DNA of 64,000 bases, taken from contig NC_064753.1 in the NCBI RefSeq assembly GCF_011397635.1, forward strand, positions 42,404,322-42,468,321, in the 5' to 3' direction. Shown here piece by piece: positions 1 to 64,000 of this stretch. The position numbers and the translations under genes are program-made. This stretch comes from Epinephelus fuscoguttatus (taxonomy: Eukaryota; Chordata; Actinopteri; Perciformes; Serranidae). The first letter of the stretch is position 1. The number at the start of each line of letters is the position of its first letter. Under the pieces are notes generated by a model. The model saw only the letters and a program-made list of their open reading frames with translations, was not told the DNA's origin and did no database searches.

Positions 1-240
1 AGCTGTCAGTGGCTGCACTGTCAGAGCTCGGCCTTTTGAAAAGAGTAATGAGCAATAAATGTATCATGTAAAGTGTCACATCATCAGTCAATCAATCAAT
101 TTTATTTATAAAGCCCAATATCATCATCTCTCCTCTCTGTAATAGTTTTCCGAAACTGGCAGTGGTTATCTTTGCAGATCCATACAGACAGGTATGATGT
201 GACACTACATGATACATCTATTGCTTGTTCCTCCATTAGA
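1..240 (+). repeat. Interspersed repeat, second copy at about 19075-19215
   Basis: The first 90 bases (CTGTCAGAGCTCGG ... ATCATGTAAAGTGTCA) recur at about 19098-19160, and the following TTTGCAGATC / GATCTGCAAAG part also has a counterpart. The copy here is interrupted by an L2-type tail at 87-123. The family is not identified. Confidence 0.5.
87..123 (-). mobile_element. L2-like LINE 3' tail (minus)
   Basis: TCAATCAATCAATTTTATTT followed by ATAAAGCCCAATATCA is the reverse complement of the 3' end of the LINE at 38941-40437. Only the extreme 3' tail is present, as expected of severe 5' truncation. It sits inside another repeat. Confidence 0.75.
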
Positions 241-393
241 GGAATCTCAACCTGGGGGGCCTGACCTGCACTACAGGGGTCGCCAGAGCTTTACAGGGGG
301 GTCACATTTTTAATTTTAAAGGTCCAGTGTGTAGGATTTAGGGGGATATATTGGCAGAAATGGAATATAATATCATAAGTATATTTTCTTCAG

Positions 394-515
394 TGTATAT
401 GTTTATATCTAAATAGGGAGCGGGTCCTCGCCTCTTACCCAGTGTCAGCTGGGATAGGCTCCAGCCCCTCTGCGACCCCTAACAGAATAAGCAGTTACAG
501 AAAATAGTAAAAAAT
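394..515 (+). repeat. Common fish interspersed repeat fragment
   Basis: The segment GTGTCAGCTGGGATAGGCTC and GACCCCTAA-AGAATAAGC-GTTACAGAAAAT is an abundant fish repeat 3' end. Related stretches occur at 14560-14840 (plus) and 28672-28810 (minus) in this window. Class is uncertain: a SINE or LINE-derived tail. Confidence 0.55.
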
Positions 516-2799
516 GAATTAATGCTGCCATTCATACTCATAATGAACAGCCATGAATCTGATTTCATCAAAGTGACCAGTGGATCTGGACCACATAATC
601 ACACTTTGACAATGTGAGTCAGTCCAATGACGCACAGCAGAGGGGACACATACTGCACCTGCTGGCTTCAGACGACTGTGAAGGAAGTTAGTGAGCTGAA
701 AGTAAAGAACAATACATGCCAGCTGCTGTGGATGACAAACGCTGGACAGATTCAGACATTAAACTTTACACTGCCATCCTGACACCACTGTGTAATCTCA
801 GTCAAACTGTTTTCATCATGTGAGATTAGAAGGTGCGTACTGGGTTGAGGAATTTATACTGAAAGTGAAACCGACAAGAAAAAGAGAAATAAAATGGGTC
901 TGTGTGGGTGTGCCTCCACAAATTGTGGCGAAAGTAGTCCAGACCACGGGTGTGTTGATAAGCCTGTGCAGGATGTGGGTGGCGCAAAACTTAAATTTTG
1001 ACACCAAAATTGCAATACGACAACTACTAATGACTCTCACTGCTTATGCCACTTTTGAGATTAAAAAAGAGCCTGTGTTCATGTCCTTGTAGCCCACTAT
1101 GGCTTTAGAGCAACATATATGGTCTTTGTATGGGTCCTATTTGGGTTGCCAGTCATCCTTAACGTCTAGTATCCTGTGTTGAGCCCAAATGTACATGATG
1201 GCAATTCCATTACAAAGACTAAGACATTTATTTAAATTTGAGAAAAAATATCTAATAAAAGGTTGAAAGCTCCAGCCACAGTCAGAGGAGCTTTCTAATG
1301 CATGTGCACTATGGCCCCAAAACATAGAAACACTGAAAAAGTTTTTTTGATGTATATGCCCCCACTGAGCATCTCTTTTTTTGAATAAATGGGTTCAAAA
1401 CATTCACTTGTCTGGTGTTTTGCTTCACTATATTTGTGTTTTTTCAGTGCTGTGTTTCTTGGATACCTGTTGCTTACAGTCTTGCACCTAGTTGCTGCCC
1501 ATTTATAAAGCTCTAAACTCACTTCAGCGCTGTAGGGGTTCATGCAACAACACAAAGTCCTATCAGGGGTCAACCTACTGCCCATATTTAGACACCAGTG
1601 TCATGTGACTCACCACTGTATCTTTATAGTGGTGACACAGACATAAACAGATGAACAGAAAACAATCAGTGGTACCCCCAGAAATGTTTCATAGGGGTGG
1701 ACCCCATAGGGGTGGACCCCCCCCCCCGTTGGGGTACCTAGCACACAGGTTCGACCGGATTACGCAAACTGTATATATTCTAATCCTCATTTGAAGAAGT
1801 GTTGCAGGGTGTTGTTCCTGTGGGCTACGGCAACACTAAACCCCTGAGCTTGCCTGAGAAGGACTAAATGCACACTCCTGCTATTTTTACATATCCCAGC
1901 CTGTTCTGTTTTGTTCTGAAAACATCAGGGTGCAACATTATTCAGTGGACGATAAATGAGGTGCTGTGTCACCAGTGATGAGGAAACACAGTGAGTGCTG
2001 GACAACAACCCCGCCCACGTTTAACAGTATTGTTTACGGTGGAAACGCTTGGGTCTAGGTACCATGTCTGAAGGGTTATTGTTGGGTCCAAAGGAACCAC
2101 ACCAGAAGTGTTTGGTGAAAACAGGGCTTTACAACTCATTTTGATTCAGATATCCTGAAGTGAGACTTCAACCAACGATAAGACCCTTGTACTGTTAATG
2201 AACAGTATGGTGTTTTTGGGTGGGCGGGGCTTAGCTGGAGACAAAACAATTCTCCACAGACATTGTTCTGTTGGCTTGATTTCAACACTGGAGGAAGATG
2301 ACACAAGCCTCTCTGAATGGGGTACGTTAGGAAATGTTCATTTATTCATTCCGTTCTGGCACAAACTGGACCGTTCGTAAATTCAAAGCTAATTCAGTCT
2401 ATGAAGACGGAGCAGCAGAAAGCTGAGCAGAGTGAATGTATGATTAAATTAACCATTCATTAATTGATGTAGAAATATAACGCTCCGTTTCTTCGACCAA
2501 CAGGGCTCTCATTTTAGTGTATAGAGCATCACACTGATTTTACGAACGCACCATGTCAGGTCATTCACTCTCAGGGATCGTGAGTGTTACTTTAAAATGT
2601 AAACACAGACCAACAGGACCAGACTGAACGACCCGTATGCTCTCACTCAGTGGATGGGTGATGTCACAGGAAGCTTTGTGGTTGATTACTACGCCAATCT
2701 CACAAAGGAGGACCACACTTTCCTCCAGTTTGTTTTGCTATTGAAGCTGACGTTCGCTAATGCGCTAAAAAAGCGTTACGGATAAATCCAATATTCCTC
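516..2799. other. Intergenic, no gene recognised
   Basis: Short ORFs on both strands (for example 820-1092) show no known domain. The AT-rich composition and patchwork look suggest decayed repeats. A C-rich run is at about 1717-1727. Confidence 0.4.
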
Positions 2800-2805
2800 T
2801 TAATA

Positions 2806-4299
2806 CCCTGTAAAACCCACTGTTGCAAATTTACAACATCACTTTTAACAATTCTAAAAAAAAAGGCCTGCAAATATTTTTTTTTTCTCAAGACCACATT
2901 TACATAGTTAATGGGTCCTATTGTTTGTCCTCACAATGCTATTGGATAGAAAAAGTGTTTATAGGTCTGGTCATCTGGCCATGAACTCACTCTACCTGCA
3001 AACTTCCCGTTGAGCTCATCTCCTTTTTTTGCATGACTGGATTTGTCAGGATTAAAGTAAGTAAAATTCATTAAATATTTTTTTGTGTGTTTCTTACAAT
3101 GACTAGAACATGTACATATTTAGTTATTTTGGAAAACATTCATCAAATTTGATTTATAGCTTGTTATGCCTGTGTTGTAATTCTACAACGTTGGGTCAGT
3201 GTGGTAGTCAAAATAGCCTGTGCTTCCTTACACATTACATAAGGTCACTGCACTTCTCACATGGTCACAAATTGAAAAAAAATGTAGTAGAAATTTGAAG
3301 TATTAGATGATTCATTGTAACTAAGCTCTAAATGTGCTTTTCTGTTAAATTTTTACTTAGTTTAGCTTAGACCATAATTAAACACATGAATAAATTGTAT
3401 GGGGTATTTGAAACTCCAGCATCTATAGCAGTATTTGAAACTCCCTGTATCTTTGTAGTTTTTTTTTTTTTTTAACTTCTAAATGATCCTGAGCTATTTT
3501 TCTCAGTGTTGCCCAAGCAGCAGTTTGTAGCATTAGGAGATAGAAAAACAGGTTCTGAATTTTCTGGATTTGTTGGGGGGATGCCTGTTGCATTGTTCAG
3601 GGACAGGTGCGAATGGTCTTGAATGTGAACCTGTAAGTGCTCTGGGGGGATGCATTTGTTTCTTTTAGTATGATAAGCAGAGAGCATAATAGGCCAGCCA
3701 GACAGTATTTTTTGAATGTAGTGGAATTTTGATAAGCATTTGTATTGAAATGATAATACTTATGGACATACTAATGGTAATACTTAGATCTCTACCCTCG
3801 ACACATGGTCTACCACCCTGTCTATTCTTTCTAATAATGGATACACAAACACACTGTGTAGCAAGTGCAATGTTCGCCTGTGCTTCACAGATGAAAAGAA
3901 CAGTTTTAGGGACTGTCACTGCAAGTGAACACAGACTTCATTCAAACCCCATTGAAAGTGACGGAGGAAAAAGTTTTGTAAATACATTGTTTTCTCCAAT
4001 ATTTTTATTAATAAATGCTTATTCATAAAACTATGATTGTTGTGTGATTATTACTCATGATATATACTGTTATGGGGCTTAGTAAGCAATCAACCCTGCA
4101 AATGAATACTTAAATGTTCAAACATAGTGAGTACAAACACAGAAGTTCTGCTCCCAACTGTGCCCAACGTTGCAAATTTACAACATTTCCCTAAAAACTT
4201 ACTAAAATGTAAAAAATTTGAAAACTCTCTAATTTCTACATCAGAGGCCTCCTAAAACAATATCTGCTCATTTTTTTTCTATATCTGGGTCTTACAGGG
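2806..4299. mobile_element. Non-autonomous DNA transposon with TTAATA flanks
   Basis: Inverted ends CCCTGTAAAACCCA and TGGGTCTTACAGGG are flanked on both sides by TTAATA (2800-2805 and 4300-4305). Subterminal GTTGCAAATTTACAAC motifs sit near both ends (about 2822 and 4170). The TTAA inside the duplication suggests piggyBac or Kolobok type, but the perfect repeat is 6 bp. No transposase is visible in 1494 bp. Confidence 0.65.
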
Positions 4300-4305
4300 T
4301 TAATA

Positions 4306-4979
4306 CCTCCCCAGTTTCTGATGAGGTGGACATGATAACCCTGAATACACATAACGTTATTCATCCCCACAACAGGAAATACTTTCCCCCAACCTGATAT
4401 GAACGTCCAGCCCTTACATCTTATCGCATGTTAGCTGTGATTGTTTATGACAGGCAGCTGGTTTGCGATAAAATTTAAGTTTTGAGCCATGACTCCTTCT
4501 ATTCTGGCTCTCAGTAACACAGCAAGACGACATTTTGAGACTCCTGTGTAGCCTACAGCCCTGTGCTGGAGAGTCGTGTTTTGTCTTTAATGAAATGACA
4601 TCATCGTGACTCCGGCACTGAAAGGGTCTGTTGTATCAAGGGGGCCATGTCCCCCTCTGGCCATCCCTTGGGTGCACCACTGATAAAGACAGACACATAA
4701 AAACCTTCAAATAACTTAAACATATTAAACAGTTTCATTCACAAAAACAATGATGACGTCACTCCCATTAGGAATAAACAGTGTAGGAATGCAGTATTTT
4801 CACATTTCATTGCATCTCCCTGACACCATATGGGCCAACATGGACATCCGGTATGTCCGCAAAGTTATTACTTCAAACAGATTAGATAACAGCAGAGACA
4901 GTGTGGTTTTAATGTGGACGGTACTCATGGGGATTGTTTGTTTTCTGTGTGATTTCCTCGAAGCTTGATTCCCACCGGG
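4306..4979. other. Intergenic upstream of bax-like copy 1
   Basis: No gene recognised. It contains the distal upstream region of copy 1. Short ORFs on both strands overlap each other without domain similarity. Confidence 0.35.
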
Positions 4980-5188
4980 GGAAAACGAGGCGTGCCACCC
5001 GGTGGCCGCTGCGCGCTTCCGCGTCACTTCCTTGTTCTTCAGTGGAAGGCGAAAACTTTTCACGGGTCCGAGACGTCCGGGGTAGCCACTTTGTTTTCGG
5101 TGAAGCCAGCGTTAAATGTTGTAACCAAACATCTAATTCCTCCTTCATTGCTCCGAGCTCGCTCCGAGCCGACACAGAGTTAGAAGTT
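4980..5188 (+). promoter_or_regulatory. baxb: Probable promoter/5'UTR of bax-like copy 1
   Basis: Sequence here is richer in G+C and CpG than its surroundings, with no TATA box near the ATG. The stretch from about 5025 up to the ATG is recognisably related to 29385-29537 in front of copy 2 (shared CAGTGGAAGG-like, AACCAAA-ATCTA and GAAGTTATGGCTGACAGCCG blocks). So the promoter-proximal region was duplicated with the gene. The exact transcription start cannot be read. Confidence 0.5.
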
Positions 5189-8100
5189 ATGGCTGACAGC
5201 CGAGAAGAAGAGGACCGAGAAGGACACCAGGAGCCTCAGGGCGCCGTGGGTGGGGAAGGTATGTGAAGCCATGTCAGGTGTAACAGACCAGCTGAAGCGA
5301 CCATTTTTTCACTAAAACCGAACTTTGTTGGATTTCCTCTGAACGTTAGTGTCTAATTTAACTTCCTGGTGACGTCATGTTATCTTATCAAGGACGGAGA
5401 GACGTTTGTGTCGAAGTTTGCTTCCTCTCGTCACCCTCACTTTCACCCCTGGCCCAAACCTCACCCTAACGTCAATCAGGTATCTGTGCCACAGCTACCC
5501 AAAACCTAACCACCGTGCATACAGAAGGAAACCGCAGTATCTGAGGAGGAACAGGGCTGTATCTGAGGTGTATTTGAACCTTGAGCTAGCGTCAGCTGTG
5601 TTGTGTAAGACTACCTGACATTTATCACGTTACCTGGTGAGAGAGACAGCTTTACTGCAGTTCCTGTGGTTACCCCCACCCCCAAAATGGAGATCAAACA
5701 CTGAACAATATGACTGTGGTTCTTTTGATGTGTATCTTATGACATAGCAGTCAGGGGTGTAAGTAAGTAAGTATAACCAGTGCAGGCAGTAAGGTTGCAC
5801 TGGGGCCCCGGGGGAGGTGCAGTAGTTGTAGCCGGGGTGTAAATCACCAGTTACATCACAATACAATATTATATTGACTCTTTGGACAACGATATGATAT
5901 TTGCTGATATTACAAAGTCTGCCATGATATGATTTGATGCGATTAAGGGGCCTGCGATCGATATGAGACAATACCATCTGACCATTTAACACAGCCTGTC
6001 ACAGACGAAGCCGCCATCTGTTTATTTTTTGTAGTGATGGCGAGATGAAGCTTCTTGAAGCCTTTCAGCCGAATGGTTCACAAAAAGGTTCATTTCTCAA
6101 GGCTTCATGTGCACACAAACCCCCCTGCTGATCAAAGACTGTTGGTGTGTCTCAAATCACATACCTCCGTTAGTATACTTCCATGTAGTATACTATGTGC
6201 ACTATGTATTCATTGGCGTAGGTTGTACGCAGATTTCAACAGGGTAGTGTTGTCTCAAACCAAACACTGCCGTTGTGCACTCACCGGAAATGACGACCGC
6301 AAATTAGCTAGTTAGCAAACTAGCATTAACGTTATCGTTCGCGGTACCAAATCATTACAGACTGCTAAATGAACCTAATAAACATACTGCTGGCTTATAC
6401 CCGACAACAGTATAGTGGTGCTTAGTACAAAAAACACATGTATTTGTACAATGAAGCGGGGTTCACGGTCGCACAGTCCTATTTGCAGTTTGAAAAGTGG
6501 TCCCTCCCCTTTCGCTACGTAGCCAAGATGGCGACCATTGAGTGCGAGAAGTGTCCATAGTTCCACACTCAACTTCTTGACCATTTTGAGTGCGCCATCT
6601 GGGTACTCACAGTGCGCTGCATTTTTCCATACTTCTCAGTGTGAACGCACTTATGCACTCAAAATATTAAGTGTATGTACAGAAGTATGCGATTCGAGAC
6701 ACAGCATGTGAAACAGCCAGATATATTATAGGTAATTTTATCAATCTGTAACACTCAAGACTAAAAAAAAACTTGTGGGCAACAGCACTCACAAAAGACA
6801 AAAAAAGTTCGGCCTAAGCCTTCTTCAGTGTATCAAACAGAGACAAAGACACTGAAAGCCTGCTATATACACTGGTAAAGTTCTAGCACCAATCACAATG
6901 CAAGGTATAATGAGAGGCAATAGAAACCATCTGTGTTGCAGCTGCAGCCAATGACAGGCTGACACAGAACAATTGTCAAGGCTGTTGCACCTGAGTCAGT
7001 CCATTAATAGAAACATGCAAATACACTGAAAACATAAGAACATACAAGTTATACAGACTCTGACTAGTTGAATGGGAAAAGGGGAGAATTAAAGTGACTG
7101 AAAAAAAGGCTGAAAAAAGCTTTTAAGTCACTGGACATAACTCAACTAGGGACTAAGAGAACCCCAGCTGAATAGTCAGAACCTAACACACACCAGTCTC
7201 AATATTCAAAAATATAAAGTAGGAAAAGTTGAAATGATTACAGGGCTCCACTAATCTATCCATAATATTGAGACACTCAAGACTGTCCTTCAACAGTGCA
7301 GCCATGTGAATGACAAATAAAAGAAATCAGTTCATCTTAATAAATGCATTTCATGTATCCTTCATGTATTCATTCATATAAATGAAATTTCTATTTTTGT
7401 TTAGTGAATTATGGGTCTGTAACATGACAATACAATGGAATCTAATATTACGTGTCAATTTTTTTTATCAATAAATAGTTTTGTCAACTTTTGAATAACT
7501 CATGATAGGGGAACAATTGTTTTCAAACTGTTGCAGTGTTTAAACAAGGTATGGGGCGGTGAATGTGCTCGTGAACATGAAGAAGGCAGTGCATTTGTTT
7601 GTGCAACTTAGGGACTTTATTCCTTTTATTCAGAAACAAAATATATTCAACTGTGCTGGGGTCCAGATGATTCCTCCTTTTAGAAACAATTTCTCCTGCT
7701 TTGGTGAAAACTATAGTATAGTACATTGCATAACAAACATAAAACACATGTCATAATGTTACTGAAAGTGTACTTACCTTATTGGGAGAGGTTAGATCAA
7801 AATGTTCCCACACTTTCTCTTTCTCACATCAAAATAAGCAGCAGTATAACAAAATGCACCTCTGTGTCACACACAAACCAACAAATCGCCAACACTAACC
7901 CACAAAGTGTGAACGGATCCATAGTGGTTTAAATATGTTCATAAATCGCGCCAATACTCGAACCACTTCCTGAACCAGCGAGGCTTCAAACGTCATCAGT
8001 GACACAAGCATTGATACGCGTTCACTAAACACTTCCAGGATTTCCCGACACACGCTTTGAAGCACCAGCATGGTACGACCCATCACTACTTTTTTGCTTT

Positions 8101-9996
8101 TGGCCATAAAAGATAAAAAACAACACATAAATAATGTAAATAATTGCAACCACTTAAGTGCAGTAAGGTTTACTTTATAGTGACTCCAGCTAACACAGTA
8201 AACAGCACATGGGATGAGTTAGCCTTCAGGGCTTTCTGCTTTCGGCTTTCAAAGCGTTTCAACCCAAACCATCATCTTTTTCCTTAAACTTCAGGTCTAT
8301 CTGGCTTAAAACCCTGAAGGCAAACTACTCCTTCTTTTTTCAGGTGATCACTGTTAAAACAGAGCAGCTAATGTTGCTGTAGTGAGAAGTTAGCGGAGTG
8401 AGACAGCCGTGCAGGCGGGTAACGTTACGACGTGTTTATTCTCATAACGACTTTGTTTATGTACAACATGCTCTGTCTGTTGTCCTGTATGTTCTCTGAA
8501 ATCCAAATTATTTCCACGCTGCTGATATATTCCCAAGTAAAAATACGCTAACCTCATCAATCTGCCCACTCTTGTTTGATTGTGACACAGACTTTCAAAA
8601 TAAAAGCGTATCCTAAAGATGACAATATGGATCTATGTTTTCACTTTGCATCGGTTATACTGAAACATTGATCATTGAATCGATATATCGATCTACATCG
8701 ATGGATCGTTACACCCCTACTATATAGTGGACTCAAAGTATCCCACAATCCACCGTGAAAAGTAGTGTACAACCAGTGGTTACTAACCAGGCAGTATATC
8801 CCATCATGCATTGCGTCATAGGAATGAACGGACTATATGGGACGGACACTAAGACGGACTAAGGATGGACGAGGGGAGAGAGAGCAACCCGTTACAACCT
8901 GTTGTACATGTTTAACTTACAATGACGTTTAAGTTTGTTTTACCAGTTTTTCATTGCCGTGTAATAAACTGTCTGTTTAACGTGTAGTTGTCGGTCCCTG
9001 AAAAAATTAAAATAAATTGGCAGTTGATTTTCTCAAGTGACTCTTAAAACAAACTTCAACACATTAAAGGTTAAACGGAAAATTTACTGACATTAGTAGG
9101 ACATGCTGCTCTGTCTCCACCTGTCTCTCTGCCACTGTTATGTTAGTAATATGTTAAATGTGAGCAGAGCAGCACATCTCGCAACACAACACAAGCAGCC
9201 AAAGTACTTTGTAATGTTATTTATCAACTGTAGAAAAATAGTGTTTTTTCATGTTACAGATGAGCTCACTATATAGTCCTCTACTGAACTCCCTACATAG
9301 TCAGTAGGGAATGAGTGAATGATTTCAGACACAGCCAATGTTTTGGGTGGAGAATGGGCCCTTATGAGAGATTGCCACCTTGAAAATATACCTGTGTTCA
9401 AAGAAGAACTCTCGTTAAATTAAAAGCAGTGCCATTTGCTTAGGGCTGCCTCCTAATAGTAGACCAAATGTTAGTCAACTAGAAAGGTCACTAGTCGGCT
9501 AAATTCCAATGGTCACTTAGTCCCAGGAAAAAAAAACGTAAAACTCTATTAGGAGCTGCACCTTGTCAAAATAAATCAAAACCTATGTGACTGGACCATG
9601 TGGGAATTAGGGGTGAGTTCGTGTACAAAAATCTTTTAACGTTTAGAGTGGGTCATTTTTTCATGTACACGTGTACACGGGTTTCACCGCTGGGTGGTGC
9701 TATTGCATTATACCAGTAAAGCTCCAGTTATCCGAACACCAATCGAACGGGCCATTTAGCCAACGGTTACAGGCCGCCACACCGAAATATCGCCATTCTG
9801 ACGGTCCGCCATCCCAAATTCTGGTCCCTGAGTCCTGACAGTAAGCTATGGCGAGCCTGTAGAAGCAGTATTTCCCATGCATGTCAGCGATTTTCCCCGG
9901 GGATGCACGCGAGTAATTCAGGCTGACATTACCTGTTTTTCAGTGAACTCCTCTGGTAATTGTATTAAAAGGCATGGCATATAGGTCCACAGTAAC

Positions 9997-10028
<32 letters not shown>

Positions 10029-13000
10029 GTTATTATTATTGGGTCTTATAAGAGTGGGCTACAATGAGTACCTGGCCATTAAATCACAGCATCTGTGGTG
10101 AGAGGACACGGAATTGTGTGCGCTTTTACGCACACGGGTCAAGGCGATTACGGATATTTGATGTGGGAAAGATGTAGCCAGATTTATTAGCTGTTTTTAA
10201 GCGGCACCGAGATACGTGGCTCGTCCGTCCGACTGTCCGTAGTCATGTGCGCCACTTCACCACCAACTTGTGCGTATAAGCGCAAACAATTCCGTGTCCT
10301 CTCACCGCCGATGCTGTGATTTGATGGCCCGGTACTCATTGTAGCCCACTGGCAAACGACCCCCTTAACAACTGCGCCTTTTTAATAGAACGGAGCACGT
10401 ACGCTACGCCTGTTGCTAAACGCGGTCTCACACCATTTCTTGTCATTTTCACAGTCTATCACAGTTAGTCAACTAAAAAAAATGTTTTTCGTGTACTAAT
10501 TTTTCATAACCGTTTATGATCTCAAACACGTGTAAACGTGTACACGGACTCACCCCTAGTGGGAGTTAAATTTGAAAGGACAGACACAAGAAGTGGCCAC
10601 GCTCAGCAGTCAGACAGGAGTCGGGTCAGGCAGTAAATACAAAGTGTGGGATCATTTTGAAAAGGTGAAGGACGAACCAAAGGTGATATGTAAACTCTGC
10701 AGACAAACATTTGCCTATCATTGGTTGACATCGTGACATATTAAGTTGCGCATAATTAAGGGCGGGCCCCTTTGACTGACAGGCTGTCTTTCTGATAGAG
10801 TCCACAAACCAATGGGTGACATTACAGTAGCTATGTCCATTATTTTTACAGTCTTTATTGAGCACAATATTATCTTGCTCCCAGTTTGGTAGCGCTGTAA
10901 AGAGCAGCCACGTCTAATTGACTGCCACACAGCAGAGCCCCACATAAGGATGATGCCTGCAGCAGGCCCTTCTTGTGATCCACCAGACCCCAAAGAGTGG
11001 CAAAGCCTTGTTTTCATCAGGAGTCCCGTTCTGTTCAGTTTGGTACACATTAAATTGTTTGTTTGCCATTTTCATCTTGAAAAATTGTGGATGATATGTC
11101 CATTATTTTTACAGTCTATGCTCTGTGTAAATAATCAAATGTTCTCCCTGATGTGGAGACACCACAGAGATCTCGCTGGCTCTTAGGTTAAACACGGTAA
11201 AAAAAAAACACTCCCTCCTCAGTGACAGAATCTGTTAATAACGTCAGGGTGGTTGATGATGTTAGCTTCCCCAAGGATCATAAACCAAAAGGTTTTTGGA
11301 CCTTTTTACTCTTGATGGCAAATAAGTAATCCCAAGCCTCATTTTGTTCTGTTGAAACAACAAGTAAGGTGGACCTGCAACCTATGGCTGCACTGCCACT
11401 TGGACACCAGCAATGCAGTGTGTGTCCTATCTGTCAGGCACCACATGACTACCCCTACATCTGTGCATTATTCTGCTCAAAACATCTCATATACTTGCCA
11501 AAAAAAATACATTGTTAGAGAACATCACACAAGATGCTGTGTCTTAGAGCTGGTTCAGTGCTGCTGGTCTAACTTACTGTCGTCAGGTTTTCAGATTAGC
11601 TCTTGAATATATGTCGATTGAACGTGAGCATTATAAAGAGCCTTAAAGGCCTTTTGTCTGCTCTACCCGGTAATTAAAGTGCAGCTGGTGACAAACAAAG
11701 CAATAAAACAGGCAGATATTTGCCTGAGTCAGGACAGTGTGAGTCTGTAGGTCTGCTGGAGCTGAGAGAGCTGCCCGCTTAAGTCTGGACGAGGTTTCAG
11801 AATTTATTTAAGGTACAACTGCAACAAAACCTTTTCCTTTCAATACACAAAACAAATGTGTGATTCTCAAGTAATGAAAACGGCTTAATTATGGGGTTAA
11901 TAGTCTCACCACCAGACAATCAGAGATCTCCGCCTTCTGATAGTCTGGGAACACTCCTTTCTAAAGTGTGTTTAACACACCGGCGAAAACGGTCGGCAAC
12001 AAAGCAACGCCTCTTGCATTTTTGAAAAGGACACGCCTTCTCGGAAATGTGCAATCCCCCTTTTCTCGTCCGCAAGGAAACAAACACACAGAGAGCTTGA
12101 AAATGGATGCCGAGAGATTAAACTCCGTTTTATCAAACGTGTGCTCATCCGTGAAGAAAATATTTTTTCCAGCGGATGTCTTAGTTATAACATGATTGAG
12201 CTAACTGCAGTAGTCTCATGTCGTATCTGACAACGGGAGGCTTTTAACAGATGACGTCCTGATGTTAGCTTTGCTGCTAGTGTTAGCTGTCCCTGTCCGC
12301 TGCAGCCACTGATGCTTTCTAGACATCGTGATTTCCCAAAACTGAATAAATACCACACATAGCAACACAAAACTTCTTTGCTAGCTCAATCATGTTGTAA
12401 CTATGATATCCGCTGGACAAGATTTTTTTTTCACGGACCGTGTAATGAGTTATTACCTATTACAGACATCGCTAACAGCTAACAGGGCTAACAGCTAACG
12501 GTTAGCCCAGCTAAACGTGCACACAGAAATAGTAATGTTTGTTCAATCATTGTGTTTATAGACTTTACAAACATCGGATTAGTCTAAACGGTGATACAGT
12601 GATGTGAAAAATGTGAGATTGCCGCAAACGCGACAAACATCCACTAACTTTGATGCCGTTTTCTGCGAGCGCGACTTGAGCCATTTTGTACCGCTACATG
12701 TGTCTCTAGTCGGACTATGTTTACGAGCACAAGAGTTCAGCGAGCCACCAAAGGACCGCCCTGCAGATTTACTATTGGTTCTGCAACGTAGGGAGTTTTT
12801 TTAAATTCTGAAATTGTATCCGCCCATCTAAACACAAAATCACGGAGAAAGTCATTAGTCTTTAGTGAAGCAAAGTGTCGAAAGACTGACTTGTGAGTCT
12901 ATGGGGTTAAAGACTGGACTCATGACGGCACGTGATTTGCCGATGATATAATTGGGACAGCGACGTCACACTGAGACATTTGTGGAAAACTTTTTAACAA

Positions 13001-14375
13001 TAGCCTAAATCAAAAAGAGAAACTTTTGAAAGCAGCTGTTGCAGTTGTGAATTTTCACTCATAATTTGAAAAAAGAGTTGCCAATAAAGGCAACAAAGAC
13101 AGCTTAAATTGTTGAGAGAATGTTTGGCAGACCAGACTCCAAACCTTTTAATAACACGTTACTATTTCCCCAACTATCGGACATTGTTATGTACTTGTAA
13201 TCAAAAGACATGTTTCATTTTGCCATTTTTGGAAAAAGTTGGTAAAGTTGTGGTAAAGAGCATTTAAATCACATGGAAATTGCACTGCCAAATGTTACAT
13301 TAAGTCTGTATTCTTATGGTATTTTAGTTGTAGACATAACTTTCGTTTTATCTGTGTTGAATAATTTTTTTTTTTTAAAATAATTTCAGTGTATAAATGA
13401 TGTACATAGTTTTGTTGATACAGATCTGAAAAAATCATATTCAGCGTCAGTAATTTTAATAGCAAACTGTTTGTAAAATGTTGTTAAATTATAGCCTAAA
13501 CAATATTTTAGCAGACTTATTAAAGTTGTTGCACAAAGTAAAACTTTTGTATACATTTAAACATCAGTTAAATGGTGATTGAAATGATTGCAGGAAATTA
13601 ACCCATCCTCTCATTGTTTCAGATGTTATTGATGATCCCATCCTGGAGCAAGGAGCAGTGGTCCTCAGAGGGTAAGTCTCATCATAATAACTTTATTATA
13701 ATTGTATTACATATAGGCCTATATTTTATCTCCAAGTGCACATCACACACTGAGCGAGCCGCCTGTTAATGACGCTGTGGGCTAATGGGCATGTAGCTAC
13801 TTCCATGTTTCAGATGATACGTCATGTTTGTAGTCGACCAATGAAGATGAGTTTACATATCACCTTGGGTTCGTCCTTCGCCTTCTCAAAATGATCCCAC
13901 ACTTTGGATTTCCTGCCCGACATGTTATTAACTAGCCTGTGGAATAACCGCAGGTACCAGCCCTGGAAATTAGGGGCCATACACATGCTGCGTCTTAAAC
14001 TGCCTAGAAAACGCGAGGTCAGGCTCTGGGTGCTACTCTCGTGGCTCTTTTGTGGCAGCTTTCAAGAGCGCTGCGGCAGGTTGTGTCAGAGGTTGCTAAG
14101 CAACCTTAACAAGCATCCTATAGCCTATTTACCTGAAATCCCTAGTGCAGAGCTGATCTTCTTCCAGGAGCTGTTTATAAGTGTGTAGGCCTGTCGTCTG
14201 GGGGGGCAGATGTAAAGCTCTGGGTAGCCCTGCACTAACATGATCAACTTTTCCGTACTTATCAGACTGAATATTTACAGAAGAAGGGAAAGATATCTGT
14301 TGTCTGTGACTGGTTTGTAACCTGACCTCTCACATGGTCCAGTCATATAGGTTTTGGCTTATTTTGGCAAGGCAC

Positions 14376-14406
<31 letters not shown>

Positions 14407-17400
14407 TTTCCCTGCGACTGAGCGACTAATGAAATCTTATTAACTAATGACCTTTCTGGTCGACTAACATTTGGTTGACTGTTAGGGGACAGCCCTAATT
14501 ATCTATATTGGTAGTAGTAGTATTTAATAATGATAATAAACTTTATTTATACAGCACTTGGGTTGGGTTGGGTCACAGCAAGAGGGTTCCTGGTTTGAAC
14601 CTGGGGTGGGGCGTTTGAACCCTGGGGTCGAGGAGCCACCTCAGTTTCCTCCCACAGTCCAAAGACATGCAGGTTAACTGGTGACTCTAAATTGTCCGTA
14701 GGTGTGAATGTGAGTGTGAATGGTTGTCTGTCTCTATGTGTCAGCCCTGCGGTAGTCTGGCGACCTGTCCAGGGTGTACCCTGCCTCTCACCCAATGTTA
14801 GCTGATAGGCTCCACTCCCGTGAGTGCCTACTTACTGCTTCTACAGGGTTGAAGCACTGGTTGCAGGAATGTTTTGCAACAATTTTCAAGTTTAGGCTGA
14901 TCTGGGTTCAGATAATGTGCTTCTCATGCTGCCAGCCTTCACCCAGATATTGGATGCCCCTCCAGTCTCAGACTTTCACTGTAATCAATAAGTATGCTTG
15001 TGTCTCAAAGGACATGAGACTGAAAGTTTACATTTTTCCAAGTCCTAAATATTAACATGTCCATCTGTACTTCAAAGATTTATTGGTTTCTGTAGTCACT
15101 TCGTTTGTTTACGTTGACTGTAGAGAGACCCCTTACTAAAGTGATTTCCGTGTTAGTGATGGAGGACCAAATCCACAGTCCTCATTCAGAGTTAAAGGCA
15201 TTCTGAAGCGAAAATGAGTCCGTAACAGTTTGAATTACATAAATCAAGTGGGAATCTGTCAAAGTCAGTTTTTTTTTTTTTTTGCTCTGTCCTAGGTATG
15301 TGACTCAACGCATAAACGCAGAGGAGCCTGGTCGACACGTGTCCGCTGAGCATCTGGGAGGAAGGCCAAATGAACAACAGGATCCACAAATCAAAGAAGT
15401 GGTGAAACAGTTAATCAAGATTGCAGATGACATTAACAGGAACGTTGAACTCCAACGGTAAGCTCCGCATCATACAGACACAACTGGTGGACACTTCAAA
15501 AGCTGTTAAATAGTTTTAAACAAGACAAAACATACACACAGAGTCTCAGGGAAACTAAGGGCAATTTAATGTTGTGGAGTGGAGGGGCAAGTTTGCTGGT
15601 GTTAGCTGGGAACATGGCGGAGCTTACCAATGTTAATAACATCTAAAGTGTTAGAAATATAGTTGTTTCAAGGTGCCAATATAGGACCTCTAAATTTAAA
15701 CAGTAAAAATACTGAATTCTGAGTCTTTCAAGATGTCTTTACTTGAAATCTATCAGTCACTGTCAGGATTAATCTCTCGAGTTCAGTTTTTTTGTATGAT
15801 TAAAGTATCTTACTTTGAAAATTGACAGTATTGTTGAAATAGTATGGAACACAACCGGGCCCTAAACAGCTGCACATTAACTGTGATGTTTATCTATGAA
15901 AAGTAATGAATAATGTTTCTATTTCATTGTATTTTGAAATAATGTGCAGAAGGTTCCCAAAGTATGCAGTTCAGCAGTATAATGCTTACTTACTGTGTAC
16001 TTGTACTGCTGCTTCAGAGGAAAACATTTACCTTTTCTTTCACTTTAAGTAAAAATTCAAATGCAGGACTTTTATAGTGTGGTTTTAAATAGTTTTATTG
16101 TATTTCTATAATTGTTATTATCATAGTTTCAGGACAAAACTTTTTGATCACTTCTAACTCTGCCTGATACCAACATTGAGTTAGTGAAATGTGAAAAGTA
16201 AAGCGAGATGCCTGGGGACCCAAAATCACTAAATCCACCACTGGAAAACACTCAAGTCCACTGACCGGCTACCTGTTCAGAAGCACAGGTGAAGTACACT
16301 TAGTGGGGGCATTCATTCTAAATAGGCATATTAGTCACTTGCTTAGACATAACATTCTTCAAATCCCATCTCGAAACCCACCTGTTCAAACCGGCCGATG
16401 ACACCGACTCCCATGTGCGCATGGTGAGAGAGGAGAGGGAGAGACGCTGTGCTGCTGCCAGAGAAGCTGCTGAATGAGTTCCCTCTGAGCGGTAACTCAC
16501 TAAGAGTCTGAGAGGTCCGGGGCTGTTCATAAAACATTCAGGACGCCACAGTTTATTCCACACTACTGAAGCTGCTCCTCTTTTTGGAACCACCAAGGAG
16601 TCCGTAATAATTTCGCTGTTGTTGCCATGGGTAACAGTATGACGTCAATATGTCAATAATTCGAAATATTACGAGTATCATGAGATGAATTTTTCATATC
16701 CTATTAAAAATTATACTGGTATTATTGTGAATGAGATGATACGGCACATCTGTACTGCATGCCCTTGGGTCCCCAACAACAAACCTGCCAAGTGTGAAGT
16801 AGACTGGATGACCGGTTCTCGATATGTGCAAAGGACAGTCCCACCTACCTTTCTTTGTTGCCTTATAGTTAGATGGACGTGGAGATAGGTTATAGGACGC
16901 AATTTATGAGGTTCGGACCTTTGCTAGGAGGGAATTCAAGTAACTGGACCTCTTTGTATTTTAACTGAATACCTATCTGTTGTACAGTGAAACAGCTGTG
17001 CCAGAACACATCTACAATAAACACTACTTGTGATGCAGAACAAATTTCAGAGAAATCTGCCAACAGGTGAAATTGAATGCATTTTTCTATCCAACTCTCT
17101 CCATTTCTTCTTGTCAGACTGATCAACCAGGTTCCGAGCAACTGTGCTCAGGACATCTTCATGAAGGTGGCCAGGAGCATCTTCACTGATGGCATCAATT
17201 GGGGTCGAGTGGTGGCTCTCTTCCATCTGGCCTACAGACTCATACACAAGGTAACACACGGAAACAGATACCTCACAGAGCAGCGCTTAGTAACAGGGCT
17301 GCATTCTAGATTCTAGATTTTTAAAGTAAGGTACCGTTTTTTTATTTAGATGCTATTACCCAGTGGTATGCCGATGGTTACCTATTGGGGTTCAACTGAT

Positions 17401-20400
17401 GATCTTCACTGCATGTTTTCTAGGGATGCACCAAAATGAAAATTTGTGGCCGAAGCCAAAGCCGAATAATATTAAATGCTTGGCCGAATACCGAGTACCG
17501 AATACTGAATATTGTTGTTTAGTTTTTCATTAGTCTTTGCAGATGAACCCCCTCCAGATTAGTGTTGTCACGGTACAAAAATTGGATCCCACTGTACGAT
17601 ACCAATGAAAATATCATGATTCTGAGTAGTATCACGATACCACAGCGAAAATGAGGCAGATGTGCCTTTTGTCATTTATAAAAAGATAAATCACTTTTCT
17701 ATAATACATCAATGATATTTCAATGGAATAAATTACTTATTGACTTATTCATACTTCAAAAACAGCATCAATAAGTGATGAACATAGGGGGGATCAAAAT
17801 AAAATAAATAAATAAAATAAGAATCAACCAGCCACCCTCCTCCCCTGACAAGTCCCTTCATAAGTAACGAACAGTCCCTAAAGTGCGGTGAGGTTTGTGG
17901 GCTGTGAACGGCTCGTTTCTCCTCTGACACGTCACATACCTGTGTTCAGCTGGCTCGGCTGTTCAGGTACTTTTGGGCAGTCCACACGCCAAGAAGAGGA
18001 TATTATTGGAGCCAACTCCTCCATCGCCAGTAAGCCTATGGCCACCGTATTTGACAGGAATACATTACTGTCTGTGTCTGTGACCCCCGTTCAACCCACA
18101 ACCGATGGGATTCACCTTTCGTTTCTGCTGGTTGTTGAAATCGGTAGGCTGCTCGCACAGCGTGCTGAATGATTTAAGCCTATTTTGCTCGCTCAAAACT
18201 ATTTTTAGTCGCAAATGCAAGTGCGGTGATGGACGGATTGCCACACTGCCGACATTTTACTCCACCGGTCACAGCACGCTGTTTGATTGCGTTATCAAAA
18301 TTCTAAACTATTCATTCAAAAACTATTATTCGGCCTTGCTTTAAACTTATTCCACTGAATACCGAATGTGTGGGTTTTTTTTGCAATATTCAGCCGAATA
18401 TATTCGGTTACCGAATATTCGGTGCATCCCTAATGTTTTCATAAGTGGAGCTATGTTTTTTTTAGGTCAGAGTAACTACTTTTGTTGGACGATATAATGT
18501 CCCAGAAATAATTGCAATAAACGATATTGACAGACCATTATGCCTCTGATATCATGGTAATATAATGGCATGACAATGGAAGTGTGTATTATCAAGAGTA
18601 ATGACCTTTTAATTCTTTTGAATATTCAGATATTAAAATTGAAATATGAAAGAACATTTAATACAATTTTAAGAAGTAATTAACCCCTGTCACACACAAG
18701 AAAGTACATATCAAATTATAGTACCTTTATAGGAGTAGCCCTAAATTACTTAGTTTGAGACTTAACATAAAATGTGGCTAACAAAATAAAAACCAAGTGA
18801 TGCCCCTTGGGTCTAATAGACAAGCTTGGCTTCGGCTTCAAGGATGGATGGCCTGGGAGTCAGGTGGTTTTTAATGGATAAACATAATGGAGGATGAAGT
18901 TGTTGGAGGGTAAAACTACAAACACTGACTTTTTGGTATGGTGCTAGGGTTGGTGTGTGTGTACGGACTTAGCAAATGAGCTCATGGCGCTTGCTGCACG
19001 GGCGAAGCCGAATAGCATTCATCTGATTGAAATCGGCAAAGTTTACCTTTGATATTTTTCAAGGTTTAACCAGCACAGCCAGACAGAGCAGCTGTATACT
19101 GTCAGAGCTCGGTGTTTTGAAAGCAGGAAGGACCGATAAATGCATCATGTAAAGTGTCATATCATCTCTGCTTTCTGTAGGATCTGCAAAGATTTTCCCT
19201 AAACTCTTAAACTGTATTATAACTGGACCAAAACATCAACTGTTCCCATGAATCAGGGGGAACGCAGCACTTAATTCAAGGAAATGGGCTTCAAAGGGCT
19301 TGTTACAGAAGATGAGCTGAACAAAGTTGTCATTCACCTGTCCTTCCCTATGCTGTGACAAGAGTGTGTGAATGAAACATTAAGTTGATGTTACTCCTGC
19401 AGCAGCTGGCTAGTTAGCTAGCTCACTAATTCCACCATGATATCGAGCCACACAGGTTACAGAAAATGAGGAATACAGTAAGGGGCTGTACACATGCCAT
19501 GTTTTTTGTGCCCTCAAAAATGGTAAGGGTATTTCTGGTAAGTAAGCTATGATTCAATGCTAGTTATCATTGCTTAGCAAACTCAGACGTAACGTGCCTC
19601 TGCCCTCTTGAAGATTGGCACAAAGTAAGCACAAGAGCAACACCCAGCGCCGGACTTCGCATTTTCCAGGCAGTTCGACACGGCGTGTTTACAGTCCCCA
19701 GCACAGGACTGTCGGCATCCACGACTTTGTCAGCGCCTATTTATTTCAAAAGAGCAATGGCCAATGGGGAAACACCAACTCTCACGTCATCATTCACTCC
19801 AACCAATGGTGTAGCTTCATCACTCACTCACTCACTCACTCACTGGCCTTGCCTCTGCGGTCCAGCCAAAACATACATACCGCCCAAGCCTAGTGCCTAG
19901 AGCCTAGTCAACAAACAGACTGAGGCCTCAGACCAGTGTGCAGTCTGTTCCCTTCAGATACTTTAGATGTACTAAATTCACTGTGAGATAGCCTGAGCAG
20001 CTCGCCACTTGGAGTCACAACAGTCGTAAACTCTGTGAGAGAAAAAATCTGATTAAATGGATTTAGTCCCTGTGCCTCTTTATTTGTCTTCCTCACATTA
20101 TACACAGAAGTCTGGCTTCAGTAGCTATTACCTCCTGAGTTAAAATTACAGGTCGTCTGGTTTTTGTTTTAAAGGCACTGACCACCAACCATCTAGAGAA
20201 CATCAGAACAATTATCAGCTGGGTTCTCCAGTTCATCAGAGAGAACATCTACCCCTGGCTCGTACAGCAGGGAGGCTGGGTAAGTGATGCATTGTCCATA
20301 AAGATCTATCATTCTTCCAAGATGGTATTATGGTCTAATGTAAGGACTTGTCAGTAGGATCCAAAGCCCTTAATCTTGTTTTCTTGATCTTTCCAGGCGG

Positions 20401-20495
20401 GTGTGATCAGTGGTGTTTCTCGGTGGAGGACAGCAGCCTTAGTAGCATCAGTAGCATTGGTAGTAGCTATTGTTTACTACAGAAAGACACGCTGA
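5189..20495 (+). CDS. baxb: BAX-like apoptosis effector, tandem copy 1 (six coding exons)
   Basis: Pro-apoptotic Bcl-2 family protein expected to oligomerise in the mitochondrial outer membrane and release cytochrome c. Coding exons: 5189-5258, 13623-13671, 15296-15457, 17118-17250, 20175-20279, 20397-20495. All have GT/AG borders and phases join to 205 codons plus TGA. Visible regions: helix alpha-1 ([13 protein letters not shown]), BH3 in exon 3 (LIKIADDI), BH1 in exon 4 ([12 protein letters not shown]), BH2 in exon 5 (WLVQQGGW), and a C-terminal hydrophobic tail ending YYRKTR. Length is close to mammalian BAX (192). The BH1 'GINWGRV' spacing resembles BAK, but the overall order and the tail fit the fish BAX-like (baxb) type. 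The start ATG has G at -3 and +4 and matches the start of copy 2. The baxb name is from memory of the family; BAX/BAK-type membership is firm. Confidence 0.9.
6032..8088. mobile_element. hAT-type element nested in intron 1
   Basis: Termini TAGTGATGGCGAG and GTACGACCCATCACTA are inverted. Flanking 8-mers ATTTTTTG (6024-6031) and CTTTTTTG (8089-8096) differ at one base, fitting a hAT 8 bp target duplication. No transposase is readable. Confidence 0.6.
6146..6703. mobile_element. MITE with TGTGTCTCAAATC termini, nested
   Basis: Left end TGTGTCTCAAATCACATAC and right end GTATGCGATTCGAGACACA are imperfect inverted repeats. It lies inside the element at 6032-8088. Related termini (TGTGTCTCAATTC) bound the element at 36643-37713. 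Confidence 0.55.
8718..9340. mobile_element. Fish hAT MITE fragment
   Basis: The right end reads GATTTCAGACACAGCC and, inward, repeated CTATATAGT and GTAGGGA-type motifs characteristic of a common fish MITE. The left border is not clear, so extent is approximate. Confidence 0.4.
9608..10558. mobile_element. hAT MITE nested in the hAT fragment
   Basis: Inverted ends TAGGGGTGAGTTCGTGTACA and TGTACACGGACTCACCCCTA. Flanking 8-mers GTGGGAAT (9600-9607) and GTGGGAGT (10559-10566) differ at one base. Inside are a TAT/ATT microsatellite (about 9998-10039) and an internal palindrome (about 10060-10130 against 10262-10342). Confidence 0.75.
10635..10724 (+). pseudogene. BED zinc-finger segment of a hAT transposase
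   Basis: Reads [30 protein letters not shown]. This carries the W-x-x-F and C-x-x-C elements of a BED finger. Only this part of the transposase remains, and no start or downstream catalytic domain is joined to it. Confidence 0.65.
10725..13622. other. Rest of bax copy 1 intron 1
   Basis: No exon. Contains two copies of a TGTCCATTATTTTTACAGTC MITE end (about 10832 and 11098) and a palindromic element around 11915-12800, with arms at 12146-12203 and 12382-12440 (GCGGAT-TC-TAGTTA, then AACATGATTGAGCTA). The AT-rich remainder shows nothing recognisable. Confidence 0.4.
12146..12440. repeat. Inverted repeat, about 58 bp arms
   Basis: The left arm (CATCCGTGAAGAAAATATTT then TCCAGCGGAT ... GATTGAGCTA) is the imperfect reverse complement of 12382-12440. 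The spacer is about 178 bp. Probably the centre of a fold-back type MITE. Confidence 0.6.
13850..14497 (-). mobile_element. hAT transposon fragment, minus orientation
   Basis: Right terminus (minus-strand start) TAGGGCTGTCCCCTAACAG pairs in family with 9441. The order terminus, leader, BED finger is the same as in the 9441 copy but reversed. It contains an insertion starting GGGGCCATACACATGC at about 13976 and a poly(T) run at 14377-14411. It lies in intron 2 of bax copy 1. Confidence 0.55.
13861..13923 (-). pseudogene. BED zinc-finger segment of a second hAT copy
   Basis: On the minus strand reads [20 protein letters not shown], then V. It is nearly the same as the segment at 10635-10724 and preserves the Met start missing there. 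It belongs to the fragment ending at 14497 (CAGCCCTA). Confidence 0.65.
14560..14840 (+). repeat. Common fish interspersed repeat
   Basis: Contains CCTCCCACAGTCCAAAGACA, GTGACTCTAAATTGTCCGTA and CTGGCGACCTGTCCAGGGTG in order, a very common fish repeat. The 3' part resembles 394-515, and the middle appears inverted at 28672-28810. Confidence 0.65.
17421..18432. mobile_element. hAT MITE in bax copy 1 intron 4, with empty site in copy 2
   Basis: Inverted ends TAGGGATGCACC and GGTGCATCCCTA, rich in CCGAATA motifs. A perfect 8 bp duplication ATGTTTTC is at 17413-17420 and 18433-18440. The same intron position of copy 2 has a single ATGTTTTC at 32715-32722 with matching flanks. An inner GTGTTGTCACGGTAC segment at about 17561 looks like a further nested MITE. 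Confidence 0.9.
18441..20174. other. Rest of bax copy 1 intron 4
   Basis: Holds the second copy of the window-start repeat (about 19075-19215), a GGGGCTGTACACATGCCATG MITE end at about 19485, and an ACTCACTC microsatellite (about 19820-19842). No exon seen. Confidence 0.4.
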
Positions 20496-21714
20496 GAGCA
20501 CCGGACCTTACCACCTCACAACCAGGGCTACAGTCCCGTCTACTGGATAAACGCAGCTCATTGATAAAGACTAAAGAGTTTTTGGATATTAATTACAACC
20601 ACTCCTCAACCATGATCTCTTCAACCAGAGGAGGTCAAGTACTGTGCTCAGAGGGGGAAACCTCTTCTCTTCTCAGGATTCCAAGAACAAAAAAGTGCCT
20701 TTACAACTAGCGGTCTACTGGGATCTCCATCATCCTTCACCAGCAACTGTATGGAAGTACAAGAGCTGCTGCAGCACACCTTCTAGCAGCCACATTGGAG
20801 CTCTGGGTGGGGTTCGGCGTAAAAATTTCTCTGGGTCTTTGGTCTAAGCAAAATTTGAACTAGACCTGAGAAGACATAAATATACCTGAAAAATAGTTTG
20901 ATAACAACAGCCTTTTTTAGATCAGATACAAATTATCAGTCTTCGGAAGACCTCAAATGAGCTGTCTCAACAGAATCCAAACGACTTGTAAAGTGGAAAA
21001 ACACACTGGTAAAAGAAGTATAATAATTCGCATTTTAAATTTTTCTTGTTATACTATCCCTCACATGAAACCACATGAATGTCCCAGCTAATGTAAAGAT
21101 ACCATAGGTTTATATTGTGGCCATCAGCTATAATTATATCAGCTTTGTTTTTAAGAAACCATGTTTTTCCATCGGTTAGTAGATGAACCTCAGTCACTGT
21201 GGCTGTGAAAAGAAAGCCAAAAGGCACAAATCAGAGATGTGGTGAATTCAGAGCGCTTCATTGTTGCAGCAGACCTTTTTAACAGCACACTCTTTGGCAT
21301 GTCATAGCACAAAAAGCACTGGTGCCACATTAACAATGGCTGCACACCATTTGCTCATTCCAGGGCCCTTGCATCATTTAATTACATTGTTAATGAAATG
21401 ATTTGCACACAAAAAGCTCCATTGCCAACAAAACACAGCGTCTGAGTAGCCTGAATCTGAGAGTGAAATAATTTTAACTGCTTACGGTATTATCAGATTT
21501 TTTTTACAAAACGTAATCTTAAATTCAAGCTCAGTTATTGGGCATTTCTTACTGAAATATTTCTTCAGGGATGTTGTCGACTTGCCTCCTTCAGTTATCA
21601 TATAAATATAATAAGCAGAAAGGACATCGATCTATTTGCTGTGGTAATTTGACTAGTTCAAAAGAAAATGGCGATTGTTGTTAGTAGCCATGCTGACAGC
21701 ACACATTAGTTGTT

Positions 21715-22231
21715 AAGGCCATGTGTTCACCACAACGTTTTTTTCCAAGTCGAAAATGCCAGGCACTCTTCAGGAAATGCCTAGCTGGGATTGTTTGGGA
21801 GCGCGGTTGCGTCTGGGTGCTATGATACAAAATATCCGCAGAAGTATACACGTCGGCACAAGGTGGAGAACTTGCTCTGGATGAGGGGAAAGGTGAAGCC
21901 CACCAGGACCCACCAGCCTGTGTGGGTTCATGAGAGGAAACATTTATTAATATCTATTCAGCATATTAACATATTCCTCCTCCATTGTTGTTGTTCGGTT
22001 TGTCTTCGTGGTATTTGTCTCCCCTTCACTGTGATGGAACAGCTGGGTAAAAAGTGACAGTGACGAATGCAGCGTTTTACCTTAAGTTACCTAAATTTTT
22101 CAACATTCAGCGCTCAGTGCCTCAGCATGCTTCTGGCGTTTGTAAGGTAGCATAAGTACAATGCGCCCCCATTGCAAAGCATTAAAAAAATTCACCGGGC
22201 TCAGAAAAAAAACGCTTTGGTGGACATGGCC
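21715..22231. mobile_element. MITE in bax copy 1 3' region
   Basis: Left end GGCCATGTGTTCACCACAAC and right end CGCTTTGGTGGACATGGCC are imperfect inverted repeats next to T- and A-runs. No coding capacity. No clear target duplication was read. Confidence 0.45.
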
Positions 22232-24806
22232 CCCAACTCACTATTAAACACCCTTCATTCAAACTCAAGAGAAACTAAACGCAACTCACCCAAACTGATT
22301 TTGTTAGCAGTCTTTCCACTGTTTCAACAATCACCAACTCAGGTTTGGTCAAAATAAAATGTTTATTTACCAAGTTAGATATGAAAATTTGCAGATCAGC
22401 ACACTGTTTATCTCTGCTGTCTCTCTCTGTCACTCAGCTGTCAATTCAGCAGCTGCTGACTGAGCAGCGCCTCTTACTCAGTCTTCAGAGGCAACCAAAG
22501 TAAATCATGTTTCAACAAACATGAGCAACAAAATTTAAAAAAAAAAAAAGGGAAATACAATATTATTTTAAAGGTAGCAGATTGCTTATTTGAAAACGTA
22601 CTCCACTGCTCGTTACTGCAAAACCTCACCTCAGTGAGTTCACGACTTGCTGCACATTGGTTTGGTTTTACGGAAGTTAGCTCGCTACAATGGTTGAATA
22701 GGCAACAGTACACATAATAATGGCTGCCAGTCTTTCCAGCTATGTTGATTTGAATGGAAATGTGCGCTCTCTTTTTATTTGCCTTTGACTATCTATAAAA
22801 AATACAGATATTTTCTATCATGGTTGCTAACTTTTCTACTGATAATTGAATGAGAGAATTTCATGTCCATCATTCAACCATCTAATGTTGTTTAAGCAGA
22901 AAATAAATGGGACTTCCAGAAGCCATGGCACTGGGAATAAGTTCTCCCACCACACAACTCCTACAACTAGTGTGGTGAAGTTCTTTTAGAGGGTGAGTCA
23001 CTTTATTGCTGGTGTTGATATTGTGTTTACATTCAATCTAGTAGCTAATGAACTGTGATCAGCTGACCATCACTGTGCTGTGAACACACCTCAGTTGCAC
23101 ACTGGCTGTTAAAAACACTGTTGGAGCATTTACAGCCGAGGTCGTGTAATCCTCTGTACCAGCGGTTAGAAAGCTCATTTCTGCTGCTTCTGTCTCAGTG
23201 GTGCGTTAAGCCAAAAAAGCTGTATAACTGCTGTATGAAATAACCTGGCTGATCAGCACCTCTTCCGCATCATTGGGCCCTAGGAGCAAGCACACTAGAG
23301 ACTTCCACCGGCCAAGCTGGCTACTTCCGGTTTAGTGCTTTGCTAACTTCAGTGCGGATGAAAAATAATTTATTCTTGAGGCTTTTAGACTTTCCAAAGG
23401 TTATCGGACCAATCAGATTAAATCCTGATAGTCAAAAGAGTAGTTTCGTGGGGGTTTTCACGCTCAAGAAATGTATCTTCTCTATCTTAGTCTCTTAGGC
23501 CCAATGGCGTCACGTGACGGGACGCTTAATGTCATTCCACTGTTTTGCCACTTCTAAAATTGGCCTCAAAGCCCAGCGCACTTCCTTTGGCCTTGCGTTA
23601 TCCCCACCACTTGCAGTCAGCTGCCTGTTCCACCGAAAGACACTGACCTCTAGTGGCGCATGCCGTGCACTACATACAATACATCCTCAATACAGCATCT
23701 CCTTATCAGTTTATTTAAGGAGTGTCTGTATTTTTGACGGTATTGGAAATCATACCATTAGGATTTCTGAATACCCTGGTATACTGTAATACTGTGATAC
23801 TGTCCAAGTACTGCATGATAGTCATTTGACTGAGGAATTCAGCAGCCTGGAAACTACTGTTAGCCTTGGATGCAGATTTAGGACCCACTGTCAAATCAGT
23901 CTGACCACCAAAACAGGAAGATGCTATTTACGGCACCAAGTACAGACGACTAAGAGAGGCAAAGGCAGCAGAACAAATGTTCAAACTCTAACCTGCTAAT
24001 GGCAAACTGAGCAACAACCTACAGCAGCTGTTGGTCAGAATGTTGTCCTGTCACTAAATTGCACAAGAGATGGAAGTAGAGACTTTTTTCTATCTTTCTT
24101 TTCCATTTGGTGATGTTTAAGGAACAATCATAAAATGCTTAAGTGGACGACAGTTGACTTCTCAGATTGAGATAGTTAACTATCTGCATGTAAAGACATG
24201 AAGCTCATTGTAAGAGTTGCTTTTACTTAGAATATGACAGGAGCTCCAACTTCACGGTCTGATTATCATTTTCCAGCCTGGTTGCTTGTTGCAGTATTTC
24301 AACTTTATCATCTCACACTTCTCCAACGGATTTTTATAATGAACAGATGTGGGTAGTTTTTTAAACCTGTAAAACCTCTGTGACTGTAAGACTAAAAGAA
24401 CTATGCCTTTTAGTTTCGAAACTTGTAATAATCTTTAATTAGAGTCTTAACATATGAGGAGCAGGACCAGTTTCTCTAAGTACATGAAATCTTTCTTCAC
24501 AGTTCTGTAGTTAATAGATAAAGAAATAATTATTTAAAGTAATGCTTTGTGCTTATTGCAGTTTATAAGGGTCAGATGATTTTATGGATGATTTCTAGGG
24601 GAACAGTCAGTGGCTTGTAGCGGACCTCAGTGCTGTTACCTAGTGCCACATTTGCTTTTGTCAGGTATTTTTGCTTCCAGATTGATCGTGTACTTTTGAG
24701 AGGGATATCACACTATTTATCTGCTGTTCTGTGGTGTGTGTTTTTTTTTTAATGTAATGATTATTTTATTGTTAGATTAACAATCTCATTGGACTTCATT
24801 TCTGTG

Positions 24807-24812
24807 AATAAA
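24807..24812 (+). promoter_or_regulatory. AATAAA poly(A) signal of bax-like copy 1
   Basis: AATAAA lies in a block (CATTGGACTTCATTTCTG then AATAAA, followed by GTTATAACACTCAT) conserved at the equivalent place behind copy 2. It implies a 3'UTR of about 4.3 kb, unless an earlier signal is used. Confidence 0.55.
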
Positions 24813-24870
24813 TTAAAAACATGTTATAACACTCATCGCCTGCTGTGTGGATGTTACGAGTCAGCTGCCT

Positions 24871-25545
24871 TTATGTTGTTGTAACACACTTTTGTGCACT
24901 AGGTGGCAGTAGCCTACAGTGGAATTGCATTTATACAGACGGGTAAATACAGCCACATGTTGCAGGCCAGGGGAAGCATACAGGGGTTCATCCCCATGTC
25001 CCTCCTCAACTACTCTATCCTCTGTCCTCCATCGTTTGACATGGTAATCCATCGGTCTTGTAGGACGTCCAAAGTTGGAGGAGTCGAGAGGAGAGCAGGC
25101 TTTCAGAGGAGTTGGAAGCAAGGATACTCAAGTGCAGCCTTCGCGGAAGTCTTTTACAGACAGCTGATTGGTCTCAGTTATGGTCCTAGCAGGGATAGTA
25201 CTAAGTACTGCATTCACATCATCTAGCGGACTTTCAGAGGGTACTTGGTTATCGGCTACAGGGTGCCGGGTTACCAGCTTATCCATGAGTTTCAATTCAA
25301 GGATCATTCGTAGTGGTTGTAAGGGAATCTGCGTCATTAAGGCTTGTTCTCAGAGTGTGGGTATGATGACATCCCCACTTTGACCTGGCTCCCCCTTGCC
25401 GTAGCACTGTAGCATGTTTGTTGTACTTCATCAGTCTCTACTTGTGATAGCAGTTGCCGTTTGTGGATGTCAGAACACTGGGCTAGGAGTTGTTTCTTTG
25501 TCAGCCTAGATGTCAACCTCTGCACATAGCCCCTCTCGCTGGGGT
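24871..25545 (-). pseudogene. Retroelement-derived ORF remnant, part 1 (split by Tc1)
   Basis: On the minus strand, from about 25545 down to 25128, coding-like segments read CNPSERGYVQRLTSRLTKKQ and, in another frame, MILELKLMDKLVTRHPVADN with TITETNQL. The last resembles the leader region of fish LINE polyproteins. There are frame changes and stops. The upstream half continues beyond the Tc1 insertion, at 27160-27400. Confidence 0.4.
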
Positions 25546-25846
25546 TACAGTTGTGTTCAAAATAATAGCAGTGTGTTTTAAAAAAGTGAGTAAAACCCAA
25601 AGTCCTTACAATAGCTTTTATTTCCATACACGCAAATGCATTGGGAACACCGCACATTCAATCCCAAATTAATATATGAAGAGAAATTTATCAAATTTGT
25701 TGTTACTTCACAGAAAGTGAAGAAAGAAGGAATAATAGGCTGTTCAAAAAATAGCAGTGTCAGCATTTTTCTTTACAAACTCAAACATTTACTATATAAA
25801 CTGAAAAATTCTCTAAGATTTATATTTCCTGTGAATCACTGAGCTA

Positions 25847-26837
25847 ATATTTAGTTGTATGACTGCTGTTTCTGAGAACTGTTTCACATCTGTGTTGCAT
25901 GGAGTTGACCAACTTCTGGCACCTGTGAACAGGTGTTCCAGCCCAGGACGATTGGACTACATTCCACAATTCCTCTGCATTTCTTGGTTTTGCCCCAGAA
26001 ACAGCATTTTTGATGTCACCCCACAAGTTTTCTATAGGATTAAGGTTTGGGGATTGGGCTGGCCACTTCATAAAGTCAATCTTGTTGGCGTGTTTGGGGT
26101 CGTCTTGTTGAAACACCCATTTCAAGGGCATTTCTTCTTCAACAAAAGGCAACTTGACCTCTTCAAGTATTTTGATGTATTAAAACTGATCCATGATCCC
26201 TGGTATGCGATACTGAAAATAGGCCCGACACCACAGTATGAAAAACATCCCCATATCATGATGCTTCCGCCGCCATGCTTCACTGTCTTCACAGTGTACT
26301 GTGGCTTGAATTCAGTGTCACTTTCATCAGTCCACGAAATGTTGTGCCATTTCTCTTTAAGGCCCTGACACACCAAGCCAACGGCAAAAGAACTAGCGGC
26401 GATGAAGCCGACGGTTCCGTCGCCTACGTCTAGGCCAGTCAAAGTGTTCTTTGGCAAATTGTAACCTCTTCATCACGGCGTGTTTGCAACAATGGGACTT
26501 TGCCGGGGCTTCTTGCCAATAGCTTGGCTTCACATAGGCGTCTTCTAATTGTTACAGTATTCACAGGTAACTTTAGACCTTCTTTGATCTCCCTGGAGCT
26601 GATCATTTGTTGAGTCTTTGCCATTTTGGCTATTCTTCAATCCATTCGAATGGTAGTTTTCTGTTTTCTTCCACGTCTTTCTGGTTTTGGTTGCCATTTC
26701 AAAGCGTTTGAGATCATTTTAGCTGAGCAGCCTATCATTTTCATCACTTCTTTATATGTTTTCCCCTCTCCAATCAATTTTGTAATCAAAGTACACTGTT
26801 CTTCTGAACAATGTCTGGAACGACCCATTTTGCTCAA
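25847..26837 (-). pseudogene. Tc1-like transposase, frameshifted and interrupted
   Basis: Minus-strand order: HTH domain from MGRSRHCSEEQ (near 26825), second HTH region ([20 protein letters not shown]), then catalytic part with TDESD, QQDDPKHAN and NPIENLW, the three acidic positions of a DDE transposase. Frame changes near 26630 and 26460, and a roughly 70 bp insertion at 26361-26432 between FDWP and KEKWHN, break it. It ends at the stop near 25844. Not functional as it stands. Confidence 0.85.
26361..26432. mobile_element. Tiny insertion inside the Tc1 transposase
   Basis: GGCCCTGACACACCAAGCCA followed by AAAAGAACTAGCGGCGATGA closely resembles the first 75 bases of the element at 60584-61414. 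It has no matching right end here, so it is a fragment or a minimal MITE. Confidence 0.6.
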
Positions 26838-27159
26838 ATTTTAGAAAGAAATTCACTATAACCAGCAGGAACAACATTTGCTGCCTTCATCTTTAAATAA
26901 GGGCCACTTGTTTGACACCTGTTTTTTACATAATGAATTACTCGCTAATTGAACTCCATACTGCTGTTATTTTGAACACACTCCTTTCAATTAATGATTC
27001 AGTTACACAGAATCAGCAGCATGCATGTCATGACTGTAGTTTTCTATTACACTACACCCACTAGTAAATTATTTGCCATGTAGGAATATAATTTCTACCC
27101 AAAACAGTGGCTGATCTGGTTAGTGATGTTGGACTGCTATTATTTTGAACACAACTGTA

Positions 27160-27400
27160 CTTGTATAGTAACATTCCAACAGGTCCATATTCTCTGCTCT
27201 TGTCCATCTATGTCTTCTTCCAATAGCTCATTTCTCATCAGGTTGCACTGGTTTCTCAACGCCTGACGCTGACCTTGTTGACCCAGGCAACATCTGAGCC
27301 AGTATTACTCTTGGCGTTTGCGGTTTCACTCATCCCGAGGTAGGCTGGTAGCATTAAGAGCCTTGCCTATGGGTACATACCGGATAAGGAGTCAAACCCT
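27160..27400 (-). pseudogene. Retroelement-derived ORF remnant, part 2
   Basis: Continuation of the remnant on the other side of the Tc1. It reads MSETANAKSNTGSDVAWVNK on the minus strand before in-frame stops. Removing the transposon joins it to the CNPSERGY segment. Confidence 0.35.
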
Positions 27401-27596
27401 GATCTGGTACTGTCATCAGAAACGGATGTTGCTTCTTTCTGACGGCAGCTTTTAATATTAAAGTGATAACTGTTGTGCACTCACATGAAATGTGCTGCTT
27501 AAATGACACAGAGGATCCAAAACTTGCGTTACGGGAGCTTGTGTGCAGTGTGTTCTCATGTGTGTTCTCATGTTCTCACACATACACATGGGGGAG

Positions 27597-28483
27597 CCCA
27601 TGTGTATGTGTGCGTATGATTCATAGGTACAACTCATTCTAAAACTGGTTCAGTATTGAGGGAGGCGGATGCAGCCGGGAGCTGCGAAATGAGCTAAAAC
27701 GGTAACGGGGGCAAATGCGTCCCGTATAAGTTTGCGCATTAAAAGTGCTTTTTTTCGCCACTGACCGGTTCAGATCGCCAGTGTTATCTCTGTAAATAGC
27801 ATACTAAGCATTTCCCTTACCTCTGGGCTGTGTGATGTCATCTCGCAAGAGCTTTGCTCCACTGTGTCTGTAGCTCTCTCTACTCGTGGGACAGCCGTTT
27901 TCTTGAGGAAGAGGTGTTTCGGGATTGGATGTCTTCTCTTCTTCGGCTGGCAGTAGTCATCTTGGGAGAAGTGAGCACTGCAGACCCGATGGTCTGCAAG
28001 GCGCAGTGTCTGGAGAGGAGTGTTAGCATCCATTTGTAGCACAACTAGCCACAACTTCAGCAACTCACCATCTGACAAAGGCAGCCTATGAAAGCTGTAC
28101 AGGGTGTTGCGCAACATCCTGTTCTTGCAATTCGGATAAGCACAAACACGAACCATTGTTTTCAATCGATGCAGTAAAACTCTCAGCTGTACTCCGGGAC
28201 AACTGGCTCCTCTGTTTTCTTCCGGCAACAAGCAAAGCTCTCGCGAGATGACATCACAGCCCAGAGGTAAGGGAAATGCTTAGTATGCTATCTACAGAGA
28301 TAACACTGGCGATCTGAACCGGTCAGTGGCGAAAAAAAGCACTTTTAATGCGCAAACTTATACGGGACGCATTTGCCCCCGTTACCGTTTTAGCTTCTTT
28401 CGCAGCTGCATCGGCCTCCCTCAATACTGAACCAATTTTAGAACGAGTTGTACCTATGAATCATACGCACACATACACATGGG
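27597..28483. mobile_element. Long-inverted-repeat element carrying a THAP ORF
   Basis: Left arm 27597-27858 and right arm 28231-28483 are near-perfect reverse complements (CCCATGTGTATGTGTGCG at the tips, GAGAGCTTTGCT-type at the inner edge). The spacer is about 370 bp and encodes most of a THAP-domain protein. No transposase. Outside the left tip, TGTGTATGTG is itself mirrored (27579-27594), so the true left border may be complex. Confidence 0.75.
27770..28156 (-). CDS. THAP zinc-finger protein, 128 aa, in the inverted-repeat element
   Basis: THAP domain at residues 1-90: MVRVCAYPNCKN gives the N-terminal C-x4-C, followed by FHRLPLSD, a conserved Trp in LLKLWLVVL, then C-S-A-H (C-x2-H) and HLFLKKTAVP near the AVPTIF position. 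These are the C2CH ligands and core of a DNA-binding THAP finger. The Met at 28156 is chosen because THAP domains start directly at it; an upstream Met at 28231 is in frame but lies in the arm. The C-terminal ~25 residues are encoded inside the left inverted arm. It could be a captured host gene fragment or the DNA-binding part of a transposase. No catalytic domain is present. Confidence 0.6.
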   Translation of the reverse strand: MVRVCAYPNCKNRMLRNTLYSFHRLPLSDGELLKLWLVVLQMDANTPLQTLRLADHRVCSAHFSQDDYCQPKKRRHPIPKHLFLKKTAVPRVERATDTVEQSSCEMTSHSPEVREMLSMLFTEITLAI

Positions 28484-28671
28484 GAAATAGGGCCCAGGTT
28501 GAAAAATACCAAAGTTATCCTTTAATGCATGAACGGAATGACAGCTTTTTAGATCGGGAGCTTTTTGTTTTTATTACATTTAGATCCGGGACCATTAAAA
28601 CATTTGAGGCTGAAGCCTTGGACGCCCAGGCCTAACAACGCCACTGCTCAATCCCATTACAAACAAGTGTA

Positions 28672-28810
28672 AACCTCTTTCAGGAGGTCACAGACAACCA
28701 TTCACACAGATATTCACACCTACGGACAATTTGGAGTCACCAATTAACCTGTATGTCTTTGGACTGTGGGAGGAAGCTGGAGTACCCGAAGAAAACCCAA
28801 CCTGACACCA
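28672..28810 (-). repeat. Common fish interspersed repeat, inverted fragment
   Basis: ATTCACACCTACGGACAATT and TTTGGACTGTGGGAGGAAGC are the reverse complement of segments in the repeat at 14560-14840. Confidence 0.6.
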
Positions 28811-29384
28811 GATTTACTGAAATGTTGATTTTCATATATAAAAGTGACCAGGTTGCCAGTGCAGGTGAGAACACACTGCACAGTACAAAATGCAATATGA
28901 AATACACAATCACTACCTTATAAAGTGGCCAGGTTACTGGTGCTGATGCCTTCCAAAGAGGAACAAGGAAGTAACAGAACAAATACAAATCAAAGAGGAA
29001 GCATTTGGATGTGGCTACAACATAATGCAAAGGCAGAAAGAGATCACAGCAGCACTTGTTCAACAGCCACGTTCAGTATCTATGCCAGCTAGACATTCCA
29101 GTATTTGATGGGATTCCTCTTGAATACCGAGCCTTCATTTGAGCATTTGGGCGTGGCAGGGAAGAAGAGGCCTTCAGTAATGCTGATTGCTTGTATGTTT
29201 TGGAGCAGATCACTAGAGCACATTCAGCAATATATACATGTGTAAGTAAAAGCTGTGCTACTGAATAATTCCGAGGTGTGTCCTTGTATTGCTTGGCACC
29301 TTCCCCGCAAAATGTCTGAGCATGTCCTTGTTTTTTATAAACAAGTTTTCTTTCATTCCTGATATGTGTTACTAGTGTCACTTC
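28811..29384. other. Spacer directly upstream of bax-like copy 2
   Basis: No gene. A short pair of related segments, AAGTGACCAGGTTGCCAGTG and AAGTGGCCAGGTTACTGGTG, lies at about 28842 and 28922. Confidence 0.35.
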
Positions 29385-29537
29385 CTGTTTCCACTGTGGA
29401 AGGTAAAAAGTTTCTCACAGAAGAGACACGTTCGGACTGGTGACGTTATTTTCGGCCAAAGTAGCATTATATCTTGGAACCAAATATCTAGCCTAATTTT
29501 TCATTCATCACTCTGAGCTGACAAGAAGCTTGAAGTT
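29385..29537 (+). promoter_or_regulatory. baxb: Probable promoter/5'UTR of bax-like copy 2
   Basis: Diverged counterpart of 5025-5188. Similarity is strongest in the last 30 bases before the ATG and in the ACCAAATATCTA block. It is less CpG-rich than the copy 1 version, which may mean weaker or more restricted expression (inference). Confidence 0.45.
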
Positions 29538-32500
29538 ATGGCTGACAGCCGACAGGGAGTGGACAGAGAAGAAGGAAACCAGCAGCCCCAGGGCACCATG
29601 GGTGGGAAAGGTATGTGAACCCATGTTAGGTGTACAGAGCAGCCTTTTTCAATAACTAACTAAATAACTAAATAACTTTTTAAATATCTAACTAAAAAAT
29701 GTATTTGTCCAACTAAGGGACTGTTCTTCCTTTACCAGAGGAGGGGGTGGAAGCTAAAAATATTTTTTATCATGAGCCTCCCTGAGTGACTGGCAGAAAA
29801 TCTTATAGTTAGTTAGTAAGTTATTCGACTTATAAAACGTACCCTTTTGCATTTGAAAGTTTAAAGTTAAAGATGTAATCCCGGAGTTGAAAAAAGCCTG
29901 ATTTTAGAACAGACATAAAATAAAGTGATGATAGTAAAGTAAAGTTTTGATGAAATATCACAATTTTAAGCTCAGATTGGGTGATGTGTTATTTGAATTC
30001 TTTTTGATGGAAGTGTTCGTCAGCATGATGTGTCCAAGAACCATCTGAAATTTGAAATTCCAAGAGTATTTCTGTTTTTACAGTTTCTCGCTGTGATAAA
30101 TGGTGTACTTTTGTTGCCCTCCAAACCTGCTGTATTTGGAAGACTTGTTTTCTTTAAAAATCAATAAATACAAAATACAACCACTTAAGTTTCTTTGCCC
30201 CTCCCTTACGCCAAAATAAAAATACGCAAGTCCCTCCTCAGTGCTTAAAAAATTATTTGACATGCCTCCCCCTTTTTGCACAACCCTCTCCCCTTCTCAT
30301 AAATAATGAACAGTCCCTGAAGCTACTTAGTAGCTCAAACTAACATTACTTTGTAAAAAAAAATATAATATAAAAAAGTGTCATGCTAGCAAAAATTGTC
30401 ACTCAGTTAAGTTTATTGCAAAAAGTGCCCCCTCAAGGATCAATCATCAGACTTGGCCTCCAAATTCCACAGATCCCAATTCGTTTAAGCATCCATGGGA
30501 CGTGTCGGTACCCTACACAACCCACAGCACTCAAAGGATATGCCACCTTCTGCCATTTTGAGTATGGAAGGAATATAATACATTTTTTCTATGCATTTAA
30601 ACAAACAGTGCAGATGAATGAAATGACTGTGGGTATTTATCAGTCTTCTCATTGTTCCAGATGTCATTGTTGACCGCATCCTGGAGCGAGCAGAAGTTAT
30701 TTTTAGAGGGTAAGTCTCAACAACAACAACAACAACAACAATATGAATAATATTAATAATCTATTATATTTATATATAATATATGTATATATACTTATAT
30801 AATTTATATTTATTTTTAATTTATACAGCACTTTTCAAAACAAAGTAACAAAATGCTTCACATGTTTGACCCAGGGATAACACTGAATTAGAATACAAAT
30901 CTAACTGATATGATATGAGAACATGTAGCACCTTGCACAACGTGATTTTGCCATGTAGGACATGCTCCCAGATCAACTTACCACACCGCATTCCTGGACC
31001 AACATTGCAATCAACCAATCACAGCCCTCTGACATCATCAGTATGCTGCTCCTGTGCTACTTTCAAAATTTCTTTGCGCTTCTTCAGAGCTAAGCTAAGT
31101 TTACCAAATTGAAGCTAATACAACTGAACAAAAATTGTATAGTTTAATGTTACTGAGGATTTTGTTCAGTTGTACTAACTTCAATTTGGAAAACTTAGCT
31201 TAGCTCGACTTTCTGAGGGTCCCCCTGGTGTTTTTGTGCCCTTTTTCAAATTGATGCCGCTCTGGGTGCAGATCATTTATGTCACCTGCCACCAGCCTTC
31301 ACGTAGGTACCTTAAAGAATAGGATACTTTAGGCTCCCATTTTCCAAGTCCAGCAACACTAACATGTCTTTATGTACATCAGAAAAGTCGTAGTTAGTAA
31401 TTTCATATTAAATTCCTGCTCAAATATGTGGTGTTTCCTTAGTGAAGCAGTTTTCTCTGTCCTAGGTATGTGATTGAATGTTGTAAAGCGGAGGAGCCTG
31501 GTCGACACATTTCCTCTGAGCTTCTGGGAGGAAAGCCAAATGAACAACAGGATCCACAAATCAAAGAAGTGGTGCAACAGTTGATCAAGATGACAAATGA
31601 CATGGACAAGAACATTGAGCTCCGACGGTAAGCTGTGCATCATACAAACACAAAGACCCCATCGGTCAACAGATCCGTTGTTTATTGATAAGTCACAGTA
31701 CCTGACAGTACTGTCAGTCAACAGAAGCTCTTTCATAGTTTTTACGCAGCAGCCGTAGGCAGATTGCAGACTGAAAATCCTCAGTCTCTGGTTTGGTCAC
31801 AGTTTTGACTGCATATTATGTAAAGCAGATGTTTAAATAATACACAAGCCTTGTTTGCTTGACTGAGGAGGAATGACCTTTGTTCACACCAACACTCAAA
31901 TGCAGATCTATCTGTAAATGTGTTTTCATCCGCCAGTTTTCCTCCTTTATTAATCAGACCCGCCCCGGTCTCTGAACAGAAATATGGGCATTGAGACATT
32001 CTTCATGACGACCGACCACATCCATTTCAAAGTCATCTGAGAACTAGGGATGTGCCAATATCAGAATTTCTGAAGTGTAACAATTTCAATGAAACGTAAA
32101 ATGAAAAGTAAAATGTTCCATGTTTACACTGGATTTTATAGCAACTTTGTTGGACTCTCTGAAATAACCAAAATTAAAAATACTTTAAAAAAAAATCAAA
32201 ATCAAAATGCTATAAAGGAAGGAGTGCTGTGCTTTGTTCACATTGCCATCTAAAACAATGACAGCTATGGTAATAATGGAAATGATTGGTGTTTTGGCAA
32301 GTTTTACCTTCAATTAATTGACTACCCTATAATATATCGTAAAACTGCTGTACCAGAACTTATCTACTGTGAACACTACTCATGATGCAAGTGAAATCCA
32401 ATCCAAACATCAGCACATTTGATTCTGTCCATTTCTTCTTGTCAGACTGATCAACCAGGTTCCAAGCAACTGTGCTCAGGACATCTTCATAAAGGTGGCC

Positions 32501-34593
32501 AGGAGCATCTTTACTGATGGCATCAACTGGGGTCGAGTGGCGGCTCTCTTCCATCTGGCCTACAGACTCATTCACAAGGTAACACACAGAAACAGATACT
32601 TCACAGAGCAGCGCTTATTAACAGGGCTGCATTCTAGATTCTAGATTTTTAAAGTCAGGTACCATTTTTTAAGATGTTGATACCCCTTTGGGTTCAACTG
32701 ATGATCTTAACATCATGTTTTCATAAGCAGAGCTGTTTTCCACGGTGTGACATGCAACATGCAGTGCTCCTCCACCTCACATGAGCACTTTGAGTCAAAC
32801 AGTGCAGTTCAGAAGTGAAAAGAACTTTTTTGTTTTTCATAGAAAAATATCTTACTCCACTGTCACTTAGCGCTGGACTTAATGGCCTGAATATAGTTTT
32901 GATTTTTTTCAGGGTTGGGTGCTGCGGAGCTCCCAAAAGATCACGTGGGATTTTTATGCCTCTGGGCCAGCGACAGCAGTGGCAGAGGCATAAAAATCCC
33001 GCCATTTGGCACAAGCGTCCACTGATTCAAATATGTTGAACTGATTCGAATTTTGTGGTCAAAGGTCAAGGTCACTGTGACCTTACGTCAATCTCAATCT
33101 CATGAACACAATATCTCAAGTACACCTTGAATTCATTTCTTAAAATTTGGCACAAATGTCCATTTGGACCCAACCATGAACTGATTAGATTTTGGTAGTC
33201 AAAGGTCAGGGTCACTGTGACCTTATGTCCATGTCATTCTCGTGAATATGACATCTCAAGAAGGCCTCTGGGGAATTCCCTCAAATGTGGCAGAAACGTC
33301 CACTTGGACTCAAGAATGAACTGATTAGAATTTGGTGGTTAAAGGTCAAGGTCATTGTGACCTCACAAAAAATGTTTTTGGCCATAACCTAAGTATGATG
33401 AAATACAAATATGTATCTTCTTTGCAACAACATCCATATTTGAAGCATTGTTAACTGTCCTTGCCACATATGAGTCTGGACAGACATGGATGTAAACTTT
33501 AACTGATAGCTTACCACGAGGCAGTAATTCTAATTTTAGTCTGTCCCCGTCAGATGCTTTAGATGTGTTGCCCAGCCCCACTGCCACTTTAAAGTCTCTT
33601 CCCTACTGGACAAATATATAAATAAAAAAACAACACTAACACCAACTACCATCTGGCTTTTGTCTTTAGTGGTAAAGGTTACAGTCAGCATTCAGTTCCA
33701 GGAGAATTGACTCTGCTGTAGTCACGAGTATTTATTAGATCCAGCTTCAATTGACAGTGATGGAAACATGACTCCTGGGTGGACACATCAATGTTCATTC
33801 CTTTTCCGGCGCATTTCAATGACAAGCCGCCACAAATTCCATCAGTTTCTGTCCAACTAGCACTCCAACATTGTGCCAAATTAGTCGGTACCAACTTTGA
33901 AAGAGATCAGTAACAGATATAAAAAATATAAAACACAAGTAACTACCGTAACATTTTCACTGGCCTCCATGCTCTTTTATATGGTTTACTTACCCTGTTT
34001 ACTGGCATGTCATGATATCAAATGTGACACACAAAAAAACAGAAATGTATACTCGTCTTCCAGCAGTAAGAAAGGTCTATTGCCTATTTTTAGCAAGTTT
34101 TCCTGTGTTTAAAAAACTCAAAAACATATAGATTACATGTTAATTTTGGTGGAAGACGGGTGTAAGATTTAATTCTTACATTGGGTACGCACAGAAATCT
34201 GTCGCTAGTAGCCCAGAGTTTCAGGATATTCTTAAGGTCTTAGGGCTTTTGTTTTAAAGGAACTGATCACCAACCATCCAGAGAACATCAGGCCAATTAT
34301 AAGGTGGTTTCGCCAGTTCATCAGAGAGCATCTCTACTCTTGGCTCGTACAGCAGGGAGGCTGGGTGAGTGATGCATTTTCCACAAGGATCTGCCAGTTG
34401 TGTGCTCTATTCGTCTACAATTAAATTATGGTCTAATGTAACGACTTGTCAGTAGGATCCAAAGCTCCTAATCTTGCTGTCTTGATCTTTTCAGGTTGGT
34501 GTGATCATTCGTGTTCCTTGGTGGAGGACAGCAGCCTTAGTAGCATCATTAGCAATGGTAGTAGCTATTGTTTACTACAGAGGGACGCGCTGA
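29538..34593 (+). CDS. baxb: BAX-like apoptosis effector, tandem copy 2 with altered BH3 core
   Basis: Paralogue of the copy at 5189-20495, same strand. Coding exons: 29538-29610, 30661-30709, 31466-31627, 32446-32578, 34260-34364, 34495-34593. Five of six exons have the same length as in copy 1 (exon 1 is 73 versus 70 nt), all GT/AG, open to TGA, 206 codons. BH1 ([12 protein letters not shown]), BH2 (WLVQQGGW) and a C-terminal anchor ending YYRGTR are kept. The BH3 core reads LIKMTNDM, so the small residue and the near-invariant Asp of L-x-x-x-G/A-D are replaced by Thr-Asn. The tail has lost one Lys (RKTR to RGTR). The intact frame and conserved splice sites argue for a functional gene rather than a pseudogene. 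It may be a BH3-crippled effector, a regulator, or a tissue-restricted form; that part is inference. The symbol is shared because the two copies cannot be told apart by name here. Confidence 0.88.
30410..30550 (+). repeat. Fragment of fish repeat also at 50511-51030
   Basis: GACTTGGCCTCCAAATTCCA, CCATGGGACGTGTCGGTACC and CAAAGGATATGCCACC match the middle of the repeat at 50511-51030. It lies in intron 1 of bax copy 2. Confidence 0.5.
33040..33385. repeat. About 140 bp tandem repeat, 2.5 units, with TCAAGGTCA motifs
   Basis: The block TTTTGTGGTCAAAGGTCAAG then GTCACTGTGACCTT recurs at about 33050, 33187 and 33328, with ACATCTCAAG-type and GTCCATTTGGAC-type blocks between. It sits in intron 4 of bax copy 2. 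Related sequence is a common fish repeat. Confidence 0.7.
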
Positions 34594-34752
34594 GAGCACC
34601 GGACCTTACAACCTCACAACCAGGGCTGCAGTCCCGTCTCCTGGATAAACGCTGGACATTAATAGTTGTTAACCAGGCCTGTACTGTTTTTTAGACATGT
34701 GCATGGCTGCAAGATTGCAAGATTTTAAAACCATTATGGTTTCCTCCAACTA

Positions 34753-36007
34753 CAGTGGCATGCAAAATTTGGGCACCCATAGTCAAAATTTTGTTTACTG
34801 CAGGGGCGGACTGGCCATCTGGAGATTCTGGAGAATCACAGAACGGCCGGCGGCCGCCACGCAGTCATCACCGTTTTTTTTTTTAATGTTTTTTTTATCT
34901 TTTTCTCCCCGACAATCTACTGTTCCACGTCCAGTCCGCTAGGTGGCAGCCTTTAAATTGGATGCCAGCCGGCCCATAGATATCTATGAGCCAGCCGGCC
35001 GCCAGTCAAATTGAAGAAGAAGGAAGCGTACCGTATGCGCACCGGTTGTTGTGGGCTGAGCCGAGTCAAAGTCCAGGGCTGTTTTTTAGTCCCAGTCTGC
35101 CCCTGGTTTACTGTGAATAGTTAAGTTAGTAGAAGATAAACTGATCTCCAAAAGGCATGAAGTTAAAGATGAAACATGCATTTTAAGCAAGATTAGTGTA
35201 TTATTTTGGTTTTGTACAATTTTAGAGTGAAAAAATGAAAGGAACACCCTGCAAACGTTTGGGCACCCAAGACATTTGAGCTCTCGGACAACATTTACCA
35301 GGGTCTCAGACCTTAATTAACTTGCTAGGGCTCTGGCTTGTTCACAGCCATCGTTAGGAAAGGCCAGGTGATGAACTTTTTCTCTCCCATAAATAAAATA
35401 ACTGATGCCCATAAAGTATGAGAAGACAATAAGAAGATAGCAAAGTGTTTTCAGGAAGCTGTTTCCTCAGTTCGTAATGTCATTAAGACATGGCAGTTAA
35501 CAGGAACTATGGCGGTCAAGTTGAGGTCTTGAAGACCAAGAAAACTTTCTGAGCGAGCTGCTCCTGGAATGTCTAGAAAGGCAAATCATGGCCATGGCCC
35601 TCACAGTCCCCCGACCTAAACATCACTAAAAATCTTTGAATAGACCTCAAAAGAGCAGTGCATTAAGATGCCCCAAGAATCTCACAGAGCTAGAAGCTTT
35701 TTTCAGGAAGAATGTGCGAAAATCCTCCAAACAAGAACTGAAAGAGTCTTAGCTGGATACAAGGAGTGTTTAGAAGCTGTGATACTTGCCAAAGGGGGCG
35801 CTACTGAGCACTGACCATGCAGGGTGCCCAAACTTTTGCTTCAGGCCCTTTTTGTTTTTTTGTTACTTTGAAACTGGAAAATATCGAATTGAAACGTGAT
35901 CTTGCTTAAAATATTGAAGGAATGTTTCATCTTTAACTTCATGCCTTCTGGAAATCAGTTCATCTGCTTACTTTTGACCATGGGTGCCCAACTTTTGCAT
36001 GCCACTG
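34753..36007 (+). mobile_element. Degenerate Tc1-like element behind bax copy 2
   Basis: Inverted ends CAGTGGCATGCAAAATTTGG and CCAACTTTTGCATGCCACTG are flanked by TA. Decayed transposase C-terminal sequence is readable on the plus strand at about 35580-35830 (PKNLTELEAFFRKN), with stops. A hAT MITE lies inside. Confidence 0.75.
34801..35105. mobile_element. hAT MITE nested in the Tc1 relic
   Basis: Ends CAGGGGCGGACTGG and CCAGTCTGCCCCTG are inverted. A perfect 8 bp duplication GTTTACTG is at 34793-34800 and 35106-35113. Length 305 bp, with a GC-rich CGGCCGGC-containing core. Confidence 0.85.
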
Positions 36008-36642
36008 TACGTATATATAAAGCTGGATAAAGTAACAAAGGCAAGTGCTATACATCATTGTGAATCAAATTCATGTGTACCACGGTGTCTGGACATATCT
36101 GATAGACAAACAGAGTCACAGGCCCTTTCCAGAACAGTCTTTGGTCTTGAGAAGACATATATGTAGCTATCTCAACAGAATCCAAAAGAGCTGTAAAGTG
36201 GAAGAGGTTTAACCACAATTCCATAAAATGTTGGCAAGCTGTGTAAAATGTAAGCAAAAAAAAAAAAGAATGCAATGATCAGCAAACCTCTATTCAGTTG
36301 AATACAGTACGAACACAAGAAAGTTAATGTCCAGATTCATAAACTTTAACTTTAATAAGTTCCAAAAAAGTTTTGACAGGAGCATGTGTACCACTGTATT
36401 ACATCACCTTTTCTTTTAAAGACACTCAGTAAGGGTTTGTTGAATTTTTGAAGTGAAATTCATTCCAATTTTTGCTTGATATACGACTTCAGTTACTCAA
36501 CAGTCCGGGGTATTTTGCGCTTCATAATGTGCCACACATTTTCTATGAGAGTCAGGTCTAGACCTAAGGCAAGCGAGTCTGGTATCCAGACTCTTCTACT
36601 ACCATGCCACGCTGTTGTAACACATGCAGAATGTGTGTCATT

Positions 36643-37713
36643 AGCTGTGTCTCAATTCTGGAGCTGCAGCCTTTGAAAGACGTGGCCTTTGCAGTGGACG
36701 TCGGCCACGTCCTTTCAAGACCGTGTCAGCCAAACCGAATGGTCTCCGAAATGGGACGGTTTGGTAGACAGAGGATTTCCTGGTTCACCAGTTATTCTCA
36801 CTCCGACCCATTGGCGTTCCTGTTACCTGCGCTTGACGAAAAAAGGAGTAAGCTAGTAAGTTAGTTAGCCCCAAATCATGGACCCAGAGATTGTTATTAT
36901 ATATTTTTTTTAATTTAATACTTGAGGAGATTATTCACCACCGGAGACATTGCTGTTTGATATATTTCAGGCTGATGGACCGTTTTCAGGTAAAGTTATT
37001 AAATTAAGAATGTTTAAGCTGTGTGCTTGTAACTATTAGTAATGTTAGCAACAGTTAACGTTTAGCTAGTTAAAGGGATAGTGCACCCAAAAATGAAAAT
37101 TCAGCCATTATCTACTCATCCATATGCCGAGGCAGGCTCAGGTGAAGTTTTAGAGTCCTGACAACACATCCGGAGATCCAAGGGGAGAGGGGGTAGCAAC
37201 ACAACTCCACCTAATGGATGCTCGGTGCCCCAGATTCAAATGACGTTTTTCCAAACAACTTTTTATGTCAGGGCTTCAGGACACTTGGATCACTATGGAC
37301 GAGCACTATGGAGATATTTTTCTGGTTTCAATTATGTGTTTTTAGACATTTGAATCTGGGGCGCCGTCAGCCTCCATTAGTGGAGTTGTGTTGCTACCCC
37401 CTCTCCCCTTGGATCTCTGCAAGTGATGTGAGGCCTCTAAAACTTCACCTGAGCCTCCATCAGCATATGGGTGAGTAGATAATGGCTGAATTTTCATTTT
37501 TGGTTGTTGCTGGCTGTTAGTTAACTTAACTTAATATATAATCATCACCGGCGCACAATGAATCTTGGAATAGGCTGGGCCACGAAGGCTGGATTTCTTG
37601 GCAGCATTTGAAGGAGTCTACGAAATGGGACAGCCTTGGTCGTGCCAATGCGACACAATTGGTCTTCCAATGCAGCCCTTGAAGGCAGCAGCCCCTGAAT
37701 CGAGACACAGCTG
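36643..37713. mobile_element. MITE/transposon with TGTGTCTCAATTC ends
   Basis: Left AGCTGTGTCTCAATTCTGGA and right CTGAATCGAGACACAGCT are inverted; inner parts (GCAGCCTTTGAA and TTGAAGGCAGCAG) also pair. A second inverted-repeat element (37073-37503) is nested in it. Confidence 0.6.
37073..37503. mobile_element. Inverted-repeat MITE, about 165 bp arms
   Basis: The left arm (CCAAAAATGAAAATTCAGCC then ATTATCTACTCA) is the reverse complement of 37340-37503. The loop is about 90 bp. It begins GGGATAGTGCACCC, the usual start of a frequent fish MITE, and the right tip is slightly truncated. Confidence 0.65.
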
Positions 37714-38471
37714 CTGTATTGCCTGTATAAGTAGAGACGTCCCTGAAAAAGACATCGTCTGGATGGCAGCATGTGTTGCTCCAAAACCTGTTATGTACCT
37801 TTCAGTATTCATGGTGCCTTGACAGATGTGTAAGTTAGCTATGATGCCAATCTGGATGGTCCTTTTCCTCTTTAGCCTGGAAGACACAATATCCATGATT
37901 TCCATGAACAGTCTGAAATATGGACTCGACAGACTGCAGGACACTTCTCCACTTCATGTCAGTCGGTTTGAGATGAACTTGGGCGCAGAGAAATCAGCTG
38001 CATTTCATCATTTAACCATCTAAAGTTTTTTGCTTTTGCTCATGATATTACAGGCCAACCCGCCTAACATCACTGTCGAGTTATCTTTTATTTTTAGCTT
38101 GGTTGCTATGTGCATTATTTCATATTAATGTACTTCTAGAATGGATTTTTTTAATGAACAGATCCTGGTAGATTTTTAAACATGTAAAACCTCAGTGAGT
38201 GTTAGCAAAAAACTCTATGTCCTTCCTAAATTTGTAATGATCTTAATTTAGATTCATAAGGTGAACACATGAGGAGAGGACCAGACTGTTTAGCACAAGA
38301 AATCTTTCTTCATAGTTCTGAAGTTAATAGATAAAGAAATAATTATCATTTAAACTAATGCTTTGTGCTTATTGCAATGTGTAATAACACTGTTTACATG
38401 CTGTTTATCTGTAGTTATCTGCTAATGATTATTTCATTGCTCAAAAAGAATCTCATTGGACTCCATTTCTG

Positions 38472-38477
38472 AATAAA
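38472..38477 (+). promoter_or_regulatory. AATAAA poly(A) signal of bax-like copy 2
   Basis: AATAAA sits in the same conserved block as the signal at 24807 behind copy 1. The duplicated unit ends shortly after it (similarity fades by about 38545, and by about 24870 in copy 1). Confidence 0.55.
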
Positions 38478-38734
38478 TAAAAAAATGTGTTATACCACTC
38501 ATTGCTTGTTGTGTGAATGTTCTGAGTCATCTTGGTCATGGAAAATCTAGTCCGTTACTATGTCTTACTCAAGCTCTGGGATGTTTATGGGGTGATATGG
38601 AAACCCCATGACAACCTTGTGGAGCATCCTTGACTGTCGGGTCAGCAGTACTGCCACAAGAGGGCAGGAAAGATCCAACCACAAATCCCGCAGGCTGCAG
38701 AAGCCTTTCATCATCTTATGTAGAAATAAAAACT

Positions 38735-38925
38735 TTATATGACACACTATACTCTGACCTTTTTTTTCTTAATGAAATACTATACTATTACTATTTTATG
38801 ATATACTATACTATGACTTTTATGACATTCTGTGCCATGCGTTTTTGTGACATAATGTACATTTACTTTTTATGACGCACTATACCATACTATATGCCTT
38901 TTATATAAATTATAAATAAAATAAA
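38735..38925. repeat. Left part of the minisatellite, split by LINE insertion
   Basis: Degenerate units containing ATACTATACTATGAC and TTTTTATGAC, of the same type as 40437-43640. Confidence 0.7.
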
Positions 38926-38929
38926 TTAT

Positions 38930-40437
38930 AATGCCATAACTGCCTTAAAGACATAAAAACCTGGATGAGCACCAATTTCCTGATGTTAAATTCAGACAAA
39001 ACTGAAGTTATTGTTCTTGGCCCCAAACAACTCAGAGAGTCTTTATCTGATGACATAGTTTCTCTAGATGGCATTGCTCTGGCCTCTAGCACTACCGTAA
39101 GAAACCTCGGAGTAACATTTGATCAAGATTTGTCTTTTAATTCTCATTTAAAACAAACCTCACGGACTGCATTTTTTCATCTGTGTAATATTGCGAAAAT
39201 TAGGCCTATCCTGACCCGAAAAGATGCAGAAAAATTGGTCCACGCTTTTGTTACCTCAAGGCCGGATTACTGTAACTCTCTATTATCAGGTAGCTCTAGT
39301 AAGTCCTTAAAAACTCTCCAGCTAATTCAGAATGCAGCAGCACGTGTACTAACAGGAACTAAGAAACGTGATCATATTTGTCCTGTTTTAGCTTCTCTGC
39401 ACTGGCTCCCTGTAAAATCCAGAATTGAATTTAAAATCCTACTGTTAACTTATAAAGCTCTAAATGGTCAAGCTCCATCATATCTTAGAGAGCTCATAGT
39501 GCCTTATTATCCCACCAGAACACTGTGCTCTGAGAACGCAGGGTTACTCGTGGTCCCTAAAGTCTCCAAAAGTAGATCAGGAGCCAGAGCCTTCAGCTAT
39601 CAGGCTCCTCTCCTGTGGAATCATCTTCCTGTTACGGTCCGGGAGGCAGACACCATCTCCACATTTAAGACTAGACTTAAGACTTTCCTCTTTGATAAAG
39701 CTTATAGTTAGGGCTGGCTCAGGCTTGCCCTGTACCAGCCCCTAGTTAGGCTGACTTAGGCCTAGTCTGCCAGAGGACCCCCCTATAATACACCGGGCAC
39801 CTTCTCTCCTTCTCTCTCTCTCTCTCTCTCTCGTATCCTATTACTGCATCTTGCTAACTCGGCCATTCTGGATGTCACTAACTCGGCTTCTTCTCCGGAG
39901 CCTTTGTGCTCCACTGTCTCTCAGATTAACTCATATTGCAGTGCTGCCTGGACAGCGTGACGTGTGTGGTTGTGTTGCTGCCGTGGTCCTGCCAGATGCC
40001 TCCTGCTGCTGCTGTTATCATTAGTCATACTTCTACTGTTATTATACACATATGATTATTGTCACACATGTTTACTATCAGATATTAATATATACTTTCA
40101 ACATATTGTACCACAGTAGCCAGAACTATAATTACTTTCATTAATGTTGTTGTAAGCTACTGTCATTACCGTCTGTCCTGCATCTCTCTCTCTCTCTGTC
40201 TCTCTCTTTCTGTCTCTCTTTCTGTCTCATTGTGTCATACGGATTACTGTTAATTTATCATGTTGATCTGTTCTGTACGACATCTATTGCACGTCTGTCC
40301 GTCCTTTTGGGGAGTTTTTCCTTATCCGCTGCGAGGGTCCAAAGGACAGAGGGATGTCGTATGCTGTAAAGCCCTGTGAGGCAAATTGTGATTTGTGATA
40401 TTGGGCTTTATAAATAAAATTGATTGATTGATATATG
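38930..40437 (+). mobile_element. L2-like non-LTR retrotransposon, 5'-truncated
   Basis: Begins abruptly inside the reverse transcriptase reading frame and runs through a 3'UTR with CT microsatellites (39811-39832, about 40185-40230). It ends GGGCTTTATAAATAAAATTG then ATTG repeats, as in fish L2/Maui-type LINEs. It sits within the minisatellite. No clear target duplication is visible because both flanks are AT-rich. Confidence 0.8.
38941..39711 (+). pseudogene. LINE reverse transcriptase C-terminal fragment
   Basis: Open frame starting upstream of the Met at 38965 (CLKDIKTWMSTNFLMLNSDK). It includes RPDYCNSLLSG, LQLIQNAAARVLTG, LHWLPVKSRI and the closing APLLWNHLP and FKTRLKTFLF motifs of fish L2/CR1-group LINE polyproteins. 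About 256 residues are open to TAG, so the insertion is fairly young. The palm and endonuclease domains are missing through 5' truncation. Confidence 0.85.
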
Positions 40438-43400
40438 ACGACCATTCCTTTTTCATGACAGACTATACTCTAGACATTTTAAGACATTCTATACTATTAT
40501 TTTTTATGATATACTACACAATTACTTTCTTATTACATATAATACTATGCCTTTTCATGACATATTATACTGTGCATTTTATCTATGACACTCCATACTA
40601 TGACTTGATACACTAATACATACATACGTACTATAGCATGTATTGTTATCTACTATACTGTATACTATAGTGTAACTTTTTTCACATACTATACTCTCAC
40701 CTTTTTACGAAATACTGTGGTATGATTTTTGACGTACAATACTTTTACTTTCTGACATAACATACTATTACTGTTTCATGATATACTATAGTTTGACTTT
40801 TGACATACTACACTATTACTATTTTATGACAAACTATACTATTGTTTTTTTTCTATATGACACATTATACCATTACTTTTTTAATGATGTACTATAGTAT
40901 GCCTTTTGAAATACCATATGATGCCGTTACTTATGACATACTATATATACTATTACATTTTTATGACATACTAAGGTACTATACGATCATTTTTTTGATG
41001 GACTATACTGTTACGTTTTTATGACAAACTGTACTATGTCTTTTGAAGTACAATACTCACTTTTTCCGGCATACTATACTATGACTTTTGTTTTTTTTAC
41101 ACTTTTTCCAACATCCTCTACTATGACCTTTGTTTTACACACTTTTTGACAGACTATTATATGACCTTTTTTTTTTAACATTGTTTCAATGCATTATGCT
41201 ATGACTTTTTTTACTCTTCTATGACATACTATACATGACCTTTGTTGACACACTTTCTCGACATTCTATACTATGACATTTTTTGAAATGCTACACAATG
41301 ACTTTAAACATTTTTTGACATACTGTCCTATGAATTCTTTACACATTTTTCAACATACTATACTATGACATTTTTTTTTCATGATTTTTGACGACATACT
41401 ATACTATGATGTTTTTTTCATGATTTCTGACGACATCTTATACTATGACGTTTTTTCATGATTTCTGACGACATCTTATACTATGACGTTTTTTTCATGA
41501 TTTTTGACGACATGCTACACTATGATTTTTTTTCATGATTTTTGACGACATACTATACTATGACTTTTTTAAATGATTTTGGCGACATACTATACTATGA
41601 CTTTTTTTCATGATTTTTGACGACATGCTACACTATGACTTTTTTTCATGATTTTTGACGACATACTATATTATGACTTTTTTCATGATTTTTGACGACA
41701 TACTATACTATGACTTTTTTTCATGATTTCTGACGACATACTATACTATGACTTTTTTAAATGATTTTGGCGACATACTATACTATGACTTTTTTTCATG
41801 ATTTCTGACGACATACTATACTACGACGTTTTTTTCATGATTTTTGATGACATACTATACTATGACTTTTTTTCATGTTTTTTTGACGACATACTATACT
41901 ATGACTTTTTTCATGATTTTTGACGACATACTATATACTATGACTTTTTTCATGGTTTTTGACGACATACTATACTATGACTTTTTTTCATGATTTCTGA
42001 CGACATACTATACTATGACTTTTTTAAATGATTTTGGCGACATACTATACTATGACTTTTTTTCATGATTTCTGACGACATACTATACTACGACGTTTTT
42101 TTCATGATTTTTGATGACATACTATACTATGACTTTTTTCATGATTTTTGACGACATACTATACTATGACTTTTTTCATGGTTTTTGACGACATACTATA
42201 CTATGACTTTTTTCATGATTTTTGATGACATCTTATACTATGACTTTTTTTTCATGATTTTTGACGACATACTATACTATGACTTTTTTAAATGATTTTG
42301 ACGACATACTATGACGTTTTTTTCATGATTTTTGATGACATACTATACTATGACTTTTTTTAAATGATTTTGACGACATACTATACTATGACTTTTTTTT
42401 CATGATTTTTGACGACATACTATACTATGACTTTTTTAAATGATTTTGACGACATACTATACTATGACCTTTTTTTCATGATTTTTGACGACATACTATA
42501 CTGACTTTTTTAAATGATTTTTGACGACATACTATACTATGACCTTTTTTTCATGATTTTTGACAACATACTATACTATGACTTTTTTTCATGATTTTTG
42601 ACGACATACTATACTGACTTTTTTAAATGATTTTTGACGACATACTATACTATGACCTTTTTTTCATGATTTTTGATGACATACTATACTATGACTTTTT
42701 TTCATGTTTTTTGACAACAAACTATATGACGTTTTTTTCATGATTTTTGACAACATACTATACTATGACTTTTTTTCATGATTTCTGACGACATGCTACA
42801 CTATGACTTTTTTTTCATGATTTCTGACGACATGCTACACTATGACTTTTTTTTCTTGATTTTTGACGACATCTTATACTATGACGTTTTTTTCATGATT
42901 TTTGACGACATGCTATACTATGACTTTTTTCATGATTTTTGATGACATACTATACTATGACTTTTTTTCATGATTTTTGACTTATAGACGACATGCTATA
43001 CTATGACTTTTTTTCATGATTTCTGACGACATACTATACTATGATTTTTTTTCATGATTTTTGACGACATGCTATACTATGTTTTTTCATGATTTTTGAC
43101 GACATACTATACTATGACTTTTTTACATAATTTTTGACGACATACTATATTATGACTTTTTTCATGATTTTTGACGACATACTATATTATGACTTTTTTC
43201 ATGATTTTTGACGACATACTATATTATGACTTTTTTCATGATTTTTGACGACATACTATACTGACTTTTTTACATAATTTTTGACGACATACTATACTAT
43301 GACTTTTTTTCATGATTTTTGACGACATGCTACACTATGACTTTTTTTCATGATTTTTGACGACATACTATATTATGACTTTTTTCATGATTTTTGACGA

Positions 43401-43640
43401 CATACTATACTGACTTTTTTACATAATTTTTGACGACATACTATACTATGACTTTTTTTCATGATTTTTGACGACATGCTACACTGACTTTTTTTCATGA
43501 TTTTTTACAACATGCTATACTATGACTTTTTTTCATGATTTTTGACATGATATACTTTACGATTTGTCATGATTTTTGACAACATTCTCTTCTGACTTTT
43601 TTTGCATTTGATTCTTGACGACATGCTATACTATGACTTT
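40437..43640. repeat. Minisatellite, 37-38 bp units in the main array
   Basis: From about 41360 the unit is regular: CATGATTTTTGACGACATAC, then TATACTATGAC, then six or seven T. About 60 copies run to 43640, with variants TTTAAATGATTTTG, GACATGCTACAC and TTACATAATTTTTG that recur in blocks. From 40437 to 41360 the repeat is shorter and degenerate (around CATACTATACTATGACTTTT). The plus strand is strongly T-rich at each unit junction. Confidence 0.95.
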
Positions 43641-46600
43641 GTTTATTTAATGTAGGTACAACTTTATTGTACTTTTATTCCCAACAGATAATATATTTAC
43701 TGTGTAGATTAGAAATCTAAAATTGAAACACTCACAGTACAGTTCTGATACTTGTACTTTATCTTGGTTGTCATGTGCTAAGTTCCTGTCCACCACTGTA
43801 TAAACAATGTCCCCGTCAGCTTCCACATGAACAAAGTCGCTGTCAGTTATCTTAATCAGCAAAGTATTAACAATGCAAATATTTATTAGGATTATTACAA
43901 TATTGTTACACCATACACACGACTTAAAGCATTCTATCATTTTCTTCGGCCACTTTGTGGGGTCCGTACAAGTGGCAAACACACCACCACCTGGGGGCAG
44001 TGAGAGAACACAGCCTTGTGAGTATAGAGAGCAACAGCAGTATATAATCTGAGCCATGTTTCAGAAATCGGGTTTTTTGAGGTAATTTAAACTTTGGGTC
44101 AGTTACTGTGGTTACTGTGCACTAAACCTTCTCGCTGGCAGGTCTTCTTCAACAAACTCTGAGTGCTTAGTGATTTACTGTCTGTCAGAATCAAAATTGG
44201 ATATTAGTTTTTTTATTCTGAACTATATATATATATATATCTTTTTTGCACTGTCAGTCATTTCTTTGAACGCACCCCCTCAAATAATCACAGAGCATCA
44301 AGGCACCCCTAATTTTTACCCATCAACTCCATTTTTGTAGATCACAACTTTTGCGTGGGAAGTGGCGTACACCTCTTTCAGGACTCATTTTGTGTGTATA
44401 CAATGTTAATGAATTCGAAATTCAGCAATTCAGAGTTCAGGTTTGAACCCAGTTTGTTAAACCTGCTTCCTGAACAAGACTCTAAGATACTTGAACTCCT
44501 TCACTTGCAGCAGAAACTCTCTCCCAACCCCAACCGCGCAATTCAGGGGATACAATTCATAACAGAAAAAAAAGGGAAACACATTTAAAACAACTTCAAA
44601 CTCCATAAACCATGACGCTCTTCTCTCCAACTCATGCTCGATGCCCTGAACTCTGCCAAGACTGGGTGTGAAAGTTCAGCAGTATAACGTAAATCATTTC
44701 CCTTTATAGAACTCTTGCATTCACACATTCTTTATGTTGAAGCCCGTCCCTCCAGGTTTCCCCACTGCAAATCTCAGCCTTTCATTTCCCGGTCAGGCTG
44801 AGCCCCTCCCTTCCTCTATTTGCTATGAGGCTGCTGCTCATCTGCAGTTTCCTCTCTCAGATAAACTCCAGGTCTGAAGGTTACACTTCTCTCCCACATG
44901 TCCTTCCAGAGAAATCCCCTCACTGGCTCCTGCCGGCCTCTCAGCAGACGTTACTGTAAGGCTTCTCCTTTTAATCACATTTTGTTTGACAGGATTGATT
45001 ATACAGACAACAGCAGGAGTATCTGATTTATTTAAGTAACACACTATTTTCTCAGGTCTTTGATCTTATTCCACTGCACACACAGTATATTTTCAAGGTC
45101 ATAATTTACCTCATTATGAGTAGAAGATACTACATTGTGAAGACAGGACAATTGCCTTGTTTTGGTTTATTTGTTTTTGACTCCACATTCAGTGCAAGTG
45201 GCGTTTCTGCTCAGTTCTCCTGAGATCAAACACTGAACAAGAAGTTGTTTGGCCAATAATTTGATATCCTTTCTCAGACAGCCATGGCGGCCCCTCGTGT
45301 TGTCTCCTCGGTTATTCTTTTCTCAAACTAATAATTAAAAGTATGTATTCCCGTGCATAAGAACATCCCCAATTCCAGGAGACATGCAAGTAAAAATAAG
45401 TAGATAAACAAATGCAAGACCTCAGATGAACAAGATATGAATCACTGACATCTAAACTGCTGCTTCCTGCTGATAAACTCATCTAATCATCTAACTAATC
45501 TCATCTAAACTCATCTAACTGCTTATTAGCTCACTTCTTGGACTTTTAAAGGGAAAATATGCCAATTTGTAACCATCATCTCCCAGCTCTAATCCGCCAA
45601 CTTTCTGCTGGCTGTTGGGCTGTTACTCGAATTACGTATTGTACTTCCCACTTTTGTGTGCCTGACACCACAGACATTAAGAGTATAGAGCACATCTACA
45701 GAGAGAGCCGCCCTTCTGGCTCCAAAACTTAGATCAAACTGTAAAACTAAGCAGTGCCGATCAAATACGAACCAAGATTCTGTTGCTGCGTTGCCTGTTT
45801 CTCACCTAAAATTTTCTCTTAACTGTAATTCAAGTTTGTTTGTTACTAGCTGGCTGACATATTGTCTTCTGTGTCAAAACCATGGATGTATAAAGAGAGC
45901 TGGATACAGACCCATTCATTCAAGTTGCTCATGAAGCCTATAAAATTACCCACATGATCAGCACTCTCCGCATTCTGGCAGCTGTAGATTTTCTACCTCC
46001 TGAGTAAAAGCAAATGCCACAGCCCCTTTTCTCTGTCTTCTCTGGTCATGTAGCACCAATTTCAAAAGGTATTTGCATCTTTCTACAGCACAGACTGCCC
46101 CGTTTATGAAAAGACCACCTTTCCAGCGGTGAAATGCTTCTTTAATGAAGTTTTCTACACAGGAAGTTTGTCGGTTAACATCTGAAAGAAAAACACATCT
46201 CAATCTGTTGGTTAAAACGACTACAAACAGCCATGCTAGCTACTCTGAGAAGCTGTATTTAGCTACACTGGTGCTTCGAGCTACATGCTAATGTCAGCAT
46301 GCAAACATGCTCACAATGACAATGCTATCATGGCGCAATTTATCAGATGAAGTTTACCATGCTCATCTTCTTAGTTTAGCGTGTTAGTATGCTAACATTT
46401 GCTGAGGCTGATGGAAAAGTTATTAGTTTTGCAGGTATTTGGTCATCAATCAAAGTATTGGATGAATGAGAATTATCAGCTGATCATCACCAAAGTCAGG
46501 GCGCTGGGATAATGATTCAAGCCGGGAATCTGGCGATCCATCCAATAGCTGTCGAGACATTCCAGTCCAGCCGACGGATTGACACTGCGATCCCTTCAGC

Positions 46601-46982
46601 CCATATCCATCTAACCAGGAACAACACATTACCAGGCACTACTGTCTGTCTGTCGCTCTAATGTGAGCATCATATATCAGCTATCAGCAACATTAGTCAT
46701 CAGTCAAACCCTCTTACACACAGAGCATGGTAGTTTTGCGGGTAAAGTCCACTGAGTGTGGATGCCATCAGGTTCCTGTCATCAAAGGCTCTCTGCTGCA
46801 AGCTGAGCCAAGTCAGACACTAAAGGGGACAAACGTTAAGTCCATGGTTTCATTGGCTCCAGTCCATTCCTCTTCCCGTCGCTCCGCCACAGTTAGAAAA
46901 TCTGCTCATTAAATCCCTCTGATGTTCCTCGTCTTCCTCACAGCAACCTTGATCCTGAGGTCAGACGCTCGGACGCTGCAGC
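43641..46982. other. Intergenic between minisatellite and pkp3
   Basis: No coding gene recognised. Contains an AT microsatellite (44222-44240) and, at about 46250-46480, a fish repeat with GCTAACATTTGCTGAGGCTG and GCATGCAAACATGCTCACAA. It includes the presumed pkp3 3'UTR. Canonical AATAAA on the minus strand is not close to the stop, and an ATTAAA is present at 46141-46146. Confidence 0.4.
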
Positions 46983-47024
46983 CTAGATGGTTAAATCTGT
47001 GAAGTCTCGTCGGGCAAATCCTTT
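46983..47024 (-). other. pkp3: pkp3 terminal coding micro-exon (42 nt)
   Basis: A pyrimidine-rich tract ending in CAG (read on the minus strand at about 47040-47025) precedes an open segment reading KGFARRDFTDLTI then TAG. It joins in phase 0 to the exon ending at 57204 (HKDYKL). The result matches the length and the K-G-[FY]-x-[RK]-x-D-F pattern at the end of PKP3. Without this exon the reading frame would run on from 57204 into intron sequence, so this is the better end. The intron between them is about 10.2 kb. Confidence 0.75.
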
Positions 47025-50000
47025 CTGAAAAACAGAGAGACACAATATAAATACTGACAAACGATGTGAAAGCTGCCATCCACTATTGGCTGCACGCTCC
47101 GTCCACACTCTGTGCAGTGCAGCACGTCAACATAGTTACCTTTCTAACTTTCCAGCTACATTTATTGTAATGTGCTTTTCACCTGCATGTCTGACTCTAC
47201 CATCACCTACATCTTGTTCAAAACTCTGCTGCTACACTGCTCTGATTATAACATCATTATACTTGTTAACACTCTCTGTTAGAGTCCTCTACAAGGCATT
47301 AATTGGTGAAATCCATGCTAAATGTTGAGTCATCACACCAGTACCTTCAAGTTTTCCCACAAACTAAACTTTCCTCAAATGTAAAGGCCCTGCAGCAGCT
47401 TACCATATATGTGGTTTGATCATTTAAGGACTTGTGTCGGCCTCTTGTTCTAACACTCACACCTACTTAACAGTTACAAATACTACTTTTGTTTATCTAC
47501 TTCTTCTTTCATTAGATCAGTTCTGGTATTGTCACCATATAAAGTCGTTTTAGCCGATGTGTTTGCAATCAGTTGTGTAACAGACACGGAGCAACATGAG
47601 CACTTATTTGGAACCACTTTTTCAGATACCTGATACATCTAAGTTTAATAGTCACTTTCTTTTAGCTCCATTTTTGGTCTCCACCAACGCCTGACAGAAA
47701 GATCTGGTTCTTTAGCTGCTTGATACCGGGTTTAAACTGGATGCAGAGGCCCAGCGAAGCACTCAGATTCTCCATTAGAGTGCTGCCCGCTTGCTTTTGG
47801 CACTGACGTTAACCGATTGGTCTCCTTACACTGGACACAGCTTGGCGCCAAGCTCCCTGACTGGCTCACGAATCGCCGTGATACTTGCGGTGTCTGGTCT
47901 ATTTTTTTACACAAGCTGCGAGCAAATCTGGCAGGAAAACACACATCTTTCTTTGAAAGACATAAAGCGTATATTAGATATTATAGAAATTATATAATTA
48001 TCAAATTATAAATTATAAAATATTCATTCCATGCATCCACATATTTGTCAGCTGTGTCTGAACAGTGAGCAAGAGAGACGAGCAGAGCCACACACACACC
48101 CACACACACACACCCACACACACACAGCAGAGAGCAGAATCGCTTGCTAACCGACGCGGAAATATGAGCTTCTGTTGTGAACAGCCAGGTGACTGCTGAT
48201 GAGCAGTGCATGACAAGGCACTTGTGAACCCACTACATTCACCAGCTTGTCTCTGACTGTGTCTGTCTGCTGTTTGATGCTGAGTCAGTAGCATATAATC
48301 GGTCTATCAGAGCTTTTGTGTGAGAAATAGTCAAAATACTGATGATTACGACTTTAAAGAGAGACCGCACCAAGGCTGAAAATCCTTTTTGCACTAGTGA
48401 CTAAATGCCGAGTGCAGCAGCCTAGGAATGCCACGGTGAGGAAGATTTCCCATCACTAAATAAACTCTTGAAAATTCTGGTGTTACAGAAAACACTGGAC
48501 ATTTTTTAAGGAAAGATATTTGCAGATGATGCTCAGTATCTGTAGAGTGCTGTATTACGTTACTGCTAATGCGAACGTAACACTTCCTACTGCTGCAGCT
48601 TCACATTAAAGCATTTAACTGGTACAACATGAGTTGACTTTGATTATGAAACAGTCAGGAAATGCACTGTTCCTCAGTGAGAATAGCAGTGTGGCTATCA
48701 TTTGGTCGTTTTCGACATTTGTTGACTGCAGATCAGTTTGAAATATTGCAGGGAGTGATGAAAGAGGTAGAAGCCACAGTGAGCTGTTAGATAAAGAGCT
48801 GCACACCTCCAGCTTCTTAGCTATGTAACCAACTCCTCTTCCCTCATGAATATTATCAGCTTCCCTATTAGCATCGGGGTTTAAATAAAAAAATAATGCA
48901 GAATAGGCACTTTTGCTTTTCCCTTTGACACCAAATCCTCCGCTATCTTCATGAGGTAAACCTGACTGCTGCGACTCTGCTGCTGCTGCACGGAGCACAA
49001 TTTCAGTTTGTAATTGTTGCGTCCAACTAACTGATTGATAAAAAAGCAAAACGTTGGTGGGGTGGTGGGAGAGTAATGTAATTGGAGTGTGCCCAAGTAT
49101 CGTGTAACACCGGTAACAGCGACAAGCCTACAACAGCCCACACCTGCCCCATCCAATCATTATGCTCTTCCTCTCAGGGTAGCTCAGGAAATGTTAGGTC
49201 GGTGTGTTTTAGACGAGGAAATGTTTGTCCACACTATTTTTTTCCGGAGGGTGGCTCTAGACAAAAACTCCCTGGTAGTTAAACTGGATTTGTCCTCTGG
49301 GAACCATGAAACCATGCAACCACAAAAAGCAGCAAATTTCGTGACATTCTGTGCAGCCGTTTTCCAGATATATCGTTTTGGTTGAGTTTGTTTGTACTGT
49401 GACTTGTGAAGACAGCCCAGAGAGCTCTGTGTGAACTGCATGAGACTAGGCTGAGGACAGAAACACAACAGGATATCTATCAAATGTAATAACTTCACCA
49501 TGGCCACCCAGCAGTCAGATAAACACATGGCTTTTGTTTGCTGTGTGAGGCTCCGATCGGCGGGGACTGTTGTGTGTGTGTGTGCGTGTGCGTGGAGGGG
49601 GAGGAAGCGTACAGGAGAAACGTAACAGTGTTCAGAGACTGCCAAGTCCACCTAACCAAACTCTTCTTTTATTCACCCCAGAAGGCACAAAAGAGACAAA
49701 CCCAAAATATCTGAGCCAGATTCTCTGCATTCCTGCTGCGAGCAGTCACTAAGAAACTAAAGCTCAACAAAACCCAGGCCAGACACCGGCAGAGATAGAC
49801 ACAAGTAGAGTATTCAGGAGATAAAGCAGGGGTCCTCACAAGAGTGGAGAGAGGAGGAGTGTTGTCACTGTGTTAGACAATAAATATAGGGATTTAGGAT
49901 TGTTAGTTTCCTTCAGTTATATTTGTGGAGTTTAGTTTGTTCTTGTGTTATCTCAATCACAAACCCTGAGCAGCAGCCATTAGAGGTTGTGTTATCTAAT

Positions 50001-53000
50001 AAAATCAGCGAAGCATTCCACAGGAGATTGGTAAAACATCCTTCTATAAAAGGAGCTGCTTCTCTTGTTCGTGCCCAGGCTGCTGTAATCCTATTAGCCA
50101 CTCACTTTGGATCTTTATCAAATCATAAGCCGCGGAAAACCAGCTTGTTCCTCACTGTATTTTAACATACTTTCATTTTCACTACTTGCAAGCATTGCCT
50201 GTAGTTTTCCTTCTTCATTCGCTGAGCAGCTGATGTTTTAAACTGAACTGTTCCTTATCTGGCACAGTTGCTGGAAAAGCAACAACAGACTGCAACAAGG
50301 AAGCAATTTTAAAGCTGATCTGAGAAATATTTTTATATTTAGACTGGGATTAAACAGAGTGTTTCAGCATTGTTTTGGTTAATGGCCCACAGCTTTGATT
50401 CTCACAGCTCTCAGTGTTTCTGGCAACAGCAGGTGGAAAAAAGTGAAGTACTTGTTCTTTTCCCGAGCTTTAACCACATGTCTTTGTGTTAACTGTGATC
50501 TCTTTGTACACCGATCAGCCTAAACATTCAAACCAGAGGGGGGTGAAGTGACTAACATTGATTGTTTTGTTACAGTGCAATGTTCTGCTGGGAGACCTTT
50601 GGTTGACGCCCTCCACCCACCCAAACATCGCTGCTTCCACATCACATAAACTGCTCAGGAATGACCAAAAAGCTCAAGGTGTCGACCTGGCCTCCAAATC
50701 TCCCACACCCCAATCTGATTGAGCATCTTGGGAAGTGTTGGTACCCCACCTCACAACTGACAGGTCTCAAATGATCAGAAGCCAGCACCCTGGTGCCAGA
50801 CACCACAGGACACCCTCCAGAGATCATGTGTCCATGCCTTGACATGTCAGAGCCAAATCCGATCCAGGGAGGCCCACCGTGGATTAGGTGTACCTCTAAG
50901 GTACCAGCACGTCCCATGGATGCTCGATCAGATTTGGATCTGGTGAATTTGGAGGCCAGGTCGATGCCTTGAGTTTTTTGTCATGTTCCTGAGCAGTTTC
51001 TGCAGTGTGGCATGGCTCATTTTTCTGCTGGGGGGGCAAATGCCAAAATCCTTTGTCAAATGAATCCATGATTTATAAATATAGGTATGTTAATACATGA
51101 TACTTTAGGTCGCCTTATAAATTATTGTAGACCCTGTTTTATATGCAACTCAGGGTCCCTGCTCTGTCTCTCTTTCAGCTCAGGAGTTCTTGGCCTGAAA
51201 AACGTTGAGGACCCCTCTTGTTGCAGATATGCTGAAACTTGATGTTTCATCAATGCTGTGGTTAACGTGTGGTTCGGTTTAGGCACAAATAACACTTGAT
51301 TATGGTTAGGAAAATATCGTTTTGGCTTAAAAAACCCCGTGTGGGGGGTGCAGTCTGCACTGGAAACACAGCAATGACTTGCAAAAAAGTACTGGTTTTG
51401 TTGTTTGCTGGTCTCAAACAGTGGCCTGTAGCTTGGCAGGCGTCTTGCTGAGGTGACGCCATCCACCATCCCCTCAATCCCCCCATGACAAAGTCAGCTC
51501 ATATACTACATCACATTAGAAACGTTAATATGATACGCATGAGGTGTGCAAATGTAACGCTTTTGGTTTGCAGAAATGTTCAATGACAACATTTTCATCT
51601 GGTGACTGGGCTAATATATGTGTCATATTAACTTTATATTGTAATAATATGTCAGTGTTGCGTTCATAGCTCAGTTCATACTGTTTTAAATTATTTTAAA
51701 TTTGTAGCTTATGTTGAGCAAGTGCTTAAACTTATGAATCAGTTACTGCCTACTTTAACAAAAGGTTGACTGATTTGGCATCAAAATAATTTCACTAGAT
51801 ATTTTCTGGACATTTTAGATCTGCCGTTAATGCAGTGTGGTTTCTCTGAATCCTGCTGAGAGTTATCCTGTCTGTATTTTTAATAGAAATGAAAGTCATG
51901 AATCACAAGATTTAAAACTGAATGTTTAAAGTAAAAATTGCATCACTGCTGGTTTCCCAATGTGTGGGATGGCAGATTGAGAGCCACCCCGACCCAGAGA
52001 AGAACTTTTGTAACTCTGCAATCTAATTGCTATCAGCTACAGAGAAAATATTTGCATTTGCAGTGCCAAGTATCCTCAGATAAGACGTGAACAAGAGGCT
52101 TTCAGAACAGAATGAAGGAGGGAAGTAGAAGACCAATGGGAGGAGACGAGTGGAGGTCAAATGGAATAAAAAATAAAAAAACAGATGTGTGCAGACGTAG
52201 ACAAAAAAACCATCTGGTGCGAGACAAAAGTTGGAGCACAATGTCAGACAACACCCACACATTCTGCTCTCCATTTTGACTTCAGGCTCATCATGTCTTC
52301 ATTCACACACGCAGCAATGTCACATATCACATCAACAGTGCAACACTGTTTATAGATCTGTGACTGAAATGTATTTGTATCACTTTTAAAAGATGATTAT
52401 GTATTGACAGTTTTACTGCAACAGAGCACAGGGGGTCTGCTGGGGTTAAACAGGGTTGTCAGTCAGTAACAATTTTACACAACAACCATCATATGAGACC
52501 ATTTTGGATGCTCCAAGATATTTGTATCAAAATCAATACAATAGCTTAATACACTTAAAGAGTAGCATTGTTTTCTTTTAAGCCTGCAGTCCTATTTTCC
52601 CATGTTTTTGTGTCTAATTGATGAATGGGAACAACAATTTTTGAACCTGATCCAGTGTTAAAAAAGAGGGCTGCAGCTACAGCTAAACAGGCTGCAATAT
52701 AATCACTCGGCACCGTCAATATACGTCCACTAAAAGATCTTGGTTTTGCCACTGACAGGCTCAGATTGTTATTTTAAGTGTCTGACAATTTATGGAAAGG
52801 ATCCATACAGAGATAGACCTCTTTGTTAAAGAGTAAGATCCTTTTTGTTTAGCCAGAGACAGCCCTGAAATCCATTAGCCAAACCCACCAGACACCATTT
52901 AAATAAACAGTTATTTTAGCGTGCACAGGGGCAGCATATTTACACATCTAACTGGGTGAGTTAAGGGATTACTTCAACCAAACCTGAGCTGGTGATTCAT

Positions 53001-56000
53001 GGAACAGTGAAAAGATGAATCAAGACAGTTTTTCTGAGTTTTATTTTTTTCTGTCGACTCTGAATGATGTGTGTTACGGTGCTAAAATAACGGTTTATTC
53101 TAATGGAGTGTGGTGGGTTTGGTGATTTCAGGGCTGTTTCTGGTTAAAATGTAACTTACACTTTAAAAAAAAAAGTTCTGTCTCTGTAGGGATCCTTTCC
53201 ATAATGTTGTCAGACACTTACAAAAACAATCTGAACTTGTCAGTGGCAAAAACAAGCACTTCTAGTGGACGTCCATTGAGGGTGTATATTGCCCCAAGTG
53301 GTTTCATTGCAGTGTGTCAGCACTGAAGGCAGAGCCCTGTTCATCCTATAAATGTTGCTCAATGGCACATGAAGCCAAAAAAGTTCAACTTCCCGGGTAT
53401 AAAACTGAGCAAGCACACTAGAGACTTCCTCCAGTATGCCCTTGCTAATTTGAATGGGGATAAAATGATTAAATCTTGCGCCTCATCTGTCACTGTTTCC
53501 CACAGAATTAGAATTTATGTGTGGCGTTCGCTGACACGTTTTTGTTTTGTGTGTCTTTGAACACAGAGAAGGCGGAACTCCTTGTGGGTTTTGAGTTGCG
53601 AGGTGGATAATTAATCGATCAATCAGAGCTGATCAGATCAGATTGATGGATGAGAGGAGCAGCTGCTCCAGAGGCATGAACACTTAAGGGAAATTTCGGT
53701 TTATTTCAACCTGTCTCCTATCGTCCTAAATTTGTTTCAAGTGACTAGTGACATAAAAATAATAGTTAGCATGTTAGCCGTTAGCCTAGATACAGCCGGG
53801 GCGCATAGTAGCGTCTGACCTGTTAAAACGTAAGTGAATGGGCAACCTTCAAGTGCCAAGTTAGTCCACTAAACAAGCTTTTTTCCCACAAAGACCGCCT
53901 CATATCGTTAGGATAAATGTCAGAGAACATATAGGAAACGACATGTAAACGTGTTGTCTTACCTTACCGGTGTGCTGCCATGTTTGTTTACCATTTAGCT
54001 CTGCTTTCCAAAGTGTGGCCGAAATATCGCGAGAACAAGCAGCAACAGCTGGAAGGCAGGACCGGACAGTAGCCTGAAAAGTTCATTCATTTATTTTATG
54101 AAAGATTTATAGAATAATGGCTAACTTTTTGCCAGACTTCGACTTTGTGGAGGAGGAATTTGATTTTGCAGAGTTTGATGGCCGCCCTTATTTATTTGAG
54201 CCAGAATACACTGACGAAGAGCTTCGTGAAATTGAAGAACGGAGGAGGAGAGAGGCACAACAGGTAGAGGACGAGAGGGGAGGAATGGCTGCTGCAAGGC
54301 TGCGTAGCTCTGGAGATTGGTGGTGTACCTGTGAATGCTGTACCCCAGTGCCCACAGAAGAGGAATACCTCTGTTGCAAGGAATGGGACCGGTTGCAGCC
54401 TTATTTTCAAGGTCTGGATGTGACCGAGGACAAGACACCTCCACCTGGAGTAGTATCCAGCTGGGCTTTATCTAGAGCTCACGAGATACATTTCAGCCGC
54501 ACTTGGGAAAGCAGAGCTAAATGGTAAACAAACATGGCAGCACACCGGTAAGGTAAGACAACACGTTTACATGTCGTTTTCTATATGTTCTCTGACATTT
54601 ATCCTAACGATATGAGGCGGTCTTTGTGGAAAAAAAGCTTGTTTAGTGGACTTTGCACTTGAAGTATGCCCGTTCACTTACGTTTTAACAGGTGTGATGC
54701 TACTACGCGCGCTGGCTGTATCTAGGCTAACGGCTAACATGCTAACTATTATTTTTATGTCACTAGTCACTTGAAACAAATTTAGGACGACAGGAGACAG
54801 GTTGAAATAAACCGAAATTTCCCTTTAAGATTCACTTTCACTGCAGGAGCAATGAATAATTGAGTGGTACATATATTCCAACAGCGCTTCTTATGACCTG
54901 TTCAGCTTCAAAAATAGAAAATCAAAAGGCAGCAGCTGATGAATCATGGCCGGCTGACACATAAATGAATGTGTGGGAAACCCTGGTTCTAGACTTAATC
55001 CACTGATTTACAGATGTCTCTTTCACAATGATATCTATGTGAAAAAATCTTTTCAGGAGAAAGAAGAGATAAGCATGCAGTATTAAAATGTTTACACTCT
55101 CAAATACTAGAAAACAGACTGATCCCCTGGGACAGGGTGTGAGCCACAGACCCCTGCTGTAACACTACTATGTGCTTCAATTTACAACATGCTGCATATT
55201 AATAGCAACTGATGTGACAAAACAGTCTTGATAAAATGTTTTCCCATACTGTCCAGCCCAGCAGAAGGGCACCGTGTCACGGACCAGAGAGTAAACAGGA
55301 GTAAACAGGACTAACTGGGGGCGTATTGGCTGAAGTAAATGTCCTGAGTCTTACAACGCTGAGGATCAACTATTTTAATGAAGACTTTTGTGATCTAGTT
55401 TCTGAGCCTCTTGAGTTTACCCAGAACCACTCAGAGGGGAGGCTGTCAGCTCACAGGTCAGAAACAGTCCTGTAGAGATCACTGACAATGATCTCTACAG
55501 TTAGTGATGTCCTGGTTTCCTCCAACACTCAGGACCGAAGCCAAAGGCCTTTGATTTACTGTAATCCCTCTTTCTTATGATGGATGTGCTTAAAAATGTG
55601 GTCCTTCTCTCAAAACATTGTAAAAGAGAAGACCACGGTCAAATCACTGGTGCGAGGATCCAGAAGCACTGAGAGGAATAACACCCCCCCGCTGCTGCCG
55701 CCCAACAGAAACTCTTCAGCTGTTGCAGTTTAAACAAACTGGAGCATTTGAGCTCTTCCAAGCAAACTCTGCTATGCTTCATTCCTGTGGCTTCTCCTCT
55801 GTCAGCAAGAGATAAAACACTTAGTTCCAGTGCACAAAAATCTACGGCATTGTGACGTCCCGTGGACCTGCAGGTGCTCTGTGGCACGGAGCCTTATCTC
55901 CAGATACCAGCTGACATCTCAGTTTGTATTGTCAAGTTAAAGCTTGTCAGCCCTCTGCTTACAGCCTTTAATGCTGTTGGTAATAAGGAGCTGTGATTTC

Positions 56001-59000
56001 AGTTTATCCCTTTCATTTTCTATGTTTTTATTCTTTGTTTGTTTGAGGGCTTTTTGCCTTTTTTTTATTAGATAGTACAGCCAAACATAGACAGGCTGAT
56101 CCCCACTGCCTAGGACCAGTGCTGGGGGTATAAGAAAGTAAAGCAGTACAGTAATGTATTACTTTTAGCAGTAACAAAGTAATATAATGCGTTACCAACA
56201 GGATTCAGGTAATATTATTACAATTATAATGTAAAGCAACGTGTTACTATCCGTAATAAACTGCTCATTGTTTTCATTTTTCATTTATCCACACAGCTCC
56301 ACTTCCACCACTTCAACGCTAGTAAAAACATCCCCCGATGGTTGTTGTGTGTGCCAGACAAAGTTACCACCTAGCTAGCTGGTAAACAAAGCGGAGCATT
56401 TAAAGAGCCAGATATTTCTCAAGAGCTGGTGGAGACCAAAAGAGAGGAAAAAGGACAGTGAGAGTAAGACTTGTGCAAAAGCCCAGTTCTACCAGTTTTT
56501 ATCAGTTTATTCAATTGTGCTGTTTTTTATGTGTATGACATTTTTTCTTTTTAATTTGAATGTATGAAAGATTGTAAGACAGTATCTGCCTCTTCCGAAT
56601 TCTAGATTCATATCAATTCCGAATATTTGAAACAGTTTCAATGCTCATTTTCCGCAGCATCAACACACAGATACCAGCTTTTTCGCTCTCTCTTTATAGT
56701 AACGTCAGCTGCGGTCATTCTGCTGTTCTCAAGAAAAGAAAAGTTGTTGTTATGTTATAACCTTTTTGTATTTATCATGTAATGAAAATGTAAAACTGTA
56801 TGCCCTCCAACATCAGTTTTTCCCTGGGTATCAAAAGTGGTATTGAATATCTTTCAAGGTTATTCGAGTATAGTGACGAAACTGCGCTTTTTTTTTATAT
56901 CACTAAAAATAAAGTATCTTTGGGTTCTGGACTCACAAAACAAGTAATCTAAGGACATCATTTTAGGATCTGGGAGTTTATGGAAAGCATTTTATAGACT
57001 TAACAATGAATTTAAAAAAAAATCATGATTCAATAAAGAAAAATAAGACAGTTGCAGCCCCGATAATTTTCTTTGTCTTGTGCCCTGAACCTAGATTTCA
57101 AGTACTTGTTGCTGTCATGTGCTTTGTGACATTTGCAGCTGTGTACACAATATTTGGAGGATTTTGTACAAAGTTTTTTGGCATCAGCATCTGTGAGTCT
57201 CACCAGTTTGTAGTCTTTGTGCAGTTTGTTGTACTGGAACATGTTGCAGAGGACAGTCGAGGCCGCTCTGGCAGCTTTCAGACTCCCGGAACTAAAGCAA
57301 GACACAGTGACTGATGGTTAGAGACAAAAACAAACGAAAAGAACTAACAAGGAGGAAATACCACAGCATAAACAGAGGGGAGAAGTCCAGTGATAAACAC
57401 TCTAAAATGACCTGCATATTTGTCAGAGGTTATTTTTTGTCAGAGGGGAGCGCAGTAACAGTTCCAGAACACTTAAGTCATTAACACCAAACAGAGGTCA
57501 CAGTTTGCAAAGTGAAAGAATGTAGGAGCTAAAAAGTATTAACCAATTACAAGCAGCATGATATGAACTGTTAGTGTTGCATTGGATAAAAAATTACTGG
57601 TGAGTTAATAACTTCTACTCCCCCTGCATTCTGAAGCAGCAGCTCTGTTTTCTCACTGTGCGACACTGATAAACGAGGGTGACAGAAGGCAGTCCTACCT
57701 GCTATCATGGGATGTCTTGATGCCCATCAGTTTCTGCAGGCCGTTGAAGTATGAGATGTCACGGGCTGCCAAGGAGCTGCAGGTGACCAGGTGATTGAGG
57801 GCTCCACAGATGTTGACCACCACTTCACTAGATGGAGTTTTCTGATGGCCGTCACTGGGCAGCTTGGACACCAGAACATTCACCATGTTCTTAGCTGCAG
57901 GGACAAAGAGAGAGGTTGGCTCTCTTTTAAGACTGTTTGTAAATAATGCAAGAGTGCCCTCTGGACGCTTCGGTAGATAAAACATAAAGTTTCCTCCAGG
58001 GTGCCCTTCAAATGGAGAAAACCAGATGTAATACCATATGCGCTACCCTATATGCTAGAAAACTTTCTGCAGCTGTTACCTTCTTATTTTTTTGCCCTTG
58101 CCTATCTGACAGTGTGAGTCTGCCACTGCTCTGACCTTTGCAAGATCAGCCTCTGTCGATTTGGTGTTTCAAAGCACATTCATACAGCAATCTTTCATAA
58201 AAGGACAAAACGATCAACATAGTGTTAGATATCCAACACAGCCCTCTGTTCCTTTATAACACTCAGCATTTGGGAAGACCAATTAACTTTTAACTTTGTA
58301 TTCGACTAGAAAAGAGGAAGCTAACTGACCTTTAACTAAGTCTCGCCCTTTTGTGAGCTGTCGGAGTAAGCATGAAGCCCACACTGGAACTAACTGTTTC
58401 CCTTCACTGGTTCCTGTACAGCAGGGTCGGTCTTTGTTTCACTATTCTAATCATTAAAAAGCAAAAGCAGCATGTGTATACATTCAGTAGGCTATATCTT
58501 CAGTAGCTAGCTAGCTAACCCTACACTTTTCAGGGTTTGATTTTGGTTTTGGAACAGGGAAGAAAGGTATATCTTTTTCCAACCTCTGCAGGTAACAAGT
58601 ATCATTAATACATGACGTGCCCCAGGCACAACATTTAGCTCCAAATCCACAAAACCAGCCTGCAAATGAAGGAAATCTGAAACGACTGCATTAGAGTCAA
58701 TGGAGCACAGCTGTGTTGTTGTTGGACCCTGTTCTGAGATGGCCGTATGCTACGTTATGATTGGCCAGTCTGCGTCCAAGGACAGGACTTAGCGAAGGGT
58801 CAACTATACTGTTAACTTTGTATTTGACTAGGAAAGTGGAAGCTAATTAGCCTTGCTAACTTAGTACTGATTGTCTCCAGGCGGTATTTATCGTTTACGG
58901 TTGGTTCAACATTATACATGGAAACACACTGGAGTGTTTTGTTCTTTTACCGCCTCAGCCCAGTGCACCATACTCATATCACGACACAGAGTTACATATG

Positions 59001-59115
59001 AAGTCACCAAGGAATCTATGGAGTGCTTGTAGGACTAAGCAACGTCAGCCTCCTAACTGATAAACTGCCTCTGTAGCTGCTGGAACTTAAGTGTAATTAT
59101 GAGCTATTGTTAGTG

Positions 59116-59158
<43 letters not shown>

Positions 59159-59674
59159 CCATAGTTTGCATCTCACCGATGTGGTCTTTGTTGGTGGCGT
59201 GTCTGGCCAGATTCCTCAGCAGGCCAGTCAGAGGCCTCAGCTCCATGTCATTGTTGGTGTCCAACAGATCCAGCAGGGTGGGCAGCATCCTCTCCTGCTC
59301 GATCACCACATTACTCATCACTGACGACCACTGATGAGAGGGGCAGAGAAACATGAACATGCACTGAGTTCTGTTCAATTGTGTGCTATTGTTGGTATAA
59401 CTGCTGAAGAATCAAACTCCAAAGCAACAAAAAAATCAGTTAATTTTGGAATATACATGCACATTTCATATTCCTATAACTTATGAGATCTTACTCTGGC
59501 GTCTCCTGCAGTGATATTTTGCAGGGCTCCGATGGCAGCCTCGCGGCTGGTGGAGCTGCAGTCACTGTTCTGCAGAACAAGCTTGTACAGCCCCACCACA
59601 TGAGGGTGCCACAGCCACTCAGCACCCTTAGGTTGTCGTGACACCTCCGACAGTATGGACAGAGTCTGGTTGCG
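46983..59674 (-). CDS. pkp3: Plakophilin-3-like armadillo protein, last five coding exons (5' part outside window)
   Basis: Desmosomal plaque protein of the p120-catenin/plakophilin family, linking desmosomal cadherins and desmoplakin to keratin. Exons on the minus strand: 59674-59495 (EVSRQPKGAEWLW ... GALQNITAGDAR), 59330-59177 (LDLLDTNNDMELRPLTGLLRNL), 57894-57699 (AKNMVNVLVSKLP ... ARDISYFNGLQKLM), 57291-57204 (ARAAS ... QYNKLHKDYKL), 47024-46983 (KGFARRDFTDLTI, TAG). Phases 0/1/2/0 join without a break and all borders are GT/AG. The 'GALQNITAGD', 'ARD-YF-GL-KL' and 'QYNKLH-D' segments match PKP3 better than PKP1 or PKP2 as I remember them. These exons are the last armadillo repeats and the short C-terminus. 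The start of the gene lies beyond 64000; no further exon was found at 59675-64000. Whether this is the pkp3a or pkp3b fish paralogue cannot be told. Confidence 0.85.
48091..48125. repeat. CA-rich microsatellite
   Basis: CACACA runs interrupted by CCCACA. It lies in the pkp3 last intron. Confidence 0.9.
50511..51030. repeat. Abundant fish repeat with CACCGATCAGCC start
   Basis: Starts TACACCGATCAGCCTAAACA and contains GAGACCTTTGGTTGACGCC. A part (TGGCCTCCAAATC ... GGTACCC) is present both directly and inverted (50690-50750 against about 50880-50970). A related fragment is at 30410-30550. Confidence 0.6.
52725..53270. repeat. Inverted repeat element, about 190 bp arms
   Basis: Arms 52725-52920 and 53081-53270 pair along GTCCACTA-AAG, TTGCCACTGACA, GTGTCTGACAA, ATGGAAAGGATCC, ACAGCCCTGAAATC and AACCCACCA. 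The loop is about 160 bp. No ORF of note. Probably a MITE. Confidence 0.75.
53687..54824. mobile_element. Long-inverted-repeat element carrying a P2X7-C-terminus-like ORF
   Basis: Tips AGGGAAATTTCGG and CCGAAATTTCCCT lie between TTA (53684-53686) and TTA (54825-54827). Arms 53687-54015 and 54500-54824 pair along nearly their whole length. The 484 bp centre holds one ORF and no transposase. A 3 bp TTA duplication points to the PIF/Harbinger group (inference). Confidence 0.85.
54117..54527 (+). CDS. Small cysteine-rich protein, P2X7 C-terminal (ballast) domain-like, 136 aa
   Basis: N-terminal acidic segment (residues 4-25, rich in Glu, Asp and Phe), then a charged helix (TDEELREIEERRRREAQQVE). 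The cysteine cluster WWCTCECCTPVPTEEEYLCC, then KEW, resembles the zinc-binding C-x-C-x2-C-x-P ... C-C core of the cytosolic P2X7 tail found in many fish proteins. The last eight or so residues are encoded in the right inverted arm, and TAA is in the arm. An intact frame between intact arms suggests a young insertion. It is antisense to the host gene pkp3. It may bind nucleic acid or metal; no function is known to me. Confidence 0.7.
   Translation: MANFLPDFDFVEEEFDFAEFDGRPYLFEPEYTDEELREIEERRRREAQQVEDERGGMAAARLRSSGDWWCTCECCTPVPTEEEYLCCKEWDRLQPYFQGLDVTEDKTPPPGVVSSWALSRAHEIHFSRTWESRAKW
59117..59154. repeat. (CA)n microsatellite next to a pkp3 splice donor
   Basis: About 18 CA units on the plus strand, equal to (GT)n in the pkp3 sense. 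It begins about 22 nt downstream of the donor at 59176. Confidence 0.95.
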
Positions 59675-60148
59675 CTGTCGTGGAAGAGAAGAAAGACAGA
59701 GAAAGAACACTTCCATTTATTGTACAGTAGCTACACAACTGTGAGATTTTTTATTATATTTTACTCACATCAGTTTTCTGATACAATTTATTCTCATGTT
59801 TCAGCTTTTATCCGTTGTAGCTAACTAACTAAGCTAATGTTAGCTCCATTAGTTGGCTGGAACAACTGTCTGACTTATTTAATGTTTCAACTGAGTCAGT
59901 CGGGGTCTTAAATATGCACTTGATGGCTACATACATGATATTGTGCTTGAAGGTTTGATGCTAAATCTACATGTCCCTGGCAGAAACTAGTCAGCCTCCT
60001 CATCAGCTGTTGCTCACGTTCAGCTTTGTACTTGTATTGCAGTGTACAGCTACTTAGTCCTGGTATTATAAGATCAGGCAAAATATACTTATGTCATTCT
60101 AACACGACGTAGCTTACATATTTGGACAAAAGGCTGAGGTTAGCTTTG

Positions 60149-61712
60149 AAGGGACAGTTCACCCCAAAATACATATTTTTGGTCTTAACCTGATGTGCTA
60201 TTTATCAGTCTAAACTGTTTTGGTGTGAGCAGCAGAGTGTTGGCTTTCTCTCTGATACAATGGAACTAGATGGCACTCAGCTTGTGGTGCTCAAAGAGCC
60301 AAAAAATACATTGAATCAAGAGCAATGTCACTTTCCAGAAATCATGACCCAGTTACTCAAGATAATCCACAGACCTTGTTGTGAGCAGTTTCATATGGGA
60401 ACTATTTTCTCTCTACTGAACTACACCTGCCAACTGTATCACTGCACAGAAGGAAGTGTGCATCTACTCATGGACGAGAGGCTCATGAAGAGATGTAAAC
60501 GCCTCAGCTGTGCTTTAACATTAGCCAGGGCAGTGGTGCTGGGTGAGCTAGCCGTGGACACACACTTCCTTCCTACAGTGTTAAGGGGCTGACACACCAA
60601 ACCAACATCAAAGAACTAGTGGCGATGAAATCCAACTGTTGTGTCATCTACGTCGCCTCATGTCGCCCTGTGTCAGTTGCATTTGAACACACTACACGGA
60701 CTACATCCGACGGCCAAGTGGCACGTATGTTCTGCGCCTGCGTGTGAGGAAATAACGCAAAAAGGGAAAACGGAAGTCAGAGGAATGCATGAGATAAACA
60801 AAGTAGCGGAGTGAGAGAGTGGTACATCCTGTCAGCTGAGGGGTTTCCTATCTGTGCAGCCGAGCACCGCAGCACCTCCACGGACTATTACATCCAGACG
60901 GTCCCGGTGTTTCCTCCGCAGGCTCCACTTCACTCAGCTGCCCGATAAACCCGCTGCTTCTTCCCACTTTAACCTGAATAACAAACCGGGGCTCGGTGCT
61001 CCAGTTGGATCCAAACGGAGAGCCGGGGCTAACTGGCTGTGCTTCCGGTCATGCTGTGGCTAACACTCTGCTAGCCTCCCAGCTAGCCCCGGTTTGTTAT
61101 TCAGGTTAAAGTGGGAAGAAGCAGCGGATCTGTCAGGCTGCTAAGTGAAGTGGAGCCTGAGGAGGAAGCACCGGTTTCACTACAGGCAGATTCACTCGCT
61201 ACAGGGGCGAGGAAGTAAAACCTGAACAGCCAATCGAAGTGATCTCTCTCACCGACAAGCTCCACCGCCGATTCAACATGCTCAGTCAGTCAAAAAGCCG
61301 CCGACGCCAAAGTGCCGACAGTGCGGGACACACTGCAAAAACTAGGGAGACAGACGCTCACCGACGGCCCGACTTTGGCTGATGGCCGACCGTCGGCCTT
61401 GTGTGTCAGGGGCTTTACAGTTGGTGGGTGTAGTTTGGTACAAAGAAAATAGTTCCTACATGAAACTGCTCACAACAAAGTCTGTGGATTATCTTGAGTA
61501 ACCGGGTTGTGATTTCTGAAAAGAGACATTAATGTTGAGTTTTTCAAACGTCTTTTTTGCTGCTCTGAGCACCACAAACTGAGTGCCATCTAGTTATCTC
61601 TACGATCGATATTTCTAACACTCTGCAACTCACACCAAAACAATCTAGACTGATAAACAGCTCTACAAGTAATAAGAGTAATATGAACTTTTCATTTTGG
61701 AGTGAACTGTTT
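60149..61712. mobile_element. MITE with about 290 bp inverted arms, interrupted
   Basis: The left arm 60149-60436 (GGGACAGTTCACCCCAAAAT ...) pairs with 61418-61712 (... CATTTTGGAGTGAACTGTTT). Inner matches include TGAGCAGTTTCAT, ATAATCCACAGAC and GATGGCACTCAG. Another element is inserted in the centre. Confidence 0.75.
60584..61414. mobile_element. Nested MITE with TTA duplication and internal hairpin
   Basis: Ends AGGGGCTGACACACCAA and CTTGTGTGTCAGGGGCT lie between TTA (60581-60583) and TTA (61415-61417). Inside, 60904-60992 and 61085-61174 form a GC-rich hairpin (CCACTTTAACCTGAATAACA is mirrored). Its left end also occurs at 26361-26432. Confidence 0.7.
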
Positions 61713-63711
61713 CATAAACCTTGCTTTTGACTTCGGCCATTAGCAGATAAACACACAAACACACTGTTTAATCCACTGCTCTCACTTTTGCTCTTGTGTT
61801 ATTGGTTGAAGAAAGGCTTAAAAAGACACCGCCCTCCAAACTCTTTAAATGCAGAGTAGGTTATCACTCTTAGCACAGCCCCATTCACACTGCTTTACTG
61901 CATGGGGGAAATACAAAGCTTGACATGGTTGCAGTGCCACTTACTGTTGCTAAGCTATGATTACTGCTCAGAGGAGGGGTTTAACATACAGTCAGTGCGG
62001 CCATTGGCTTTAAAGATGTTTTGTCATGGACCAAAGACAGATCGAGGGAAAAACTCCAACCAGAACAATAAGGTTTCGTTCTTTGGAGACGCTGAATATT
62101 CATACCAAGTTTCACAGCAGTCCAGCCAGGAGCTGTCAAGATATCTATCTCCTGACTGAAGTGTTAGCTAGATGAACACACAGACGGACAGACCAGTATC
62201 CTCAGGCTTCACTAAGCAGGATAAAAATCCTCCCTGTTCACCCTCCATGTAACCTGGATAATGATCTGCTCTGAGCGAGGATATCTCACATGGAAAAAAA
62301 CAGGTTATATATAGTTAAAGAGGTCGTTTTCTCCTCACTCTGGGGTGACTATGAGAACATACATGTAACAGTGGGCCTGAGGTTTACTCTCCATGAGCCT
62401 CTACTGCTCCCTATTGAAATGAGTAATGTGATCTGCTGGTTGTGTGTGTTGTATTGGAAGCTGATCCTCCCCGTGGACCTGAGGCCACTTCTAGAGTTTC
62501 TATCTGCTGGGCCACTTATTATCTGGCCATTACTGAGATACCTGCTTGATGTCAGCGCCTGACTTTTTGAAGCTCCATAACGGAGATACCTTTAAAATCA
62601 CTTGTACAAAAATGACTCAGTAACATGACGATGTAATGCTGAATGCATCATGATAATGGATCTGATAATGATGGCGCACCTGTGAGGTAAGATGCATGAA
62701 TAATGTGGTCCGAAGTTGATCTGGCTGCATCATTTATACCAGACGGGCAGTTATATGACCTGGATACATGCAACCTGTATACAATGCAGGCAGCTCCCCG
62801 GTGGCAAAATCAGATGGTCCCCTGATATGTTAACAATGAGTATGTTACTGAGCCTGCACCGCAGAGCGGGATAAAAAATAGTGCTGAGGTGCCTGTAAGT
62901 CTCCAGAAGAGAATAAGAAGTAAATCAGCAGAAAACAGTAGAGCTGCATTTTCTCTGAATGTTTTTAATCTCTACTATTGACAACTAACGTCTTCATTAA
63001 AATATACGAGCAGATTTTGTTGCCCAAAGAGTATTCAGATGAAAAACACTGGCACACAGCTTTTTGCTAAGCGGCAGGAATAGCAGTGACAGAGCACCAA
63101 GTGAATGAGAGCGTGACAGCTTTATGCCTCACAGAGGGACGTGACGGGTGTGGCTGCCGCAGACGAGCTCGCAGGCTGACACAATATCCAACATGTTTCT
63201 GATTATATAAACTTTGGATCTAGAATGTGGATACGCATAAATAAAAATAAACAGATACATAAAGACAGCGGCATCCTCGAAAGGTGGCGGGAGGGCAAGG
63301 CCATCCAGATGCAGCTGCTGGCCCGCTACCTCCCCTCGCGAAAATAATTGAAAAAAATTGGAGGACCCAATCAATGTACTCATTCAAATTGAAGCAGTAT
63401 ATTTGTCTTTTTAAGGAAAAGGACAACCAGCCTACTTGAAGAACTATACATCGCCTAACCATACATACTAGTATTTGAGCCTGTCTACACGTGGTAATAT
63501 CATGCGTCTTGGGTGATCTGATCACACGTGGACAGCTCTCAGACTGTCTGTTCACATCTGACCTCAGAATGCATCTCAGGTGACGACTTGTAACCTGACC
63601 TCACATAGCCGCTCTACACGCAAAGAGACGTGTGAATCATTTCTGTTTGCAAAGACCAAATGTGTTGTTGTTTTTAACTGGCAACAGGTTTATCATGCTA
63701 TTCGGTGCTAT

Positions 63712-63811
63712 TATGTGAGGGTCCAAAGACAGAGGGATGTTGTGTGCTGTGAAGCCCTCTGAGGCAAATTGTGATTTATGATATTGGGTTTTATAAATAA
63801 AATTGAATTGA
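63712..63811 (+). mobile_element. L2-like LINE 3' tail
   Basis: GGTCCAAAGACAGAGGGATG ... GAGGCAAATTGTGATTTATG then TATAAATAAAATTGAATTGA matches the last 100 bases of the LINE ending at 40437. Confidence 0.85.
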
Positions 63812-64000
63812 ACATACAGCCTTTACTATTTAAAATGAGTAAAATCTTTTGACAGCCCCTCTGTGCCTCTCTCTCTCTCTCTGTTCATCATGAGACAAGT
63901 GCCACTAGAAGACTAGCATCACACTGTTATCATTACGCAATGGTTATTTAATGAAAGACTAATGAAAGTGAATTTGTTGGGACCTTTTAACAGCTGCTGC

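Follow-up and report, generated by a model that had tools for sequence, protein, structure and literature searches.

A tandem BAX-type paralogue with an altered BH3 core in the grouper Epinephelus fuscoguttatus

Gene pair and neighbouring elements

The window, i.e., the whole 64-kb stretch of Epinephelus fuscoguttatus DNA analysed here, harbours two BAX-type genes arranged in tandem on the + strand (copies 1 and 2), with the following features:

5189..5258, + strand: copy 1 exon 1
13623..13671, + strand: copy 1 exon 2
15296..15457, + strand: copy 1 exon 3 (BH3 core LIKIADDI at 15411-15434)
17118..17250, + strand: copy 1 exon 4
20175..20279, + strand: copy 1 exon 5
20397..20495, + strand: copy 1 exon 6
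29348..29537, + strand: sequence upstream of copy 2, alignable to 4999-5188 upstream of copy 1 (121/179 aligned bases identical)
29538..29610, + strand: copy 2 exon 1, start codon at 29538 (GT donor, open frame; 81% identity with copy 1 exon 1)
30661..30709, + strand: copy 2 exon 2 (AG/GT borders, frame kept)
31466..31627, + strand: copy 2 exon 3 with BH3, 162 bases (AG/GT borders; 85% identity with copy 1 exon 3)
31581..31604, + strand: copy 2 BH3 core LIKMTNDM (in-frame reading; M-T-N also in E. lanceolatus)
32446..32578, + strand: copy 2 exon 4 with BH1 (NWGR at 32525-32536; 95.5% identity with copy 1 exon 4)
34260..34364, + strand: copy 2 exon 5, helix 6 region and start of BH2 (AG/GT borders)
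34495..34593, + strand: copy 2 exon 6, end of BH2, tail and stop (AG border, stop TGA)

Copy 1 encodes 205 residues in six exons with an open frame and GT-AG borders throughout; copy 2, likewise of six exons, yields 206 residues after splicing, has no internal stop and shows GT-AG at 5/5 introns. Exon lengths are equal between the copies except for exon 1 (70 bases in copy 1 vs 73 in copy 2). The interval 31466-31627, singled out in the preliminary description, is exactly exon 3 of copy 2 (AG before, GT after).

Both products contain the Bcl-2 domain (Pfam PF00452; 92.4 bits for copy 1 and 82.1 bits for copy 2, cut-off 31.4), and phmmer matches to BAX structures together with its place in the tree assign copy 2 to the BAX branch of the Bcl-2 family by descent. 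Copy 2 retains the NWGR motif of BH1, including the Arg partner of the BH3 Asp, and its C-terminus comprises a 16-residue hydrophobic stretch followed by RGTR, a putative membrane anchor. Its protein matches the public E. fuscoguttatus record 'apoptosis regulator BAX-like' (P0001) at 100% identity, while copy 1 corresponds to the 'apoptosis regulator BAX' record of this species (P0003), an ordinary member of its gene group; a record of E. lanceolatus shares 92% identity with copy 2. Several fish orthologues carry the UniRef name zgc:153993 and, going by these record names, the two copies look like members of this teleost BAX-type group.

Relatives were taken as the best 120 of 206 matches in a first search and the best 120 of 305 in a second. 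The 117 other proteins of the first search are cluster representatives, and the counts below include the isoforms P0078 (by name) and P0118 (by sequence) as well as P0080, which is labelled Lampetra planeri and looks teleost; the 90% clusters cover further members (five in P0003, two in P0002), among which other groupers are not visible. AlphaFold2, run for each copy on alignments of 70 of the 120 first-search proteins, predicted similar folds of nearly equal confidence (mean pLDDT 76.7 for copy 2 and 77.1 for copy 1), which are uninformative on the BH3 change. The predicted model of copy 2 matches BAX, BOK and BAK structures and thus appears to adopt the Bcl-2 helical fold.

Several other elements are present in the window. 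Between the two copies lie a transposase remnant (25844-26179, - strand; DDE-superfamily fragment, PF13358, 36.5 bits) and a transposon-like element (27597-28483) with a THAP frame (27770-28279, - strand, 52.8 bits) enclosed by inverted repeats (153 and 84 bases; 98% and 94% complementarity). A similar transposon-like arrangement is found at 53811-54700, with inverted repeats of 163 and 51 bases and an open frame (54102-54527, + strand) whose match to the P2X7 C-terminal domain stays below the cut-off (21.0 vs 23.5 bits). An armadillo-type exon resembling catenin delta-1 (59097-59411, - strand; whole-sequence E 5e-5, no single stretch significant) forms part of a neighbouring gene.

Origin of copy 2 and its altered BH3 core

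In a tree built from 32 of the 120 listed proteins, copies 1 and 2 group together (support 98/83), joined next by P0004 from a short contig, with Centropristis outside; judged from these protein sequences, this topology puts the duplication within the grouper lineage. A second tree (22 proteins) likewise groups the two copies, at lower support (90/87), and rejection of the alternative grouping of P0004 with copy 1 was sought and not obtained (p-AU 0.136). Branch lengths in the 32-protein tree are highly unequal, 0.36 changes per site for the copy 2 stem vs 0.055 for the copy 1 tip. Since parts of the introns and ~190 upstream bases can be aligned between the copies (upstream alignment score 42, whereas 200 base shuffles reached -6 at most), the duplication occurred at the DNA level, and an origin of copy 2 as a retrocopy is ruled out.

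The BH3 core reads LIKMTNDM in copy 2 vs LIKIADDI in copy 1, in agreement with the preliminary description, the two codons at issue differing by one base each (copy 1/copy 2: GCA/ACA and GAT/AAT). Thus, copy 2 departs from the canonical motif (L-x-x-x-G/A-D) in that the Leu is kept, with Thr and Asn at the other two sites. A sequencing error at these codons is unlikely, since E. lanceolatus shares M-T-N; the identical record P0001 may derive from the same assembly and is not an independent check in this respect. Present in two species and not frameshifted, copy 2 is a true tandem BAX paralogue with an altered BH3 core. As to whether T-N is fixed in relatives, the combination is common to both grouper records, which at 92% identity is a weak sign of selection keeping it.

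The Asp is termed absolutely conserved in the BH3-only motif in a review (PMC7022251), and had been regarded as near-invariant in the present family too. This overstates the case, the site being occupied by D in 98, E in 15, N in three and a gap in one of the 117 other listed relatives (D 114, E 17, N 3, gap 1 over 135 listed proteins, i.e., the 117, copy 1 and 17 from the second search). The preceding small site holds A in 109, S in six and T in two of the 117, and the combination of T plus N is restricted to the two grouper copies 2 among 137 listed proteins. Position 83, directly before the small site, is Ile in 117/117 listed relatives and Met in copy 2 of both groupers. Asn at the Asp site was found among the listed proteins in Merluccius polli, M. 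merluccius and Lepidogalaxias, all reading IANEL. In contrast to these hake and Lepidogalaxias records (P0099, P0110, P0111), the seven other listed gadiform records keep Asp.

Protein-wide change and constraint

The two products differ by 53 residues in the pairwise and 55 in the multiple alignment, a few of the latter lying in the gapped N-terminus, where the alignment is unsure. When seven close relatives are used for polarisation, the copy 2 branch receives 41 replacements and the copy 1 branch five, with nine undecided (binomial P for 41 vs 5, 4e-8). Among the 90 positions with 95% or higher conservation in the 117 listed relatives, 15 are changed in copy 2 and one in copy 1. The replacements in copy 2 comprise P30R, Q34R, G35A and A36E in the first helix, I83M, A84T, D85N and N88D in BH3, A140E, T142I, T151P, S154R and L157R near helices 5 and 6, and R183W ahead of the tail, conserved residues being lost from helix 1, BH3, helix 6 and the tail. 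Hence, the earlier view of an otherwise intact gene holds for the frame, the splice sites, NWGR and the hydrophobic tail, but not for the residues. Likewise, BH3 does not stand out from an intact background: although 8/12 residues are changed in the stretch 83-94 around it, a permutation scan for a mutational hotspot was not significant (P 0.19), replacements are protein-wide and Asn recurs in three other fishes. The scan was significant only for a run of 40 little-changed residues starting at residue 95 (P 0.009), most of it in exon 4.

Exon 4 contains two nonsynonymous differences in ~103 sites vs 54 in ~368 elsewhere (P 1e-4), and within this exon nonsynonymous differs from synonymous change at P 0.03. 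Synonymous change in exon 4 alone is not lower than elsewhere (4/32 vs 19/112, P 0.78). However, divergence is markedly lower at exon 4 synonymous sites plus the initial 92 bases of intron 4 (9/124) than at seven other intron ends (127/466, P 5e-7), also when intron 5 is added to the latter (9/124 vs 146/605, P 7e-6). Measured against this local neutral rate, the shortage of nonsynonymous change in this exon is not significant (P 0.12), and exon 4 was therefore rejected as proof of purifying selection on copy 2. A gene-conversion tract extending over exon 4 and early intron 4 (17118-17342 in copy 1, 32446-32670 in copy 2) is likely, albeit not proven, from this divergence pattern. A 3' stretch composed of the end of intron 5, exon 6 synonymous sites and 71 bases past the stop is also little diverged (15/158).

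Over the entire coding sequence, dS between the copies is 0.179 and dN 0.129 (exon 3: dS 0.157, dN 0.177; exon 4: dS 0.138, dN 0.020). The nonsynonymous/synonymous ratio is estimated at ~1.3 for the copy 2 branch and ~0.16 for copy 1, on the assumption, made without outgroup DNA, that synonymous change is split evenly between the copies. Copy 2 proteins of the two groupers differ by 17 residues, 8/17 at family-conserved sites (80 sites in the test), as compared to 41/497 differences in 29 non-overlapping orthologue pairs (Fisher 5e-5); 0/296 orthologue pairs with 10-26 differences reach such a share. The conserved-site reference for these comparisons excluded both grouper copies 2 and both rows of each pair, while other close kin of the pair stayed in. 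The severity of replacements is no different from that of random mutation, neither on the copy 2 branch (P 0.28) nor between the groupers (P 0.61). Taken together, the conserved-site share and the random-like severity indicate that family constraint is not visible in copy 2.

Possible roles of copy 2 and comparison with known effectors

Gene structure, presence in two species, rate asymmetry and loss of family constraint are established for copy 2. With less certainty, and tentatively preferred here, copy 2 may be a grouper-lineage duplicate under strongly relaxed constraint, with an open frame and a putatively hypomorphic effector as product. Accordingly worded as a sequence of events, a teleost BAX-type gene would have undergone tandem DNA-level duplication in the grouper lineage, and copy 2 would then have drifted under strongly relaxed residue constraint while retaining frame, splice sites, NWGR and hydrophobic tail, the four BH3 changes being part of the protein-wide drift. 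Its product would keep the BAX fold and miss the pair formed by BH3 Asp and BH1 Arg; it would be poor at auto-activation, yet able to enter oligomers seeded by copy 1 or BH3-only proteins.

The reasons for expecting a hypomorph rather than a null come from BAK, where the BH3 Asp D83 forms a conserved salt bridge with R127, and D83A impairs auto-activation, is rescued only partly by direct activation and still induces apoptosis at ~10-fold higher expression (PMC8752837). As loss of this Asp weakens but does not abolish killing by BAK, the earlier suggestion that copy 2 may be unable to oligomerise goes too far. At the small site, BAX G67R impairs apoptotic activity (PMC10725471). Transferred by analogy to copy 2, these observations would predict weak auto-activation and little ability to donate a BH3, with a groove side (NWGR) that might still take one up; the replacements in copy 2, Asp to Asn and Ala to Thr, are perhaps milder than the laboratory change D83A in BAK and the tumour change G67R in BAX. 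A survey of the open-licence literature (titles and abstract openings) revealed no study of this grouper gene pair among the papers listed, which in two cases were the best 20 of 53 and of 696, and nothing on D68/R109 or D68R was found in the open-licence literature. Several points weigh against a hypomorphic product: A36E, T151P and L157R might abolish folding or membrane insertion and thereby create a null, an effect to which AlphaFold2 is insensitive; the missing constraint since the two groupers split fits decay equally well; and the raised ratio together with the open frame would also fit adaptive change.

It is possible, though rather doubtful, that copy 2 is a dying duplicate, unexpressed or non-functional, which has not yet acquired a stop or frameshift. 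The differences between the groupers, indifferent to conserved sites and as radical as random mutation, would suit such a gene, as would the loss of conserved residues from helix 1, BH3, helix 6 and the tail. In exon 4, which together with the initial 92 bases of intron 4 looks gene-converted, the low nonsynonymous change need not reflect selection on copy 2. The frame, however, is difficult to reconcile with neutral decay since birth. If 41-58 missense changes are assumed, neutral evolution should have brought 2.4-3.9 stops and 1.8-2.8 splice hits, and the joint chance of neither occurring in copy 2 is 0.001-0.015; in neutral simulations with three branch lengths, the frame alone remains open in 3-16% of runs. 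Full-length protein records in two species also argue against decay. The open frame as such fits relaxed constraint on a useful protein, a recent loss of function or partly adaptive change.

Selection of copy 2 as a modulator, i.e., a BH3-altered partner which joins or blocks copy 1 oligomers, appears unlikely, and the effector plus decoy pair considered in the preliminary description is thus a possible but not a favoured arrangement. An open frame on a copy 2 branch whose missense rate is estimated to equal or exceed the synonymous one would be compatible with such a role, as would retention of NWGR while the BH3 donor side changed. Opposed to it are the non-significant BH3 cluster, the spread of changes over the whole protein, including helices 1 and 6, and the drift of copy 2 residues between the two species regardless of conservation.

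A parallel to the grouper pair is provided by Labrus bergylta, which has two BAX-like proteins (P0073, P0103) on contigs of equal listed size. The two are sisters (93/89), 94% alike and separate from the grouper duplication. The ordinary copy reads IADEL at BH3, the second (P0103) IT-ELN with the Asp deleted, and HWGR replaces NWGR at its BH1. Among the matches listed, as judged by eye from their names, two distinct genes, as opposed to what look like isoforms or strains, occur only in E. fuscoguttatus and L. bergylta, and in both species one copy is without the BH3 Asp. Thus, grouper copy 2 and the second Labrus copy are both lineage-specific duplicates with T at the small site and without the BH3 Asp; the latter differs in its independent duplication, in the Asp being deleted rather than replaced, and in the N-to-H change in NWGR. 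Such an independent loss would be in line with an evolved modulator; on the other hand, P0103 is a single record, perhaps of a gene in decay or the result of faulty annotation, and Tautogolabrus also has T at the small site but keeps Asp, so that of these two BH3 features the loss of Asp alone is specific to the Labrus copy. The grouper and Labrus cases came to light post hoc, and their parallel is no more than suggestive. One may speculate, as a long shot, that extra fish BAX copies are repeatedly disarmed at BH3 with the remainder kept and expressed, then acting as a dominant partner or dosage brake.

That copy 2 is an ordinary second BAX, a normal effector tolerating Asn at the BH3 Asp site, seems least probable: the IANEL of both hakes and Lepidogalaxias as well as N88D, which places an acidic residue three positions further along, as in human BAX, speak for it, but 15/90 conserved sites are changed and family constraint is undetectable in recent change.

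A fast-drifting duplicate, with which the present evidence agrees, is an ordinary outcome of gene duplication. Located next to an intact twin, and with the BH1 Arg kept but the customary BH3 Asp gone, copy 2 would, if expressed, constitute a natural test of the dependence of a BAX-type effector on this Asp. If disarming were recurrent, it would reveal how additional killer genes are tolerated in genomes.

With the teleost BAX-type group (zgc:153993), copy 2 shares the PF00452 domain, NWGR, the GGW of BH2 and the hydrophobic tail, and it differs from this group at 15 of the 90 conserved positions, with T-N for A-D in BH3. Compared to vertebrate BAX (channel catfish 5w63, human 1f16), it is devoid of the canonical pair of small residue and Asp in BH3. 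Like BAK D83A (PMC8752837), copy 2 lacks the Asp through which BH3 pairs with the BH1 Arg; unlike this engineered single mutant, it carries Asn at this site and some 40 further replacements.
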